From contig OX387203.1 in NCBI GenBank assembly GCA_947561715.1, positions 10,602,001 to 10,666,000 on the forward strand: DNA of 64,000 nt, given 5' to 3'. Source of the DNA: Ascidia mentula. Taxonomy: Eukaryota > Chordata > Ascidiacea > Phlebobranchia > Ascidiidae. Numbering within the stretch: the stretch's first letter is position 1; every line of letters starts with the position of its first letter. The position numbers and the translations under genes are program-made. Below the pieces are notes generated by a model that worked only from the letters and a program-made list of their open reading frames with translations, was not told the origin of the DNA and searched no databases. Of this stretch, positions 1-64,000 are shown piece after piece.

Positions 1-259
1 CAGCAAATGATCCAGATGCTCGAGGTTTTTGTTCAGAAATGTCTGTTATGCGCCGGAAAGTGGCATCAATTTCTCCATGACTTTTCTCTATACTTTCTAT
101 GTCTTGATATATAACAAAACAGTTGGTGTAAAATTTCGCAAAGTAAGGCAGTGGTGAATTTTGCAAGTGTTTTCAACAATAAGCATTGTGTTTTTAATTT
201 GTTCAACTACATAGGAAACGACTACGCAAAATACACAAATGTTAAACTACATATTATAC

Positions 260-3200
260 CTGCAGTGTAATTGATTGAAAACCCCTGATGTGCCCCACTG
301 CTGCCAGAAGTGAAAGTCAACCGAGCCACACTTCCAACAGAAGTAAAATTGAAACCAGATGATAGAAATCCAGAAAAATAATTTAAAGACCTATTTTCGT
401 TGTAAATCTGCGATGGTAACAGAATAATTTAACGGAAATTACAAATAATTTCTTGTTTTCCGGCACAATTGAACGTTAATTTTTATTAATGGAAATTTCG
501 CCAGCTATTCAACGAGGCTTCATCAGGATAATGCTGGGAAACAACAAATATCTTAAAATCTGATGCAAACTTTCAAACATTGTTTATATTGATGACCTTA
601 TCTCGGCATGACTCAATGTATGACTCCTTTTCGTTTGGAATTTCCATTATGTGTTATAAACTAATCAGCAAGTGCCAATCTTGGTGTAAGAGCGCACAAA
701 CTTACCCGCAATTCATCGGAACCTGATTCAGTTTCAAACAAATTCACAACGAACTTGATCACGTGATTTGGCGGGGCATTGATAAACCATTGGCAGTTTT
801 CATAGTTGTTGTAAGTTCCAGGCCAACCAGGAGATGTGAGAACTTCCGTCACGCTGACGTTTGCTATGCGATTGGTTTCGCCACATCGAGGTGTCCAGAT
901 AACTAGTGACGTAACAAAGAGTCAACAAACATACACTGTATTTTTAAATCTTGCTGTTGCAGAAATTGTTGTCACAAAACATACCAATGTGTTAAAACTG
1001 TTTCTTATACCTGCTGCGTAATTGATTGAAAACCCCTGTGCTGCACTGCTGCCAGAAGTGAAAGTCAACCGAGCCACACTTCCAACAGAAGTAAAATTGA
1101 AACCAGATGATAGAAATCCAGAAAAAGAATTCAAAGTTCTGTTTTCGTTGTAAATCTGTGTGAATAACAGAATAATTCATCGGAAATATCAAATAATTTA
1201 TGGTTTTCTGGCACAATTATTAAACGTTGATAAATATTTATGGAAATTTCGCCAGCTATTCAACGAGGCTTCATCAGGGTAATGCTGGGAAATTACAAGT
1301 TGCTTCAAATCTGATGCAATCTTTCAAACTTTATTTATATTGATGACCTTATCTCGGCATTGTGGCAACACGCATGTTTCCCTGGCCTAGTTCTGATCAG
1401 GCCGCATGTTTTCTGAAATTCAACACTGGAACACCAAACGGAAAGGATGCAGGCGGAGTTAAGCCTTCCTGCAGAGCTAAAAGCAAGCTGCTGATACTCT
1501 GCTGGACAACCACCTTTCTGACTCTTTGTTATAAAACGCCCTCGTAGTAATCGTTCGCCCTCTCTCGGTGTTCCATTATTTCTTGCCATTCGCGCTGTTA
1601 CGTTCGCATGTTCTGTTATTAGTTAATTCGCTATTCATGGGATAAACTCTTGCTAAACGCGCTTAAACCAAATTAAACTTACGCCACCTGATATTGCAAA
1701 TGTGTCTTTCATATAATAAATAAGTCTGTTCACGGAGTTTTAAATTCAGTAGTCTATACAGCAAGAACACGCAAGTAGACTTTTAGTTTCAGCACAGCAG
1801 CAGCCGACCGGGAAAAAATTGGTACGCTGCAGCACGACTCTATGCATGACACCTTTTCGTTTGGAATTTCGATACTGTGTTATAAACTAATCAGCAAGTG
1901 CCAATCTAGGTGTGCGCACAAACTTACCCGCAATTTATCAAAACTTGATTCAGTTTGAAACAAATTCACCACGAACTTGATGATGTGATTTGGTGGGGCA
2001 TTGATAAACCATTGGCAGTTTTCGTAGTTGTTGTAAGTTCCAGGCCAACCAGGGGATGTGAGAACTTCCGTCCCTCTGACGTTTGCTGTGCGGTTGGTTT
2101 CGCCACAACGAGGATTCCTGACTAGAATAACGCAATTCACAAATATTTCAAGTTTTGATTCAACACGTATAATTGCAACTTCAAGGGAAAAATATGATAG
2201 ATTTTCTTGTAAAGTGACGAATATAATTGAATACAAAATTTCCTTTTTAACAATTCATCTTTTTCATAAAATGCTACAAAAGTTTTTATACTGCATATTA
2301 ATGTCTATAAATCAGTGTTTCTTAAACTGTGAGCAACAAAACAGGCTCAGTTGTGCCGCGAACCTCATCAAACAATAACCTAAACAATGCATTTCCAAAA
2401 CACAAGGAATGCAACTTCAAAAACATACGAAAAAGCAAAACTGCAACTACCAGCTATGTAGTTGATTGAAAATCCAGAAGAAGTTTCACTTCCATCCGAA
2501 GTAAAAGTTAATCGAACCGCATTTAAATTCGTAGCGACAGTGTAACCTGACGACACAGATCCACTCAAAGAACGTAACAATGTACTTCCGCCTTGGTCGT
2601 ATATCTGCAACAGTAATATCAAAAGTCTAAAGCAGTAGCAAGTTTTCAAAACAGGGCGAGAGCTATTTTAGGGCACTGCGTTTGCTTAGATCGACACATT
2701 TTTGGTTTTCTCTTTGGCCGGATCCAAAACGCACACATTTGGCACTGTTGGAATCTTTGTTTGTTTGATATATTGCGGCAGAAGTACACTTGTGCGCCAG
2801 CTTTTGAAACAAAGAAAAATTTCGCCGGACCAAACCGTGTCTGTGATTCTTGCCTTATTCAGCCCCAATATATTTTTCTTCAAATCAAAATGACCAAACT
2901 TACCCGCAATTTATCAGAACCTGATTTAGTTCGAAACGAGTTTACGATGAATTTGATCACGTGATTTGGTGGGGCATTGATAAACCATTGGCAGTTTTCA
3001 TAGTTGTTGTAAGTTCCAGGCCAACCAGGAGATGTGAGAACTTCCGTCCCTCTGAGGCTTGCTGTGCGATTGGTTTCGCCACATCGAGGTGTCCAGATAA
3101 CTAGTGACGTAACAAAGAATCAACACACATACACTGTATTTTTAAATTTTGCTGTTGCAAAAAATGTTGTCGCAAAACATACCAATGTGTTAAAACTGTT

Positions 3201-6200
3201 TCTTATACCTGCTGCGTAATTGACTGAAAACCCCTGATATGCTCCACTGCTGCCAGAAGTGAAAGTCAACCGAGCCACACTTCCAACAGAAGTAAAATTG
3301 AAACCAGATGATAGAAATCCAGAAAAAGAATTTAAAGTTCTATTTTCGTTGTAAATCTGTGTGAATAACAGAATAATTCATCGGAAATATCAAATAATTT
3401 ATGGTTTTCTGGCACAATTATTAAACGTTGATAATTATTTATGGAAATTTCGCCAGCTATTCAACGGGGCTTCATCAGGGTAATGGTGGAAAATTACAAG
3501 TTGCTTCAAATCTGATGCAAACTTTCAAACTTTATTTATATTGATGACCTTATTCGGCATTGTGGCAACACGCATGTTTCCCTGCTGGCCTAGTTCTGAT
3601 CAAGCCGCATGTTTTCTGAAATTCAACACTGGAACACCAAACGGAAAGGATGCGGTCGGAGTTAAGCCTTCCTGCAGAGCTAAAAGCAAGCTGCTGATAC
3701 TCTGCTGGACAACCACGTTTTTCTGAATCTTTGTTATCAAACGCCCTCGTAGTAATCGTTCGCCCTCTCTCGGTGTGCCATTTTTTCTTGCCATTCGCGC
3801 TGTTACGTTCGCATGCTCTGTTATTAGTTAATTCGCTATTCATGGGATAAACTCTTGTTAAACGCGCTTGAACCAAATTAAACTTACGCCACCTGGTATT
3901 GCAAATGTGTCTTTCATATAATAAATAAGTCTGTTCACGGAGTTTTAAATTCAGTAGTCTATACAGCAAGAACACGCAAGCAGACTTTTAGTTTCAGCAC
4001 AGCAGCAGCCGACCGGGAAACAATTGGTACGCTGCAGCACGACTCTATGCATGACTCCTTTTCGTTTGGAATTTCCATAATGGGTTATAAACTAATCAGC
4101 AAGTGCCAATCTAGGTGTGCGCACAAACTTACCCCCAATTTATCGGAACTTGATTCAGTTTGAAACAAATTCACCACGAACTTGATCACGTGATTTGGTG
4201 GGGCATTGATAAACCATTGGCAGTTTTCATAGTTGATGTAAGTTCCAGGCCAACCAGGCGATGTGAGAACTTCCGTCCCTGTGACGTTTGCTGTGCGGTT
4301 GGTTTCGCCACAGCGAGGATTCCTGACTAGAATAACGCAATTCACAAATATTGGAAGTTTTGATTCAACACGTATAATTGCAACTTCAAGGGAAAAATAT
4401 GATAGATTTTCTTGTAAAGTGACGAATATAATTGAATACAAAATTTCCTTTTTAACAATTCATCTTTTTCATAAAATGCTACAAAAGTTTTTATACTTCA
4501 TATTAATGTCTATAAATCAGTGTTTCTTAAACTGTGAGCGACGAAACAGGCTCAGTTGTGCCGCGAACCTCATCAAACAATAACCTAAACAATGCATTTC
4601 CAAAACACCAAGGAATGCAACTTAACAAACATACGAAAAAGCAAAACTGCAACTACCAGCTATGTAGTTGATTGAAAATCCAGAAGAAGTTCCACTTCCA
4701 TCCGAAGTAAAAGTTAATCGAACTGCATTTAGATTCGTAGCGACAGTGTAACCTGACGACACAGATCCTCTCAAAGAAAGTAACAATGTACTTCCGCCTT
4801 GGTCGTATATCTGCAACAGTAATATCAAAAGTCTAAAGCAGTAGCAAGTTTTCAAAACAGGGCGAGAGCTATTTTAGGGCACTGCGTTTGCTTAGATCGA
4901 CACAATTTTGGTTTTCTCTTTGGCCGGATCCAAAACGCACACATTTGGCACTGTTGGAAACTTGGTTTGTTTGTTATATTGCGGCAGAAGTACACTTGTG
5001 CGCCAGCTTTTGAAACAAAGAAAAATTTCGCCGGCCCAAACCGTGTCTTTGATTCCTGCCTTATTCAGCCCCAATATATTTCTCTTCAAATCAAAATGAC
5101 CAAACTTACCCGCAATTTATCAGAACCTGATTTAGTTCGAAACGAGTTTACGATGAATTTGATCACGTGATTTGGCGGGGCATTGATAAACCATTGGCAG
5201 TTTTCATAGTTGTTGTAAGTTCCAGGCCAACCAGGAGATGTGAGAACTTCCGTCCCTCTGAGGCTTGCTGTGCGATTGGTTTCGCCACATCGAGGTGTCC
5301 AGATAACTAGTGACGTAACAAAGAATCAACACACATACACTGTATTTTTAAATTTTGCTGTTGCAAAAAATGTTGTCGCAAAACATAACAATGTGTTAAA
5401 ACTGTTTCTTGTACCTGCTGCGTAATTGATTGTAAACCCCTGATATGCTCCACTGCTGCCAGAAGTGAAAGTCAACCGAGCCACACTTCCAACAGAAGTA
5501 AAATTGAAACCAGATGATAGAAATCCAGAAAAAGAATTTAAAGTTCTATTTTCGTTGTAAATCTGTGTGAATAACAGAATAATTCATCGGAAATATCAAA
5601 TAATTTATGGTTTTCTGGCTCAATTATTAAACGTTGATAATTATTTATGGAAATTTCGCCAGCTATTCAACGAGGCTTCATCAGGGTAATGCTGGGAAAT
5701 TACAAGTTGCTTCATATCTGATGCAAACTTTTAAACTTTATTTATATTGATGACCTTATTCGGCATTGTGGCAACACGCATGTTTCCCTGGCCTAGTTCT
5801 GATCACGCCGCATGTTTTCTGAAATTCAACACTGGAACACCAAACGGAAAGGATGCAGGCGGAGTTAAGCCTTCCTGCAGAGCTAAAAGCAAGCTGCTGA
5901 TACTCTGCTGGACAAACACGTTTTTCTGAATCTTTGTCAAAAAACGCCCTCGTAGTAATCGTTCGCCCTCTCTCGGTGTGCCATTATTTCTTGCCATTCG
6001 CGCTGTTACGTTCGCATGTTCTGTTATTAGTTAATTCGCTATTCATGGGATAAACTCTTGTTAAACGCGCTTGAACCAAATTAAACTTACGCCACCTGGT
6101 TTTGCAAATGTGTCTTTCATATAATAAATAAATCTGTTCAAGAAGTTTTAAATTCAGTAGTCTATACAGCAAGAACACGCAAGCAGACTTTTAGTTTCAG

Positions 6201-9200
6201 CACAGTAGCAGCCGACCGGGAAACAATTGGTACGCTGCAGCACGACTCTATGCATGACTCCTTTTCGTTTGGAATTTCCATAATGGGTTATAAACTATTC
6301 AGCAAGTGCCAATCTAGGTGTAAGAGCGCACAGACTTACCCGCAATTTATCGGAACTTGATTCAGTTTGAAACAAATTCACCACGAACTTGATGACGTGA
6401 TTTGGTGAGGCATTGATAAACCATTGGCAGTTTTCATAGTTGTTGTAAGTTCCAGGCCAACCAGGGGATGTAAGAACTTCCGGCCCTCTGATGTTTGCTG
6501 TGCGGTTGGTTTCGCCACAACGAGGATTCCTGACTAGAATAACGCAATTCACAAATATTTGAAGTTTTGATTCAACACGTATAATTACAACTTCAAGGAA
6601 AAAGTATGACCAGTTTTCTTTCAAACCGTCGAATATAATTAAATACAAAATTTCCTTTTTAACAATTCATCTTTTTCATAAAATGCTACAAAAGTTTTTG
6701 TACGACATAGTAATGTCTATAAATCAGTGTTTCTTGAACTGTGAGCGACGAAACGGGCTTAGATGTGCCGCGAACCTCATCAAACAATAACCTAATCAAT
6801 GTATTTCCAAAACACCAAGGAATGTAACTTCAAAAACACACGAAAATGCAAAATTGCAACTACCAGCTATGTAGTTGATTGAAAATCCAGAAGAAGTTCC
6901 ACTTCCATCCGAAGTAAAAGTTAATCGAACCGCATTTAAATTCGTAGCGACAGTGTAACCTGACGACACAGATCCACTCAAAGAACGTAACAATGTACTT
7001 CCGCCTTGGTCGTATATCTGCAACAGTAATATCAAAAGTTTAAAGCAGTAGCAAGTTTTCAAAACAGGGCGAGAGCTATTTTAGGGCACTGCGTTTGCTT
7101 AGATCGACACAATTTTGGTTTTCTCTTTGGCCGGATCCAAAACGCACACATTTAGCGCTGTTGGAATATTTGTTTGTTTGTTTGTTATATTGCGGCAGAA
7201 GTACACTTGTGCGCCAGCTTCTGAAACAAAGAAAAATTTCGCCCGTGCAAACCGTGTCTGTGATTCCTGCCTTATTCAGCCCCAATATATTTCTCTTCAA
7301 ATCAAAATGACCAAACTTACCCGCAATCTATCAGAACCTGATTTAATTCGAAACGAGTTTACGATGAATTTGATCACGTGATTTGGCGGGGCATTGATAA
7401 ACCATTGGCAGTTTTCATAGTTGTTGTAAGTTCCAGGCCAACCAGGAGATGTGAGAACTTCCGTCCCTCTGAGGCTTGCTGTGCGATTGGTTTCGCCACA
7501 TCGTGGTGTCCAGATAACTAGTGACGTAACAAAGAATCAACACACATACACTGTATTTTTAAATTTTGCTGTTGCAAAAAATGTTGTCGCAAAACATCAG
7601 AATGTTTTAAAACTGTTTCTTGTACCTGCTGCGTAATTGATTGTAAACCCCTGATATGCTCCACTGCTGCCAGAAGTGAAAGTCAACCGAGCCACACTTC
7701 CAACAGAAGTAAAATTGAAACCAGATGATAGAAATCCAGAAAAAGAATTTAAAGTTCCATTTTCGTTGTAAATCTGTGTGAATAACAGAATAATTCATCG
7801 GAAATATCAAATATTATCTGGCTTTCTGTCACAATTATGAAACGTTGATAATTATTTATGGAAATTTCGCCAGCTATTCAACGAAGCTTCATCAGGGTAA
7901 TGCTGGGAAATTACAAGTTGCTTCAAATCTGATGCAAACTTTTAAACTTTATTTATATTGATGACCTTATACGGCATTGTGGCAACACGCATGTTTCCCT
8001 GGCCTAGTTCTGATCAGGCCGCATGTTTTCTGAAATTCAACACTGGAACAAAGAACGGAATGGATGTAGGCGGAGTTAAGCCTTCCTGTAGAGCTAAAAG
8101 CAAGCTGCTGATACTCTGCTGGACAACCACGTTTTTTCTGACTCTTTGTTATAAAACGCCCTCGTGGTAATCGTTCGACCCCACTCGGTCTGCCATTATT
8201 TCTTGCCATTCGCGCTGTTACGTTCGCATGTTCTGTTGTTAGTTAATTCGCTATTCATGGGATAAACTCTGGTTAAACGCGCTTGAACCAAATTAAACTT
8301 AAGCCACCTGGTATTGCAAACGTGTCTTTCATATAATAAATAAGTCTGTTCACAGAGTTTAAAATTCAGTAGTCTATACAGCAAGAACACGCAAGCAGAC
8401 TTTAGTTTCAGCACAGCAGCAGCCGACAGGGAAACAATTGGTACGCTGCAGCATGACTCAATGCATGACACCTTTTCGTTTGGAATTTCCATTATGTGTT
8501 ATAAACTAATCAGCAAGTGCCAATCTAGGTGTAAGAGCACACAAACTTACCCGTAATTTATCGGAACCTGATTCAGTTTGAAACAAATTCACCACGAACT
8601 TGATCACGTGATTTGGTGGGGCATTGATAAACCATTGGCAGTTTTCATAGTTGTTGTAAGTTCCAGGCCAACCAGGAGATGTGAGAACTTCCGTCCCTCT
8701 GACGTTTGCTGTGCGATTGGTTTCGCCACAACGAGGATTCCTGACTAGAATAACGCAATTCACAAATATTTGAAGTTTTGATTCAACACGTATAATTGCA
8801 ACTTCAAGGGAAATATATGATAGATTTTCTTGTAAAGTGTCGAATATAATTGAATACAAAATTTCCTTTTTAACAATTCATCTTTTTCATAAAATGCTAC
8901 AAAGGTTTTTATACTTCATATTAATGTCTATAAATCAGTGTTTCTTAAACTGTGAGCGACGAAACAGGCCCAGGTGTGCCGCGAACCTCATCAAACAATA
9001 ACCTAAACAATGCATTTCCAAAACACCAAAGAATGCAACTTAACAAACATACGAAAAAGCAAAACTGCAACTACCAGCTATGTAGTTGATTGAAAATCCA
9101 GAAGAAGTTCCACTTCCATCCGAAGTAAAAGTTAATCGAACCGCATTTAAATTCGTAGCGACAGTGTAACCTGACGACACAGATCCACTCAAAGAACGTA

Positions 9201-12200
9201 AAAATGTACTTCCGCCTTGGTCGTATATCTGCAACAGTAATATCAAAAGTCTAAAGCAGTAGCAAGTTTTCAAAACAGGGCGAGAGCCATTTTAAGGCAC
9301 TGCGTTTGCTTAGAGCGACACATTTTTGGTTTTCTCTTGGGCCGGATTCAAAACGCACACATTTGGCGCTGTTGGAATCTTTGTTTGTTTGTTATATTGC
9401 GGCAGAAGTACACTTGTGCGCCAGCTTTTGAAACAAAGAAAGATTTCGCCGGTGCAAACCGTGTCTGTGATTCCTGCCTTATTCAGCCCCAATATATTTC
9501 TCTTCAAATCAAAATGACTAAACTTACCCGCAATATTTCGGAACCAGTTTGAAACAAATTCACCATGAATTTGATCACGTGATTTGGTGGGGCATTGATA
9601 AACCATTGGCAATTTTCATAGTTGTTGTAAGTTCCAGGCCAACCAGGAGATGTGAGAACTTCCGTCCCTCTGAGGTTTGCTGTGCGATTGGTTTCGCCAC
9701 ATCGAGGTTTCCAGATAACTAGTGACGTAACAAAGAGTCAACAAACATACACTGTATGTTTAAATCTTGTTGTTGCAGAAAATGTTGACACAAAACACAA
9801 CAATGTGTTAAAACTGTTTCTTATACCTGCTGCGTAATTGATTTTAAACCCCTGATGTGCTCCACTGCTGCCAGAAGTGAAAGTCAACCGAGCCACACTT
9901 CCAACAGAAGTAAAATTGAAACCAGATGATAGAAATCCAGAAATAGAATTTAAAGTTCTATTTTTGTTGTAAATCTGCGATAGTAACAGAATAATTCATC
10001 GCAAATATCAAATAATTTCTTGTTTTCTTGCACAATTATTATACGTTGATTTTTATCAATGGAAATTTCGCCAGCTATTCAACTCGACTTCATCAGAATA
10101 ATGGTGGGAAATTACAAGTTGCTTCAAATCTGATGCAAACTTTCAAACTACTTTGTTCATGTTGATGATCTTATTCGGCATTGTGGCAACACGCATGTTT
10201 CCCTGGCCTAGTTCTGATCAGGCCGCATGTTTTCTGAAATTCAACACTGGAACAAAGAACGGAAAGGATGTAGGCGGAGTTAAGCCTTCCTGTATAGCTA
10301 AAAGCAAGCTGCTGATACTCTGCTGGACAACCACGTTTTTTATGACTCTTTGTTATAAAACGCCCTCGTAGTAATCGTTCGACCCCACTCGGTCTGCCAT
10401 TATTTCTTGCCATTCGCGCTGTTACGTTCGCATGTTCTGTTGTTAGTTAATTCGCTATTCATGGGATAAACTCTTGTTAAACGCGCTTGAACCAAATTAA
10501 ACTTACGACACCTGGTATTGCAAACGTGTCTTTCATATAATAAATAAGTCTGTTCACAGAGTTTAAAATTCAGCAAGAACACGCAAGCATACTTTAGTTT
10601 CAGCACAGCAGCAGCCGACCGGGAAACAATTGGTACGCTGCAGCATGACTCAATGCATGACACCTTTTCGTTTGGAATTTCCATTTTGTGTTATAAACTA
10701 AACAGCAAGTGCCAATCTAGGTGTAAGAGCACACAAACTTAACCGTAATTTATCGGAACCTGATTCAGTTTGAAACAAATTCACCACGAACGTGATCACG
10801 TGATTTGGCGGGGCATTGATAAACCATTGGCAGTTTTCATAGTTGTTGTAAGTTCCAGGCCAACCAGGAGATGTGAGAACTTCCGTCCCTCTGACGTTTG
10901 CTGTGCGATTGGTTTCGCCACATCGAGGTGTCCAGATAACTAGTGACGTAACAAAGAGTCAACAAACATACACTGTATTTTTAAATTTTGCTTTTGCAGA
11001 TAATGTTGTCACAAAACATACCAATGTGTTAAAACTGTTTCTTATACCTGCTGCGTAATCGATTGAAAACACCTGATGTGCTCCACTGCTGCCAGAAGTG
11101 AAAGTCAACCGAGCCACACTTCCAACAGAAGTAAAATTGAAACCAGATGATAGAAATCCAGAAAAAGAATTTAAAATTCTATTTTCGTTGTAAATCTGCG
11201 ATAGTAACAGAATAATTCATCGGATATAACAAATTGTTCAAAATCTAAAGTAAGCTTTTAAACTTTGTTTATATTGATGACCTTATCGTGGAATAATTCT
11301 ACGTATAACTCATTATCGTTCAACATTCCTTTAGAGCAGTGTTTCCCAACCATTTTTGGTGGTGGCGTACCACTTCGAGGTAAAACAATTTCAACGCCTA
11401 CCACCTAGTTGAATGTTACAAAGTAACCTAGTGGATGAAGTAACCAACATTTTGAGATCACTTAGGATATTTTTAAATTCGAGCTATATCCCTTAATTAC
11501 GGAAATGTGCTCGCGTAACACCGGGAATGCCGTCGGGCACCGCTAGTGGTACGCGTACCACCGGTTCGGAAACACTGCTTTAATGTGTTATAAACTAATC
11601 AGCAAGTGCCAATCTAGGTGTGTAAGAGCGCACAAACTTACCCGCAATTGTTCGGAACCTGATTCAGTTTGAAACGAATTCACCACGAACATAATCACGT
11701 GATTTGGTGGGGCATTGATAAACCATTGGCAGATTTCATAGTCGTTGTAAGTTCCAGGCCAACCAGGAGATGTGAGAACTCCCTTTCTTCTGAGGCTTGC
11801 TGTGCGGTTGGTTTCGCCACAACGATGATTCCGGACTAGAATAACGCAATTCAGAAATATTTGAAGTTTTGATTCAACACGTATAGCAACTTCAAGGGAA
11901 AAATATGATTAGTTAAAATGCTGCGAAAGTTTTTATACGACGTATTGATGTCTCTAAATCTGTGTTTCTTTAACTGTGTGCGACGAAACAGGGTCAGGTG
12001 TGCCGCGAACCTCATCAAAATAATCTAAACAATGCATCTCTAAACACCAAGGAATGTAACTCAAAAACATACGAAAAAGCAAAACTGCATCTACCAGCTA
12101 TGTAGTTGATAGAAAATCCAGAAGAAGTTCCACTTCCATCCGAAGTAAATGTTAATCGAACCGCATTTAAATTCGAAGCGACAGTGGAACCTGACGACAC

Positions 12201-15200
12201 AGATCCACTCAAAGAACGCAACAATGTACTTCCGCCTTGGTCGTATATCTGTAATAGTAATATCAAAAGTTTAAAGCAGTAGCAAATTTTTGAAACAAGG
12301 CAGGAGCAATTTCAGGGCACTGCGTTTGCTTAGAACGACACATTTTTGGTTTTGTCTTTAGCCATATCCAAAACACACACACTTTGCTCTGTTGGAATAT
12401 TTGTTTGTTATATTGTGGCAGATGTACACTTGTGCGCAAGCTTTTGAAACAATGAAAGATTTCGACAAATCAAGAAATGGTAATCTAGGTGTGTAAGAGC
12501 GCACAAACTTACCCGTAATTTATCGGAACCTGATTCAGTTTGAAACAAATTCACCACGAACTTGATCACGTGATTTGGCGGGGCATTGATAAACCATTGG
12601 CAGTTTTCATAGTTGTTGTAAGTTCTAGGCCAACCAGGGGATGTGAGAACTTCCGTCCCTCTGACGTTTGCTGTGCGGTTGTTTTCGCCACAACGAGGAT
12701 TCCTGACTAGAATATCGCAATTCACATATATTTTAAGTTTTGATTCAACACGTATAATTACAACTTCAAGGCAAAAATATGATAGGTTTACTTGTAAAGT
12801 GTCGAATATAATTAAATACATAATTTCCTCTTTAAAAATTCGTATTTTTTACAATGACATATTAATGTCTCTAAATCAGTGTTTCTTTAACATTGTGTGC
12901 GATGAAACGGGCTCAGGTGTGACGCGAATCTCATCAAAAATAAAGGCAACAATGCATGTCTAAAACACCAAGGAATGCAACTTAAAAAACATACGAAAAA
13001 GCAAAACTGCAACTACCAGCTATGTAGTTGATTGAAAATCCAGAAGAAGTTCCACTTCTATCCGAAGTAAATGTTAATCTAATCGCATTTAAATTCGAAG
13101 CGACAGTGGAACCTGACGACACAGATCCACTCAAGGAACGGAACAATGTACTTCCGCCTTGGTCGTTTATCTGCAATAGTAATATCAAAAGTTTAAAGCA
13201 GTAGCAAGTTTTTTAAACAAGTAAGGAGCAATTTTAGGGCACTGCGTTTGCTTAGATCGACACATTTTTGGTTTTCTCTTTGGCCGGATCCAAAACACAC
13301 ACACTTTGCTCTGTTGGAATCTTTGTTTGTTTGTTATATTGTCGCAGATTTTCGCTCGTGCGACAGCTTACGTTAAAACAAAGAAAGATTTCGCCGGCGC
13401 AAACCATATGTGTGGCCCCGGACTTATTTAGCCCCAAGATACTTTTCATTAAATCAGAATGACTCAACAAAAAAGTGTTGAAACTTACTTTGAGATAGTC
13501 ATAACCTGATTCAGTTTGAAACGAATTCACCTCGGATTTGATCACGTGATTTGGCGGGGCAATAATAAACCATTGGCAGTTTTCATAGTTGTTGTAATTT
13601 CCAGGCCAACCAGGAGATGTAAGGACTTTCTCCACACTGACACTTGCTGTGCGGTTGGTTTCGCCACAACGAGGATTCCGGACTAGAATAACGCAATTCA
13701 CAAATATTGAAAGTTTTGATTCAAAACGTATAATTTCAACTTCAAGGGAAAAATATAATAGTTAAAAAGCTGTGAAAGTTTTTATACGACGTATTAATGT
13801 CTCTAAATCAGTGTTTCTTTAACTGTGTGCGGCGAAACAGGGTCAGGTGTGCCGCGAACCTGATCAAACAATAATCTAAACAATGCATGTCTAAACACCA
13901 AGGAATGTAACTTCAAAAACACACGAAAAAGCAAAACTGCAACTACCAGCTATGTAGTTGATTGAAAATCCAGAAGAAGTTCCACTTCCATCCGAAGTAA
14001 ATGTTAATCGAACCGCATTTAAATTCGTAGCGACAGTGGAACCTGATGACACAGATCCACTCAAAGAACGGAACAATGTACTTCCGCCTTGGTCGTATAT
14101 CTGTAATAGTAATATCAAAAGTCTAAAGCAGTATCAAGTTTTTCTCACAGGGCAAGAGGAATTTTAGATCACTGCGTTTGGTTAGATCGACACATTTTTG
14201 ATTTTCTCTTTGGCCGGATCCAAAACACACAAACTTTGCGCTGTTGGAATATTTGTTTGTTTGTAATATTGTCGCAGATGTGCGCTCGTGCGACAGCTTG
14301 CGATAAAACAAAAAAAAATTTCGCCGGCGCAAACCGTGTCTGTTATCCCTGCCTTATTCAGCCCCTATATATTTTTCATCAAATTAAAATGACCAAACTT
14401 ACCCGCAATTTATCGGAACGTGAGTAAGTTTGAAACGCGTTTACGATGAATTTGATCACGTGATTTGGCGGGGCATTGATAAACCATTGGCAGTTTTCAT
14501 AGTTGTTGTAAATTCCAGGCCAACCAGGAGATAAGAGAACTTCCGTCACGCTGAGGTTTGCTGTGCGATTGGTTTCGCCACAACGAGGTGTCCAGATAAC
14601 TAGTGACGTAACAAAGAGTCAACAAACATGGGTTGTATTTTTATATTTTGTTGTTGCAGAAAATGTTGTCACAAAACATACCAATGTTTTAAAACTGTTT
14701 CTTATACCTGCTGCGTAATTGATTGTAAACCCCTGATGTGCTCCATTGCTGCCAGAAGTGAAAATCAACCGAATCACACTCCCAACAGAAGTAAAATTGA
14801 AACCAGATGATAGAAATCCAGAATAAGAATTTAAAGTTCTGTTTTCGTTGTAAATCTGCGATAGTAACAGAATAATTCATCGGAAATATCAAAATGTTCA
14901 AAATCTAAAGTAAGCTTTTAAACTTTGTTTATATTTATGACCTTATCGTGGAATAATTCTACGTATAACTCATTATCGTTCGACATTCCTTTAGAGCAGT
15001 GATTCCCAACCATTTGGTGGTTGCATATCACTTCGAGGTAAAACAATTTCAACGCGTACCACCTAGTTGAGTGTTACAAAGTAACCTAGTGGATGAAGTA
15101 ACCAACATTTTGAGATCACTTAGGATTTTTTTAAATTCGAGCTTTAGGCTATCCCTTAATTACGGAAATTTGCTCGCGTACCACCTGGAATGCCGTCGCG

Positions 15201-18200
15201 TACCACCTGGAATGCCGTCGCGTACCACTAGTGGTACGCGTACCACCGGTTTGGAAACACTGCTTTAATGTGTTATAAACAAATCAGCAAATGCTAATCT
15301 AGGTGTGTAAAAGCGCACAAACTTACCCGTAATTTAGCGGAACCTGATTCAGTTTGAAACGAATTCACCACGAACTTAATCACGTGATTTGGCGGGGCAT
15401 TGATAAACCATTGACAGATTTCATAGTTGTTGTAAGTTCCAGGCCAACCAGGAGATGTGAGAACTTCCGTCCCTCTGAGGTTTGCTGTGCGATTGGTTTC
15501 GCCACAACGATGATTCCGGACTAGAATAACGCAATTCACAAATATTTGAAGTTTTGATTCAACACGTATAATTGCAACTTCAAGGAAAAAATATGATAGG
15601 TTTTCTTGTGAAGTTTCGAATATAATTAAATGCAAAATATCCTCTTTAACAATTCATATATTTTTGCAATGACATATTAATGTCTCTAAATCAGGGTTTC
15701 TTTAACTGTGTGCGATGAAACGGGCTCAGGTGTGCCGCGAATCTGATCAAAAATAAACGCATCAATGCATGTCTAAAACACCAAGGAATGTAACTTCAAA
15801 AACATACGAAAAAGCAAAACTGCAACTACCAGCTATGTAGTTGATTGAAAATCCTGAAGAAAATACACTTCCATCCGAAGTAAATGTTAATCGAATCGCA
15901 TTTAAATTTGTAGCGACAGTGGAACCTGACGACATAGATCCACTTGAGGAACGTAACAATGTACTTCCGCCTTGGTCGTATATCTGTAATAGTAATATCA
16001 AAAGTTTAAAGCAGTAGCAAGTTTTCAAAACAGGTCGAGAGCTATTTTTGATCACTGCGTTTGCTTAGAGCGATACATTTTTGATTTTCTCTTTGGCCGG
16101 ATGCAAAACACACACATTTTGCTTTGTTGGAATATTTGTTTGTTTGCTATATTGTGGCAGATGTACACTTGTGCGCCAGCTTTTCAAACAAAGAAAGATT
16201 TCGCCGGCGCAAACCGTGTCTGTGATTCCTGCCTTATTCAGCCTCAATATATTTTTCTTCAAATCAAAATGACCAAACTTACCCGCAATTTATCACAACA
16301 TAATTCAGTTTGAAACGAGTTTACGATGAATTTGATCACGTGATTTGGTGGAGCATTGATGAACCATTGGCAGTTTTCATAGTTGTAGTAAGTTCCAGGC
16401 CAACCGGGAGATGTGAGAACTTCCGTCACGCTGACGTTTGCTGTGCGATTGGTTTTGCCACAACGAGGTGTCCAGATAACTAGTGACGTAACAAAGAGTC
16501 AACAAACATACACTGTATTTTTTTTTTGTTGCAGAACATGTTGTCACAAAACATACCAATGTGTTAAAACTGTTTCTTATACCTGCTGCGTAATTGACTG
16601 AAAACCCCTGATGTGCTCCACTGCTGCCAGAAGTGAAAGTCAACCGAGCCACACTTCCAATAGAAGTGAAATTGAAACCAGATGACAGAAATCCAGAAAA
16701 AGAATTCAAAAATCTATTTTCGTTGTAAATCTGCGATAGTAACAGAATAATTCATCGGATATAACAAATTGTTCAAAATCTAAAGTAAGCTTTTAAACTT
16801 TGTTTATATTTATGAGCTTATCGTGGAATAATTCTTCGTATAACTCATTATCGTTCGATATTCCTTTAGGGCAGTGATTCCCAACCATTTGGTGGTTGCA
16901 CACAACTTCGAGGTAAAAAATTTGAACGCGTACCAACTAGTTGAGTGTTACAAAGTAACCTAGTGGATGAAGTAACCAACATTTTGAGGTCAATTACGAA
17001 TTTTTAAATTCGAGCTATATCCCTTAATTACGAAAATGTGCTCGCGTACCACCTGGAATGCCGTCGCGTACCAGTATTGGAACCCGTACCACCGGTTTGG
17101 AAACACTGATTTAATTTGTTATAAACTAATCAGCAAGTGCTAATCTAGGTGTGTAAGAGCGCACAAACTTACCCGCAATTTATCGGAACCTGATTCAGTT
17201 TGAAACGAGTTTACGATGAATTTGATCACATGATTTGGTGGGGCATTGATAAACCATTGGCAGTTTTCATAGTTGTAGTAAGTTCCTGGCCAACCGGGAG
17301 ATGTGAGAACTTCCGTCACGCTGACGTTTGCTGTGCGATTGGTTTCGCCACAACGAGGTGTCCAGATAACTAGTGACGTAACAAAGAGTCAACAAACATA
17401 CACTGTATTTTTTTTGTTGCAGAACATGTTGTCACAAAACATACCAATGTGTTAAAACTGTTTCTTATACCTGCTGCGTAATTGATTGAAAACCCCTGAT
17501 GTGCTCCACTGCTGCCAGAAGTGAAAGTCAACCGAGCCACACTTCCAATAGAAGTAAAATTGAAACCAGATGACAGAAATCCAGAAAAAGAATTTAAAGT
17601 TCTATTTTCGTTGTAAATCTGCGATGGTAACAGAATAATTCATCGGAAATTACAAATAATTTCAGGTTTTCTGGCACAATGAAACGATAATTTTTATTGA
17701 TGGAAATTTCGTCAGCTATTCAACGAGGTTTTATCGGGGTAATGTTGGGAAACAACAAATTTCTTAAAATCTGAAACAAACTTTAAAATTTTCGTTTGGA
17801 ATTTCCATAATGTGTTATAAACTAATCAGCAAGTGCCAATCTAGGTGTAAGAGCGCACAAACTTACCCGCAATTGATCGGAACTTGATTCAGTTTGAAAC
17901 GAATTCACCACGAACTTGATTACGTGATTTGGCGGGGCATTGATAAACCATTGGCAGTTTTCATAGTTGTTGTAAATTCCAGGCCAACCAGGAGATAAGA
18001 GAACTTCCGTCACGCTGACGTTTGCTGTGCGATTGGCTTCGCCACAACGAGGTGTCCAGATAACTAGTGACGTAACAAAGAGTCAACAAACATACACTGT
18101 ATTTTTATATTGTGTTGTTGCAGAAAATGTTGTCACAAAACATACCAATGTGTCAAAACTGTTTCTTATACCTGCTGCGTAATTGATTGAAAACCCCTGA

Positions 18201-20047
18201 TATGCTCCACTGCTGCCAGAAGTGAAAGTCAACCGAGCCACACTTCCAACAGAAGTAAAATTGAAACCAGATGATAGAAATCCAGAAAAAGAATTTAAAG
18301 TTCTATTTTCGTTGTAAATCTGCGATGGTAACAGAATAATTCATCGGAGATTACAAATAATTTCTGGTTTTCTGGCTCAATTAAACGTTAATTTTTATTG
18401 ATGGAAATTTCGTCAGCTATTCAACTCGACTTCATGAGAATAATGCTGGGAAATTACAAGTTGCTTCAAATCTGATACAAACTTTGTTTATATTGATGAC
18501 CTTATCTCGCCATGACTCTATGTATGACTACTTTTCGTTCGGAATTTCCATAATGTGTTATAAACTAATCAGCAAGTGCCAATCTAGGTGTGTAAGAGTG
18601 CACAAACTTACCCGGAATTTATCGGAACCTGATTCAGTTTGAAACGAATTCACCACGAACTTAATCACGTGATTTGGCGAGGCATTGATAAACCATTGGC
18701 AGATTTCATAGTTGTTGTAAGTTCCAGGCCAACCAGGAGATGTGAGAACTTCCGTCCCTCTGAGGCTTGCTGTGCGGTTGGTTTCGCCACAACGATGATT
18801 CCGGACTACAATAACGCAATTCACAAATATTTGAAGTTTTGATTCAACACGTATAATTGCAACTTCAAGGCAAAAATATGATAGGTTTTCTTGTGAAGTG
18901 TCGAATATAATTGAATACAAAATTTCCTCTTTACAATTCATATATTTTTACAATGACATATTAATGTCTCTAAATCAGGGTTTCCGTTACTGTGTGCGAT
19001 GAAACGGGCTCAGGTGTGCCGCGAATCTTATCAAAAATAAACGCAACAATGCATGTCTAAAACACCAAGGAATGTAACTTCAAAAACATACGAAAAATCA
19101 AAACTGCAACTACCAGCTATGTAGTTGATTGAAAATCCAGAAGAAGTTACACTTCCATCCGAAGTAAATGTTAATCGAACCGCATTTAAATTCGCAGCGA
19201 CAGTGGAACCTGACGACACAGATCCACTCAAAGAACGTAACAATGTATTTCCGCCTTGGTCGTATATCTGTAATAGTAATATCAAAAGTCTAATGCAGTA
19301 GCAAGTTTTTATAACAGGGCAAGAGCAATATTAGGGCACTGCGTTTGCTTAGATCGACACATTTTTGGTTTACTCTTTGGCCGGATCCAAAACACACACA
19401 TTTTGCTCTGTTAGAATCTTTGCTTGTTTGTTTTATTGACACAGATTTTCGCTCGTGCGAAAGCTTACGTTAAAACAAAGAAAGATTTCGCCGGCGCAAA
19501 CCATGTTTGTGGCCCCGGACTTATTTAGCCCTAAGATACTTTTCATTAAATCAGAATGACTCAACATAAAAGTGTTGAAACTTACTTTGAGATTGTCATA
19601 ACCTGATTCAGTTTGAAACGAATTCACCACCAATTTGATCACGTGATTTGGCGGGGCAATAATAAACCATTGGCAGTTTTCATTGTTTTTGTAATTTCCA
19701 GGCCAACCAGGAGATGTAAGGACTTTCTCCACACTGACACTTGCTGTGCGGCTGATTTCATGACATGGAGAACTCCAAAATACTTCGACAATATTGGTAA
19801 GTATTTAGGTTTGATATTATTTAATTTTTATCGCAAATAATTTTTATCGATGTCAAATAAGTGATGTGTGAGGTTACTTTTTTATTGCTTGAATAAATTT
19901 GCTACAGGGACTTGAAAACCGCATCATATTCCCCTATAGTTATTTTTTCGTATTTACTTTTGATGATGTCGAAAAGTAAGTCCTACCTGTATTGAACATC
20001 ACAAGAAAGCCAAAATTAATTTGCAATGCAAGCCGTTTGTTCATCAT
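260..20047 (-). CDS. Receptor gene B: signal peptide plus 20 CUB domains, 3' end beyond window
   Basis: Not a gene I can name; it is the expanded paralog of gene A (35772-41792). The signal-peptide exon is 19987-20047 (starts MMNKRLALQ, donor GTAGGA). Twenty CUB modules follow, each an N exon then a C exon, listed 5' to 3': 19586-19782/19114-19267, 18612-18805/18172-18319, 17867-18063/17471-17618, 17173-17369/16583-16730, 16283-16479/15830-15983, 15327-15520/14708-14855, 14403-14599/13947-14100, 13489-13682/13017-13170, 12513-12706/12095-12248, 11642-11835/11048-11195, 10743-10939/9827-9974, 9528-9718/9075-9228, 8551-8744/7626-7773, 7321-7517/6864-7017, 6340-6533/5415-5562, 5110-5306/4657-4810, 4133-4326/3209-3356, 2904-3100/2451-2604, 1928-2121/1011-1155, 706-902/260-407. 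N exons run phase 1 to 0 and C exons 0 to 1, so each module is symmetric and the whole stays in frame (about 2,326 codons). Typical cores are LTSPGWPGTYNNYENCQW and SSGFSINYIAG. By analogy with gene A, a CCP-Ig-membrane end should lie left of the window. An extracellular recognition role is inference. Confidence 0.85.
1361..1834. repeat. 0.47-kb intronic repeat, copy in CUB19 intron
   Basis: Starts tgtggcaacacgcatgtt and ends ggtacgctgcagcac. Equivalent introns without it (for example 18.32-18.61 kb) read straight from 'cttatctcg' to 'ccatgactctatg', so it is an insertion. Further copies sit at 3561-4040, 5767-6243, 7978-8454, 10182-10645 and, in gene A, 39774-40238, always in the same intron position, so they were multiplied with the CUB units. 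No clear terminal repeats or coding capacity. Confidence 0.6.
2451..9718 (-). repeat. 2.2-kb higher-order tandem repeat, four units of two CUB modules
   Basis: Units begin at N exons with the VIWTPRCG-type start, ending at 2904, 5110, 7321 and 9528, which gives spacings of 2206, 2211 and 2207 bases. Each unit holds a VIWT-type N exon with a 154-nt C exon (IYDQGGST start), then a VRNPRCG-type N exon with a 145-148-nt C exon (IYNENRT start). Introns are repeated along with exons and are almost as alike as the exons, which points to recent unequal crossing-over rather than old duplication under selection. The two flanking modules (9827-10939 on the right, 260-902 on the left) follow a different pairing. 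Confidence 0.85.
3561..10645. repeat. 0.47-kb intronic repeat, four further copies in gene B
   Basis: Copies at 3561-4040, 5767-6243, 7978-8454 and 10182-10645, each in the long intron between a VRN- or VIWT-type N exon and its C exon. They are near identical to one another and to 1361-1834. The span given covers all four; the sequence between them is CUB exons and introns. Confidence 0.6.
11337..11577. mobile_element. hAT-type MITE, copy 1 (CUB10 intron)
   Basis: Inverted ends CAGTGTTTCCCAACC and GGTTCGGAAACACTG flank a 241-bp non-coding element. The flanks ctttagag and ctttaatg are an imperfect 8-bp target duplication, as expected for hAT elements. It lies in an intron of gene B. Confidence 0.7.
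14997..15262. mobile_element. hAT-type MITE, copy 2 (CUB6 intron)
   Basis: Same element and same flanks (ctttagag / ctttaatg) as 11337-11577, 266 bp, with a short internal duplication of the 'gcgtaccacctggaatgccgt' type near the right end. Identical flanks show it was copied with the CUB module and not inserted independently. Confidence 0.7.
16872..17108. mobile_element. hAT-type MITE, copy 3 (CUB4 intron)
   Basis: Third copy, 237 bp, in the equivalent gene B intron. Ends cagtgattcccaacc and ggtttggaaacactg. More divergent than the other two. Confidence 0.65.
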
Positions 20048-20055
20048 TGAGATTT

Positions 20056-20720
20056 ATGTCATCATTTCTTGTACCTGGATATAATTTTTGCTAGCAGTTA
20101 ATTGTTATAAAGTCACTTAGGTAACAGATATGATATATCCTAAATAGGATTTCCTGATATGTTACTTGCGATACAATGAGTGTCGGTCCTTAATCAAATT
20201 GTGCCCGGCACCATAAGGAAACCCCGCGCATCCAAACAAGGGCTTCATCAATTTACCAGATAAAGGTCACATGATTTGTGTTCCAGAAAGTTATCATGAC
20301 CTTTGCAAACGAGACGCTGATGGTCGACAAATCTTTAAACGCACATAACTTTGTCTGTTTTCGTCGACTTTCGATGACATTTTTCACAAGTCGCAGAGAT
20401 ATGTTTGATTAAGTACCTTGTTTAACAGAAGGTATGATATCACACAATGTTGACTGTTAGTCAGTATATTTCAATAAAGTTTGTTATGCGTGCTGAAAGT
20501 ATTGGTTATTCACACACTCCTGGTGATCAGAATAAACGTTTTTTATTCACAAAACATGCTGGCTCGAGTTTTCCTTGTTTCTCTTTAAAAACGTCCCAAT
20601 AATAAACACAAGACTTACGATTTCAAATCAAAATTTTCACTCTCTGCATCCAAAAGCCAATAAATCTTCCAGTGCGATTGAAACAAAAGTCTCAGCTACC
20701 TTCGAGAGCTTATTGACGTG
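20056..20720. promoter_or_regulatory. Conserved upstream block of gene B (matches 41.80-42.48 kb)
   Basis: The block between the receptor start codon and the opposite-strand mini-ORF is strongly conserved between both paralogs, including a run with tatcctaaataggat and the stretch around 20280-20420. Promoter or 5' UTR elements must lie here, but I cannot point to a TATA box with confidence. The role is inference from position and conservation. Confidence 0.35.
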
Positions 20721-20870
20721 AATCGAAACTTTAAGTTTCAACCATGCGAAAACTTCCTGGTTCAGGAAGCCATACAGCTGTTCCTGGTTCAGGAAGCCAT
20801 ACAGCTATTGTTATCGCACTGGAAGATTTGTTGTCATGCAGTAAAGGTCTTTTCGGTGTTGCTAATTATA

Positions 20871-21055
20871 ATGGAAAGTCCGGAAGATGAACGGGATAAT
20901 GACAGCACGTAAGTTATGGTACAAGTGAAAAAGTTGCGATGTTAATTATGATCTGTTGTATGTTGTTGTTATTTGACAGTAGTATAAATATTTTACATTA
21001 CAGCACTGATGATAAACACAGTAGCTGTTCGAAACGTTTGTTCTACTATGAATAG
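20871..21055 (+). CDS. Possible 29-aa two-exon ORF, head-to-head with gene B
   Basis: Exon 20871-20908 starts MESPEDERDND and ends at a good GTAAGT donor. After an acceptor 'ttacag' the frame resumes at 21004 and stops at 21055 with ...SKRLFYYE. The product would be only 29 aa, rich in acidic and serine residues, with no known domain. The same structure is kept in the duplicated copy at 42630-42814, with one replacement (K to E) and a few silent changes. It starts about 820 bases from the gene B start codon, on the other strand. It may be a real micropeptide, the first exons of a longer gene, or a relic. It is not recognised. Confidence 0.35.
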
Positions 21056-21219
21056 TTTCTACTTCGGTTATAAATATGATTTGCTTAAAACTTTAAAAAC
21101 TTGCAAACGCAATTTTTTTACCGAAATGTGTTTGACGCGGGTAGGCTTATTAGAGCCGCAGTGTCTATATAGTATTCATAGGACAGTTTTTGATTGATTG
21201 CATAGCATTGAATATCTAT

Positions 21220-21579
21220 TCAACAAATCCATGATAAATTAATTAATTTAAATATCACTGCCCTAACATGAATATCGTAGGTTTGTCTGAACCAAGAAGT
21301 TTGACTCCGTTGACTCCTTAAGTTTCGGTTGACGTAAAACGGCTTTTCCTTAAGAGGGGTTTGAGTAAATGGAAAGTTATTATCTGGTTTAGGAAAATGC
21401 TGGTAAATGTGTTTTTTCCTTTGGGTTTCCTTTGGGCAACAGGAGCATGAGTTTAAAGAAGAAAAAAAATCACGACCACATAATTTTCCGAGAGTGTTAC
21501 CATGATTTCTCATGTGACAATAATGTTTGAAGAATTCCCAGCCAAGGCAAATAACCTTGCAGAGTTCCATGGACAACAA
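21220..21579 (-). pseudogene. Decayed C2H2 zinc-finger fragment
   Basis: The minus-strand reading has CKVICLGWEFFKHYCHMRNHG, which resembles a C2H2 finger with a slightly altered Cys pair (the usual pattern is CxxCxxxF...HxxxH), followed by CSCCPKETQRKKHIYQHF and an EKPFYVNRNL stretch like a second degraded finger. There is no splice signal, start context or full finger array. The matching region of copy 2 (about 42.9-43.15 kb) is further eroded. Most likely a relic of a zinc-finger gene or transposon protein. Confidence 0.4.
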
Positions 21580-22925
21580 AATTGGAATACACTAACGTAA
21601 ACATTGGCCGTTCATTACCTGCAGCATCCGTGTTATTACTTTATTCAATGTGTCTGCATGGTATTTCTAATTACCAAGTTAAATTAGTGCAATATGATCA
21701 ATTGCAACGTCATCACCACAAAGGCAACTGAGTTGTGCAGTATGTTTAATGCATGTTTGTGTTGAGCAAATGTTTCTTCATGCGAACTCTTGAATGTTAG
21801 TCAATGTTACAGCGTAAATTCTTTCCTCTACTCTGGCATGTCTGTGTTTGCAATCCGGTGCTAGCTGGTCATTCTATTCTTATCAATTCTGTTTACAAAG
21901 AAACTAAATAAACTCTGCAGCTTGAAATAAGTTTGGCGACTACGGAAGATGTTTTAATATACTGCAAAAAGTGTCAAGCAGCTGTTTGTATTTTAAAGGT
22001 TGCAACCGTTATAACCGGCCATATGCGTTTCGACAACATTTTTGCTTTTATAACCGGTTATAGCGATTTATGTCCGAGTTAAATAAAACACAACAAAAGG
22101 CAACGATATTTCGGAATTCAATGAAATATCGATAAAAACACAATCAGGGAAAGCAAAATTAGGTGTTTTGACGTTTGGTCTTGGTATTACTTTTCAAGCC
22201 AGGGGCCAAATTTGGTCAAATCGTTGAAATACGTCATGGAACGGCCAGATCACATGAATGTTAACCATGGGCCAAATTACTATGAATATAATAAATGTTA
22301 GTGTGCTACATCAATCCGTTACAAACTTGTATGCGAAAACACACACGTGTGGAACATGGGTTTCAGAAAACAATAACAGGTTAAACAAATGCAAAGTCTG
22401 TCGCCTAAAGCAAAAGTTTAAATAACAAACAAATTAATTGAGTGGTTTATTGGCAAATTCCCCACAAAACTGCACCAGGACACCAGAACATGGCATAAAA
22501 CAAAGTCTAAAGTGTAAACTTATTCTTGAGTATATATGTAATACTCATGATTCATTTGGCAATCTCTGGTCTTCGCAATTTAAAACAAACGGCTAAAAAG
22601 CAAAAAAAATTTTTGATATTGGAAAGAAACAAATATGGTATAAAATGTTTAATTTTCATGCAAAAATACAACAATTTTAGTAGAAGTGATCTACTGGCAT
22701 AAATTTTCACAAGCGGTGTTAGCGTGTCCTTTATCATTTTTGTGCTTTTACAGCTTGTGTGGTTTACGATTGAATTACGGTGTTAAATGTCTTACTGTAT
22801 GGCAGACGAAACATTGGAGAACTAAACTACGTTAATTATTGCAATGAGATCAGTTCTGTTTTAAATTTTGCATACCTGCCAGAAACAGTTTATTTTATTC
22901 TTGAGTTAAAACATAGCCAACTTAC

Positions 22926-23362
22926 AAAGGTTGCATTTATAGGAGTGTGGTGATTACAAAGTGCTTGTTGTAATGTTTGAGTTGACACGGAATCCAATCC
23001 GCAGCCCCACAGAAACAACATGCCTATGTTTTGCAAAGTACCACAAACAATTTTCACTTCCTCCAATCCCAGTTTGTTGTAACTGATATCGAAAACTTCC
23101 AACTGCAAACAAAAACTCCGCGATTTGAAAGCACTAAGTCCTCCAAACATACAAGTAACGTCATCGTACCGTTATATTCATTTTCTTAATTCCGTTGCAA
23201 ATCAACGTCAACGATTCACAGTTAAGGCCGCATCCTATTGGCCACAGTTTACAGCTACTTCCCTTGAGTATTGGAAGAAAATTTGCCAATGCATAACACG
23301 CAGTTGGGGGCATAGGTGTATGCCAAAATCTTCTGAACATTCTTGTAGATCGATCAATAGCT
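22926..23362 (-). CDS. Leucine-rich-repeat exons (ribonuclease-inhibitor type), partial gene
   Basis: Exon 23170-23362 ends CGLNCESLTLICNGIKK.. and exon 22926-23102 reads LEVFDISYNKLGLEEVKI.. then FLWGCGLDSVSTQTLQQAL. The join is in phase (donor gtacga, acceptor tttgcag). The C-G-L and L.DISYNKLG patterns are the LRR type found in RNase inhibitor and NLR proteins. The exon at 22926-23102 is 59 codons and ends at a gtaag donor. I find no start, no NACHT or other partner domain, and no convincing next exon, so this is either a fragment of an LRR gene or a relic. Confidence 0.5.
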
Positions 23363-24281
23363 CTAAATTGAAACTTTTGCCAATGTAAATTTAAAATCGC
23401 ATTGCAAAGATTTTTTGTTTTGAAATATAAACGTCATGTTATTGAAAAGATATTTATGAATTAAAATAATACATATCGTCATGTTACTATTACCTGGTCC
23501 GAAATTACGCCAGTCCAAGTTTTTGATGAACAGCGTAACTTCGTCAAAAAATATTTCATGCTTTGCTGCAAACATTTTACGGAAATTTAATTTGGGTTGA
23601 TATGTTTGCAACACAATATAATATATTACCCTTTGTTGTGACAACAGAGTGGGTTGCTTTATATATATCTTGCGAATTTGGCCGAATACTGTTCGTTTCT
23701 TTTCTAAACGAACCTGTTTAATAACTACACACAACGAGAAAAAAAAGTACACGTTTTTATTTACCTTGTGCAACCGTGGCGGTTGCTTGTGCAATGACTT
23801 CAGTTGATTGCGAGGCCTCATTCCGATCTACAAACCAGTAAATATCGTAAATTTAGTTAACAATATTCAGCAATAAATATGGAACTTCTGTTGAACATTT
23901 ATAACATTTTTTTGATTTGATAAATTATCTGTCATGTCACCAAGCAAGATTCCAAACAAAAACCGCTTGACCATACACCAATCACGATCAATTAGGACGT
24001 ATGTGAGACACCTGGTGGACATCGTTCTGCGACAAATGCGAGTTTCAACCAACTTTGGTTGTAAGGGCACAAATACATTCCCAAACAGTTCTATGGAGAA
24101 CGCGTTTGGCCTTAATAAAATAAAATTGGAAATAGCATTGGGTTTGGTTGGCATTCTGGAACATATACGTGACAAAACAACAACTAGCTTTGCTTTTATT
24201 CAGGATGAGGTCACAGTATTCCGGCACCGTTAGGAGTTGGCCCACAGTATATGTATGACCTTACCGCGACATAATTCTAGG

Positions 24282-24339
24282 TTAAAGAGCACAAATACAT
24301 TTAAAGAGCACAAGTACATTTAAAGAGCACTAGTACATT
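24282..24339. repeat. Three tandem copies of a ~20-bp motif
   Basis: ttaaagagcacaaatacat, ttaaagagcacaagtacat and ttaaagagcactagtacat lie head to tail. Part of the motif with its downstream 'attccc.aacagtt' context recurs at about 24065-24090, so a local duplication is likely. Confidence 0.7.
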
Positions 24340-24396
24340 CCCTAACAGTTGTATATAAGTTTCGTCCTAATAAAATGGAAAAAAACGTAAGCTAAC

Positions 24397-25044
24397 CACA
24401 TTCATCCACGGATTCAAGTCCAGTTGAGTGTTGATCTTCACGACATCCACAACCAGGCAGGGAAAACGAACAATAAAGATTAGGGTCAGCGCAAGTCTTC
24501 CCACATCGGTGGCCAATTGGGTAAAAGACTCGACTTGGATGACATTCTGTAAGAAAGTGGAGAAACTTGTAATTGCTTTACTATTCAGGCATTTCGTAAA
24601 ATTCTGTCGTAAAAAATATACTTTTTGCCAAGTGTTTATTTTCATGATTAGATGAAAGTTGTTATGTGATTTTGTTTTGTTTAGTCATGTCTCCGATTTA
24701 AAACCATTTCACCTTCGACTCGAATTCGATCAGGTTTTTTACTTGTTTTATGGGTAGGGTGACACGACCAATCACTGCACACCCAACGCCGTAACCACTA
24801 TTGCTGAACAACTTCAAATGATTTTCGACACAAAGTTTCTCAAATAATAAGTAAACTAATATTCTTATAACAAAGCAAATGTTTAACAGCGGAATTTTTC
24901 AAATCGCTTACCACAATCAACCCTAGTTGTCAAATCATCCCTGAGAACAAAGTAATGTTTGCAAAGATCCTTCACGTCAAATATGCATCTTACCACATCT
25001 GGGTATGCAGGACAAATCGCAACAGAGGGATCTTGTATGCACAT
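24397..25044 (-). CDS. Cysteine-rich exons with a TIL-like domain, partial gene
   Basis: Exon 24397-24546 (acceptor ttcttacag, donor gttagc, 150 nt, phase 1-1) reads ECHPSRVFYPIGHRCGKTC.. then YCSFSLPGCGCRED.. and ends with another Cys. This is the cysteine spacing of trypsin-inhibitor-like (TIL) domains. An upstream exon ending at 24912 (possible start Met at 25044) reads ICPAYPDVVRC.. and DLCKHYFVLRDDLTTRVDC and joins in phase. TIL domains occur in secreted protease inhibitors and in mucin/von Willebrand-type proteins. No further exons were found, so the gene is partial or broken. Confidence 0.45.
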
Positions 25045-25957
25045 ATAAAAGGCGGAACGTCAGAAATCTAAATGAAATATTTTTGTCAGTTTAGACCATC
25101 AATATTCCGTGCAAAAATGAAGCCAATCCAAAGTAACATGGGTATTAACCTTCGAACCGTATAACATGAAAAAACTTTGTAGAAAATGTCCGCTGGAAAC
25201 GTAACAAATTTTATTTTAATTGCCGACTCGCAAAAAAACGACTCAAAACAGTTGTGTGTTCAAAGTGGTGGCCCCGATGCACTTTACCGAGTTATGTTGG
25301 TTTGATATGGAGAATAGCTGCATAATAACTCGCACAGTTATTGAGCGTGACAACGAGTTTTGTTAAAATTCCACTTTCCAGTCTCAAGACTCAGAAATCT
25401 GCTTTATGCTGGTTGAAACAAAGTTTAACATCAGAGGTGTCACCCTGCCATCCACGAAACTTACATTATATCCTATGTTACGTCTGTTAATATTAAATAT
25501 TCATCCATAGAAAAGATGTATATGTTCTAGATCAAACATTAAAATTCATCGGCCTGAAGACCTGGTGACCAGAAGCTAAGTATCTTCTTTACTATTTATT
25601 TTCACAAAGGTTTTCACTAAATCCACGAATTGCTACACAAGATTTGGATTTATATAAACTTAATGTCATATTCCTACACCTAAGAGTAAGTTGTACACAA
25701 CCAAACATGAATTTAACCGGCTCCTCGTCTCTAACTTTGTTTTTCTAATTAATTTGTTTTGCAAATTTCTGATAATGACGCAAATTGATGAAAATTACCC
25801 AAAATTTGTTATTTCATAACTAAATTGAAACAATTAGCCAGTACCAACAATTTAAAATGTATATTTGAAAAGTTTCACCCCATGTTATTACATTACTCCT
25901 TAAATAGAAAACTTTAATTTGCTTTGCAGTGGATATATATATATTACACGACTTAAT

Positions 25958-26378
25958 TCCGTGGAACGCAGACGAGTGTGGAGTGAAGAATGCGGAGGAA
26001 ATTAGGCCTTCCTGCAGAACTCCAACGGTCTCGTGGCATTCGATACAACGACAGACGTTTTGATCACAACTTATTATAAACGTGTTACTCGTTCGCACTT
26101 CACTCTGACACTCAACTAACTTACTAAAAGCACTGCAGTTACTCACTGAATCAGTCTGCTATTTCTCGTTGTCGCGCTCATTTTGGTAAATTGCTCGCTG
26201 CAATTCTGTCACGTATTTCAAATATTTATTATAACTTTTCAGTCACTATAAAAGCGCTGGGATAATTTATTTTACGTCAATTGATATTGCAACGTGTTGT
26301 TCAATTCTTATAGAAGTCTACTCAAGAAGTAAAGAACACGCATAGCAGCTGAACAAACTCATTTGAACGCTGCAATGT
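25958..26378. repeat. Diverged relative of the 0.47-kb intronic repeat
   Basis: Shares, in the same order, a 'ttaggccttcctgcagaact'-like core, a 'tataaacg' step, 'gatattgcaa', 'aagaacacgc' and a final 'aacgctgcaat' with the CUB-intron repeat, but is clearly much older. It shows the CUB-intron insert is a dispersed repeat family, not just part of the receptor gene. Confidence 0.45.
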
Positions 26379-26399
26379 GAACATGTTGTACAAACTTTA

Positions 26400-27470
26400 G
26401 CAAGATATCTCCACTTTTCAATTAAATTGCTGTGATTGGTGTACATGATATTCCGATTTTCCGTTTATGAATCTGTCCTTCTGTCATAAATGCCACCGGT
26501 AAATTTTTCAACTCAATTTGCTATCACAGCACATGCCGTAAATACAATTGTCCTTGTAAACCTAAATTTACATTTTTTGAACTAAGTCAAACACATTATG
26601 ATATGATACATAGCCTATGTTACAATATCAAAGCATAATTTGTTGTCCTATGAAAAAAATGCAATTCACCTTCCATCAGGTAACATGATTCCTCTCTCAA
26701 TTCAACATCCTGACAACCACAAATCAAAGTGTCTTTGTTTTGACAACAAATAGGTTGGACGGAAAATTTGTTAACCGTGCAAGCAAGTGAAAAATATCAC
26801 AGAAGGTCAAGTAGGATCAACCTTGACCAATTCCTGAACAGCTGAAAAATGCGAGGTTTGTGTGTATACTTTTATTTTACTTTTATTATTTTATATAGAC
26901 AACAAGTTATAGTTACCGTCTCTTAGCCCAGGATCCCTGTGGAGCAAATACTTGCAGAAACAAGTGCCCACAAAATCGACTTACACATCACGGAGTTGCA
27001 GATGTCGTGCAAATGACCTTCTTGGCCCCTACTGGAAGGATTCAAACCAACAATGTATTGAGCAAAACAAATAACAACTGTACCAGCATAACCTACAGCT
27101 CAAATGACGCCAGTATAGTGCAGTGCACAGAATCTGCAGCACTATTTCATAAATCATATTGAAATGTTTTGCTCAATGAGAGTTCTAAACCAGTGATAAA
27201 TGGTCAAAGCACGGCCAAAGCCCAGTGAGCTTACAGGGCATCCGAGGCGCTTCTGTTTGCGTGATAAGGTTATGTCGATGTTGGCTGGTTGTATTTTATC
27301 TCTCCCTCAGTGGTGATGGGAAACTTGACTGGCGCTCGGTCATAAAGATCGCTTGGGCGATCCAAATTTAGTTGCCTAAGCCGAGTGATAGACGTTCAAA
27401 GAAGAGCGCGCTTTTTTGGAGCTAAACGTTAGGTCGATATCAAAGTTAGAGCACACACTAAATTACAACT
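26400..27470. other. No gene seen
   Basis: AT-rich sequence between the diverged intronic repeat and the Penelope-like debris. I see no open reading frame with splice support, no terminal repeats and no recognisable RNA gene. Confidence 0.5.
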
Positions 27471-27473
27471 ATA

Positions 27474-28005
27474 TTACAAGAAAGATGTGTTTGTTACATC
27501 GAGCATCGTGTGCTGACATCCGTGATATTTTGGGTTGGGTGCTTTGTTTAGTGTCGATACATTGATGTATAATGATACCATGAAAGGGAAAATTGCTAAT
27601 TGTTCTTTTTGTCTAGTCTGGGCGTGGGCACTATAGGCGGGTGTTTGTTGTTTTCGATACGACTGGGAGCATTTCACGCAACTTTTCGAGCTGCTGTGTT
27701 CAAGTAATAGCGTGCGGTGCTTTGTGGAGCAGAATTTTGTTTGTGTTTTTTTGGACCCGTCGGAGAACCACACAATGCGTTTCAAGCAGGACATTTGGTT
27801 GAGAGTAGGTTGAATAAAGCTCGAGATGCTGTTTCGGATTGGCGCTGATGAAGGTTTGTTCGCAGTAATCGCGTGTTATTGGTGTTTGGCTGGTAAAAAA
27901 ATGGACGATATCACGTGTTTGGTTTGAACAACGAAAAAAAGGCCACAAACGAAAAGCGGGAAGCTGCAAAACTGACAAACATGCTTCCCCTGTAGGTGTA
28001 AACAT
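27474..28005 (-). mobile_element. Possible 5' part of a second, tandem Penelope-like copy
   Basis: Two overlapping minus-strand frames (27700-28005 and 27474-27794) lie directly downstream of the hammerhead-like motif. Penelope-like elements are often partial tandems, in which the 5' region of a second copy follows the terminal repeat. I cannot identify a domain here, so the call rests on position and the continuing coding-like character. Confidence 0.35.
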
Positions 28006-28109
28006 TTTTCACTAATGGTTACCAGTATCCGGAATATGAATTAAGAATCTGACGCTCTTCTGGTGGAGAACAACAAATATACACCTTTTGTTTAAAAAAA
28101 GATTGTATT

Positions 28110-28156
28110 TTCTGACGTTTCGCCTGTACGTACGACTACGACTAGGCTTCTTCAGA
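28110..28156 (-). ncRNA. Hammerhead-ribozyme-like motif of the Penelope-like element
   Basis: On the minus strand CTGAAGA is followed by a GCCT...AGGC stem and then GAAACGTC. This is the hammerhead core arrangement (CUGANGA, stem II, GAAA, with U-H at the cleavage site), here with the very short stem III known in Penelope-like terminal repeats. It lies about 150 bases past the end of the element's ORF, where such ribozymes are expected. The fold was checked by eye only. Confidence 0.55.
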
Positions 28157-28310
28157 GAATAAAACAAACACAGTAGCGAAGCGAACCCACAGGGCAAAGA
28201 AATTGAGCGACGAAAAAGAACAAAAGGGCGTAACAGCTAAAACACAGCGGGACATAAATCAATGGACAACATCGAACACGGGTCAAACGGCCATACATGG
28301 GAAACAGAAG

Positions 28311-29460
28311 TCACGAATTGTTACGGGCGAAATTGCGGAACACGGGCGAAAGTACTTTTCCATCGTTCCGATTTAAAACATTCGGTAGCGAATTAATATA
28401 ATAATTTTCCACAACCAACCGTTTTGCCAAAATTGTTTCTTGTTTTAATACTTTTGCTTCCTTCCAATTGATACGGTGGTCGGTGTCAAGCATGTGGGCA
28501 CATAGGGCAGATTTATTGGGTTCCATATTGCGTATGGCTGCCTTGTGTTCTTTAATACGGGACGTTAAATTGCGCGTAGTCTGGCCAATATACACAGTGT
28601 TACAATCAAGACAAGGGATTAAGTAAACTACACCGGTCATTTGAAGCATGGGAATACGGTCTTTAGGTTTGGGAAACATGTTTTCTAAAGTGCATACCGG
28701 TTTCATGGCAACTTTTACGCCAGTGCCGTTGAGTATTCTTGATATCCGCTCAGAAACTCCTTGTACATATGGTATGGAAGTGAATGCTGTGTATGTTTGT
28801 GTGGGTTTGTTGTGTGTGTGGGGTGTGAGATTTAGGTTGGTGGGAAATTTGTTTAGTTTTAGAACGTTAAGAATGTGTTTGCGTTCAACCCTCCGAGTGT
28901 GTGGATCGGCAATATGTGTGATCGTTCTGTTATATAAGGTTCTGGCCACTGTGAGTTTTTGATGTTTCGGATGGTGTGAGGTGTATTGTAAGTAGCGGTT
29001 AGTGTGTGTAGGCTTGTAAAAAATGGAGGTGGTAAGTTTCCCGTCCGGTTTTGCAGTGACGTTTACGTCCAAAAATGACAGACTAAGGTCGTGTTGTGTT
29101 TCCTGGGTAAACTTAATAGAAGGTTCGATGTTGTTTATGTGATTATGATAACCCTGCGACCTCGTCTTTTGCTATGATGACGTACGTGTCATCGACATAG
29201 CGGAGCCAAAGTCGCGGGGGTGTTTTGAAGGAAGCAAGAGCGGTTTGCTCAAGTTGTTCCATTATAATGTTGGCCAGAACCGGTGAAATGGGAGAACCGG
29301 TGAAATTTTTTGATCGTTGTGTGAAATGCCTTATAGTCTATTTTTTTGCTGTAGCAAAATTTATATTCATTTTTTATGGTGTGGCATAAAGTTTTTAGCA
29401 TTTTGAAAAATATCGTTTTGTTTTAAATTGATGTTAAGATTCCTTTTGTCATCCAGAGTT
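28311..29460 (-). mobile_element. Penelope-like retroelement, 5'-truncated, with RT remnant and GIY-YIG domain
   Basis: The open frame 28311-29072 (253 aa) includes GVVYLIPCLDCNTVYIGQT, the GIY-YIG endonuclease signature of Penelope-like elements. Just upstream on the same strand, in another frame, lie SPISPVLANIIMEQLEQ and LRYVDDTYVIIAKDEV, the reverse-transcriptase catalytic core with YVDD. The frame changes between about 29150 and 29070, and the N-terminal RT part is missing or unrecognisable beyond about 29460, so this copy is dead. The element acts as a retroposon with an endonuclease unlike those of LINEs. Confidence 0.85.
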
Positions 29461-29945
29461 TGTTTTGTATGCACCGAAAATTTTTTTTATGCTTGTTATG
29501 TTGTGGTGCAGTATGGCGTTAATTGGCATATTTGTTGACAAACAGTCGTCAAAATTCATTCATTTTAGAGTAATTGCATTTATTTTTAATTACGTTTTGT
29601 ATACTTATGGATGTTTATTTGCCAAGTTGTATGGCTATTTGACGTGAATACGCTGCAATAATAATCAATGAGGGATTGGGTGACAGAATATGAAACAAAC
29701 ACACACAAATACAAAGAGACAAAACTGGTTTATAGAAATATTTAATGTAGTTCATCATAGTTAAACTCTTAGGTTACGTGTTTATTGTATTTCTGTAGAT
29801 CATTACATGTAGATATAAATATTGATGTGCTTGTGTCCGTTCTTTGAAGGTATGTGTGTTCATTTCTTCTCCAGATGTATTTGAATCCATGTTGCTTTTT
29901 GTAGTTTAGACATATGTTGAATATCTGTCCATTTTCTTCTGTTAA

Positions 29946-30867
29946 AGTGCATATGACACGTAAAAATCAAACATGTTAATAATCAAACTAGGAAATGTTC
30001 ATAACTTTAGAACATTTCTGGCGAAAAAAGTAGCTTGATACGACGACTGGTTTCTGAGATACAGCTGATCAAAGACGCACTTTTGCCGCTGCGAACGAAA
30101 TCGTGCGAAAGCGAGATATTGTTGCGTGACGTCATAGAAGGCGCTTCGGTCGAGCGCGAGTGCTGGCAGCAAGCCTTATACGTAGGAATGGAAAACATTG
30201 TAAAACTGATTTGAGCATAATATTGCATTAAACAGGGGACAAAAAGTGAACAAGTGCAATAAACGGATTTTGATGTTAATTTAAGCTGAAGACAGATGGC
30301 CGCTGTTCGACCAATTATGTCTAATTTAGTTGTGCAATAATAAAACAGTTACTGGGACAGGGTGTTCTTGTTGTTACAGCATTTATGATCGCTAACGTGA
30401 TACATGAACTTTTGAAAACACGACAGAGACAAACCATTAGTTTAGCATTGTCGTTTTGTCCACTCACAGTTATGTCGTTTCTGCTATACCCTATGGTCTT
30501 CCGTTAATTAGGGACAAATAAGCCTTCGATTCGTGACGTCACAATGCCAAATTTTTGTGTGATGCAAAACCCTGTCCTGACCTTTAAGGTAATGTAAACT
30601 GTGGATTCTCCTATGTTTGAAACTATTCGATATCTACAAAAACAGGCGCCTTCTCCTATCTAAACAATGCATTTTTTCGACGCAAGCACCTTATGTGATG
30701 TCCTTTTCTCCCCAGCGCAAAAGGTTTACGATTTTTGGTCGCCGTTACTTTTCGTGCAGTTTTCTACATTTTTTAGTTGACGTAGAACCGTAAAACTTTG
30801 GATATATATTTGTTGTAGATATACCTTTAGTTTTGCGCAAAGTTGTTATGGCCGTGGCATATGCACT
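29946..30867. mobile_element. TTAA-flanked non-autonomous DNA transposon, 922 bp
   Basis: Left end AGTGCATATGACACG follows TTAA (29942-29945). Right end CGTGGCATATGCACT precedes TTAA (30868-30871). The inverted ends match at 14 of 15 positions. TTAA target duplication is used by piggyBac and Kolobok transposons. The ends do not look like classic piggyBac CCC ends, so Kolobok-like or another TTAA family is possible. No transposase frame inside. Confidence 0.7.
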
Positions 30868-31023
30868 TTAAGCTTTCATTTAAATAGATTTTACCTTGAT
30901 TGGTCTGTGTTGTATTAAGTGCAGATAGCTTAGATCGACTGTCAAAGATTTGATTCCTGGTTTTGCGACTATGATTGGTGCAGGGGGTGCTTAGCTATGA
31001 AAACAGACCTAAATATTTCACAA

Positions 31024-34000
31024 TGTCTGGTGATGTATGTCGGTGTGTGCCTCGCCGATAATTAAGATCGGTCGAGGCGCAGTTGAATAAAGTGGCGAGC
31101 TATAGCAACCAGTGTTTGAGAGCTGGTATCGGCTACATTGGCGAGCACGCCAGGCCCCTCTGGAACTTTCTGATATGGAGGTGAGACTGTGTGCCTTGGA
31201 AAAGGAAATGCTTTCTGTGAAAATGGAGAATCGATTTCTCGGCAAAACAAGCGAGGAATTGCAAGCTCGAGTTTCGGAGTTAGAAGAGAGGTTGTCAAAG
31301 CAAAACAGTCTTCCAAAAACTAATATTAAGGTGACAGAGTTCTTTTCCGGCGGTTCTGGGATGAATTTGCAGGAGTTTAATCTATATATCGAAAACGTAT
31401 CTGTGGTCAATAATTGGAACAATCAACAAAAGGGAATTCATCTCTCTGCTTGTTTACGAGGCCCAGCTCTCTTAATACAAGACTTAATACCCACAGAGAA
31501 AAATCGGTGCTATGAGGACCTTTGTATGGCTTTAAACAATCATTTCACACATTCAAATGCGCCACGAGCGAGAAGCCGCCGCTAGCTGGTGTTTTAGCCG
31601 GCACACCAGTGATGGCTCATACGGCTTTGGACAACAACAATGTATATGGTACGCCCAATTCTCTATTGACAATTCAGTTAAATTACATTCTTTTCTTATC
31701 GATACAGGTTCAATGGTATCGTTGTTAGATAAATGATGCAAATTAAAGATACTGAAATTTGTGCTATATTACGAGAATTTGTTGATGTGTTTGTCGATGA
31801 ACACGGGACACTGGGGCGAACGTCCCTTGTTAAACATTGCATCGAAACAGGAATCGCCAGACCAATTCGGCAACGACCGCGTCGAGTAACGTGGCAGAAA
31901 AGAAAAATTGTCGAGGCTGAGATTGAAAAAATGCTCGAAGCAGGTGTAATTGAGCGCTGCAATGGGCCTTGGGCTTCTCCTGTTGTTCTTGTCCCTAAAG
32001 AAGATGGAACGTACCATTTCTGTGTGGATTACCGAAAACTTAATGAAGTTACTCGCAAAGACGCCTATCCTTTGCCTAAAATTGAGGGAATTTTGGATAC
32101 TTTGGGCAACGCGAAATATTTTACCATATTGGACCTCGCTAGCGGGTATTGGCAAGTGGAGATGAGCGAAACTGACAAGGAAAAAAACGCCTTCAACGTT
32201 CCTGGAAAAGGTTTATTTCAATTTACAGTCATTAATTTATTAAAAAAAATACTTGTCACTGCCCCTGTGCTCAGTTATCCTACACGCACTGATCCCTTTA
32301 TTTTGGACACAGATGCCAGTGGAACGGGTTTAGGTGGCGTGTTGTCGCAGCTTGTCAACGGCGAAGAACGGGTCACAGCTTATGCCAGTCGAACACTAAG
32401 CAAATCCGAACGATACTATTGCGCTACATATAGAGAGTTGCTCGCAATTGTTTACTTTGTCAAGCATTTTCGCCATTTCTTGTGGGGTCGAAGGCTTGTG
32501 CTACGTACAGACCACGCTTCATTGCTGTGGCTTTTGCACTTTAAGGAACCGGAAGGGATGCTTGCCAGATGGTTGACTACACTGGACACTTACAACTTTG
32601 AAGTCGTCCACAGACCGGGAAAGAAACACACGAATGCAGACGGGTTGTCGAGGCAGCGCTGATGCCGGGAGGTATGCGTTGATTGCAATTCCGATGCCTG
32701 CTTTCATGAGGGACAAGTTCTGCAGATTTCATCTCGTCCGAACCAAGACAGTAATTGGCTGGAAACTTGGAGTGTCGAAGATACACGCTCGATGCAAATT
32801 AAAGATACTGAAATTTGTGCTACGATTCAAAAGCCTTGGCCAACACAAACCTCCGCTATCAAATTTCCTTGAAGAGACAGGTAGCGAGAAGAATTATTCT
32901 CAGTGGGATCACTTAGAGGTTAACGACGGAGTGCTTTACCGAATATGGTACCCCGATGAAGGTGAATTTCCATTGATAGTAGCGCCCCACAGCGTGAGGA
33001 GGGACATTTTTTACCAGTTACACACCTTACGGACGGCAGGCCAATTAGGTATTGCCAAAACTTCGGAAAGAATTCGACTGGGATTTTTTGGGCCTGGAAT
33101 GCTTGGGGATATAAAGCATTGGTGCAGGTGGTGCGTTACTTGTGCTAAACGGAAGCCAACACATGGACGTCACCGCGCCCAACTTGTCCAGGAGAGAAGC
33201 CATTTTCCGATGCAACGGATCGGGATTGATTTTTTAGGCCCGCTTCCTATCACTGATCTCGGTAACAAACAAATACTTTGTCCTGTCTGATTACTTTACA
33301 AAGTGGACAGAATGCTTTCCTTTGCCAAACCAACGAGCTGAGTTGGTCGCCGAAACTCTGGTTGAGGAGATTTTTACTCGGTTTGGAATTCACGTTTCCT
33401 TGCATTCTGATCAAGGCCGTGATTTCGAGAGCATTCTTTTTGCAGAAGTTTGCAGAAGAAGACATCAGCAAGACACGATCGACCCCTTATCACCCACAAT
33501 CATCAGGTCTTGTAGAAAGATTCAATCGAACTTTATTGCAAATGCTTTCGTCTTATGTAAATGATAACCATAATGATTGGGATATTCAGCTTCCTTTCGT
33601 AATGATGGCTTACAGATCATCGGTCCACGAGTCCACCAAATACACCCCTAACAGACTTATGCTCGGACGGGAAGTAAATGCTCCTCCGGATCTGATGTGG
33701 AGACTTCCTCCGAATCACCATGATACAGCATGTCGATGTCAGTATGTGGAAGATATGCGTCAGGCAATACGAAACGCGTACGCGTTGACCAGAAGGGAAC
33801 TAAAACCATCTAGTGAAAGACAGAAGAAGACATATGACAAATCAGTTCTACCACAAGAATTTAACGTTGGCCAGTTTGTGTGGTATTACTATCCACCGCT
33901 TGGGAAGCAGAAACTCGGAAGAGGGTTGACAGGACCATTCCTTGTGATACGGAAGTTGTCCAAAAGTTTGTACAAAATCCAGTAATCTTCGGATCATTCA

Positions 34001-34508
34001 CCAAAGGTGACCAGTTAAGGAGATTCGAGGCAGAAACCATGCCTAATAACTGGCTACAACCTGAGGAAGAGGAATCGCACTACGACTCCGATGAAAATAC
34101 TGTAACATCGGACATAGACATTTCTCCCCTTGAGGACGGTGGAACGTCCCTCCGCGGACGTGTGCGACGTTCATCTGCGTATTTGCGTGACTATGTGTTG
34201 TAGTGTGACTATGTGTTGTAGTGTGACTATGTGTTGTAGTGTGACTATGTGTTGTAGTGTGACTATGTGTTGTAGTGTGACTATGTGTGTAAAGTGTACC
34301 ACGTTTCATTTCGAGGGCGAAATTATGTTAGTTGGAGGGGGGCATTGTAGCGATTTTGTGCTTCATTATGTGTTTGTAGTCACGTGTGTCCGTGTGTCTG
34401 GTGATTCATGTCGGTGTGTGCCTCGCCTATAATTAAGATCGGCCGAGGCGCAGTTGAATAAAGTGGCTAGCTATAGCAACCAGTGTTTGAGAGCTGGTAT
34501 CGGCTACA
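31024..34508 (+). mobile_element. Ty3/gypsy-type LTR retrotransposon, broken fossil
   Basis: LTRs of about 114 bp at 31024-31137 and 34395-34508 (starting TGTCTGGTGAT, ending CTACA) differ at about 5 positions, so the insertion is fairly recent. Parts in order: gag-like coiled-coil stretch (~31170-31560), reverse transcriptase (~31790-32210), RNase H (~32290-32640), integrase with a zinc-binding start and catalytic core (~32850-33990). The order RT, RNase H, integrase defines Ty3/gypsy type. The copy is broken, with several breaks. No clear target duplication was seen. Confidence 0.85.
34187..34290 (+). repeat. 18-bp minisatellite, six copies, inside the LTR element
   Basis: gtgactatgtgttgtagt is repeated six times head to tail just before the 3' LTR. 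The period is a multiple of three, so any frame through it gives a six-residue peptide repeat. That explains the odd cysteine-rich frames here, which are not genes. Confidence 0.9.
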
Positions 34509-35550
34509 TTTGATTGATAGAAGTTATTTTTTTTTTTATTATATGAATTTCTGTTAATAATGTTCAGCCTCTGTTTCGTTTCATGCTTATTTTGCTGAAT
34601 TTGTAGAATCAATTGATCCACTTTAGTTGACAATGTGGTTTGTGTTGTTTTTTTCGGCGTAGTAAGAGACATATGCTTTTCAGGTGTGAAAGTTGAATTT
34701 ATTAACCGGTTATCATATCACCGCCTAAATCTCATCCAAATAGAATCAAATATTTTAAAATTATTCCCTCTTTCAACAATGCAACCAAATTTGACCATTT
34801 TTGTTGTTGATTTTTTACTAAATTGTCTAAAATCAAACTTGCAATTTTACCAACATAACTTGGACAAATGTTGTGTAAAATCGCCAAATGATTATGTAAA
34901 ACTGAGCATCGTATGCTGCTCACATCTATGACGCAACTTAAAAAAAGCTATTTGCGTCTTCCTGTTGTCAGCGGGGCGATATTGTGGGCTCAAAATCTTG
35001 GAACGCGCCAAATATTTCAAAGACTTATAAATGAATATGGTTTGAACAATCGCCCTACCAAAAAACGACTACCTGTGATTTATGTCTGTTTTACATACAA
35101 TGCAGGATTCACTGGCAAACGGCTTGATACGAATAAACAGTTTATTATCAGGCTTGTGGGAATAAATCAGAAGCAAGCGCAAAACTTGATGTCTCAGAAA
35201 TGATACCAGTGTCCTGTCAAGCAATAATACAGAATCGAATTGAACATGAAATACACTGATGTGATTTCACGGAGGTGAACGAGAAAGAACGCAAAACAAC
35301 ATAATTACAGTTAAAACTTGGCTATGTCCGTTGTAGCACATTAATTTTGATTCATGGTAAGTTGATAAAATCACTATGGAAACGAGAATAAAACAATGCA
35401 TGACAAATCGTGGTAACATAGAAGCAAATTTGAAAGATTGCCATGAAATAGAGGTCATGGCGAAAAATATCGAATTCAAAACAGACGGTTATATTGCTGT
35501 TGCTGCCAGGCATATTATATATTAATTAAACTGTTCTTCTGGCACAAATA
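34509..35550. other. No gene seen
   Basis: Sequence between the LTR element and the 3' end of gene A. It has AT-rich stretches and short unsupported frames. The right part (from about 35550) is probably the 3' untranslated region and polyadenylation zone of gene A. Confidence 0.5.
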
Positions 35551-35771
35551 AACGTCACTTTTATTCACCGACGTTATCAAAAAATAAACAATAAAAAATT
35601 AATTTATGATTACCAGGCTTTTATTCATGTATATATTTTGCGGTAATGTTCTGTTTGGCTATAAGTTGGGTTTATGTTTACCAGTTGAAAAGCTGATCAT
35701 AACTCAAAATACTGCCTCAAGCAAAAAAATTGGCAACACTCGCAAAGATACATAGGTCGTCAAATTGATCA

Positions 35772-38700
35772 TTAAAATGTCTCGTACGCATTTTCATCAG
35801 GTTGGGAAGTAGCATGCGTGACGTCGACATTGCAGTATGCAGCAGGGTCAGGTTGTTCGTTTGTCGATCTTTCAACAACACTGCAACGACGAGAAATTTT
35901 TCACAGACGAGAATTTTAAACCCAATTTATATGAGGTTTGTGAAATATGAAAACTCACTGCTGTCCTCTGTCCTGTGGGTTGCGATTTTCAACGACTTTC
36001 ATTTCTATTCCTTCAGGCTGGACGTCTGCAAAAAAACCATAGACCTTGTAGTGGTATAAAGAGTAGTGGTTTATAAGAAATATTGTGTTAGAAAGTCATA
36101 TACTGATTAATACGAAACATACAAATATTTTCGCCACACGTAATTAAATTTCTCTCCTGGTCGATGCGCAACTCAACATCTATCGAGTAATCTCGTCATA
36201 TTTCGTTATCACAAGTTTGAAAGATTTTCGAGAACGATTGTTTACCTTTTTTTGCAGCTGATGCCAGGCAACACAGCCTTATCCCAAACCCTGTTGCTAT
36301 GAGAGTAACAAGTCCCAGACCAAAGGATAACAGCAATGTAAGGAGGGTGTGTGTCGGTGCTAGTATTGCTTCAACCATTACTACTACTTTCTTCTCAACG
36401 TAAAATGGAGGTCCGGACCTGATGGTAATGGAGTAGTTTCCAAGATCGCGTTCAGAAACCTTAAAAAAATGTTTTCATCAACACTTTCGGTATTAAAATT
36501 TGCGCATATTACTCCAAAGCTACCTTCGTAAACAATAGGTCGATTCGGTTTTGAGTCCCGTTGGAAAATAACTTTGCGATTGTAACCTCGGCACCTGTTA
36601 AGCAAACAAGTATTTCACATAAACCCGTGAAACAAATCACAGTATTAGATAAACTTTGCTTGATTCAGATTTTAAAAAAAAATACATCAAATAATTGTCA
36701 GAGGAACTGCTTGTAGAAGTTTAAATGCAAACGAGGCGAAAAGCTTGGAGAAAGCACAGTGCTACGGATGCGTCACAAACCGAAAGCCTCCAAAGGATTG
36801 AAATACAAAGAAAGAAACTGATACCTCCTTTCATCACCACAACATCCCCGTTTCCACGAATTGGCGGATTTGACGGAAACCCGAATCCCACAGACGCTTT
36901 CTCTTGTAGTCTGACCTTTTTCAATATTATGGTTTCGTCGATTTTGGGAGGAACTTGCAACAATTAAAGGACTGTTAATCTTAGAAAAGACAGGTCTCCA
37001 TTAAATACTATTCACGGCTAACGAACCTACAAAATTGATGTTTTTGTGTTGCTGTCTCGTAACAATTTACAACTCAATACAAAAAATTTTTATACTCAAT
37101 TAAAATTCTTGCATCCTTACATTGAACTTTTAGTTTCAGTGATTTGGTTTCTGTTTCCTTGTAATCTTCCGAACTCTGATGACACGTCACTAATGATCCG
37201 TGATCTGATGACGTCAAGCGGATGGTCGCTGAAGCGAACTAAATATATTATTAAGAAGTTAGGTTTGACAACATGTGGATCATCGCTTTATGAAAAGCGG
37301 CTTCATAAAATTGTTCTAACCATACCTCTTTCCTAACAAGCTGAAGATTGTGCACAGTCATATTTATGAAATGCATTTTCCCACTGAATTTATCGCAGAA
37401 TATCAAAACTAATTCCCCCTCTTTCAATGCAGATGTATTTCTGAGTGAGTTGAAATCCAAAAGCGTACCTAAATTCATTCAACATTTAATAAGTGAGACG
37501 AGTTTAACAACGCCATTGTGGAACTAAAAAGTTTCATATTTCAAACGTTTTGTTTCCGTGTCTTAAAATATTTTGTGCAAAAATCAGACGCTTTCAGAAA
37601 ACATACTGGCATTGTTATTCTTGCTAACGTTACACTTTATTATCTAAGAGCATTGTTTAGTTTAGTTTACTTTCACCAACCGTTCCAGCATTGGTAAGGG
37701 ACGCTCCATTCAGCAGTTTCGGTGCAGGACATTGTGACGTTTCGACCGACCGCAGCTGAGTTATCAACGAAAACAGAATCCTTGCATTGTGCAGTTACCT
37801 GTGTGCTGTATGTCCATGGCCGTTGATTTGTAAGTTGTACAATTTTAAAGTTTGAAAGAGAAGGGCAATCTAAAACAAACGAAACAAAGTTTACAAACCT
37901 ATCTATTCTTGACTTATTCGAACGCTTCTCGATGAGTTTACACTGTTTTTAATGTTATTTTGTGAGATAACGAATGCATTAGATACCTTTCAAAATTATT
38001 CTTGGACTTCCCAGATGGGATTGTTTGCAGCAACAAGATATAATTCTAAGTACGCTCCTGTTAAACATAGACGGGGAAAGGATTGTAACGTTAAGGAAGT
38101 GATTGTCCATTAATCGCAGTGTTGACACCCGCACACCGATAGTTTTGTCAGTTATGGGATTGGGACTCGAAGGTTTGTATATTGCCAACAGCTCACTTCT
38201 CCCATTCATTGCTTCCTTCAACAAGTATAGATCGAAATCCTTAGTTGCCGGCCCGTAGTAGGTTATATGGAATAATATGGTGATGTTTGGAACACCAGTA
38301 GACCATATAAAACTTGGACTCGCGTAGTTTCCGACCGATCGCACAGAAGCGTGCCAGCATGTTTCTAGAAAAGACGAATTGTGGAAATTTCAACATTGTT
38401 GTTAATCTTGATCTCAGCAAATGATCCAGAGGCTCGAGGTTTTTGTTCAGAAATGTCTGTTATGCGCCGGAAAGTGGCATAAATTTCTCAATGACTTTTC
38501 TCTATACTTCCTATGTCTTGATATATAACAAAACAATTGGTGTAAAATTTCGCAAAGTAAGGCAGTGGTGAATTTTGCAAGTGTTTTCAACAATAAGCAT
38601 TGTGTTTTTAATTTGTTCTACTACATAGGAAACGACTACGCAAAATACACAAATGTTAAACTACATATTATACCTGCAGTGTAATTGATTGAAAACCCCT

Positions 38701-41700
38701 GATGTGCTCCACTGCTGCCAGAAGTGAAAGTCAACCGAGCCACACTTCCAACAGAAGTAAAATTGAAACCAGATGATAAAAATCCAGAAAAATAATTTAA
38801 AGACCCATTTTCGTTGTAAATCTGCGATGGTAACAGAATAATTTATCGGAAATTACAAATAATTTCTGCTTTTCTGGCACAATTAAACGTTAATTATTAT
38901 TAATGGAAATTTCGCCAGCTATTCAACGAGGCTTCATCAGGATAATGCTGGGAAACAACAAATTTCTTAAAATCTGATGCAAACTTTCAAACTTTATTTA
39001 TATTGATGACCTTATCTCGGCATGACTCAATGTATGACTCCTTTTCGTTTGGAATTTCTATAATGTGTCATAAACAAATCAGCAAGTGTCAATCTAGGTG
39101 TAAGAGCGCACAAACTTACCCGCAATTTATCAGAGCCTGATTCAGTTTGAAACGAATTCACCACGAACTTGATCACGTGATTTGGCGGGGCATTGATAAA
39201 CCATTGGCAGATTTCATAGTTGTTGTAAGTTCCAGGCCAACCAGGAGATGTGAGAACTTCCGTCCCTCTGACGTTTGCTGTGCGATTGGTTTCGCCACAT
39301 CGACGTGTCCAGATAACTAGTGACGTAACAAAGAGTCAACAAACATACACTGTATTTTTAAGTCTTGCTGTTGCAGAAAATGTTGTCACAAAACATACCA
39401 ATGTGTTAAAACTGTTTCTTATACCTGCTGCGTAATTGATTGAAAACCCCTGATGTGCTCCACTGCTGCCAGAAGTGAAAGTCAACCGAGCCACACTTCC
39501 AACAGAAGTAAAATTGAAACCAGATGATAGAAATCCAGAAAAAGAATTCAAAGTTCTGTTTTCGTTGTAAATCTGTGATAATAACAGAATATTTTATCGG
39601 AAATTAGAAATAATTTCTGGTTTTCTGGCACAATTTAATGTTGATAATTATTAATGGAAATTTCGCCAGCTATTCAACGAGGCTTCATCAGGGTAATGTT
39701 GGAAAATTACAAGTTGCTTCAAATCTGATGCAAACTTTCAAACTTTGTTTATATTGATGACCTTATTCGGCATTGTGGCAACACGCATGTTTCCCTGGCC
39801 TAGTTCTGATCACGCCGCATGTTTTCTGAAATTCAACACTGGAACACCAAACGGAAAGGATGCAGGCGGAGTTAAGCCTTCCTGCAGAGCTAAAAGCAAG
39901 CTGCTGATACTCTGCTGGACAACTACATTTTTTCTGACTCTTTGTTATAAAACGCCCTCGTAGTAATCGTTCGTCCCCAATCGGTGTGCCATTATTTCTT
40001 GCCATTCGCGCTGTTAAGTTCGCATGTTCTGTTGTTAGTTAATTCGCTATTCATGGGATAAACTCTTGTTAAACGCGCTTGAACCAAATTAAACTTAAAC
40101 CACCTGGTATTGCAAACGTGTCTTTATTAAATTAAACCACCTGGTAATTCAGTAGTCTATACAGCAAGAACACGCAAGCAGACTTTTAGTTTCAGCACAG
40201 CAGCAGCCGACCGGGAAACAACTGGTACGCTGCAGCACGACTCTATGCATGACTCCTTTTCGTTTGGAATTTCCATAATGGGTTATAAACTAATCAGCAA
40301 GTGCCAATCCAGGTGTAAGAGCGCACAAACTTACCCGCAATTTATCGTAACCTGATTCAGTTTGAAACAAATTCACCACGAACTTGATCACGTGAGTTGG
40401 CGGTGCATTGATAAACCATTGGCAGTTTTCATAGTTGTTGTAAGTTCCAGGCCAACCAGGGGATGTGAGAACTTCCGTCCCTCTGAGGTTTGCTGTGCGA
40501 TTGGTTTCGCCACAACGAGGATTCCTGACTAGAATAACGCAATTCACAAATATTTGAAGTTTTGATTCAACACGTATAATTACAACTTCAAGGAAAAAGT
40601 ATGACCGGTTTTCTTGTAAACCGTCGAATATAATTAAATACAAAATTTCCTTTTTAACAATTCATCTTTTTTATAAAATGCTACAAAAATTTTTATACGA
40701 CATAGCAATGTCTATAAATCAGTGTTTCTTAAACTGGGAGCGACGAAACAGGCTCAGTTGTGCCGCGAACCTCATCAAACAATAACCTAAACAAAGCATT
40801 TCCAAAACACCAAGGAATGTAACTTAATAAACATACGAAAATGCTAAACTGCAACTACCAGCTATGTAGTTGATTGAAAATCCAGAAGAAGTTAAACCTC
40901 CATCCGAAGTAAATGTTAATCGAACTGCATTTAAATTCGAAGCGACAGTGGAACCTGACGACACAGATCCACTCAAAGAACGTAACAATGCACTTCCGCC
41001 TTGGTCGTATATCTGTAATAGTAATATCAAAAGTCTAAAGCAGTAGCAAGTTTTCAAAACGGGGCGTGAGCTATTTTAGGGCACTGCGTTTGCTTAGATC
41101 GACACATTTTTGATTTTCTTTTCGGCCGGGTCCAAAACACACACATTTTGCGCTGTTGGAATCTTTGTTTGTTTGTTATATTGACACAGATTTTCGCTCG
41201 TGCAAAAGCTTACGATAAAACGAAGAAAGATTTCGCCGGCGCAAACCATGTGTGTGGCCCCGGACTTATTTAGCCTCAAGATACTTTTCATTAAATCAGA
41301 ATGACTCAACATAAAAGTGTTGAAACTTACTTTGAGATAGTCACAACATGACTCAGTTTGAAACGAATTCACCACGAAATTGATCACGTGATTTGGCGGG
41401 GCAATAATAAACCATTGGCAGTTTTCACTGTTTTTGTAATTTCCAGGCCAACCAGGGGATTTGAGGACTTTCTCCACACTGACACTTGCTGTGCGGCTGA
41501 TTTCACCACATGGAGAACTCCAAAATACTTCGACAATATTGGTAAGTATTTAGGTTTGATACTATTTAATTTTTATCGCAAATAATTTTTATCGATGTCG
41601 AATAAGTGATGTGTGGGGTTACTTTTTTATTGCTTGAATAAATTTGCTACAGGGACTTTAAAATCGCAACATATTCCCCTATAGTTAGTTTTTCGTATTT

Positions 41701-41792
41701 ACTTTTAACGATGTCGAAAAGTAAGTCCTACCTGTATTGAACATCACAAGAAAACCAAAATTTATCTGCAATGCAAGCCGTTTGTTCATCAT
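35772..41792 (-). CDS. Receptor gene A: CUBx3 - unknown module - CCP - Ig-like x2 - TM - short tail
   Basis: Complete by exon model, 838 aa. Exons 5' to 3': 41732-41792 (signal peptide), 41331-41527 and 40859-41012 (CUB1, to residue ~137), 40335-40528 and 39425-39572 (CUB2, ~138-251), 39120-39316 and 38674-38821 (CUB3, ~252-366), 37987-38364 (126-residue module of unknown fold with NIT, NVT and NRS sites), 37681-37869 (Sushi/CCP, four Cys, ending ETAEWSVPYQCW), 37326-37468 and 37121-37238 (Ig-like 1; Cys in LVLIFC and DHGSLVTCHQ), 36825-36953, 36524-36594 and the start of 36246-36459 (Ig-like 2; SERDLGNYSITI motif), membrane helix at about residues 748-769 in 36246-36459, then 35959-36025 and 35772-35880 (tail, stop TAA). 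All exon phases agree. The tail has Tyr818 in AAYCNV, which fits the pYxN Grb2 SH2-docking pattern, and Tyr835 in NAYETF. Polyadenylation signals lie at 35620-35625 and 35559-35564. The donor after the CCP exon (GTTGGT) is weak and is chosen because it keeps frame. Cell-surface recognition is inferred from the domains; the ligand is unknown. Confidence 0.82.
39774..40238. repeat. 0.47-kb intronic repeat, gene A copy
   Basis: Same insertion at the same intron position (between exons 39425-39572 and 40335-40528) as in the gene B units, so the insertion predates the gene A/gene B split. The section around 40100-40150 is shortened relative to the gene B copies. Confidence 0.6.
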
Positions 41793-42629
41793 CGAAATTT
41801 ATATATCACCACTTCTTATACCTGGGTATAATTTTGGTAGCAGTTAATTGTTATAAAGTCACTTAGGTAACAGATATGGTATATCCTAAATAGGATTTCC
41901 TGATATGTTACTTGCGATATAATGAGGGTCGGTCCTTAATCAAATTGGGCCCGGCACCATAAGGAAACCCCGCGCATCAAAAAAGGGCTTCATCAGTTTA
42001 CCAGATAAAGGTCACATGATTTGTGTTTCAGAAAGTTATAATGACCTTTGCAAACGAGACGCTGATGGTCGACAAATCTTTAAACGCACATAACTTTGTC
42101 TGTTTTCGTCGACTTTCGATGACATTTTTCACAAGTCGCAGATATATGTTTGATTAAGTACGTTGTTTAGCAGAAGGTATGGTATCACACAATGCTGACT
42201 GTTAGTCAGGATATTTCAACAAAGTTTGTTATGCGTGCTGAAAGTATTGGTTGTTCACATACTCCTGGTGATCAGAATAAACGTTTTTTATTCACAAAAC
42301 ATGCTGGCTCGAGTTTTTCTTGTTTCTCTTTGAAAACGTCCCAATAATAAACACAAGACTTACGATTTCAAATCAAAATTTTCGCTCTCTGCAGTCAAAA
42401 GCCATTAAATCTTCCAGTGCGATTGAAACAAAAGTCTCAGCTACCTTCGAGAGCCCAATTTAACCGAGAAGTGAAGCAACAGGAGATAAACTTATTTACG
42501 TGAATCGAAACTTCAAGTTTCAACCATGCGAAAACTTCCTGGTTCAAAAAGCCAAAAGCCACAGCTATTGTTATCGCACTGGAAGATTTATTGTTATGTA
42601 GTAAAGGCTTTTCAGTGTTGCTAATCATA

Positions 42630-42814
42630 ATGGAAAGTCCGGAAGATGAACGGGATAATGACAGCACGTAAGTTATGGTACAAGTGAAGAAGTTGCGATG
42701 TTAATTATGATCTGTTGTATGTTGTTGTTATTTGACAGTAGTATAAATATTTTACCTAACAGCACTGATGATGAACACAGTAGTTGTTCGAAACGTTTGT
42801 TTTACTATGAATAG
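42630..42814 (+). CDS. Possible 29-aa two-exon ORF, head-to-head with gene A
   Basis: Duplicate of the ORF at 20871-21055, with exons 42630-42667 and 42763-42814, the same GTAAGT donor and an 'aacag' acceptor. The reading frame, both splice signals and the stop are all kept. It lies 838 bases from the gene A start codon. Function is unknown. Conservation across the two copies could simply reflect a recent duplication. Confidence 0.35.
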
Positions 42815-44281
42815 TTTCTACTTCGGTTATAAATATAATTTGCCTAAAACCTAACATGAATATAGTAGGTTTGTCTGAACCAGGAAGTTTGACTCTATTG
42901 ACTCTTTAAGTTTCGGTTGACGTAAAACGGCTTTTCCTTAAGAGGGGTCTAAGTAAATGGAAAGGTATTATCGGGTTTAGGAAAATGCTGGTAAATGTGT
43001 TCAATATTCCTTTGGGCAACAAGAGCAAAGAAAAAGAAAAAAAATCACGACGACATAATTATCCGAGAGTGTTGCCATGCTTTCGCATGTGACACTAATG
43101 TTTGAGGAATTCCCAGCCAAGTCAAATAACTTTGCATAGTTCCATGGACAACAAAATTGGAATACACTAACGTAAACATTGGCCGTTCATTACCTGCAGC
43201 ATCCGTGTTATTACTTTATTCAATGTGTCTGCATGGTATTTATAATTACCAAGTTAAATTAGTGCAATAAGAACGTCATCACAACAAAGGCAACTGAGTT
43301 GTGCAATATGTTCAATGCATGTTTGTGTTGAGCAAATGTTTCTTCATGCGAACTGTTGAATGTTAGTCAATGTTACAGCGTAAATTGTTTCCTCTACTCT
43401 GGCATGTCTGTGCTTGCAGTTCGCTGCTTGCTGGTCATTCTTTTCTAATCGACTCTATTTCTATAGTTCGTCACGTAAACTGCTTGTGCGCAAAGGATTG
43501 AGGTTAACCTTGCGTCCTGCAATTCAATTGACACTTGGTAAGAATAAGATTGGACATATTTATTGGAAGTTTGAAATATTTCAAAACCAGAAAAAAAGGA
43601 GATTGTTAATTTTCTGTCAAACCGCGTTTTTCATTAAGGGTCAATGAATATGTGAGGTTCTCTGGTAGTGCAGTAAAGGTGAGTATTCTACTTTCGATGC
43701 AAAATTCTGGCGTCATACAAACTAAACATTTTCTGAATCGTTTCCCGCGTTTCCTACAAACATTCCTGCACTGTAAATCGCAAGGGTGGGAAAATAAATA
43801 CAGGGTGGATTATGGTTGGATTTTTACACCATTGTGGTGGAAATTTTTGTTCGAACGTGGTAAAATCCACCCCTTAGAATAAAACACTTTATATGGTGGA
43901 AATCTACACTGTGCTAAGGATTAAAGGTGGAATTTTGTTTAATTAAAGCTTTGTTGTCGGACAATGCGTTCCTAATAGTTATTACTTTATCGACTGCAGC
44001 ACATCAACACAAAGGTGCAAATATGGTGGACCTTATCAACCCATCTTTGAAATGCAACATAGCAAATGGATTTAATAGAAACCTTTTTTTATTAATTTAG
44101 GTATTTTTTGTAGCAACACAGTATAATGTATTATCGTTTGTATGGTAGATAACTTACCCAAAAAACAAACAATTTATAGAGATCAGTGATATTTTCCCAT
44201 TAAAAAAATATCCACTAGTGGCGCCTTGCCCAAAACGTGGCTGCTACGGTTGGATGACTTCCATGAGAGCGGTTACTGTAA

Positions 44282-46699
44282 GTGGAAGTCTGCGAAATGT
44301 CGTCGGAAGTAATGTTTACTTGTCCTTTTAATGTTGCGTGCAATTTTAATGATGTTCGAAGAAAATTAGCTCAGCATCTCAGATTAGAACATTTTATGGA
44401 AACTTCTTTTCCCTGTCAAGTGTCCGGTTGTGAACAAATTTATTCAACAATTGGAAGTTTTTCAAAACATTTAATCCGAATGCATCGGTTGGAACAGGTA
44501 ACGTCAACTACTGATAGTGTGGATCAAATTGATTTGGACGATAACACAAACGTGGTGGAAGTAATGGAGTTCACACATGTTGACAATGAAGCGATTTGTG
44601 TGCCACAAGGCACTTTCTCTGAAAATATGTTTAACTTTTGTTTAAAATTGAAGGAGCATTTTGTTTTGCCGCATTCAACTTATGTGGAAGTTATGGAGGA
44701 TATAGCAAATCTCTTTTCTACTTTTCATAATGATGTATTGAAAATGGCACTTTGTAGCGATCACAATCAGATCGATTCGCAGTACAGATATCTTTTGGAT
44801 AGTCATACTATAGGTGATATGTGGACTAAAATTCAAAACCCTGGACTTTTTTCAAATTATTGTCAGTCTATTGGTTATGTTTCACCAACCCGAATAAGTT
44901 TAGATGAATGTATTTCATTTCAGTATGTTTCGATACTACAAACTTTGTCAAATTATCTCCACAATGATGCTGTCTGGCAAATGGTTAATAAACAAAAAAA
45001 ACAAGTTTCAAAGAATTTTTTGAGCACTTTTACTGATGGTGAATACTTTCGGGGACATAGTTATTTGCATGGCAATGAAAAATACATAAGAATCCACCTG
45101 TACTGTGATGAAATTGAAGTATGTAATCCGCTTGGTACATCAAGAGTAAAAAACAAGCTAACATGTCTTTATTACTTCATTGGAAATATTGAAACAAAGT
45201 GTTATGCATCTTTAAAGCACATATTTCTGGCTTTGGTTGTCAAAACTAATGATCTGAAGGCATATGGTTACCAAACTGTTATGAAACCTCTACTACATGA
45301 CATTGCAATTTTGGAAAGTGGATTTTTAGTGAAGTCTCCTGATAATAGTTCAGTGGTTATTTATGGTACAGTAGTGACGTTGTCTGCTGACAATTTAGCA
45401 GCCCATGAAATTGGAGGCTTTAGAAAATGTTTTAATAGTGGAAAAATATGTCGTTACTGCTTGTGTGAATATGATGATTTGAGGGTTAAGTTTTGTGAAC
45501 AAAATTTTATCAAGAGGACAGAGGAGAGCCATTCAATTCACTTGCAAATGCTAGAGCACAATCCCTTGCAATCACATTTCATGGGAGTTAGTAACAAGTG
45601 TGCTTTTAGTCAGGTTTGTGGGTTTTTGGCAACATCCTCTTTTCCTCCTGACATAATGCATGATTGTTTTGAAGGGGTTCTGCAGCACTTTATGTGGGCT
45701 TTGTTTCGACATCTTTTGAAGGTCAAGATTTACACAATAAACTTATTAAATGAGAAAATTCGGTCATTCAGATTTGGTGTACATGACCAAAAAAATAAAC
45801 CAAGATGTTTGCCTTTGAATGTTGTTCACCAATCTGGAAAAATTCGTTTATCAGCTAGCGAGTCCTTCTGCCTTTTCAAGCTTCTGCCACTTATACTTGG
45901 AGATCAAGTTCCAAATACTGATAAAGGATGGGAACTGCTTATAATTCTCTCCAAAATTATGGAGATTGTTTGTGCTCTAATTGTATCCAAAGGTTTGGTC
46001 AGTTGTTTATCCTTAAAAATACCTGAGTTTTACTCTGGGTTTGTGAGTTTTGCCCCAGATCTTGTTAAGCCAAAATGTCATTACATTTTGCACTATCCAA
46101 AAATGATGCTGTATTATGGACCATTGCGACATCTATGGTGTATGAGGTTCGAATCTTTTCATCAAAAAATTAAAACTGTAGCAAGAAAATGCTGCAACTT
46201 CAAGAACATATGTTGCACTGTGGCAAAACGTGTTCAACATCAAAAATGCTTACTTTATGCAGACAATTCATTCACTTCAGATACTGATATTCCTAAAGCA
46301 AAATGCATGTCACTTAGCAGCTTTCCTCAAGATGTTATTTCGGTAATTCAATCAGTTACTATGGATACTTTTGTAAAAACTGTTGCCTGGGCAATGGTAA
46401 ATCATGTTAATTATGCTGTTGACAGTGTTTATGTGCTCGATGTATTGGATGATATTCCAGTTTTTGTGAAAGCGAGATGGATTGTTTGCTTTGAAAATGA
46501 TTTTTTGGTCATCGGAAAATACATGAGGCCTGTTTCTTTTAACAGACACATTCAATGTTTTGCAGTTGAAACTACACAAAAGCATATGTTTTTTCAGGCT
46601 GGCTGTGAAGTATCATCACACCCCTTAGACATTTATAGTCAAAACTCGAAGCTATATATTCGATTAAATTACCGCATTTGTGTTCCCGAACTTCTGTAA
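44282..46699 (+). CDS. Transposon ORF1: C2H2-finger transposase-like protein, 805 aa
   Basis: Single open frame of 805 codons. The N-terminus has two C2H2-type fingers (Cys14, Cys20, His32, His37 and Cys45, Cys50, His63, His68), probably for DNA binding. A region near residue 455-475 contains FPPDIMHDCFEGVLQHF, a motif that recurs in animal transposon proteins of this kind. A CRYC..C pair precedes it. From knowledge of CACTA elements this should be the transposase or its equivalent, but I cannot place a DDE triad by eye. The start could be Met1 or Met6 (MSSEVMFTC). No break is visible in the frame. Confidence 0.65.
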   Translation: MEVCEMSSEVMFTCPFNVACNFNDVRRKLAQHLRLEHFMETSFPCQVSGCEQIYSTIGSFSKHLIRMHRLEQVTSTTDSVDQIDLDDNTNVVEVMEFTHVDNEAICVPQGTFSENMFNFCLKLKEHFVLPHSTYVEVMEDIANLFSTFHNDVLKMALCSDHNQIDSQYRYLLDSHTIGDMWTKIQNPGLFSNYCQSIGYVSPTRISLDECISFQYVSILQTLSNYLHNDAVWQMVNKQKKQVSKNFLSTFTDGEYFRGHSYLHGNEKYIRIHLYCDEIEVCNPLGTSRVKNKLTCLYYFIGNIETKCYASLKHIFLALVVKTNDLKAYGYQTVMKPLLHDIAILESGFLVKSPDNSSVVIYGTVVTLSADNLAAHEIGGFRKCFNSGKICRYCLCEYDDLRVKFCEQNFIKRTEESHSIHLQMLEHNPLQSHFMGVSNKCAFSQVCGFLATSSFPPDIMHDCFEGVLQHFMWALFRHLLKVKIYTINLLNEKIRSFRFGVHDQKNKPRCLPLNVVHQSGKIRLSASESFCLFKLLPLILGDQVPNTDKGWELLIILSKIMEIVCALIVSKGLVSCLSLKIPEFYSGFVSFAPDLVKPKCHYILHYPKMMLYYGPLRHLWCMRFESFHQKIKTVARKCCNFKNICCTVAKRVQHQKCLLYADNSFTSDTDIPKAKCMSLSSFPQDVISVIQSVTMDTFVKTVAWAMVNHVNYAVDSVYVLDVLDDIPVFVKARWIVCFENDFLVIGKYMRPVSFNRHIQCFAVETTQKHMFFQAGCEVSSHPLDIYSQNSKLYIRLNYRICVPELL

Positions 46700-46811
46700 C
46701 CTGGTATTTTGCATGTAGCATTACTGTGTTGGTTAACTGCATGATTTTGCAACTGCTGTTTATGCTTCCAGGTGATCAGAACTAAAATTTAGGTTATATA
46801 TAAACATAATC

Positions 46812-49217
46812 ATGTCAAGTGCTGGAACTTACCTTGTTGAGTATAGAAGTTTGAAGAAAATAATAAAATGTGATCCATCAAATTTGTATGACAATATGCA
46901 ACAAACATTTGGTGTCGATGATATGAAAATCCAAGTATACTGCAGCGAATTTGACGAATGGATTGACTGGGAAAGGGGAGATCAAATTGAATACAAGGCA
47001 AAGATTAGGATTCAATCAAGTATGTACAAGCGAAGAATAGGTGTTGATTGCATGTGCTTTTGTCAAATAAAAGGTGTTTATTAGGTTTTGTTTGTCATGT
47101 AATGTATCATTTTATACAAATCTTAGGTACCACCTACGTCCTATAAAGGTTTTCTAGTTGAGTGCTACAAACACATGTGGTCTGGAAATGTAGCTGATAA
47201 ATGCTGTTTTTAGTTGAAGATGACACAGGCTCAGAAGAAACCCTGGCAAATACTAGTACGTCTGAGAGTGTTGGAGCAGACATACAACAACCGGACCCAA
47301 ATTGGTTGCTGAAGTATAATCTACCAGATTTTCCACTATTGGTTGTGCATGCCATACAGAACCAGGAAATCAGTGGCTGCGTAAGACGAGCGATTGGGAA
47401 AATTTTGTTTAATTAAATTTCTGTTTATACGTTGTAAGCAGGGGCGTATCCAGAAATTTTTGAAGGGGGGGGTCCAAATTTGTTTAGGGAATTCCCCGAT
47501 TTTCAAGTACAAACTAAGTGTAAACTATTGTGGGCGAGAATCGCAAAATACGAACGCCGGTGTTCGCGCCAGTCGTCACATAAACGGTGGCTTTCTGGCT
47601 TGCGCAATTGTGTAACGCTATGGAAAGTTTAACAACTAAACTAATTGACTATCACGCAAATAAACCGCTTATCATTACAACGTGGCCACTGAAAAACGAC
47701 GTTTCGTCCATGAACTGACGAAAAATGACACTTGTTTCGTAACAATGCAACATGTTTGGTAACAATGCCAAGTGTTCGGTAACAATGCTCCCTGTTTGGA
47801 AACAATGGCGAATGCAACACGATGCGTTTTTTTGGTCAACGTCAAAGAAAATTTCTGGTTTTCACGCGGATTTTGACAAAAAATACAGTGGCGTTTGTTT
47901 AGTTATCAAAAATGACCAAAATATTTCACAAAAGGGGGGGGTCCGGACCCCTCGGACCCCCCCCCTGGATACGCCCATGGTTGTAAGTATATACAATGGT
48001 TGTGTTAAGTATGATCAGAATGCAAAAAAAGACTTTTTAGGTACCCAGAAATGTTTGTATGCAGCTTGTGAGACAGTACCCTGTATTGGCAGATAGACAT
48101 TCAGACAATCCAATTGTATGTATTTTTTAACTTCAGTTGAAAACAGCAGTCCATGTTTTTTTTTGTTGTATGCAGGGAACATGGCTAGAAAGTTTGAGGC
48201 AGAGGTTTAGGGACCTTTGTCGTCCACTCACGTCCAATAAACAGGTGTCATTGATGAAACAAAAGTATGGGATAAAAAGAAGAGCAACAAGTCCTGTAAG
48301 AATTAGTTGTTATTGTAGCAAAATGCATGATAGTGTAAGTTACTTGTAATCGAAATATTAAGTAGGTTCGTTGCAATATGTTAAGGAGCCTCCAGAGATT
48401 GGTGATATTCCAGCAAAGTGCATAGAAGACATGGCTACAGAATACAAAAAGGAAAATCCAGACTATGGATTTATTGAGGAGAATATGGCGAGCACATTTA
48501 ACTACAGAAGAGCAGAAGTTAAAGAAGGAAAACTAAGTGTAGTTGAAATTTTGGACAAATATCCAGGGTTGTGTAGTTATGAAGGGGTATGTTAGTCTAT
48601 TTCTTAAAAAAAAGCCTAGTTATCATATGAACATTTTGTTTTATTGCAGCTCATTAACGAGGGAAGAAGGATTTTAAACATAAATTCAGATATTAAAATG
48701 ACTGATGACAAACTTCAAAAATTTTCATTGGTATTGTCAAAGAAGCAATTTCCAGTGGACATGTCATCTTTTGTTAATGGGGGTAAGCTTAATTCTTCAA
48801 CTATTTTTTTATTTCATTAACTTGTGGTAATGATGTTACAGAGTTAGAGCGATGCTTCATATTACTACCAGCTTTGTTTAAGGAAGATGCCTTTTTTGTT
48901 TATAGCCAGGTAGTGATACAATATGTAAACTTTGTTTGTTTTCTGACTGTTCTTGCATTTAGGATGTAATGGCACCTTCGCCGTACCCAGTGGTTATTTG
49001 TGTCGGTGACAAGGGCATGTTTTTGCATGTTGAATGCAAAAACGTTTGTGTGGTCCCAAGTGTAAACCATGGAGTCATGCTTCTATTGTTTGCTTATTGG
49101 AGCTTAGATATTTCATTTGCCCCTAAGCAAAAGAAGAGCCTACAGTTCCTGTGCAGGCTATTGGGAATTGAAATTTCGGTTTGCACCCATGTGCAACGGG
49201 CGTTAAATAATTTGTGA
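46812..49217 (+). CDS. Transposon ORF2: spliced PB1-like plus SAMD3-like accessory protein
   Basis: Probable exons: 46812-47019, 47214 to about 47412 (end uncertain), 48176-48295, 48366-48586, 48650-48782, 48842-48909 and 48963-49217 (stop TGA). The first exon resembles a PB1-type domain (YLVEYRSLKKIIK.., then YCSEFDEWIDWERGD). The later exons resemble the SAMD3-like accessory ORFs that accompany such elements in many animals (PDFPLLVVHAIQ; MAPSPYPVVICVGDKG; VECKNVCVVPSVNHGVML). The MITE at 47439-47979 lies between the second and third exons, and I could not find a clean splice out of the second exon, so this gene may be disabled. Confidence 0.5.
47439..47979. mobile_element. CAGGGGCGTATCC MITE, copy 1 (inside the CACTA-like element)
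   Basis: Ends CAGGGGCGTATCCAG and CTGGATACGCCCATG, 541 bp, flanked by a perfect 8-bp duplication gttgtaag. An 8-bp duplication and CAGGGG ends point to the hAT superfamily. Near the right end a G-run/C-run palindrome (ggggtccggacccc) can form a strong hairpin. No coding capacity. Confidence 0.85.
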
Positions 49218-49542
49218 CTCCCGAAAATAAAGTTTCTTTGTTGTGCGAACTGTGAATTGTTTTTATGTTAGATTGTAGCTTGCCAGAACGTAGATGAAAG
49301 GGCAAATATATTGTTAAATTTACCATGTAACCGTGGAACTTTACAAGAAAAGGGGTGGGAAATTCTAGGAAAACTCACAAAAAATTGCAACACAGACCAT
49401 GGAAAACACCACCCATAGTGGTGGAATTGAAGTTGTGGAATTTACCACCTTTTGATTTGAAGCAGTGGATTCTTCCACATTATCGTGGAAAAAAAAGACC
49501 ATGCGCATGGGTGGGATTTCCCATAGTTTTTGAGTTACAGTG

Positions 49543-50189
49543 TGGTCTTGAAAAAGGTTGTTGGGGAGCTCATGCGACTCTCTAAGCCGAGGTTGACAAT
49601 GATTATTTTCAAGGGTGTATTTTAATGAAGGTGAGGAAAACATGTAGTCAACAACAATGCTTGCCGTCTTATTCCTTTGTTTATTAACCAGGCAACAACC
49701 TGACCAGTTAAAACCATTCACATCTCACAAAAACACGATAACTTAAAATCGATATTATGACAATGATTTTCTGTCTAAAAAAATCTGAATTAGAATGATA
49801 TAAAGGACAAGAGCTCCTTATTAGCTAATTTGCAAACTATGAGAATAAGTTGTATGAGACCACTGGTTTGTCGCAATTCTGTTGTTATTGACTGTGTGCA
49901 TTGAACAGTCAAATAACATCTTATTTATTGGTATTTAATCATCCTCCAAAGTAATGAGTGGTTTTGTATCATACACGAAAGAATGTAGATTTTCGGTTAC
50001 ATGTGACATGTATTTGCAAAACTTTATTTATAGGCGTTAAAAACATGAGATAATGATACAAATACAAATGAATAGTTTCTTCATTTTCATGCAGCGATGG
50101 TGTGATTTAGTACGTTCTGTAACAAAAATCAGTAAGTTACAAAAAACAACAAAATGTTAAAAAAAAATTCTTGAATCGAATCACATAAC
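49543..50189. other. Spacer with the 3' UTR of the two-domain secreted gene
   Basis: No gene seen apart from the minus-strand 3' untranslated region of the neighbour at 50190-51296. Its likely polyadenylation signal (AATAAA on the minus strand) is at 50023-50028, about 160 bases past the stop codon. Confidence 0.6.
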
Positions 50190-51296
50190 TTACGTGGTAA
50201 CTTCAACGTTGATTCGGTAAACTTGGTTTGCCCAAGACCCACCCTTTCCAGAAGCAGGGCAGGCGTGACTCTCATCATGTTTCTTGTACGTCTTTACTGC
50301 GTCACGTGATCCGACGCACCAACCACCGTCCTGCAACGCAATGATGTTGTATCCACGGGCGTAGGCGGCTTGCACACATTTGGCGATCGCCTCATTACGG
50401 CTTCGGTAAGGCCCGTCGAGAACTCGCTCCAACCCTTCAAGCGTCGGGATGGCGTAATTTGCAGTGTCCCGCCAACAACCCAAATCGGTAAGCGACACTA
50501 ATGTACAAAATAACACCGTAAATTTAACTGATAAGTGACACAAAGGTGCATTTTATGGAAACCGTGCAAAAAATATCGAAAAAAGATATACCTCGTGATA
50601 TGGTGGCGATTTCGTAAACTTGGTTACCCCAACCTCCACCTTCTCCGTCAATTGCGCAAGATGTGCTTTTTCCGTATTTTCTGTATGTGTTTCTTGCTGT
50701 GGCAGAACTTGCGCACCAACCTCCGTCCTACAAATTGCAATGTGTTTACCAACCAACAAAAACTGTGATCCAAAATAGGATTAGAATATGCAATAAACGT
50801 TTTGTAGTAAAACTAGCATGCGACAAACTCTGTATTTTAGTGATTTTGTCAGTTTTCCCAGTTTTGGAAAATTTTTATTCATAAATTATTGTTGTTAAGA
50901 ATTATACCTGGACAGCAAATACGTCGTCACCATTGTTGTGAGCGACTCTGGCACATTTGGCGATCGCATTCACTCTTGCTTTGTAATTTGCTCCATCAAG
51001 AATAGGATTTCCTTCTCTTGTGGGGATTGCCCTGTTTTCAGAGTCCGCCCAACATCCGAGATTGTTAAGAGTAACTGAAAGAGAAAAGATCTTTGTTTAA
51101 TGGAAATCTTGCCAAATATGACTTTCACAAATTGTTGTTTTGCATGGGTATTTCCTCCTAGCTCTTTTACTTCAAGATTTTAAATTATAAATACGAAAAT
51201 AGTTCTATTATGAAAGTTGATCTAACAAGGATAATACTTGACTGCATGAGTTGTTACGACAAAGATGCACAAAAGGGCGAAAATCATCGAATTCAT
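50190..51296 (-). CDS. Secreted protein with two tandem GCW/QDGGWC cysteine-rich domains, 226 aa
   Basis: Exons 5' to 3': 51227-51296 (signal peptide, MNSMIFALLCIFVVTTHA), 50908-51074 and 50592-50727 (domain 1), 50190-50497 (domain 2, stop TAA); all phases agree, 226 aa. Each domain has the pattern LGCW.D..N.AIPT.EG, then AIAKC..A, QDGGWC..S, a spaced Cys, and W.NQVY.I. Domain 1 is split by an intron right before DGGWC; domain 2 is uninterrupted. I recognise this as a module seen in secreted invertebrate proteins, somewhat like WSC-type lectin modules, but I do not know its function. The 5' UTR is spliced: an exon ending at about 51383 (GTATGT donor) joins directly to the start codon. Confidence 0.75.
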
Positions 51297-51471
51297 CTAA
51301 AAAATCAAACTTGATTTCATTACGATTTTTAAATATGACAATGTTGATCAAAAATTGACAAATCTAATTCTAGACATACCTTTGATTTGTTTGGTGTTGA
51401 AAAAGTGTTCGTGTGATACAGTATATATCCGTTGAACAAGATGGTAATGATTTGCAGACGAGCCCACGCTC

Positions 51472-51480
51472 CTTTTATAA
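51472..51480 (-). promoter_or_regulatory. TATA box of the two-domain secreted gene
   Basis: Minus-strand TTATAAAAGG lies about 90 bases upstream of the 5' UTR splice donor at about 51383, a fitting place for a promoter of the gene at 50190-51296. Confidence 0.55.
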
Positions 51481-51982
51481 GGCGACCAAGCACTTCTGCC
51501 AACAGTTCGTCAGAGTTGAACTAAAAAGTTAACACTTAGTTGACTATGACGTCACGACTTCGTTGGTCCGCAATTGCGATTTTCGTGTTTCTGCTGACCA
51601 TGGAGTAAACAACATTATTGGATTAATGCTTAATGACAAGCAAGTAATGTGTTGGCAGTTTTCAATCGTCACATGTCTTTGCGATTTTATTGTCCAAGAT
51701 ATGATTTACAATAGGTAACATTTTGATTTCAGAATGTGTCAAGGCAGAAAAAATGTGAATGTAGAAATAAAATTTTACAGCAACTAAAGCAGCAAACACT
51801 CGTTTATCAAGTCACAGAAACTGGAATAGATCTGCGGTTACATTTTAAGAAACGAATTGCTTTAAATTTCTGGAAATTCTGATTGGCTGCGACAATCCAT
51901 GCCTACAATCCAATGAGCATTAGGTTTGCATGCTTGGCAGCCCAGGCATTGCAGCCTACCTGGTTCAGCCATTTTTTCCTGA

Positions 51983-52110
51983 CAAGTCGGAGCAAGATTT
52001 GTAAACCAAGCTCCCGGTGAGGTTTGAACTCACGACCCTGGGCTAACCAGGTCCAACGATACGATAGCTGTGATCGCCAACCTGCGCAGTGGGCGATCCT
52101 GCCAATCATG
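51983..52110 (-). mobile_element. tRNA-derived SINE, copy 1
   Basis: On the minus strand the stretch GACCTGGTTAGCCCAGGGTC followed by GTGAGTTCAAACCTCACC (B-box-like) and a tail CAAATCTTGCTCCGACTTGT matches the plus-strand copy at 52241-52339. The tRNA-like head is degenerate in its D-arm. Confidence 0.65.
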
Positions 52111-52240
52111 CCATTGCATGAAATATTACTGCGTTATCTGATACGGTGGTAGAGATCCCCTACCTATATGTAAAGGTTGCCTGGCAAGTTGTGAGCTTGT
52201 GCACCAGTGTACCTTGGCCACAATATACCTCGTGAAACCA

Positions 52241-52339
52241 GCTGTAGCTCAGTTGATAGAGCGTTGGGCCTGGTTAGCCCAGGGTCGTGAGTTCAAACTT
52301 CACCGGAGCTTGATTTTTCAAATCTTGCTCCGACTTATG
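52241..52339 (+). mobile_element. tRNA-derived SINE, copy 2
   Basis: Begins GCTGTAGCTCAGTTGATAGA (A box), has an anticodon-like stem-loop TGGGC-CTGGTTA-GCCCA and a B-box-like GAGTTCAAACTTC, then the same CAAATCTTGCTCCGACTT tail as 51983-52110. The acceptor ends do not pair, so it is not a working tRNA gene. Confidence 0.65.
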
Positions 52340-52995
52340 AATGAATGTTGATATATATATTGTACCAGATGTAATGAATGCAAGACTTTATACATCCGAC
52401 AAACGAAGAAACTTATTGAGTTCAGTAGACATACATTCCCCTTGCCAATTTAAAGAAAGTTGGGTATGGTTTGAAAGGTATTATAACAAACCATAAAAAA
52501 CATAAAATTTTGATGGTGTAGGTATAGTTGGGGCCGCGTAGTTGTGAAAAGAAGAAAAATGCAATTTTTAATGACGTTGATGATTAATATTGGGTCTATA
52601 AACATACATTCTCCTCTCCAATTTGAGCAAGTTGTAATTTTATGTAGAACTTGTAACAATGCTATGCGGTACATGTAATTCTATGCACCCAGTGTAAAAA
52701 TCATCAAAATCCATTAGGACACAGCAAAGTTGCGTGCGTTTAAAGTTTAAGCGACCATTTGGTCGATCCTGGCAAAAAACAATTCTCTTGTTTTTTCATG
52801 GATGAACAAAAGCTATTAAAATGATTGAAAATGTCAATCTGTGCATCTTGCGAAAAAATTATCAAAATCCCACGAGTAACGACAGAGTTATGTGCGTTTG
52901 AAATTTAGTCGACTACAGCGTCTCTTTTTTTTATGTTACACAATTTCAATCTTAGCCTTTTTATATGTAACTTATAATGTGTGCTGTTGATAGTC

Positions 52996-55900
52996 ATGTT
53001 GAAAAATTTGGGGATCATTTTGTTTGTTTACTCAAGTGTTATTTGGTATGGATCTGCAAGCATTAACTTTTATCTTGCAGAGGATGAAGTTTACAAATTA
53101 TTTGGTAAGGCGCATTGCATTTTTATGTCAACAAGTTAGCAATAACTCTTCAAAATAATCTACCATCTCTTCAGGCATTCAAGATGCTCAACTTTTTTAC
53201 ATCAATGATGGAAATATAAATAAAAATGCTGCGAAGTTTGTTGCACATGTTCAGCCAGAACACCAAAACCTTACATTTTATTGGCATACAACTGCTCCAG
53301 AGAAGGATTTGGTCGTATATGATATAACATGGAAGGAGGAAAATGTGCAGTAGTTTGTATTCTGATTGGAAATAATGACTTGTGCAGAGTGTTTTGCAAA
53401 AACAATTAGCTAATGCATTACATATATACAAAAAAACGCCAGTTTCTCCATGCAATGAACATTTTCTAAAACAATCCCCCTCACAAATTACAAACTTTCA
53501 AATCTGGATATTTAAGAGGTTGTTGTCATGGCATTAATTTACATGTTTACAGAAATATTTGGATGAAGATTATTGTTCAAATGAAGATGTGTGCGAAATA
53601 ATTAAAGAGCCTAAGGTATATATATATATATCCCAATACAACCTTGGAAGGATCTTACATTTTTTCAGATTATTTGACATGCTTATAATATGATCCTATA
53701 TTTGGCATTTCAGTTGACTATTCCAATCAGTGGCCAAGTTCCATCAAGCAATAAACCCTTTTCCCTTACTTTGTCCTGCACTGGTGAATTTAATGGCAAT
53801 GTTACTGTGATAACCAGCATAAAGTTTCAAAAAAATAACGATGGTTCCCCCCGTGTTTTGAACTTGGAAATTTTCCGTTTAAAAAAGTGCCAAAAGGGTA
53901 AGAGTAAACTTAGTTGCTGCTGATTGTGAATATGATAACATGTAAACACATGAAAATTGTCTCCTTTTTAGATTTGAACAGATTTTTGTATTCACCACCA
54001 CCTCCAACAACAACAACACAAGTTAACACTGAAAAGTCACTGACAGGTAGGATGTATGTTTTTATGATAAGGGTACAACAGTGGCAATGAATGTTATTGT
54101 ACAACATTAATACAATCATTTTTAAATGTTTTAGATGCAACTTTTCGATCCCCATCAGATAAAAGCACCTATGTGTTTTATATTTCTATATCTGTCTTCT
54201 CCTTTTTGATTGTGTTAATTGTAGTAGGATGTGGCTTGTGGCACTGTCACACAAGCAAACTCAATGCTGAAGTCAGGTTTGTTAGAAATGTATTCAAAAT
54301 ATCTCCATATTTTGACCCATAACATTGTAGCAATTGTCAGACCATATAAATTTGTAATTTTTTTAACCCTGATATACATAAAAAAAAACAATGCTTACCA
54401 AACTAGAATTATATACATTTCTGTGGTGAATGGATGTTTAGTGCCTGCGTTTAATTTTAGGAACAAAAATGCTCGGTCATTACAAGTTCACTCCCCCCAG
54501 TTGGCACAATTTCTTCGACCTGATCTGCCCAACAATGCCCACGCACCTCACGGTATTTGAACATACTGACTGTCTCGTGGAAATCATTGATATCAATATT
54601 TATTTCCAGCTCCTACAGGAATAATGCACTTCACACCATTCATTAATGATCTGGGCACCGATATCAGTGAAATAAGAAACAAACTTTCTGACATTGCAAT
54701 TCCCAGGTAGGTTGTCTTACTGATGGATAAAAATATTTAAATAAGGTAAAGCTTTTTCCTAGATTCAGATTTTGCAACTGATATAATGCATGAGATTAAG
54801 AAATATTGTATGTATGTGTGCATGTATGCAGGGGCGTATCCAGGAATTTTTAAAGAGGGGGGTCCAAATTTTTTAGGGAATTCCCCGATTTTCAGGTATA
54901 AACTAAGGTTAATTGTGGGCGAGAATCGCAAAATACGAACGCCGGTGTTCGCGCTAATCGTCACATAAACGATGGCTTTCTGCCTTGCGCAAGTGTGACG
55001 TTATGGAACACTCGATGCAAGTTACTGCTTTCAAAGTTTCACAACTAAACTAATTGATTTTCACGCAAGTAAACCGCTTGTCATTACAACGTGGCCACTG
55101 AAAAACGACGTTTCGTCCGTAAACTGACGAAAAATGACACTTGTTTCGTAACAATGCAACATGTTTGGTAACAATGCCAAGTGTTCGGTAACGATGCTCC
55201 CTGTTTGGAAACAATGGCGAATGCAAGCACGATGCGATTTTTAGGTCAACGTCAAAGAAAATTTCTGGTTTTCACGCGGATTTTGACAAAAAAATACAGT
55301 GGCGTTTGTTTAGTTATCAAAAAAGACCAAAATATTTCACAAAAGGGGGGGGTCCGGACCCCTCGGAACCCCCCCCTGGATACGCCCATGCATGTATGTA
55401 TTAGGAATATAGGAAGTCATGTGGGTTTTCCAAGTTTATTGTTCAATTTATAAACGTTTGTAAGGATTAATTTAAAAACAACATTGTTAGTGTTTTCTAA
55501 GTTAAGGTTTTCTCTTTGTAATAAATAGGTCAGAAGTGGAGTTTGGCGATCTGGTATTAAAGGGGACTTTTGCAAGAATTTACAAAGGCTATTTACAAGA
55601 TGGAACCCAGGTCATGATTAAAACTGTATCAGGTACAATGTTATTCTTAGTAAATATATTTGTTTTGGGAAACCAATTTTAAAATTATTACGTTGTTGTG
55701 TACAGAGGCTGCCACTGAGAAACAGCAACGTTTGCTGTTGTTGGAAGGTTCTATGTTAAAGGGTTTACATCACAAATATTTATTATCTGTAAAATGGGTG
55801 GTTATTAGTGATGCTCAATTGCCACCAATAATGTTGTTTCCATTTGGTTATGGTATGTACCCACTTCCTTGGTTCATTTTTATTGTATATATATTATACT

Positions 55901-58877
55901 ATATTGTGTTGGTCCAAATGCTTCCCTGCATGCAGACATGGCTTGATTTGTTGCATCCTACTGTTCACATCAGATTATTCATATAATATTTTTTTTTAAA
56001 TGCAGTTTGAAATTTTTATCCATGTAACTCATTGGTACTTGGTCAGTTTTTGCAGACTCCCATTGATCAAAACTTTTTTTGGTTCATTCAAATAAGCGAT
56101 AATTCTCAAAAACTCTTTGTTACATGATTATGGTCATAAACAAAGAACTGGTTTTGTTAGTTTAAACTGTGACGAGCAAATCGTCACTTTTGTTTAAAAT
56201 TATCCAACTGACTGCACATAGCATAGTTGATATAGAATTGAAATAAGAATATAGGTTATGTCGGTTAGCAGAGTTTCACCTGAGAGCGAAGTTTATCTTA
56301 TAAAGACCAGAATAACTATTTTAGGTGGAAACTTAAAACATTACTTGCAAAGAGTGAAAGTAACTGATGTACCTGGTTGTTATTATCCCTCTGTCCACAC
56401 AAACTTTGAGCAAGCTTCAACCCAGGATCTTGTTGAGATGGCAATACAGGTTAGTGTTTTCAATGTGATAAAGAATGTATCATTAACTGGCGAACCTTCC
56501 ATATCGAGTAAATTAACATTCAAATTATGTTAACGAAATACTCTACACTTAAATTTATCCCTAAAACACATTTTTGTGTAATTTGTGAGAACATAAATGC
56601 TCGGCCCATATTGCAAAAACACTTTCATTTTTTAAATGTATTTCAACAACAATTCATGTCATTTTATTGAAATGATGATGGCAAAAGTTGTTGCCGAAAT
56701 GTCTTAAATAAACAAAACATGTCTACATTTTGTAAGTATAAAAAAGTGTATCCCGATCCCTAACACCTTTACCATCCAATTGTAAATTTTAAAATAATAG
56801 AAAAATAGGCTACACTTTAAAATTTGGCTCCAGAAAAAATAAAAAAAGATCAAATGCTCAAATTAAGCTTGCAATGATTGTTTTATTTTTATAAACCCAA
56901 CAGTAAAAGAAAATTAACAAGAAGTTTTTCTTGCAGATTGCTTGTGGTATGACACATTTGTCCAAACGTGGAGTCGTGCACAAAGATTTGGCCACAAGAA
57001 ACTGTGTGTAAGGTTTAAGGAGTTGATTTGTTCAAATTTTTGTCACTTAAAAAACTCTTTCAGTATAAAGTATGGTGTGACATCAAATGAACACATTTTA
57101 TGAATATAAATTTCTTCGATATATTCAGTATTTTAATGATTCACATATAATGGGATTCTTGTTTTCACGCTTCAGGGATTTTCAGCAACATCTAAGATAA
57201 TGATTTTTTTATTTTTTTAGCATCGACAGTGACTTAAAAATCAAAATAACTGACAACGCATTATCGAGAGACACGTTTCCTGGTGATTACTGTTGCCTTG
57301 GTGACAACGAAAACCGACCGGTGCGGTGGCTGGCTCTGGAAAGTCTTGTACATGAAGTTTATTCGTCTGCGAGTGACGTAGTAAGTTTTCCCGTCAGTAC
57401 TGGAATGTATTTTTTGGTAAAAAGTCATTATTGCTTGATGCATGTTTTGTTTAAATTTGTTGTATTGGTTATTTTTTTTTGTCGAAACCGTTTCAACCGA
57501 TTTGCCAAGTGAAATATTATCCGTTATTCGTCGACCCCGTTCGCCTAAAATGCCGTCAACCATGATAAAATGGTCGCAGTTGTGTTATCGCGAATACGCG
57601 GATTCTCCCATAAGGCGAGTAAAAGTTTTTGACTGAAAAATCGCCACACACATTAGAAAACGATCAAGCGTGCGTTATTTTAACAAAAAATTATGAAAAC
57701 CCCATAACTTGCAAATCATTATCTTTCAAGTTAGGGATCATGACACCTTTGGACCCTTCCTGAGCTACGCCAATGTATCCAGGGCCACTGGAATAAGAAA
57801 AACGTGTTGATGTACCAATAAAAATAAACCAATGATTTTCAGGCAATCATTACAAATATTAAGCCAACAATCATTTTTTTCAGTGGTCTTTTGGAGTGTT
57901 GCTATGGGAACTTCAGTCGCTCGCAGCAACTCCATATTTGGACATTGATGACTTTGAGATGGCCGATTATTTGCAAGACGGTTACCGACTTGTTCAACCA
58001 ATTAACTGCCCAGATCCTTTGTAAGCCTCGTTCAATTATATCCTCCAGTAATATAGTTGTGTTCCGAGTTTAATACCGTGAATGAGGAATTACGAAACCT
58101 AAAATAAATTGACCACTATTTCTTGGGTGCCTCTAAAATGCCATTGCAGGCATTGCAGGCATTGAGTCTAGGCATCGTATAAGCTGTCAATGCCTAGACT
58201 CAATGCCTACGATGCCTACAATCGGTTTTTGGAGGGACTGTATTTCTTGGCAGTTACAACGCTTGTCCTCTTTCATTGATTTTTTTTATTTGTTTTAAAT
58301 TTTTGAAATTGTTATTATTTCTCTATAATTAGTTGTATAACGTAGGGATGTGTTAGACTAAATCCGAATATTGACTCCGAATCCTACATTCGTGGTGCTT
58401 TCCTTAGTTTAAACATACGATTATTAGAAAAGCCGTATTGTCGTTGGGATTTGCACACGGCAAATTTAACTGATAAATAACGACATCAGAATAGAATTAT
58501 GTTACTGCATCGAAAATATATAATGTGATTTTTTACGACCAATATGTATATTTTATGACGTCGATATGTATTTGGATTCGGTAGAATATTGGGTGCAGGT
58601 ATTCGGATTCGGACGAACCCGAATCTTTTTGTGTTTTGCCACATCCCCAGTGTACCGTAATAGTTTTTTTTTTAATTTAATGTTGGTTTCAATTAAATGC
58701 AAGCAAAAGCTTGGCAACCGTTCGTTTGTCCATTTTGTAAACGGCCATTTTGATTGCATTTTTAGATACGATATTATGGCAAGATGTTGGCACTACTCAC
58801 CAGACCAACGACCGTCGTTTTCGATCTTACTACAATTTCTCAACGAGTTTAACGCTGAGCTCGGGGATTATGTTTAA
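52996..58877 (+). CDS. RYK: RYK: Wnt-binding receptor with WIF domain and tyrosine pseudokinase, ~595 aa
   Basis: Fifteen exons with consistent phases: 52996-53104, 53175-53344, 53553-53615, 53714-53897, 53972-54046, 54135-54276, 54461-54552, 54610-54706, 55529-55632, 55706-55852, 56325-56449, 56937-57007, 57221-57380, 57884-58020, 58766-58877. A signal peptide (MLKNLGIILFVYSSVIW) is followed by a WIF domain (to about residue 190), a membrane helix (about 213-236, SVFSFLIVLIVVGCG) and a kinase-like domain (about 311-595). The catalytic loop is HKDLATRN (His451 to Asn458) and the usual DFG is DNA (Asp471-Asn472-Ala473), both RYK hallmarks; the glycine loop is degenerate (KGTFARIYKG). Length is close to the vertebrate protein (about 600 aa). 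RYK acts as a Wnt co-receptor in axon guidance and planar polarity. One donor (AAT|GTGCAG, 53344) is atypical. Confidence 0.93.
54829..55390. mobile_element. CAGGGGCGTATCC MITE, copy 2 (RYK intron)
   Basis: 562 bp, same ends as 47439-47979, perfect 8-bp duplication catgtatg. It lies in the RYK intron between exons 54610-54706 and 55529-55632. Confidence 0.88.
58157..58208. repeat. Perfect 19-bp hairpin in RYK intron 14
   Basis: Arms 58157-58175 (aggcattgagtctaggcat) and 58190-58208 are exact inverted repeats with a 14-base loop. They are flanked by further short 'gcattgcag' and 'cctacgatgcctac' repeats. Possible small fold-back element. Confidence 0.75.
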
Positions 58878-60120
58878 CTATTTACATTTTTCTACTTTGG
58901 TGCCTTTTTATAACGATTTTAACTTTCATATATCCGTCAAATTCTATCGACTGGGTATGCAAGTTTTTATACGAGATGTTTTAACCAGTCTTTGTGTTTG
59001 GAGTTTAGTTGCACGTTGGAAAGTGGCGATGTTTGTTGTAATTTTTCACGTAAAACCCGCTTATGTTAGAGACATTGTGTGCAGTTTCCGTCATACTGCC
59101 ACACACAGTTTTTGATCCTTTTTCTTGTATTTACTGACGTTTTCGGAAGCGAACGACAAGTGGGGACACCGATAACGACAAGATCGGAGTTGTTTCTGGC
59201 AAAGGTTGAAGTATTGACAGATTTTTGTGTCATTTTTATGTACAGCACTGGTCATCCCGCTGTTTTGTTTTCCCGGAATTTCGTTTAAAATCTGCCGGTG
59301 CAAAAAATTCAGCTCGATCAAAAATGTTGGCGTTTCTTTTACTTTTTTAAATTTTTTCTTACCTGCTATTTTTGTCACTTGAAATAAATACAACAACAAA
59401 TACATGAACTTGTGTGAAAAGTTTACAATTATTCAAGTAGGCTAAATGTTAAAGCGTCAACAACCTTGCTTAATTCATTCCTACAGTGAATTCCTGTATA
59501 AATTACCAACAAGATTCGAAATGGATTTTACTCAAAAGAAAACAAGCAATAATGGAATTTACCGTGTTGTTGTATGTTTGAAACAACATCCGCTGTAAAA
59601 AAAAGTGACAGTGTCAGGCTGGATTTTTCTGGATGCAAATTAATACACCTATTCCAGGGGAGTATAGTTAAAAATGGCAATTATTTGTATTGCATTTAAC
59701 AATCAGGGTCAAAAAAATGTACCAATGGATCTCTATGTCAGAGAACACAAATTGTAGAACGAAGCCACGCAGGTGCTGATAGGCTATTTGAAATTTCATT
59801 TCTTTATTTTTCTCAGAAACCTTAAATCAAATCATTTGCATTTTACGTATAGCCTAACATGCGAATGCTGAACAATTATAACAAGAAATAAAATGCCATA
59901 GGACACTGAAATAAATGGCGTGGACAAAATACAAAATCGATTCAAGCGCCCATGTGACGGTAATTTCCTTGTGGAGAAGCACGCTCCACTGCAGAATCGC
60001 AGCCATTCACATTGGTAGGTAAGGGTTACATTGAACGTTAGGCGGCCACCCTGTGCTGACCAAAGCAAAACCCTTCAAAACTAAAACAACAAATCGACTC
60101 GGAACATTTCTTTGGATTTA
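58878..60120. other. RYK 3' UTR and spacer
   Basis: A likely RYK polyadenylation signal AATAAA is at 59383-59388. The rest holds short frames on both strands with no domain and no splice support. Confidence 0.5.
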
Positions 60121-60123
60121 TGT

Positions 60124-60539
60124 CAGTGTTTCTCAAACTATTTTTCTGTACCGCCCCCCTAAACACCTTAGTCATTTAACAACGCCTAACGGAACATACA
60201 ACAAACACAAAGAATTTATTTGTTGCTTGTCAATTAATGCGATGGTGGTGATGAGGTTGGTGCAATGACAAAAATTTCTCAACATTAGGTTTCATGTCGG
60301 ACAAAAACAATCGTAAGTCTCCTCAATTGTCTTTATCAAGACGATTTATTTTTCCATCTAAAAGAGTGGTGAATGCGCTGAACGCACGTTCCACCAAGTA
60401 AGAGCTAAGATAATTACGGAAAGGTGCTCGCGTATCACTCGGAATGCGGTCGCATACCACTAGTGGTAAACGTATCACCGGTTGGATTGCCAACGCCCCT
60501 AGGGGGGCGCTGCTGCATGGCGCCCACTTTGGGAACCAC
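60124..60539. mobile_element. hAT transposon remnant with transposase C-terminal fragment
   Basis: Begins CAGTGTTTCTCAAACT and ends near CTTTGGGAACCAC, a decayed pair of hAT ends. Internally it shares 'ataattacggaaaggtgctcg' and 'accactagtggta' with the MITEs in the CUB introns. On the minus strand at 60323-60418 it encodes SSYLVERAFSAFTTLLDGK, which resembles the C-terminal dimerisation segment of hAT transposases. It is likely related to the parent family of the CUB-intron MITEs. Confidence 0.6.
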
Positions 60540-61392
60540 ATCGATGAACATAAATGTTCCGAGGTCAGTCCAATTATGAAGAATCGCACGTTGTCATGTA
60601 GGTTTGCACCCCCCCTAACTTTAAAACTATAACAGATCCGGCGGCAGTAAATTGTTCTTCGGAAGTAGCCTACACAGTGGTTGATAGAAAACAAACGGAA
60701 GATATAAAGAACAAACGCAATATACGACGCGAAAAAAGGAATCCAAAACGACTACAAGCGAAGTAATGATAATAATAATACTAGGAAGATGCCAGCGGAG
60801 TTTTCTTTTAAGTAAAGGACATCAGTTAAGACTTTTTCAAAAAAAAATTTGCAAGTTGTTACACGCCGCACCGCACCGCTTCGTTGCGTTACGCATCAGC
60901 GGGCACCTGTCAACACAGTATTGCGTGTTTTTTTTACCGGTTTCGCGAAACTTGAATATCGCTACAAGCGTTTTGCGTACATGAAAAATGAGATATAACG
61001 TGTTTTGTTTTATTTTTTGATTCACGTTACACACAAATGACGGGGGTCCGTTTTGAGTAAGGCTGGACAATTATGGCGTTAGACTCCGAGTTGTTTGAGC
61101 GTTTGTGCATTTCAGCCATATAAATTAGTTTTAAACACGTGTTTCGTTGTTTGCAAGGCATCAACGTGTTTGTGCGTTTTATGTAGGATGCGACATTCTT
61201 TGGGATTCTTATAAGCTACAGTCTTTGCAATTGGGCCAATGTCAGCTAGTTTTTGTAGTTTATGAATGTCGATTTCGCTTAACATGGTGCACATTAGAAT
61301 TCACTCCAAACCAGGACCAGATTTGGTAGAAATAGATAGCCAGTCCTTTCTAACATTGTGGTATGTTTTTAGTTTTGAAGTAAAACTTTATA
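60540..61392. other. Upstream region of WDR82
   Basis: No coding region seen. The WDR82 promoter should lie here; a relatively GC-rich stretch sits at about 60860-60960. I do not see a TATA box in a convincing place. Confidence 0.45.
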
Positions 61393-63949
61393 ATGAAGCT
61401 GGGAGATAGTGTTGTGAAAAGCTTTCGAGTTGCCAAAGTTTTTCGGGACAACTCTGACAAAATTAATAGCGTTGATTTTGCTCCGAATGGAGAAACTTTG
61501 ATTTCTGGAAGTGATGATGACACAATTGTTATTTATGACTGTGCGAATGAAGGAAAGTGAGTTCCTACAAATAAATGTGTTTTTTTAATGTGATTTTTCT
61601 AAAAGTTATTTACGTATTGCGACTTTACAAAAAGGAAAACATTTTATATATTTAATTTTTCTGTCATAAAATAATTTTCATATTGTAAACTATTACATTG
61701 TCTTGTAATCCCAAATAGTTAAGACTCTTGTCGTTGCATACTATAGCTTCACTTACTCATATTTCTGTATTTTGCAGGCAGAAGCGAAACTTATTCAGCA
61801 AAAAGTATGGAGTTGACAATATTAATTACACACATGCTGGAAATACAGTAATATATAGTTCCAACAAGGTTGATGGTATGTGTTTACATATATTTATGTG
61901 TATATATACATTTTCTAGCAGTTAGTTTGCTAGAAATCTGTATAAAATAGTATATATATCTTGTAGTGATGTTTTTGTGTTATTATGGAAAATAACATAA
62001 GATTAACCAAATTATGCAAAACAACATTTTGTTTATTACCATGAAGTTTTGTGTGCAGATGCGATAAGATACCAATCCCTCCATGACAACAAATATATTC
62101 GATATTTTCCTGGACACACTAAGCGTGTAGTGTGTCTGTGTATGTCTCCTGTTGATGATTCTTTCCTTTCTGGATCTTTGGACAAAACGATAAGATTGTG
62201 GGATTTAAGATCCCAGAGTTGTCAAGGGCTAATGCAAATGCCTGGAAGGCCAGTGGCATCCTTTGACCCAGAAGGATTAATATTTGCTGCTGGAATTAAT
62301 TCAGAAATGATAAAGTTGTATGATCTGAGGTCTTTTGATAAGGTATGGCAAGAAATAATGGCCTTTACGATGATAAAATGTGTTTATCAAAAGCATTGAA
62401 AAAAATGGCCATTTCTAGGCAACATTGCTTATATTCTATTAAACCTCCATCCGGGATTATGAAAAGTCGTTTTTCTAAGACTAAAATCAAATTCTTGCAT
62501 AGCAAATATTTTTGTTGTTTAGTCAAGTTGACTAATTCACCATTGTCCACTGCCATTTTTATAGGGACCTTTTACAACTTTTCGGCTGCAACAAGACAAA
62601 GACTGCGATTGGACTGGATTGAAGTTCAGTTCTGATGGAAAGTTAATTTTGATTTCAACAAATGGAACAGTTGTTAGGTATATTATGTAATATAAACATG
62701 GAAACGGATACAGATAAAGTGTATATAATCAGGGGCGTATCCAGGAATTTTTAAAAGAGGGGTCCAAATTTGTTTAGGGAATTCCCCGATTTTCAAGTAC
62801 AAACTAAACTATTATGGGCGAGAATCGCAAAATACGAACGCCGGTGTTCGCGCAAATCGTCACATAAACGGTGGCTTTCTGGCTTGCGCAATTGTGTAAC
62901 GTTATGGAAAGTTTAACAACGAAACTAATTGACTATCACGCAAATAAACCGCTTGTCATTACAACGTGGCCACTGAAAAACGACGTTTCGTCCGTGAACT
63001 GACGAAAAATGACACTTGTTTCGTAACAATGCAACATGTTTGGTAACAATGCCAAGTGTTCGGTAACAATGCTCCCTGTTTGGAAACAATGGCGAATGCA
63101 ACACGATGCGGTTTTTAGGTCAACGTCAAAGAAAATTTCTGGTTTTCACCGGATTTTGACAAAAAATACAGTGGCGCTTGTTTAGTTATCAAAAAAGACC
63201 AAAATATTTCACAAAAGGGGGGGGGGGGGTCCGGACCCCTCGGACCCCCCCCCCTGGATACGCCCATGTATATAATACAAACAGATTTAGTTTAAGTGCT
63301 TAGATGTAGCACTGAATTTTTGGTTCAAGAAAATAATTTATTTCGATTCCTAATTGTTGAGTGTGAGTTTAACAATACAGGGTATAATAGTGGTAATGAG
63401 CATGCAAGTAAGTCATACTAAAAAAAGCATTTCCTTTAAAGTTTGCAATAAATTACCTTTTGTGCTGCAAATTTTGTTGATTTGTATTGCAATATTTTTT
63501 GTGCAGATTAATAGATGCATTTCATGGTCAACCTCTACAGACATTCATGGGTCACTTAAATACAAAAGGTTTGCCATTAGAAGCAAGTTTTAGTCCTGAT
63601 GCTCAATATGTTTTATCTGGTGAGTGTAATTGTAGATTCATTTTAGATTGTATGAGTATATAAATAATATTTTTCATTTTGAAAACATCAAAAAACCAAT
63701 GTTTTATACAAAATAAAATGTGATTTGGTGAAACAAATTGAAAACAGTCCAATTTTACCATCAACAATAATTTAAGGCTCACAAGATGGACGAATACATG
63801 TATGGAATTCTGAAAATGGGAGCAAAACTGCAGTACTTGATGGAAAACACCCTGGACCTTTGCAGTGTGTAAAATTTAATCCTAAGTATATGATGCTGGC
63901 TTCATCATGTTCAAATATGGCTTTCTGGCTTCCAACCGTGGAAGAATGA
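61393..63949 (+). CDS. WDR82: WDR82: WD40 subunit of SET1 H3K4 methyltransferase and PNUTS-PP1 complexes, 314 aa
   Basis: Six exons, phases consistent: 61393-61556, 61778-61875, 62059-62342, 62565-62677, 63507-63619, 63777-63949 (stop TGA). The product starts [18 protein letters not shown] and carries WD repeats such as [19 protein letters not shown] and [13 protein letters not shown], ending [12 protein letters not shown]. It is near-colinear with vertebrate WDR82 (313 aa) along its whole length. Known role: nuclear beta-propeller that links SET1A/B to the phosphorylated C-terminal domain of RNA polymerase II, and takes part in transcription termination with PNUTS-PP1. Introns are short except the fourth, which is enlarged by a MITE (62730-63268). 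It lies downstream of RYK on the same strand, 2.5 kb away. Confidence 0.95.
62730..63268. mobile_element. CAGGGGCGTATCC MITE, copy 3 (WDR82 intron)
   Basis: 539 bp, same ends, perfect 8-bp duplication tatataat. It lies in the WDR82 intron between exons 62565-62677 and 63507-63619. The G-run next to the palindrome is longer here than in the other copies. Confidence 0.88.
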
Positions 63950-64000
63950 GACCAATTCTGTTGTGACACATGCTGTTACTGCTTGGTCGTTGTCTAGACT

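Follow-up and report, generated by a model that had tools for sequence, protein, structure and literature searches.

An ascidian gene with twenty CUB domains, a predicted giant membrane receptor resembling fester co-receptors in domain order

A 64,000-nucleotide stretch of the genome of the ascidian Ascidia mentula (the window) carries, on its minus strand, a gene made up largely of repeated CUB exons, here called gene B. What kind of protein would such a gene encode, and which known recognition or uptake receptors, if any, does it resemble?

The CUB array of gene B

We searched with exon-built HMM profiles, trained on peptides of six N and four C exons from the same gene B array, and found strict alternation of 20 N and 20 C exons on the minus strand (19765-258), each CUB domain being split into one N and one C exon (Table 1). 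All of the CUB exons are open (40/40) and, joined to the signal-peptide exon (n=41), yield 6,979 nt, or 2,326 codons plus one base, with 0 stops. This bears out two claims of an earlier, sequence-only reading, namely that 20 alternating N/C exon pairs keep frame and that more than 2,300 residues follow a single signal peptide. The same reading had proposed ‘at least 20’ CUBs in a gene leaving the window: the gene does exit the window, but the CUB count (window 260-20047) is exactly 20 and only the non-CUB tail lies outside. Phase 1 holds for the intron that follows the signal peptide and for the 19 that separate CUBs, phase 0 for the 20 that split a CUB; 40 of 41 donors are GT, the exception being TT at 10743 in the N exon of CUB 11.

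The domain search of translated exons that had been suggested places the genes among CUB-domain proteins, gene A by Pfam profile and gene B by the array-built exon HMMs: Pfam CUB (PF00431) matches three stretches of gene A, a three-CUB paralog, with E=3.8e-42, and a genome-wide six-frame Pfam search, in which only the best candidates were scored, lists one stretch from the gene B array (window 19529-19729, E=3.7e-7). The description of the CUBs as near-identical holds within unit types, four two-CUB blocks of 2.2 kb being 95-96% identical with 80-112 substitutions per pair, but not beyond them: a fifth block is about 82% identical, and N exons of modal length compared across the cluster (n=53) go down to 81%.

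Table 1. Positions of gene B and gene A features within the window; for CUBs, the N exon precedes the C exon
Feature	Exons	Span	Strand	Basis or remark
Gene B exon 1, start codon and signal peptide, phase-1 donor		19987..20047	-	joined reading frame; best 11-residue hydropathy 1.88
B CUB 1, first-unit type	19782-19586, 19267-19114	19114..19782	-	HMM, joined frame
B CUB 2	18805-18612, 18319-18172	18172..18805	-	HMM, joined frame
B CUB 3	18063-17867, 17618-17471	17471..18063	-	HMM, joined frame
B CUB 4	17369-17173, 16730-16583	16583..17369	-	HMM, joined frame
B CUB 5	16479-16283, 15983-15830	15830..16479	-	HMM, joined frame
B CUB 6	15520-15327, 14855-14708	14708..15520	-	HMM, joined frame
B CUB 7	14599-14403, 14100-13947	13947..14599	-	HMM, joined frame
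B CUB 8	13682-13489, 13170-13017	13017..13682	-	HMM, joined frame
B CUB 9	12706-12513, 12248-12095	12095..12706	-	HMM, joined frame
B CUB 10	11835-11642, 11195-11048	11048..11835	-	HMM, joined frame
B CUB 11	10939-10743 (donor TT, not GT), 9974-9827	9827..10939	-	HMM, joined frame
B CUB 12	9718-9528, 9228-9075	9075..9718	-	HMM, joined frame
B CUB 13	8744-8551, 7773-7626	7626..8744	-	HMM, joined frame
B CUB 14	7517-7321, 7017-6864	6864..7517	-	HMM, joined frame
B CUB 15	6533-6340, 5562-5415	5415..6533	-	HMM, joined frame
B CUB 16	5306-5110, 4810-4657	4657..5306	-	HMM, joined frame
B CUB 17	4326-4133, 3356-3209	3209..4326	-	HMM, joined frame
B CUB 18	3100-2904, 2604-2451	2451..3100	-	HMM, joined frame
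B CUB 19	2121-1928, 1155-1011	1011..2121	-	HMM, joined frame
B CUB 20, last; tail exons beyond window	902-706, 407-260	260..902	-	HMM, joined frame
B four tandem higher-order units, about 2.2 kb, two CUBs and introns each		697..9511	-	fifth, diverged unit starts 9513
Gene A, 16 exons, 838 aa predicted	signal peptide 41792-41732	35772..41792	-	exon model; Pfam CUB
A CUB1	41527-41331, 41012-40859		-	exon model
A CUB2	40528-40335, 39572-39425		-	exon model
A CUB3	39316-39120, 38821-38674		-	exon model
A module ‘Ig1’, about 125 aa (name only, Ig fold not established)		37987..38364	-	
A sushi/CCP exon		37681..37869	-	exon model; copy alignment
A Ig2	37468-37326, 37238-37121	37121..37468	-	exon model; weak profile matches
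A Ig3 and transmembrane segment	Ig3: 36953-36825, 36594-36524, start of 36459-36246	36246..36953	-	profile; hydropathy
A cytoplasmic tail, tyrosines in AYCNV and AYETF-stop	36025-35959, 35880-35772	35772..36025	-	

The membrane-proximal part

Leftward extension, proposed as the way to CCP, Ig and membrane exons, located them at -50 to -2615, where gene B continues with exons for a module of ~125 residues, a sushi domain, a pair of Ig-like domains, a membrane span and a tail with tyrosines; its predicted product is about 2,780 aa long. Because gene B carries these module-sushi-Ig-Ig-membrane-tail exons as paralog A does, the DNA predicts a giant membrane receptor, as had been suggested from the paralog, and one of type I. 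In both genes the tail frame is open up to a stop codon. The membrane 19-mers score 2.08 (A) and 2.77 (B), the type I layout (signal peptide plus single membrane span) being read from hydropathy alone.

Domain assignments in this part differ in firmness. The sushi residues C, Y, C, C, W and C are invariant in seven aligned copies (a shortened copy on contig C1 was left out), and Pfam Sushi (PF00084) matches five of the seven, with a best E of 4.3e-4; gene A's own exon is without a match, and its sushi and Ig pieces gave no match to sushi or Ig families in Pfam. The module labelled Ig1 was found in ten copies, one of which was left out, and keeps C2, W3, W20, G23, F100 and C110 in 9/9 aligned copies. 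Its predicted structure is all-beta at low confidence (pLDDT 61); Pfam gave no Ig match to it, the PDB a single non-significant row for an antibody heavy chain (E=0.26), and the fold matches inspected include no Ig. With an Ig2-Ig3 profile, 10 of the 11 PDB rows at E<=1 are Ig-superfamily chains and one is VirB11; the best rows, SYG-2 (0.0088) and CD22 (0.011), are weak, with best single-stretch i-E values of 0.82 and 0.13. The core motif of the tail is YCNV in genes A, B and G and YCNA in J and K, and the tail of I is broken.

A young cluster that includes broken copies

CUB counts in the cluster are 3 in A, 15 in K, 19-20 in J, 20 in B and about 21 in L (a 21-exon series); D, F, G, H and I are broken, and there is an inverted fragment. 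Compared with A, D, F, H, I, J, K and L, gene B shows 91-99.5% identity in the first-exon region. Because CUB number varies among paralogs whose first exons are this similar, we judge array and cluster to be young, in agreement with the fast expansion proposed earlier. The DNA itself shows the order and phases of the exons, their open frames and the spread from 3 to 21 CUBs among paralogs.

Paralogs also lie elsewhere in the genome. On contig C73, a different chromosome, a signal peptide in locus L037 (4265) is followed by Ig1, sushi, Ig2 and TM-exon matches, and the CUB-exon HMM found no match in the locus. Since its Ig2 match is interrupted by a stop and no first Ig3 exon was detected, the locus partly shows a CUB-less paralog of the expected order, perhaps a broken one. 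On contig C1, four N and four C exons, the first N exon being truncated where the piece ends, precede Ig1, Ig2, Ig3a and TM matches.

Pooled dN/dS of the cluster CUB exons is 0.40 for N exons and, for C exons, 0.84 at one length and 1.08 at the other; it indicates no clear diversifying selection. Among 231 distinct variants in 123 exon units, 8.6 stops would be expected under neutrality and 0 were observed (P about 2e-4), which speaks for constraint. Gene B has lesions: besides the CUB 11 donor, the Ig2a donor is TT, with an in-frame GTAAGG 12 nt upstream, and Ig1 has lost 45 nt in frame, including a cysteine invariant in nine aligned copies.

Candidate explanations and known systems

In the passages cited (PMC12065747), the fester co-receptors (FcoR), reported from one colonial ascidian, Botryllus schlosseri, have a signal peptide, a variable-type Ig, a sushi domain, two C2-type Ig domains, a single TM and a tyrosine tail with ITIM, hemITAM or core Y-x-x-I/L/V, in 520-610 aa; the gene adjoins a HECT ligase gene and pairs with a fester gene. 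We lean, if narrowly, towards reading gene B as an FcoR-like receptor with a signalling role that acquired a phase-1 CUB module directly after its signal peptide, the module then being multiplied by unequal crossing-over. In this scenario the module, with phase-1 introns on both sides, would have landed in the intron of the same phase that follows the signal peptide of an FcoR-like gene; exchange between two-CUB blocks would have shifted CUB number with the frame intact. Weighing against this reading are the lesions of gene B, the YCNA motif of J and K, the weak or missing profile matches of the tail modules and the lack of clear diversifying selection in dN/dS. The array may act as a long, many-headed recognition arm, with ligand contact putatively read out via tail tyrosines and SH2-type signalling; the receptor would then sit on blood cells or on other surfaces and recognise non-self, self or microbes in a germline-encoded way. 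As for FcoR neighbours, 0 of 70 HECT matches fall within C71:10.3-10.7 Mb, and no fester-type partner was seen on contig C71, every Ig1 or sushi match lying inside CUB genes or remnants; a diverged partner would escape this search. A bolder version, which we regard as a long shot, has array length and unit order form a germline-variable identity code on the FcoR-like receptor, alleles differing by two-CUB blocks and inter-array matching or avidity deciding contact, immune or self-sterility responses.

An array acting on egg or sperm, as a self-sterility or species barrier, is unlikely but has several points in its favour: self-fertilisation is blocked in A. mentula (PMC7344649), and EBR1, the sea urchin egg bindin receptor, sets a precedent with its repeated CUB and thrombospondin-1 units, as described in PMC9265791. 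The recent change in CUB number among the paralogs would suit such a role as well. Themis and VC70, ascidian self-sterility proteins named in these passages, are however, as far as we know, of other kinds. That an assembly error accounts for part of the CUB number, or that gene B is a decaying copy without a full protein, seems improbable. The donor lesions, the lost cysteine, the broken neighbours with the inverted fragment and the alike J exons at 701 bp spacing point that way; against it stand the open CUB exons, the giant paralogs J and K with the series in L, and an assembly described as built on 74-fold HiFi reads at QV 64.9. The four similar blocks, moreover, differ at enough sites that HiFi reads should resolve them.

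Decidedly improbable, in our view, is a cubilin-type endocytic or scavenger receptor taking up diverse ligands with its many CUBs, even with cubilin as the closest solved CUB by sequence (E=6.5e-18). A separate dense CUB-exon series at C71:5.85-5.88 Mb resembles, by inspection, the cubilin gene, and gene B runs into sushi-Ig-TM exons, so that gene B was rejected as the cubilin gene of this genome. Gene B also has a membrane span of its own and belongs to a young cluster, whereas cubilin, according to the passages cited, is anchored through amnionless (PMC6283879). If the FcoR-like reading is correct, a solitary phlebobranch would share this receptor plan, in part with arrays of 3 to 21 CUBs, and the plan would extend beyond Botryllus allorecognition; two questions would become testable: the role of such receptors where colony fusion is absent, and how the repeat array of a receptor arm grows while in frame.

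Among known systems, cubilin shares the long array and the closest CUB of solved structure, but its likely series lies about 4.7 Mb from the young, clustered array of gene B on the same contig, and to our knowledge cubilin has no sushi-Ig-TM-tail part. Hydractinia Alr proteins resemble the predicted products of the cluster genes in being membrane proteins from gene clusters that combine Ig-like domains with tyrosines in the tail; they are cnidarian and, as far as we know, lack CUB and sushi domains. EBR1, a large recognition protein, shares the repeated CUB units but belongs to the ADAMTS family with thrombospondin repeats, and no FcoR-like part is described in the passages cited (PMC9265791). 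As for FcoR, the post-CUB order of gene B (first module, sushi, two Ig-like domains, single TM, tail), compared at the level of domain order, equals the published one, genes A, B and G share the tyrosine tail with a Y-x-x-V core, and in both systems clusters of several genes occur on two or more chromosomes. The A. mentula genes differ in carrying 3-21 CUBs after the signal peptide, ahead of the first module, in their length, from 838 aa (A) to that of gene B against the FcoR range given above, and in belonging to a solitary rather than a colonial ascidian.

CUB array and tail of gene B

Exon HMMs run over the minus strand of gene B, the predicted receptor, placed 20 N exons and 20 C exons – the two exons into which each CUB domain is split – in strict alternation, and joining the 40 CUB exons to the signal-peptide exon yielded 6,979 nt with zero stops. 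The perfect alternation of 20 in-frame pairs proposed in the sequence-only reading is thus borne out. All 40 CUB acceptors are AG and 40 of the 41 donors GT, the exception being a TT behind the N exon of CUB-11. Introns are in phase 1 between domains and phase 0 inside them, so that adding or removing a whole CUB, or a block of CUBs, leaves the reading frame intact. Four of the 2.2-kb two-CUB blocks (introns included) are 95-96% identical, with a fifth at ~82%.

The same reading had called for a leftward extension to find CCP, Ig and membrane exons; left of the window, the tail exons of gene B form the same set as those of its paralog gene A and stay open to a stop codon, giving a predicted total of ~2,780 aa. 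The 16 exons of gene A stay in open frame from end to end and would encode 838 aa: a signal peptide, then 3 CUBs, a module of 125 aa labelled Ig1, sushi, Ig2, Ig3, a membrane span and a tail containing YCNV and, at its end, YETF. Relative to gene A, gene B has lost 45 nt in frame in Ig1 as well as the donor of Ig2a; 12 nt upstream of the lost donor lies a GTAAGG that is in frame. The sushi assignment is supported through relatives, and that of Ig2 and Ig3 by a consistent though weak PDB profile result; D-x-G-x-x-x-C and D-L-G-N-Y patterns, seen by eye, agree with the latter. The Ig1 module is conserved across nine aligned copies from three clusters, and none of the tests run on it gave an Ig fold.

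Gene cluster and its surroundings

The window occupies C71:10602001-10666000. We surveyed the cluster by fetching 220 kb leftward and searching the genome (195.8 Mb in 79 contigs); no CUB exons were found in the 42 kb examined to the right of gene A. Among at least 151 CUB matches in the genome, the top ones lie in this cluster on contig C71, followed by matches on contigs C73 and C1 at 49-63% identity. In its first-exon region gene B shares 91-99.5% identity with genes A, D, F, H, I, J, K and L and 84% with an inverted fragment; genes B and J have 3.8 kb in common at 99.5% identity, and long tail matches between gene B and other members stand at 92-96%. The tails of genes J and K run uninterrupted to a stop codon, but no AG precedes the last-exon start as placed. 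A stray last tail exon, downstream of gene B, and a partial N exon, within gene J, are traces of earlier rearrangement. Three ORFs that on reading resemble RYK kinase and WDR82 are probably conserved genes at the right border of the cluster.

Features of the cluster and related loci (negative positions lie left of the window; n, CUB N exons)
Feature	Position	Strand	Remarks
Gene A	41792-35772	-	n=3
Gene B	20047-260	-	n=20
Gene B tail exons	-50 to -2615	-
Stray last tail exon	-12048 to -12151		downstream of gene B
Inverted fragment	-48.4 to -45.9 kb
Gene D		-	n=3; frame broken in third C exon; no cytoplasmic exons found
Gene F		-	n=5; end broken
Gene G			retains one C exon
Gene H		-	n=3; no tail exons found
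Gene I		-	n=3, two C exons; tail broken
Gene J		-	n=20 (one partial), 19 C exons
Partial N exon in gene J	-154639 to -154502
Gene K		-	n=15
Gene L		-	n=21; only first part fetched
N-exon match beyond gene L	C71:10343744-10343926	+	72% identity
NLR-type LRR-like ORF	22893-23171	-	between genes A and B; copies between other paralogs
Cysteine-rich ORF	24395-24577	-	short; trypsin-inhibitor-like by eye
Reverse-transcriptase and GIY-YIG-like ORFs	28314-29337	-	Penelope-type retroelement by eye
ORF, 804 aa	44282-46696	+	C2H2-like start; transposon-like by eye
ORF with LGCWRDTANYAIPTLEG stretch	50193-50552	-	WSC-like by eye
RYK-/WDR82-like ORFs	57204-57509, 58524-58874, 62007-62396	+
NACHT-type NLR ORF	L034, window coordinate 78386-79750	+	by eye
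LRR-like ORFs	L034, ~80.6-81.3 kb		by eye; near NACHT-type ORF
Dense CUB exon series	C71:5853424-5882635
HECT ligase matches	C1:2847184-2848677		~39 kb from C1 CUB/Ig receptor cluster

Constraint, origin and possible roles

In 123 of the 148 minus-strand exon matches, chosen as open and full-length, 231 distinct variants would be expected to produce 8.6 stops without selection; 0 were observed (P ~2e-4, approximate because of common descent, gene conversion and the way matches were chosen). Pooled dN/dS values (0.40, 0.84 and 1.08) show the N exons to be constrained and the C exons little so; neither analysis demonstrates positive selection.

Most likely, exon shuffling placed a CUB module after the signal peptide, consistent with the intron phases, and the array was then enlarged, again most likely, through unequal crossing-over of two-CUB blocks. 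The predicted product would be a long multivalent receptor arm signalling via its tail tyrosines. Haemocyte recognition, microbe binding and a block to self-fertilisation, the last reported for Ascidia mentula (PMC7344649), are candidate roles.

Host, relatives and known counterparts

Glycine is, by eye, the best-fitting reading of 16 AGA/AGG codons in the COX1 match on the mitochondrial contig (19,461 bases), judged at conserved positions, as in the ascidian mitochondrial code; two GH6 matches fit a tunicate. The DNA almost certainly comes from the solitary phlebobranch sea squirt Ascidia mentula, whose published assembly (HiFi 74-fold, QV 64.9) spans 197.0 Mb in 95 scaffolds with a mitochondrial genome of 19.46 kb (PMC11109543).

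An 8-kb piece of C1 carries four CUBs, of which the first is truncated at the boundary of the piece; after them come Ig1, a shortened sushi, Ig2, Ig3a and a TM exon. In the piece fetched from C73, the signal peptide is followed directly by Ig1, then sushi, Ig2 and a TM exon, with no CUB-exon match. Ig3a was not detected there and a stop lies inside the Ig2b match, which may mean that the copy is broken or diverged. Contig C67 has Ig2/Ig3 matches.

The solved structures nearest to the cluster CUB are cubilin, then the neuropilins. In the cubilin alignment, aspartates of cubilin stand opposite those of the stretches S-D-K-L and T-S-D-G-S; the shorter C-exon type reads T-S-G-S-S at the latter, so that the full putative calcium site would be retained in just one of the unit types. 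Elsewhere on C71, a dense series of CUB exon matches looks like a cubilin gene.

HECT ligase matches lie near the C1 receptor cluster, a proximity that could be chance; the Botryllus fester co-receptors (FcoR) adjoin HECT genes (PMC12065747). In that 2025 review the whole word CUB occurs in the reference list only (12 times, in 4 places). It gives 53 FcoR loci, a plan of signal sequence, variable Ig, sushi, two C2 Ig, TM and tail, and tail motifs of the ITIM, hemITAM or Y-x-x-I/L/V kind. Past their CUBs, the predicted Ascidia mentula receptors have the same putative domain order as FcoR, a likeness of architecture.
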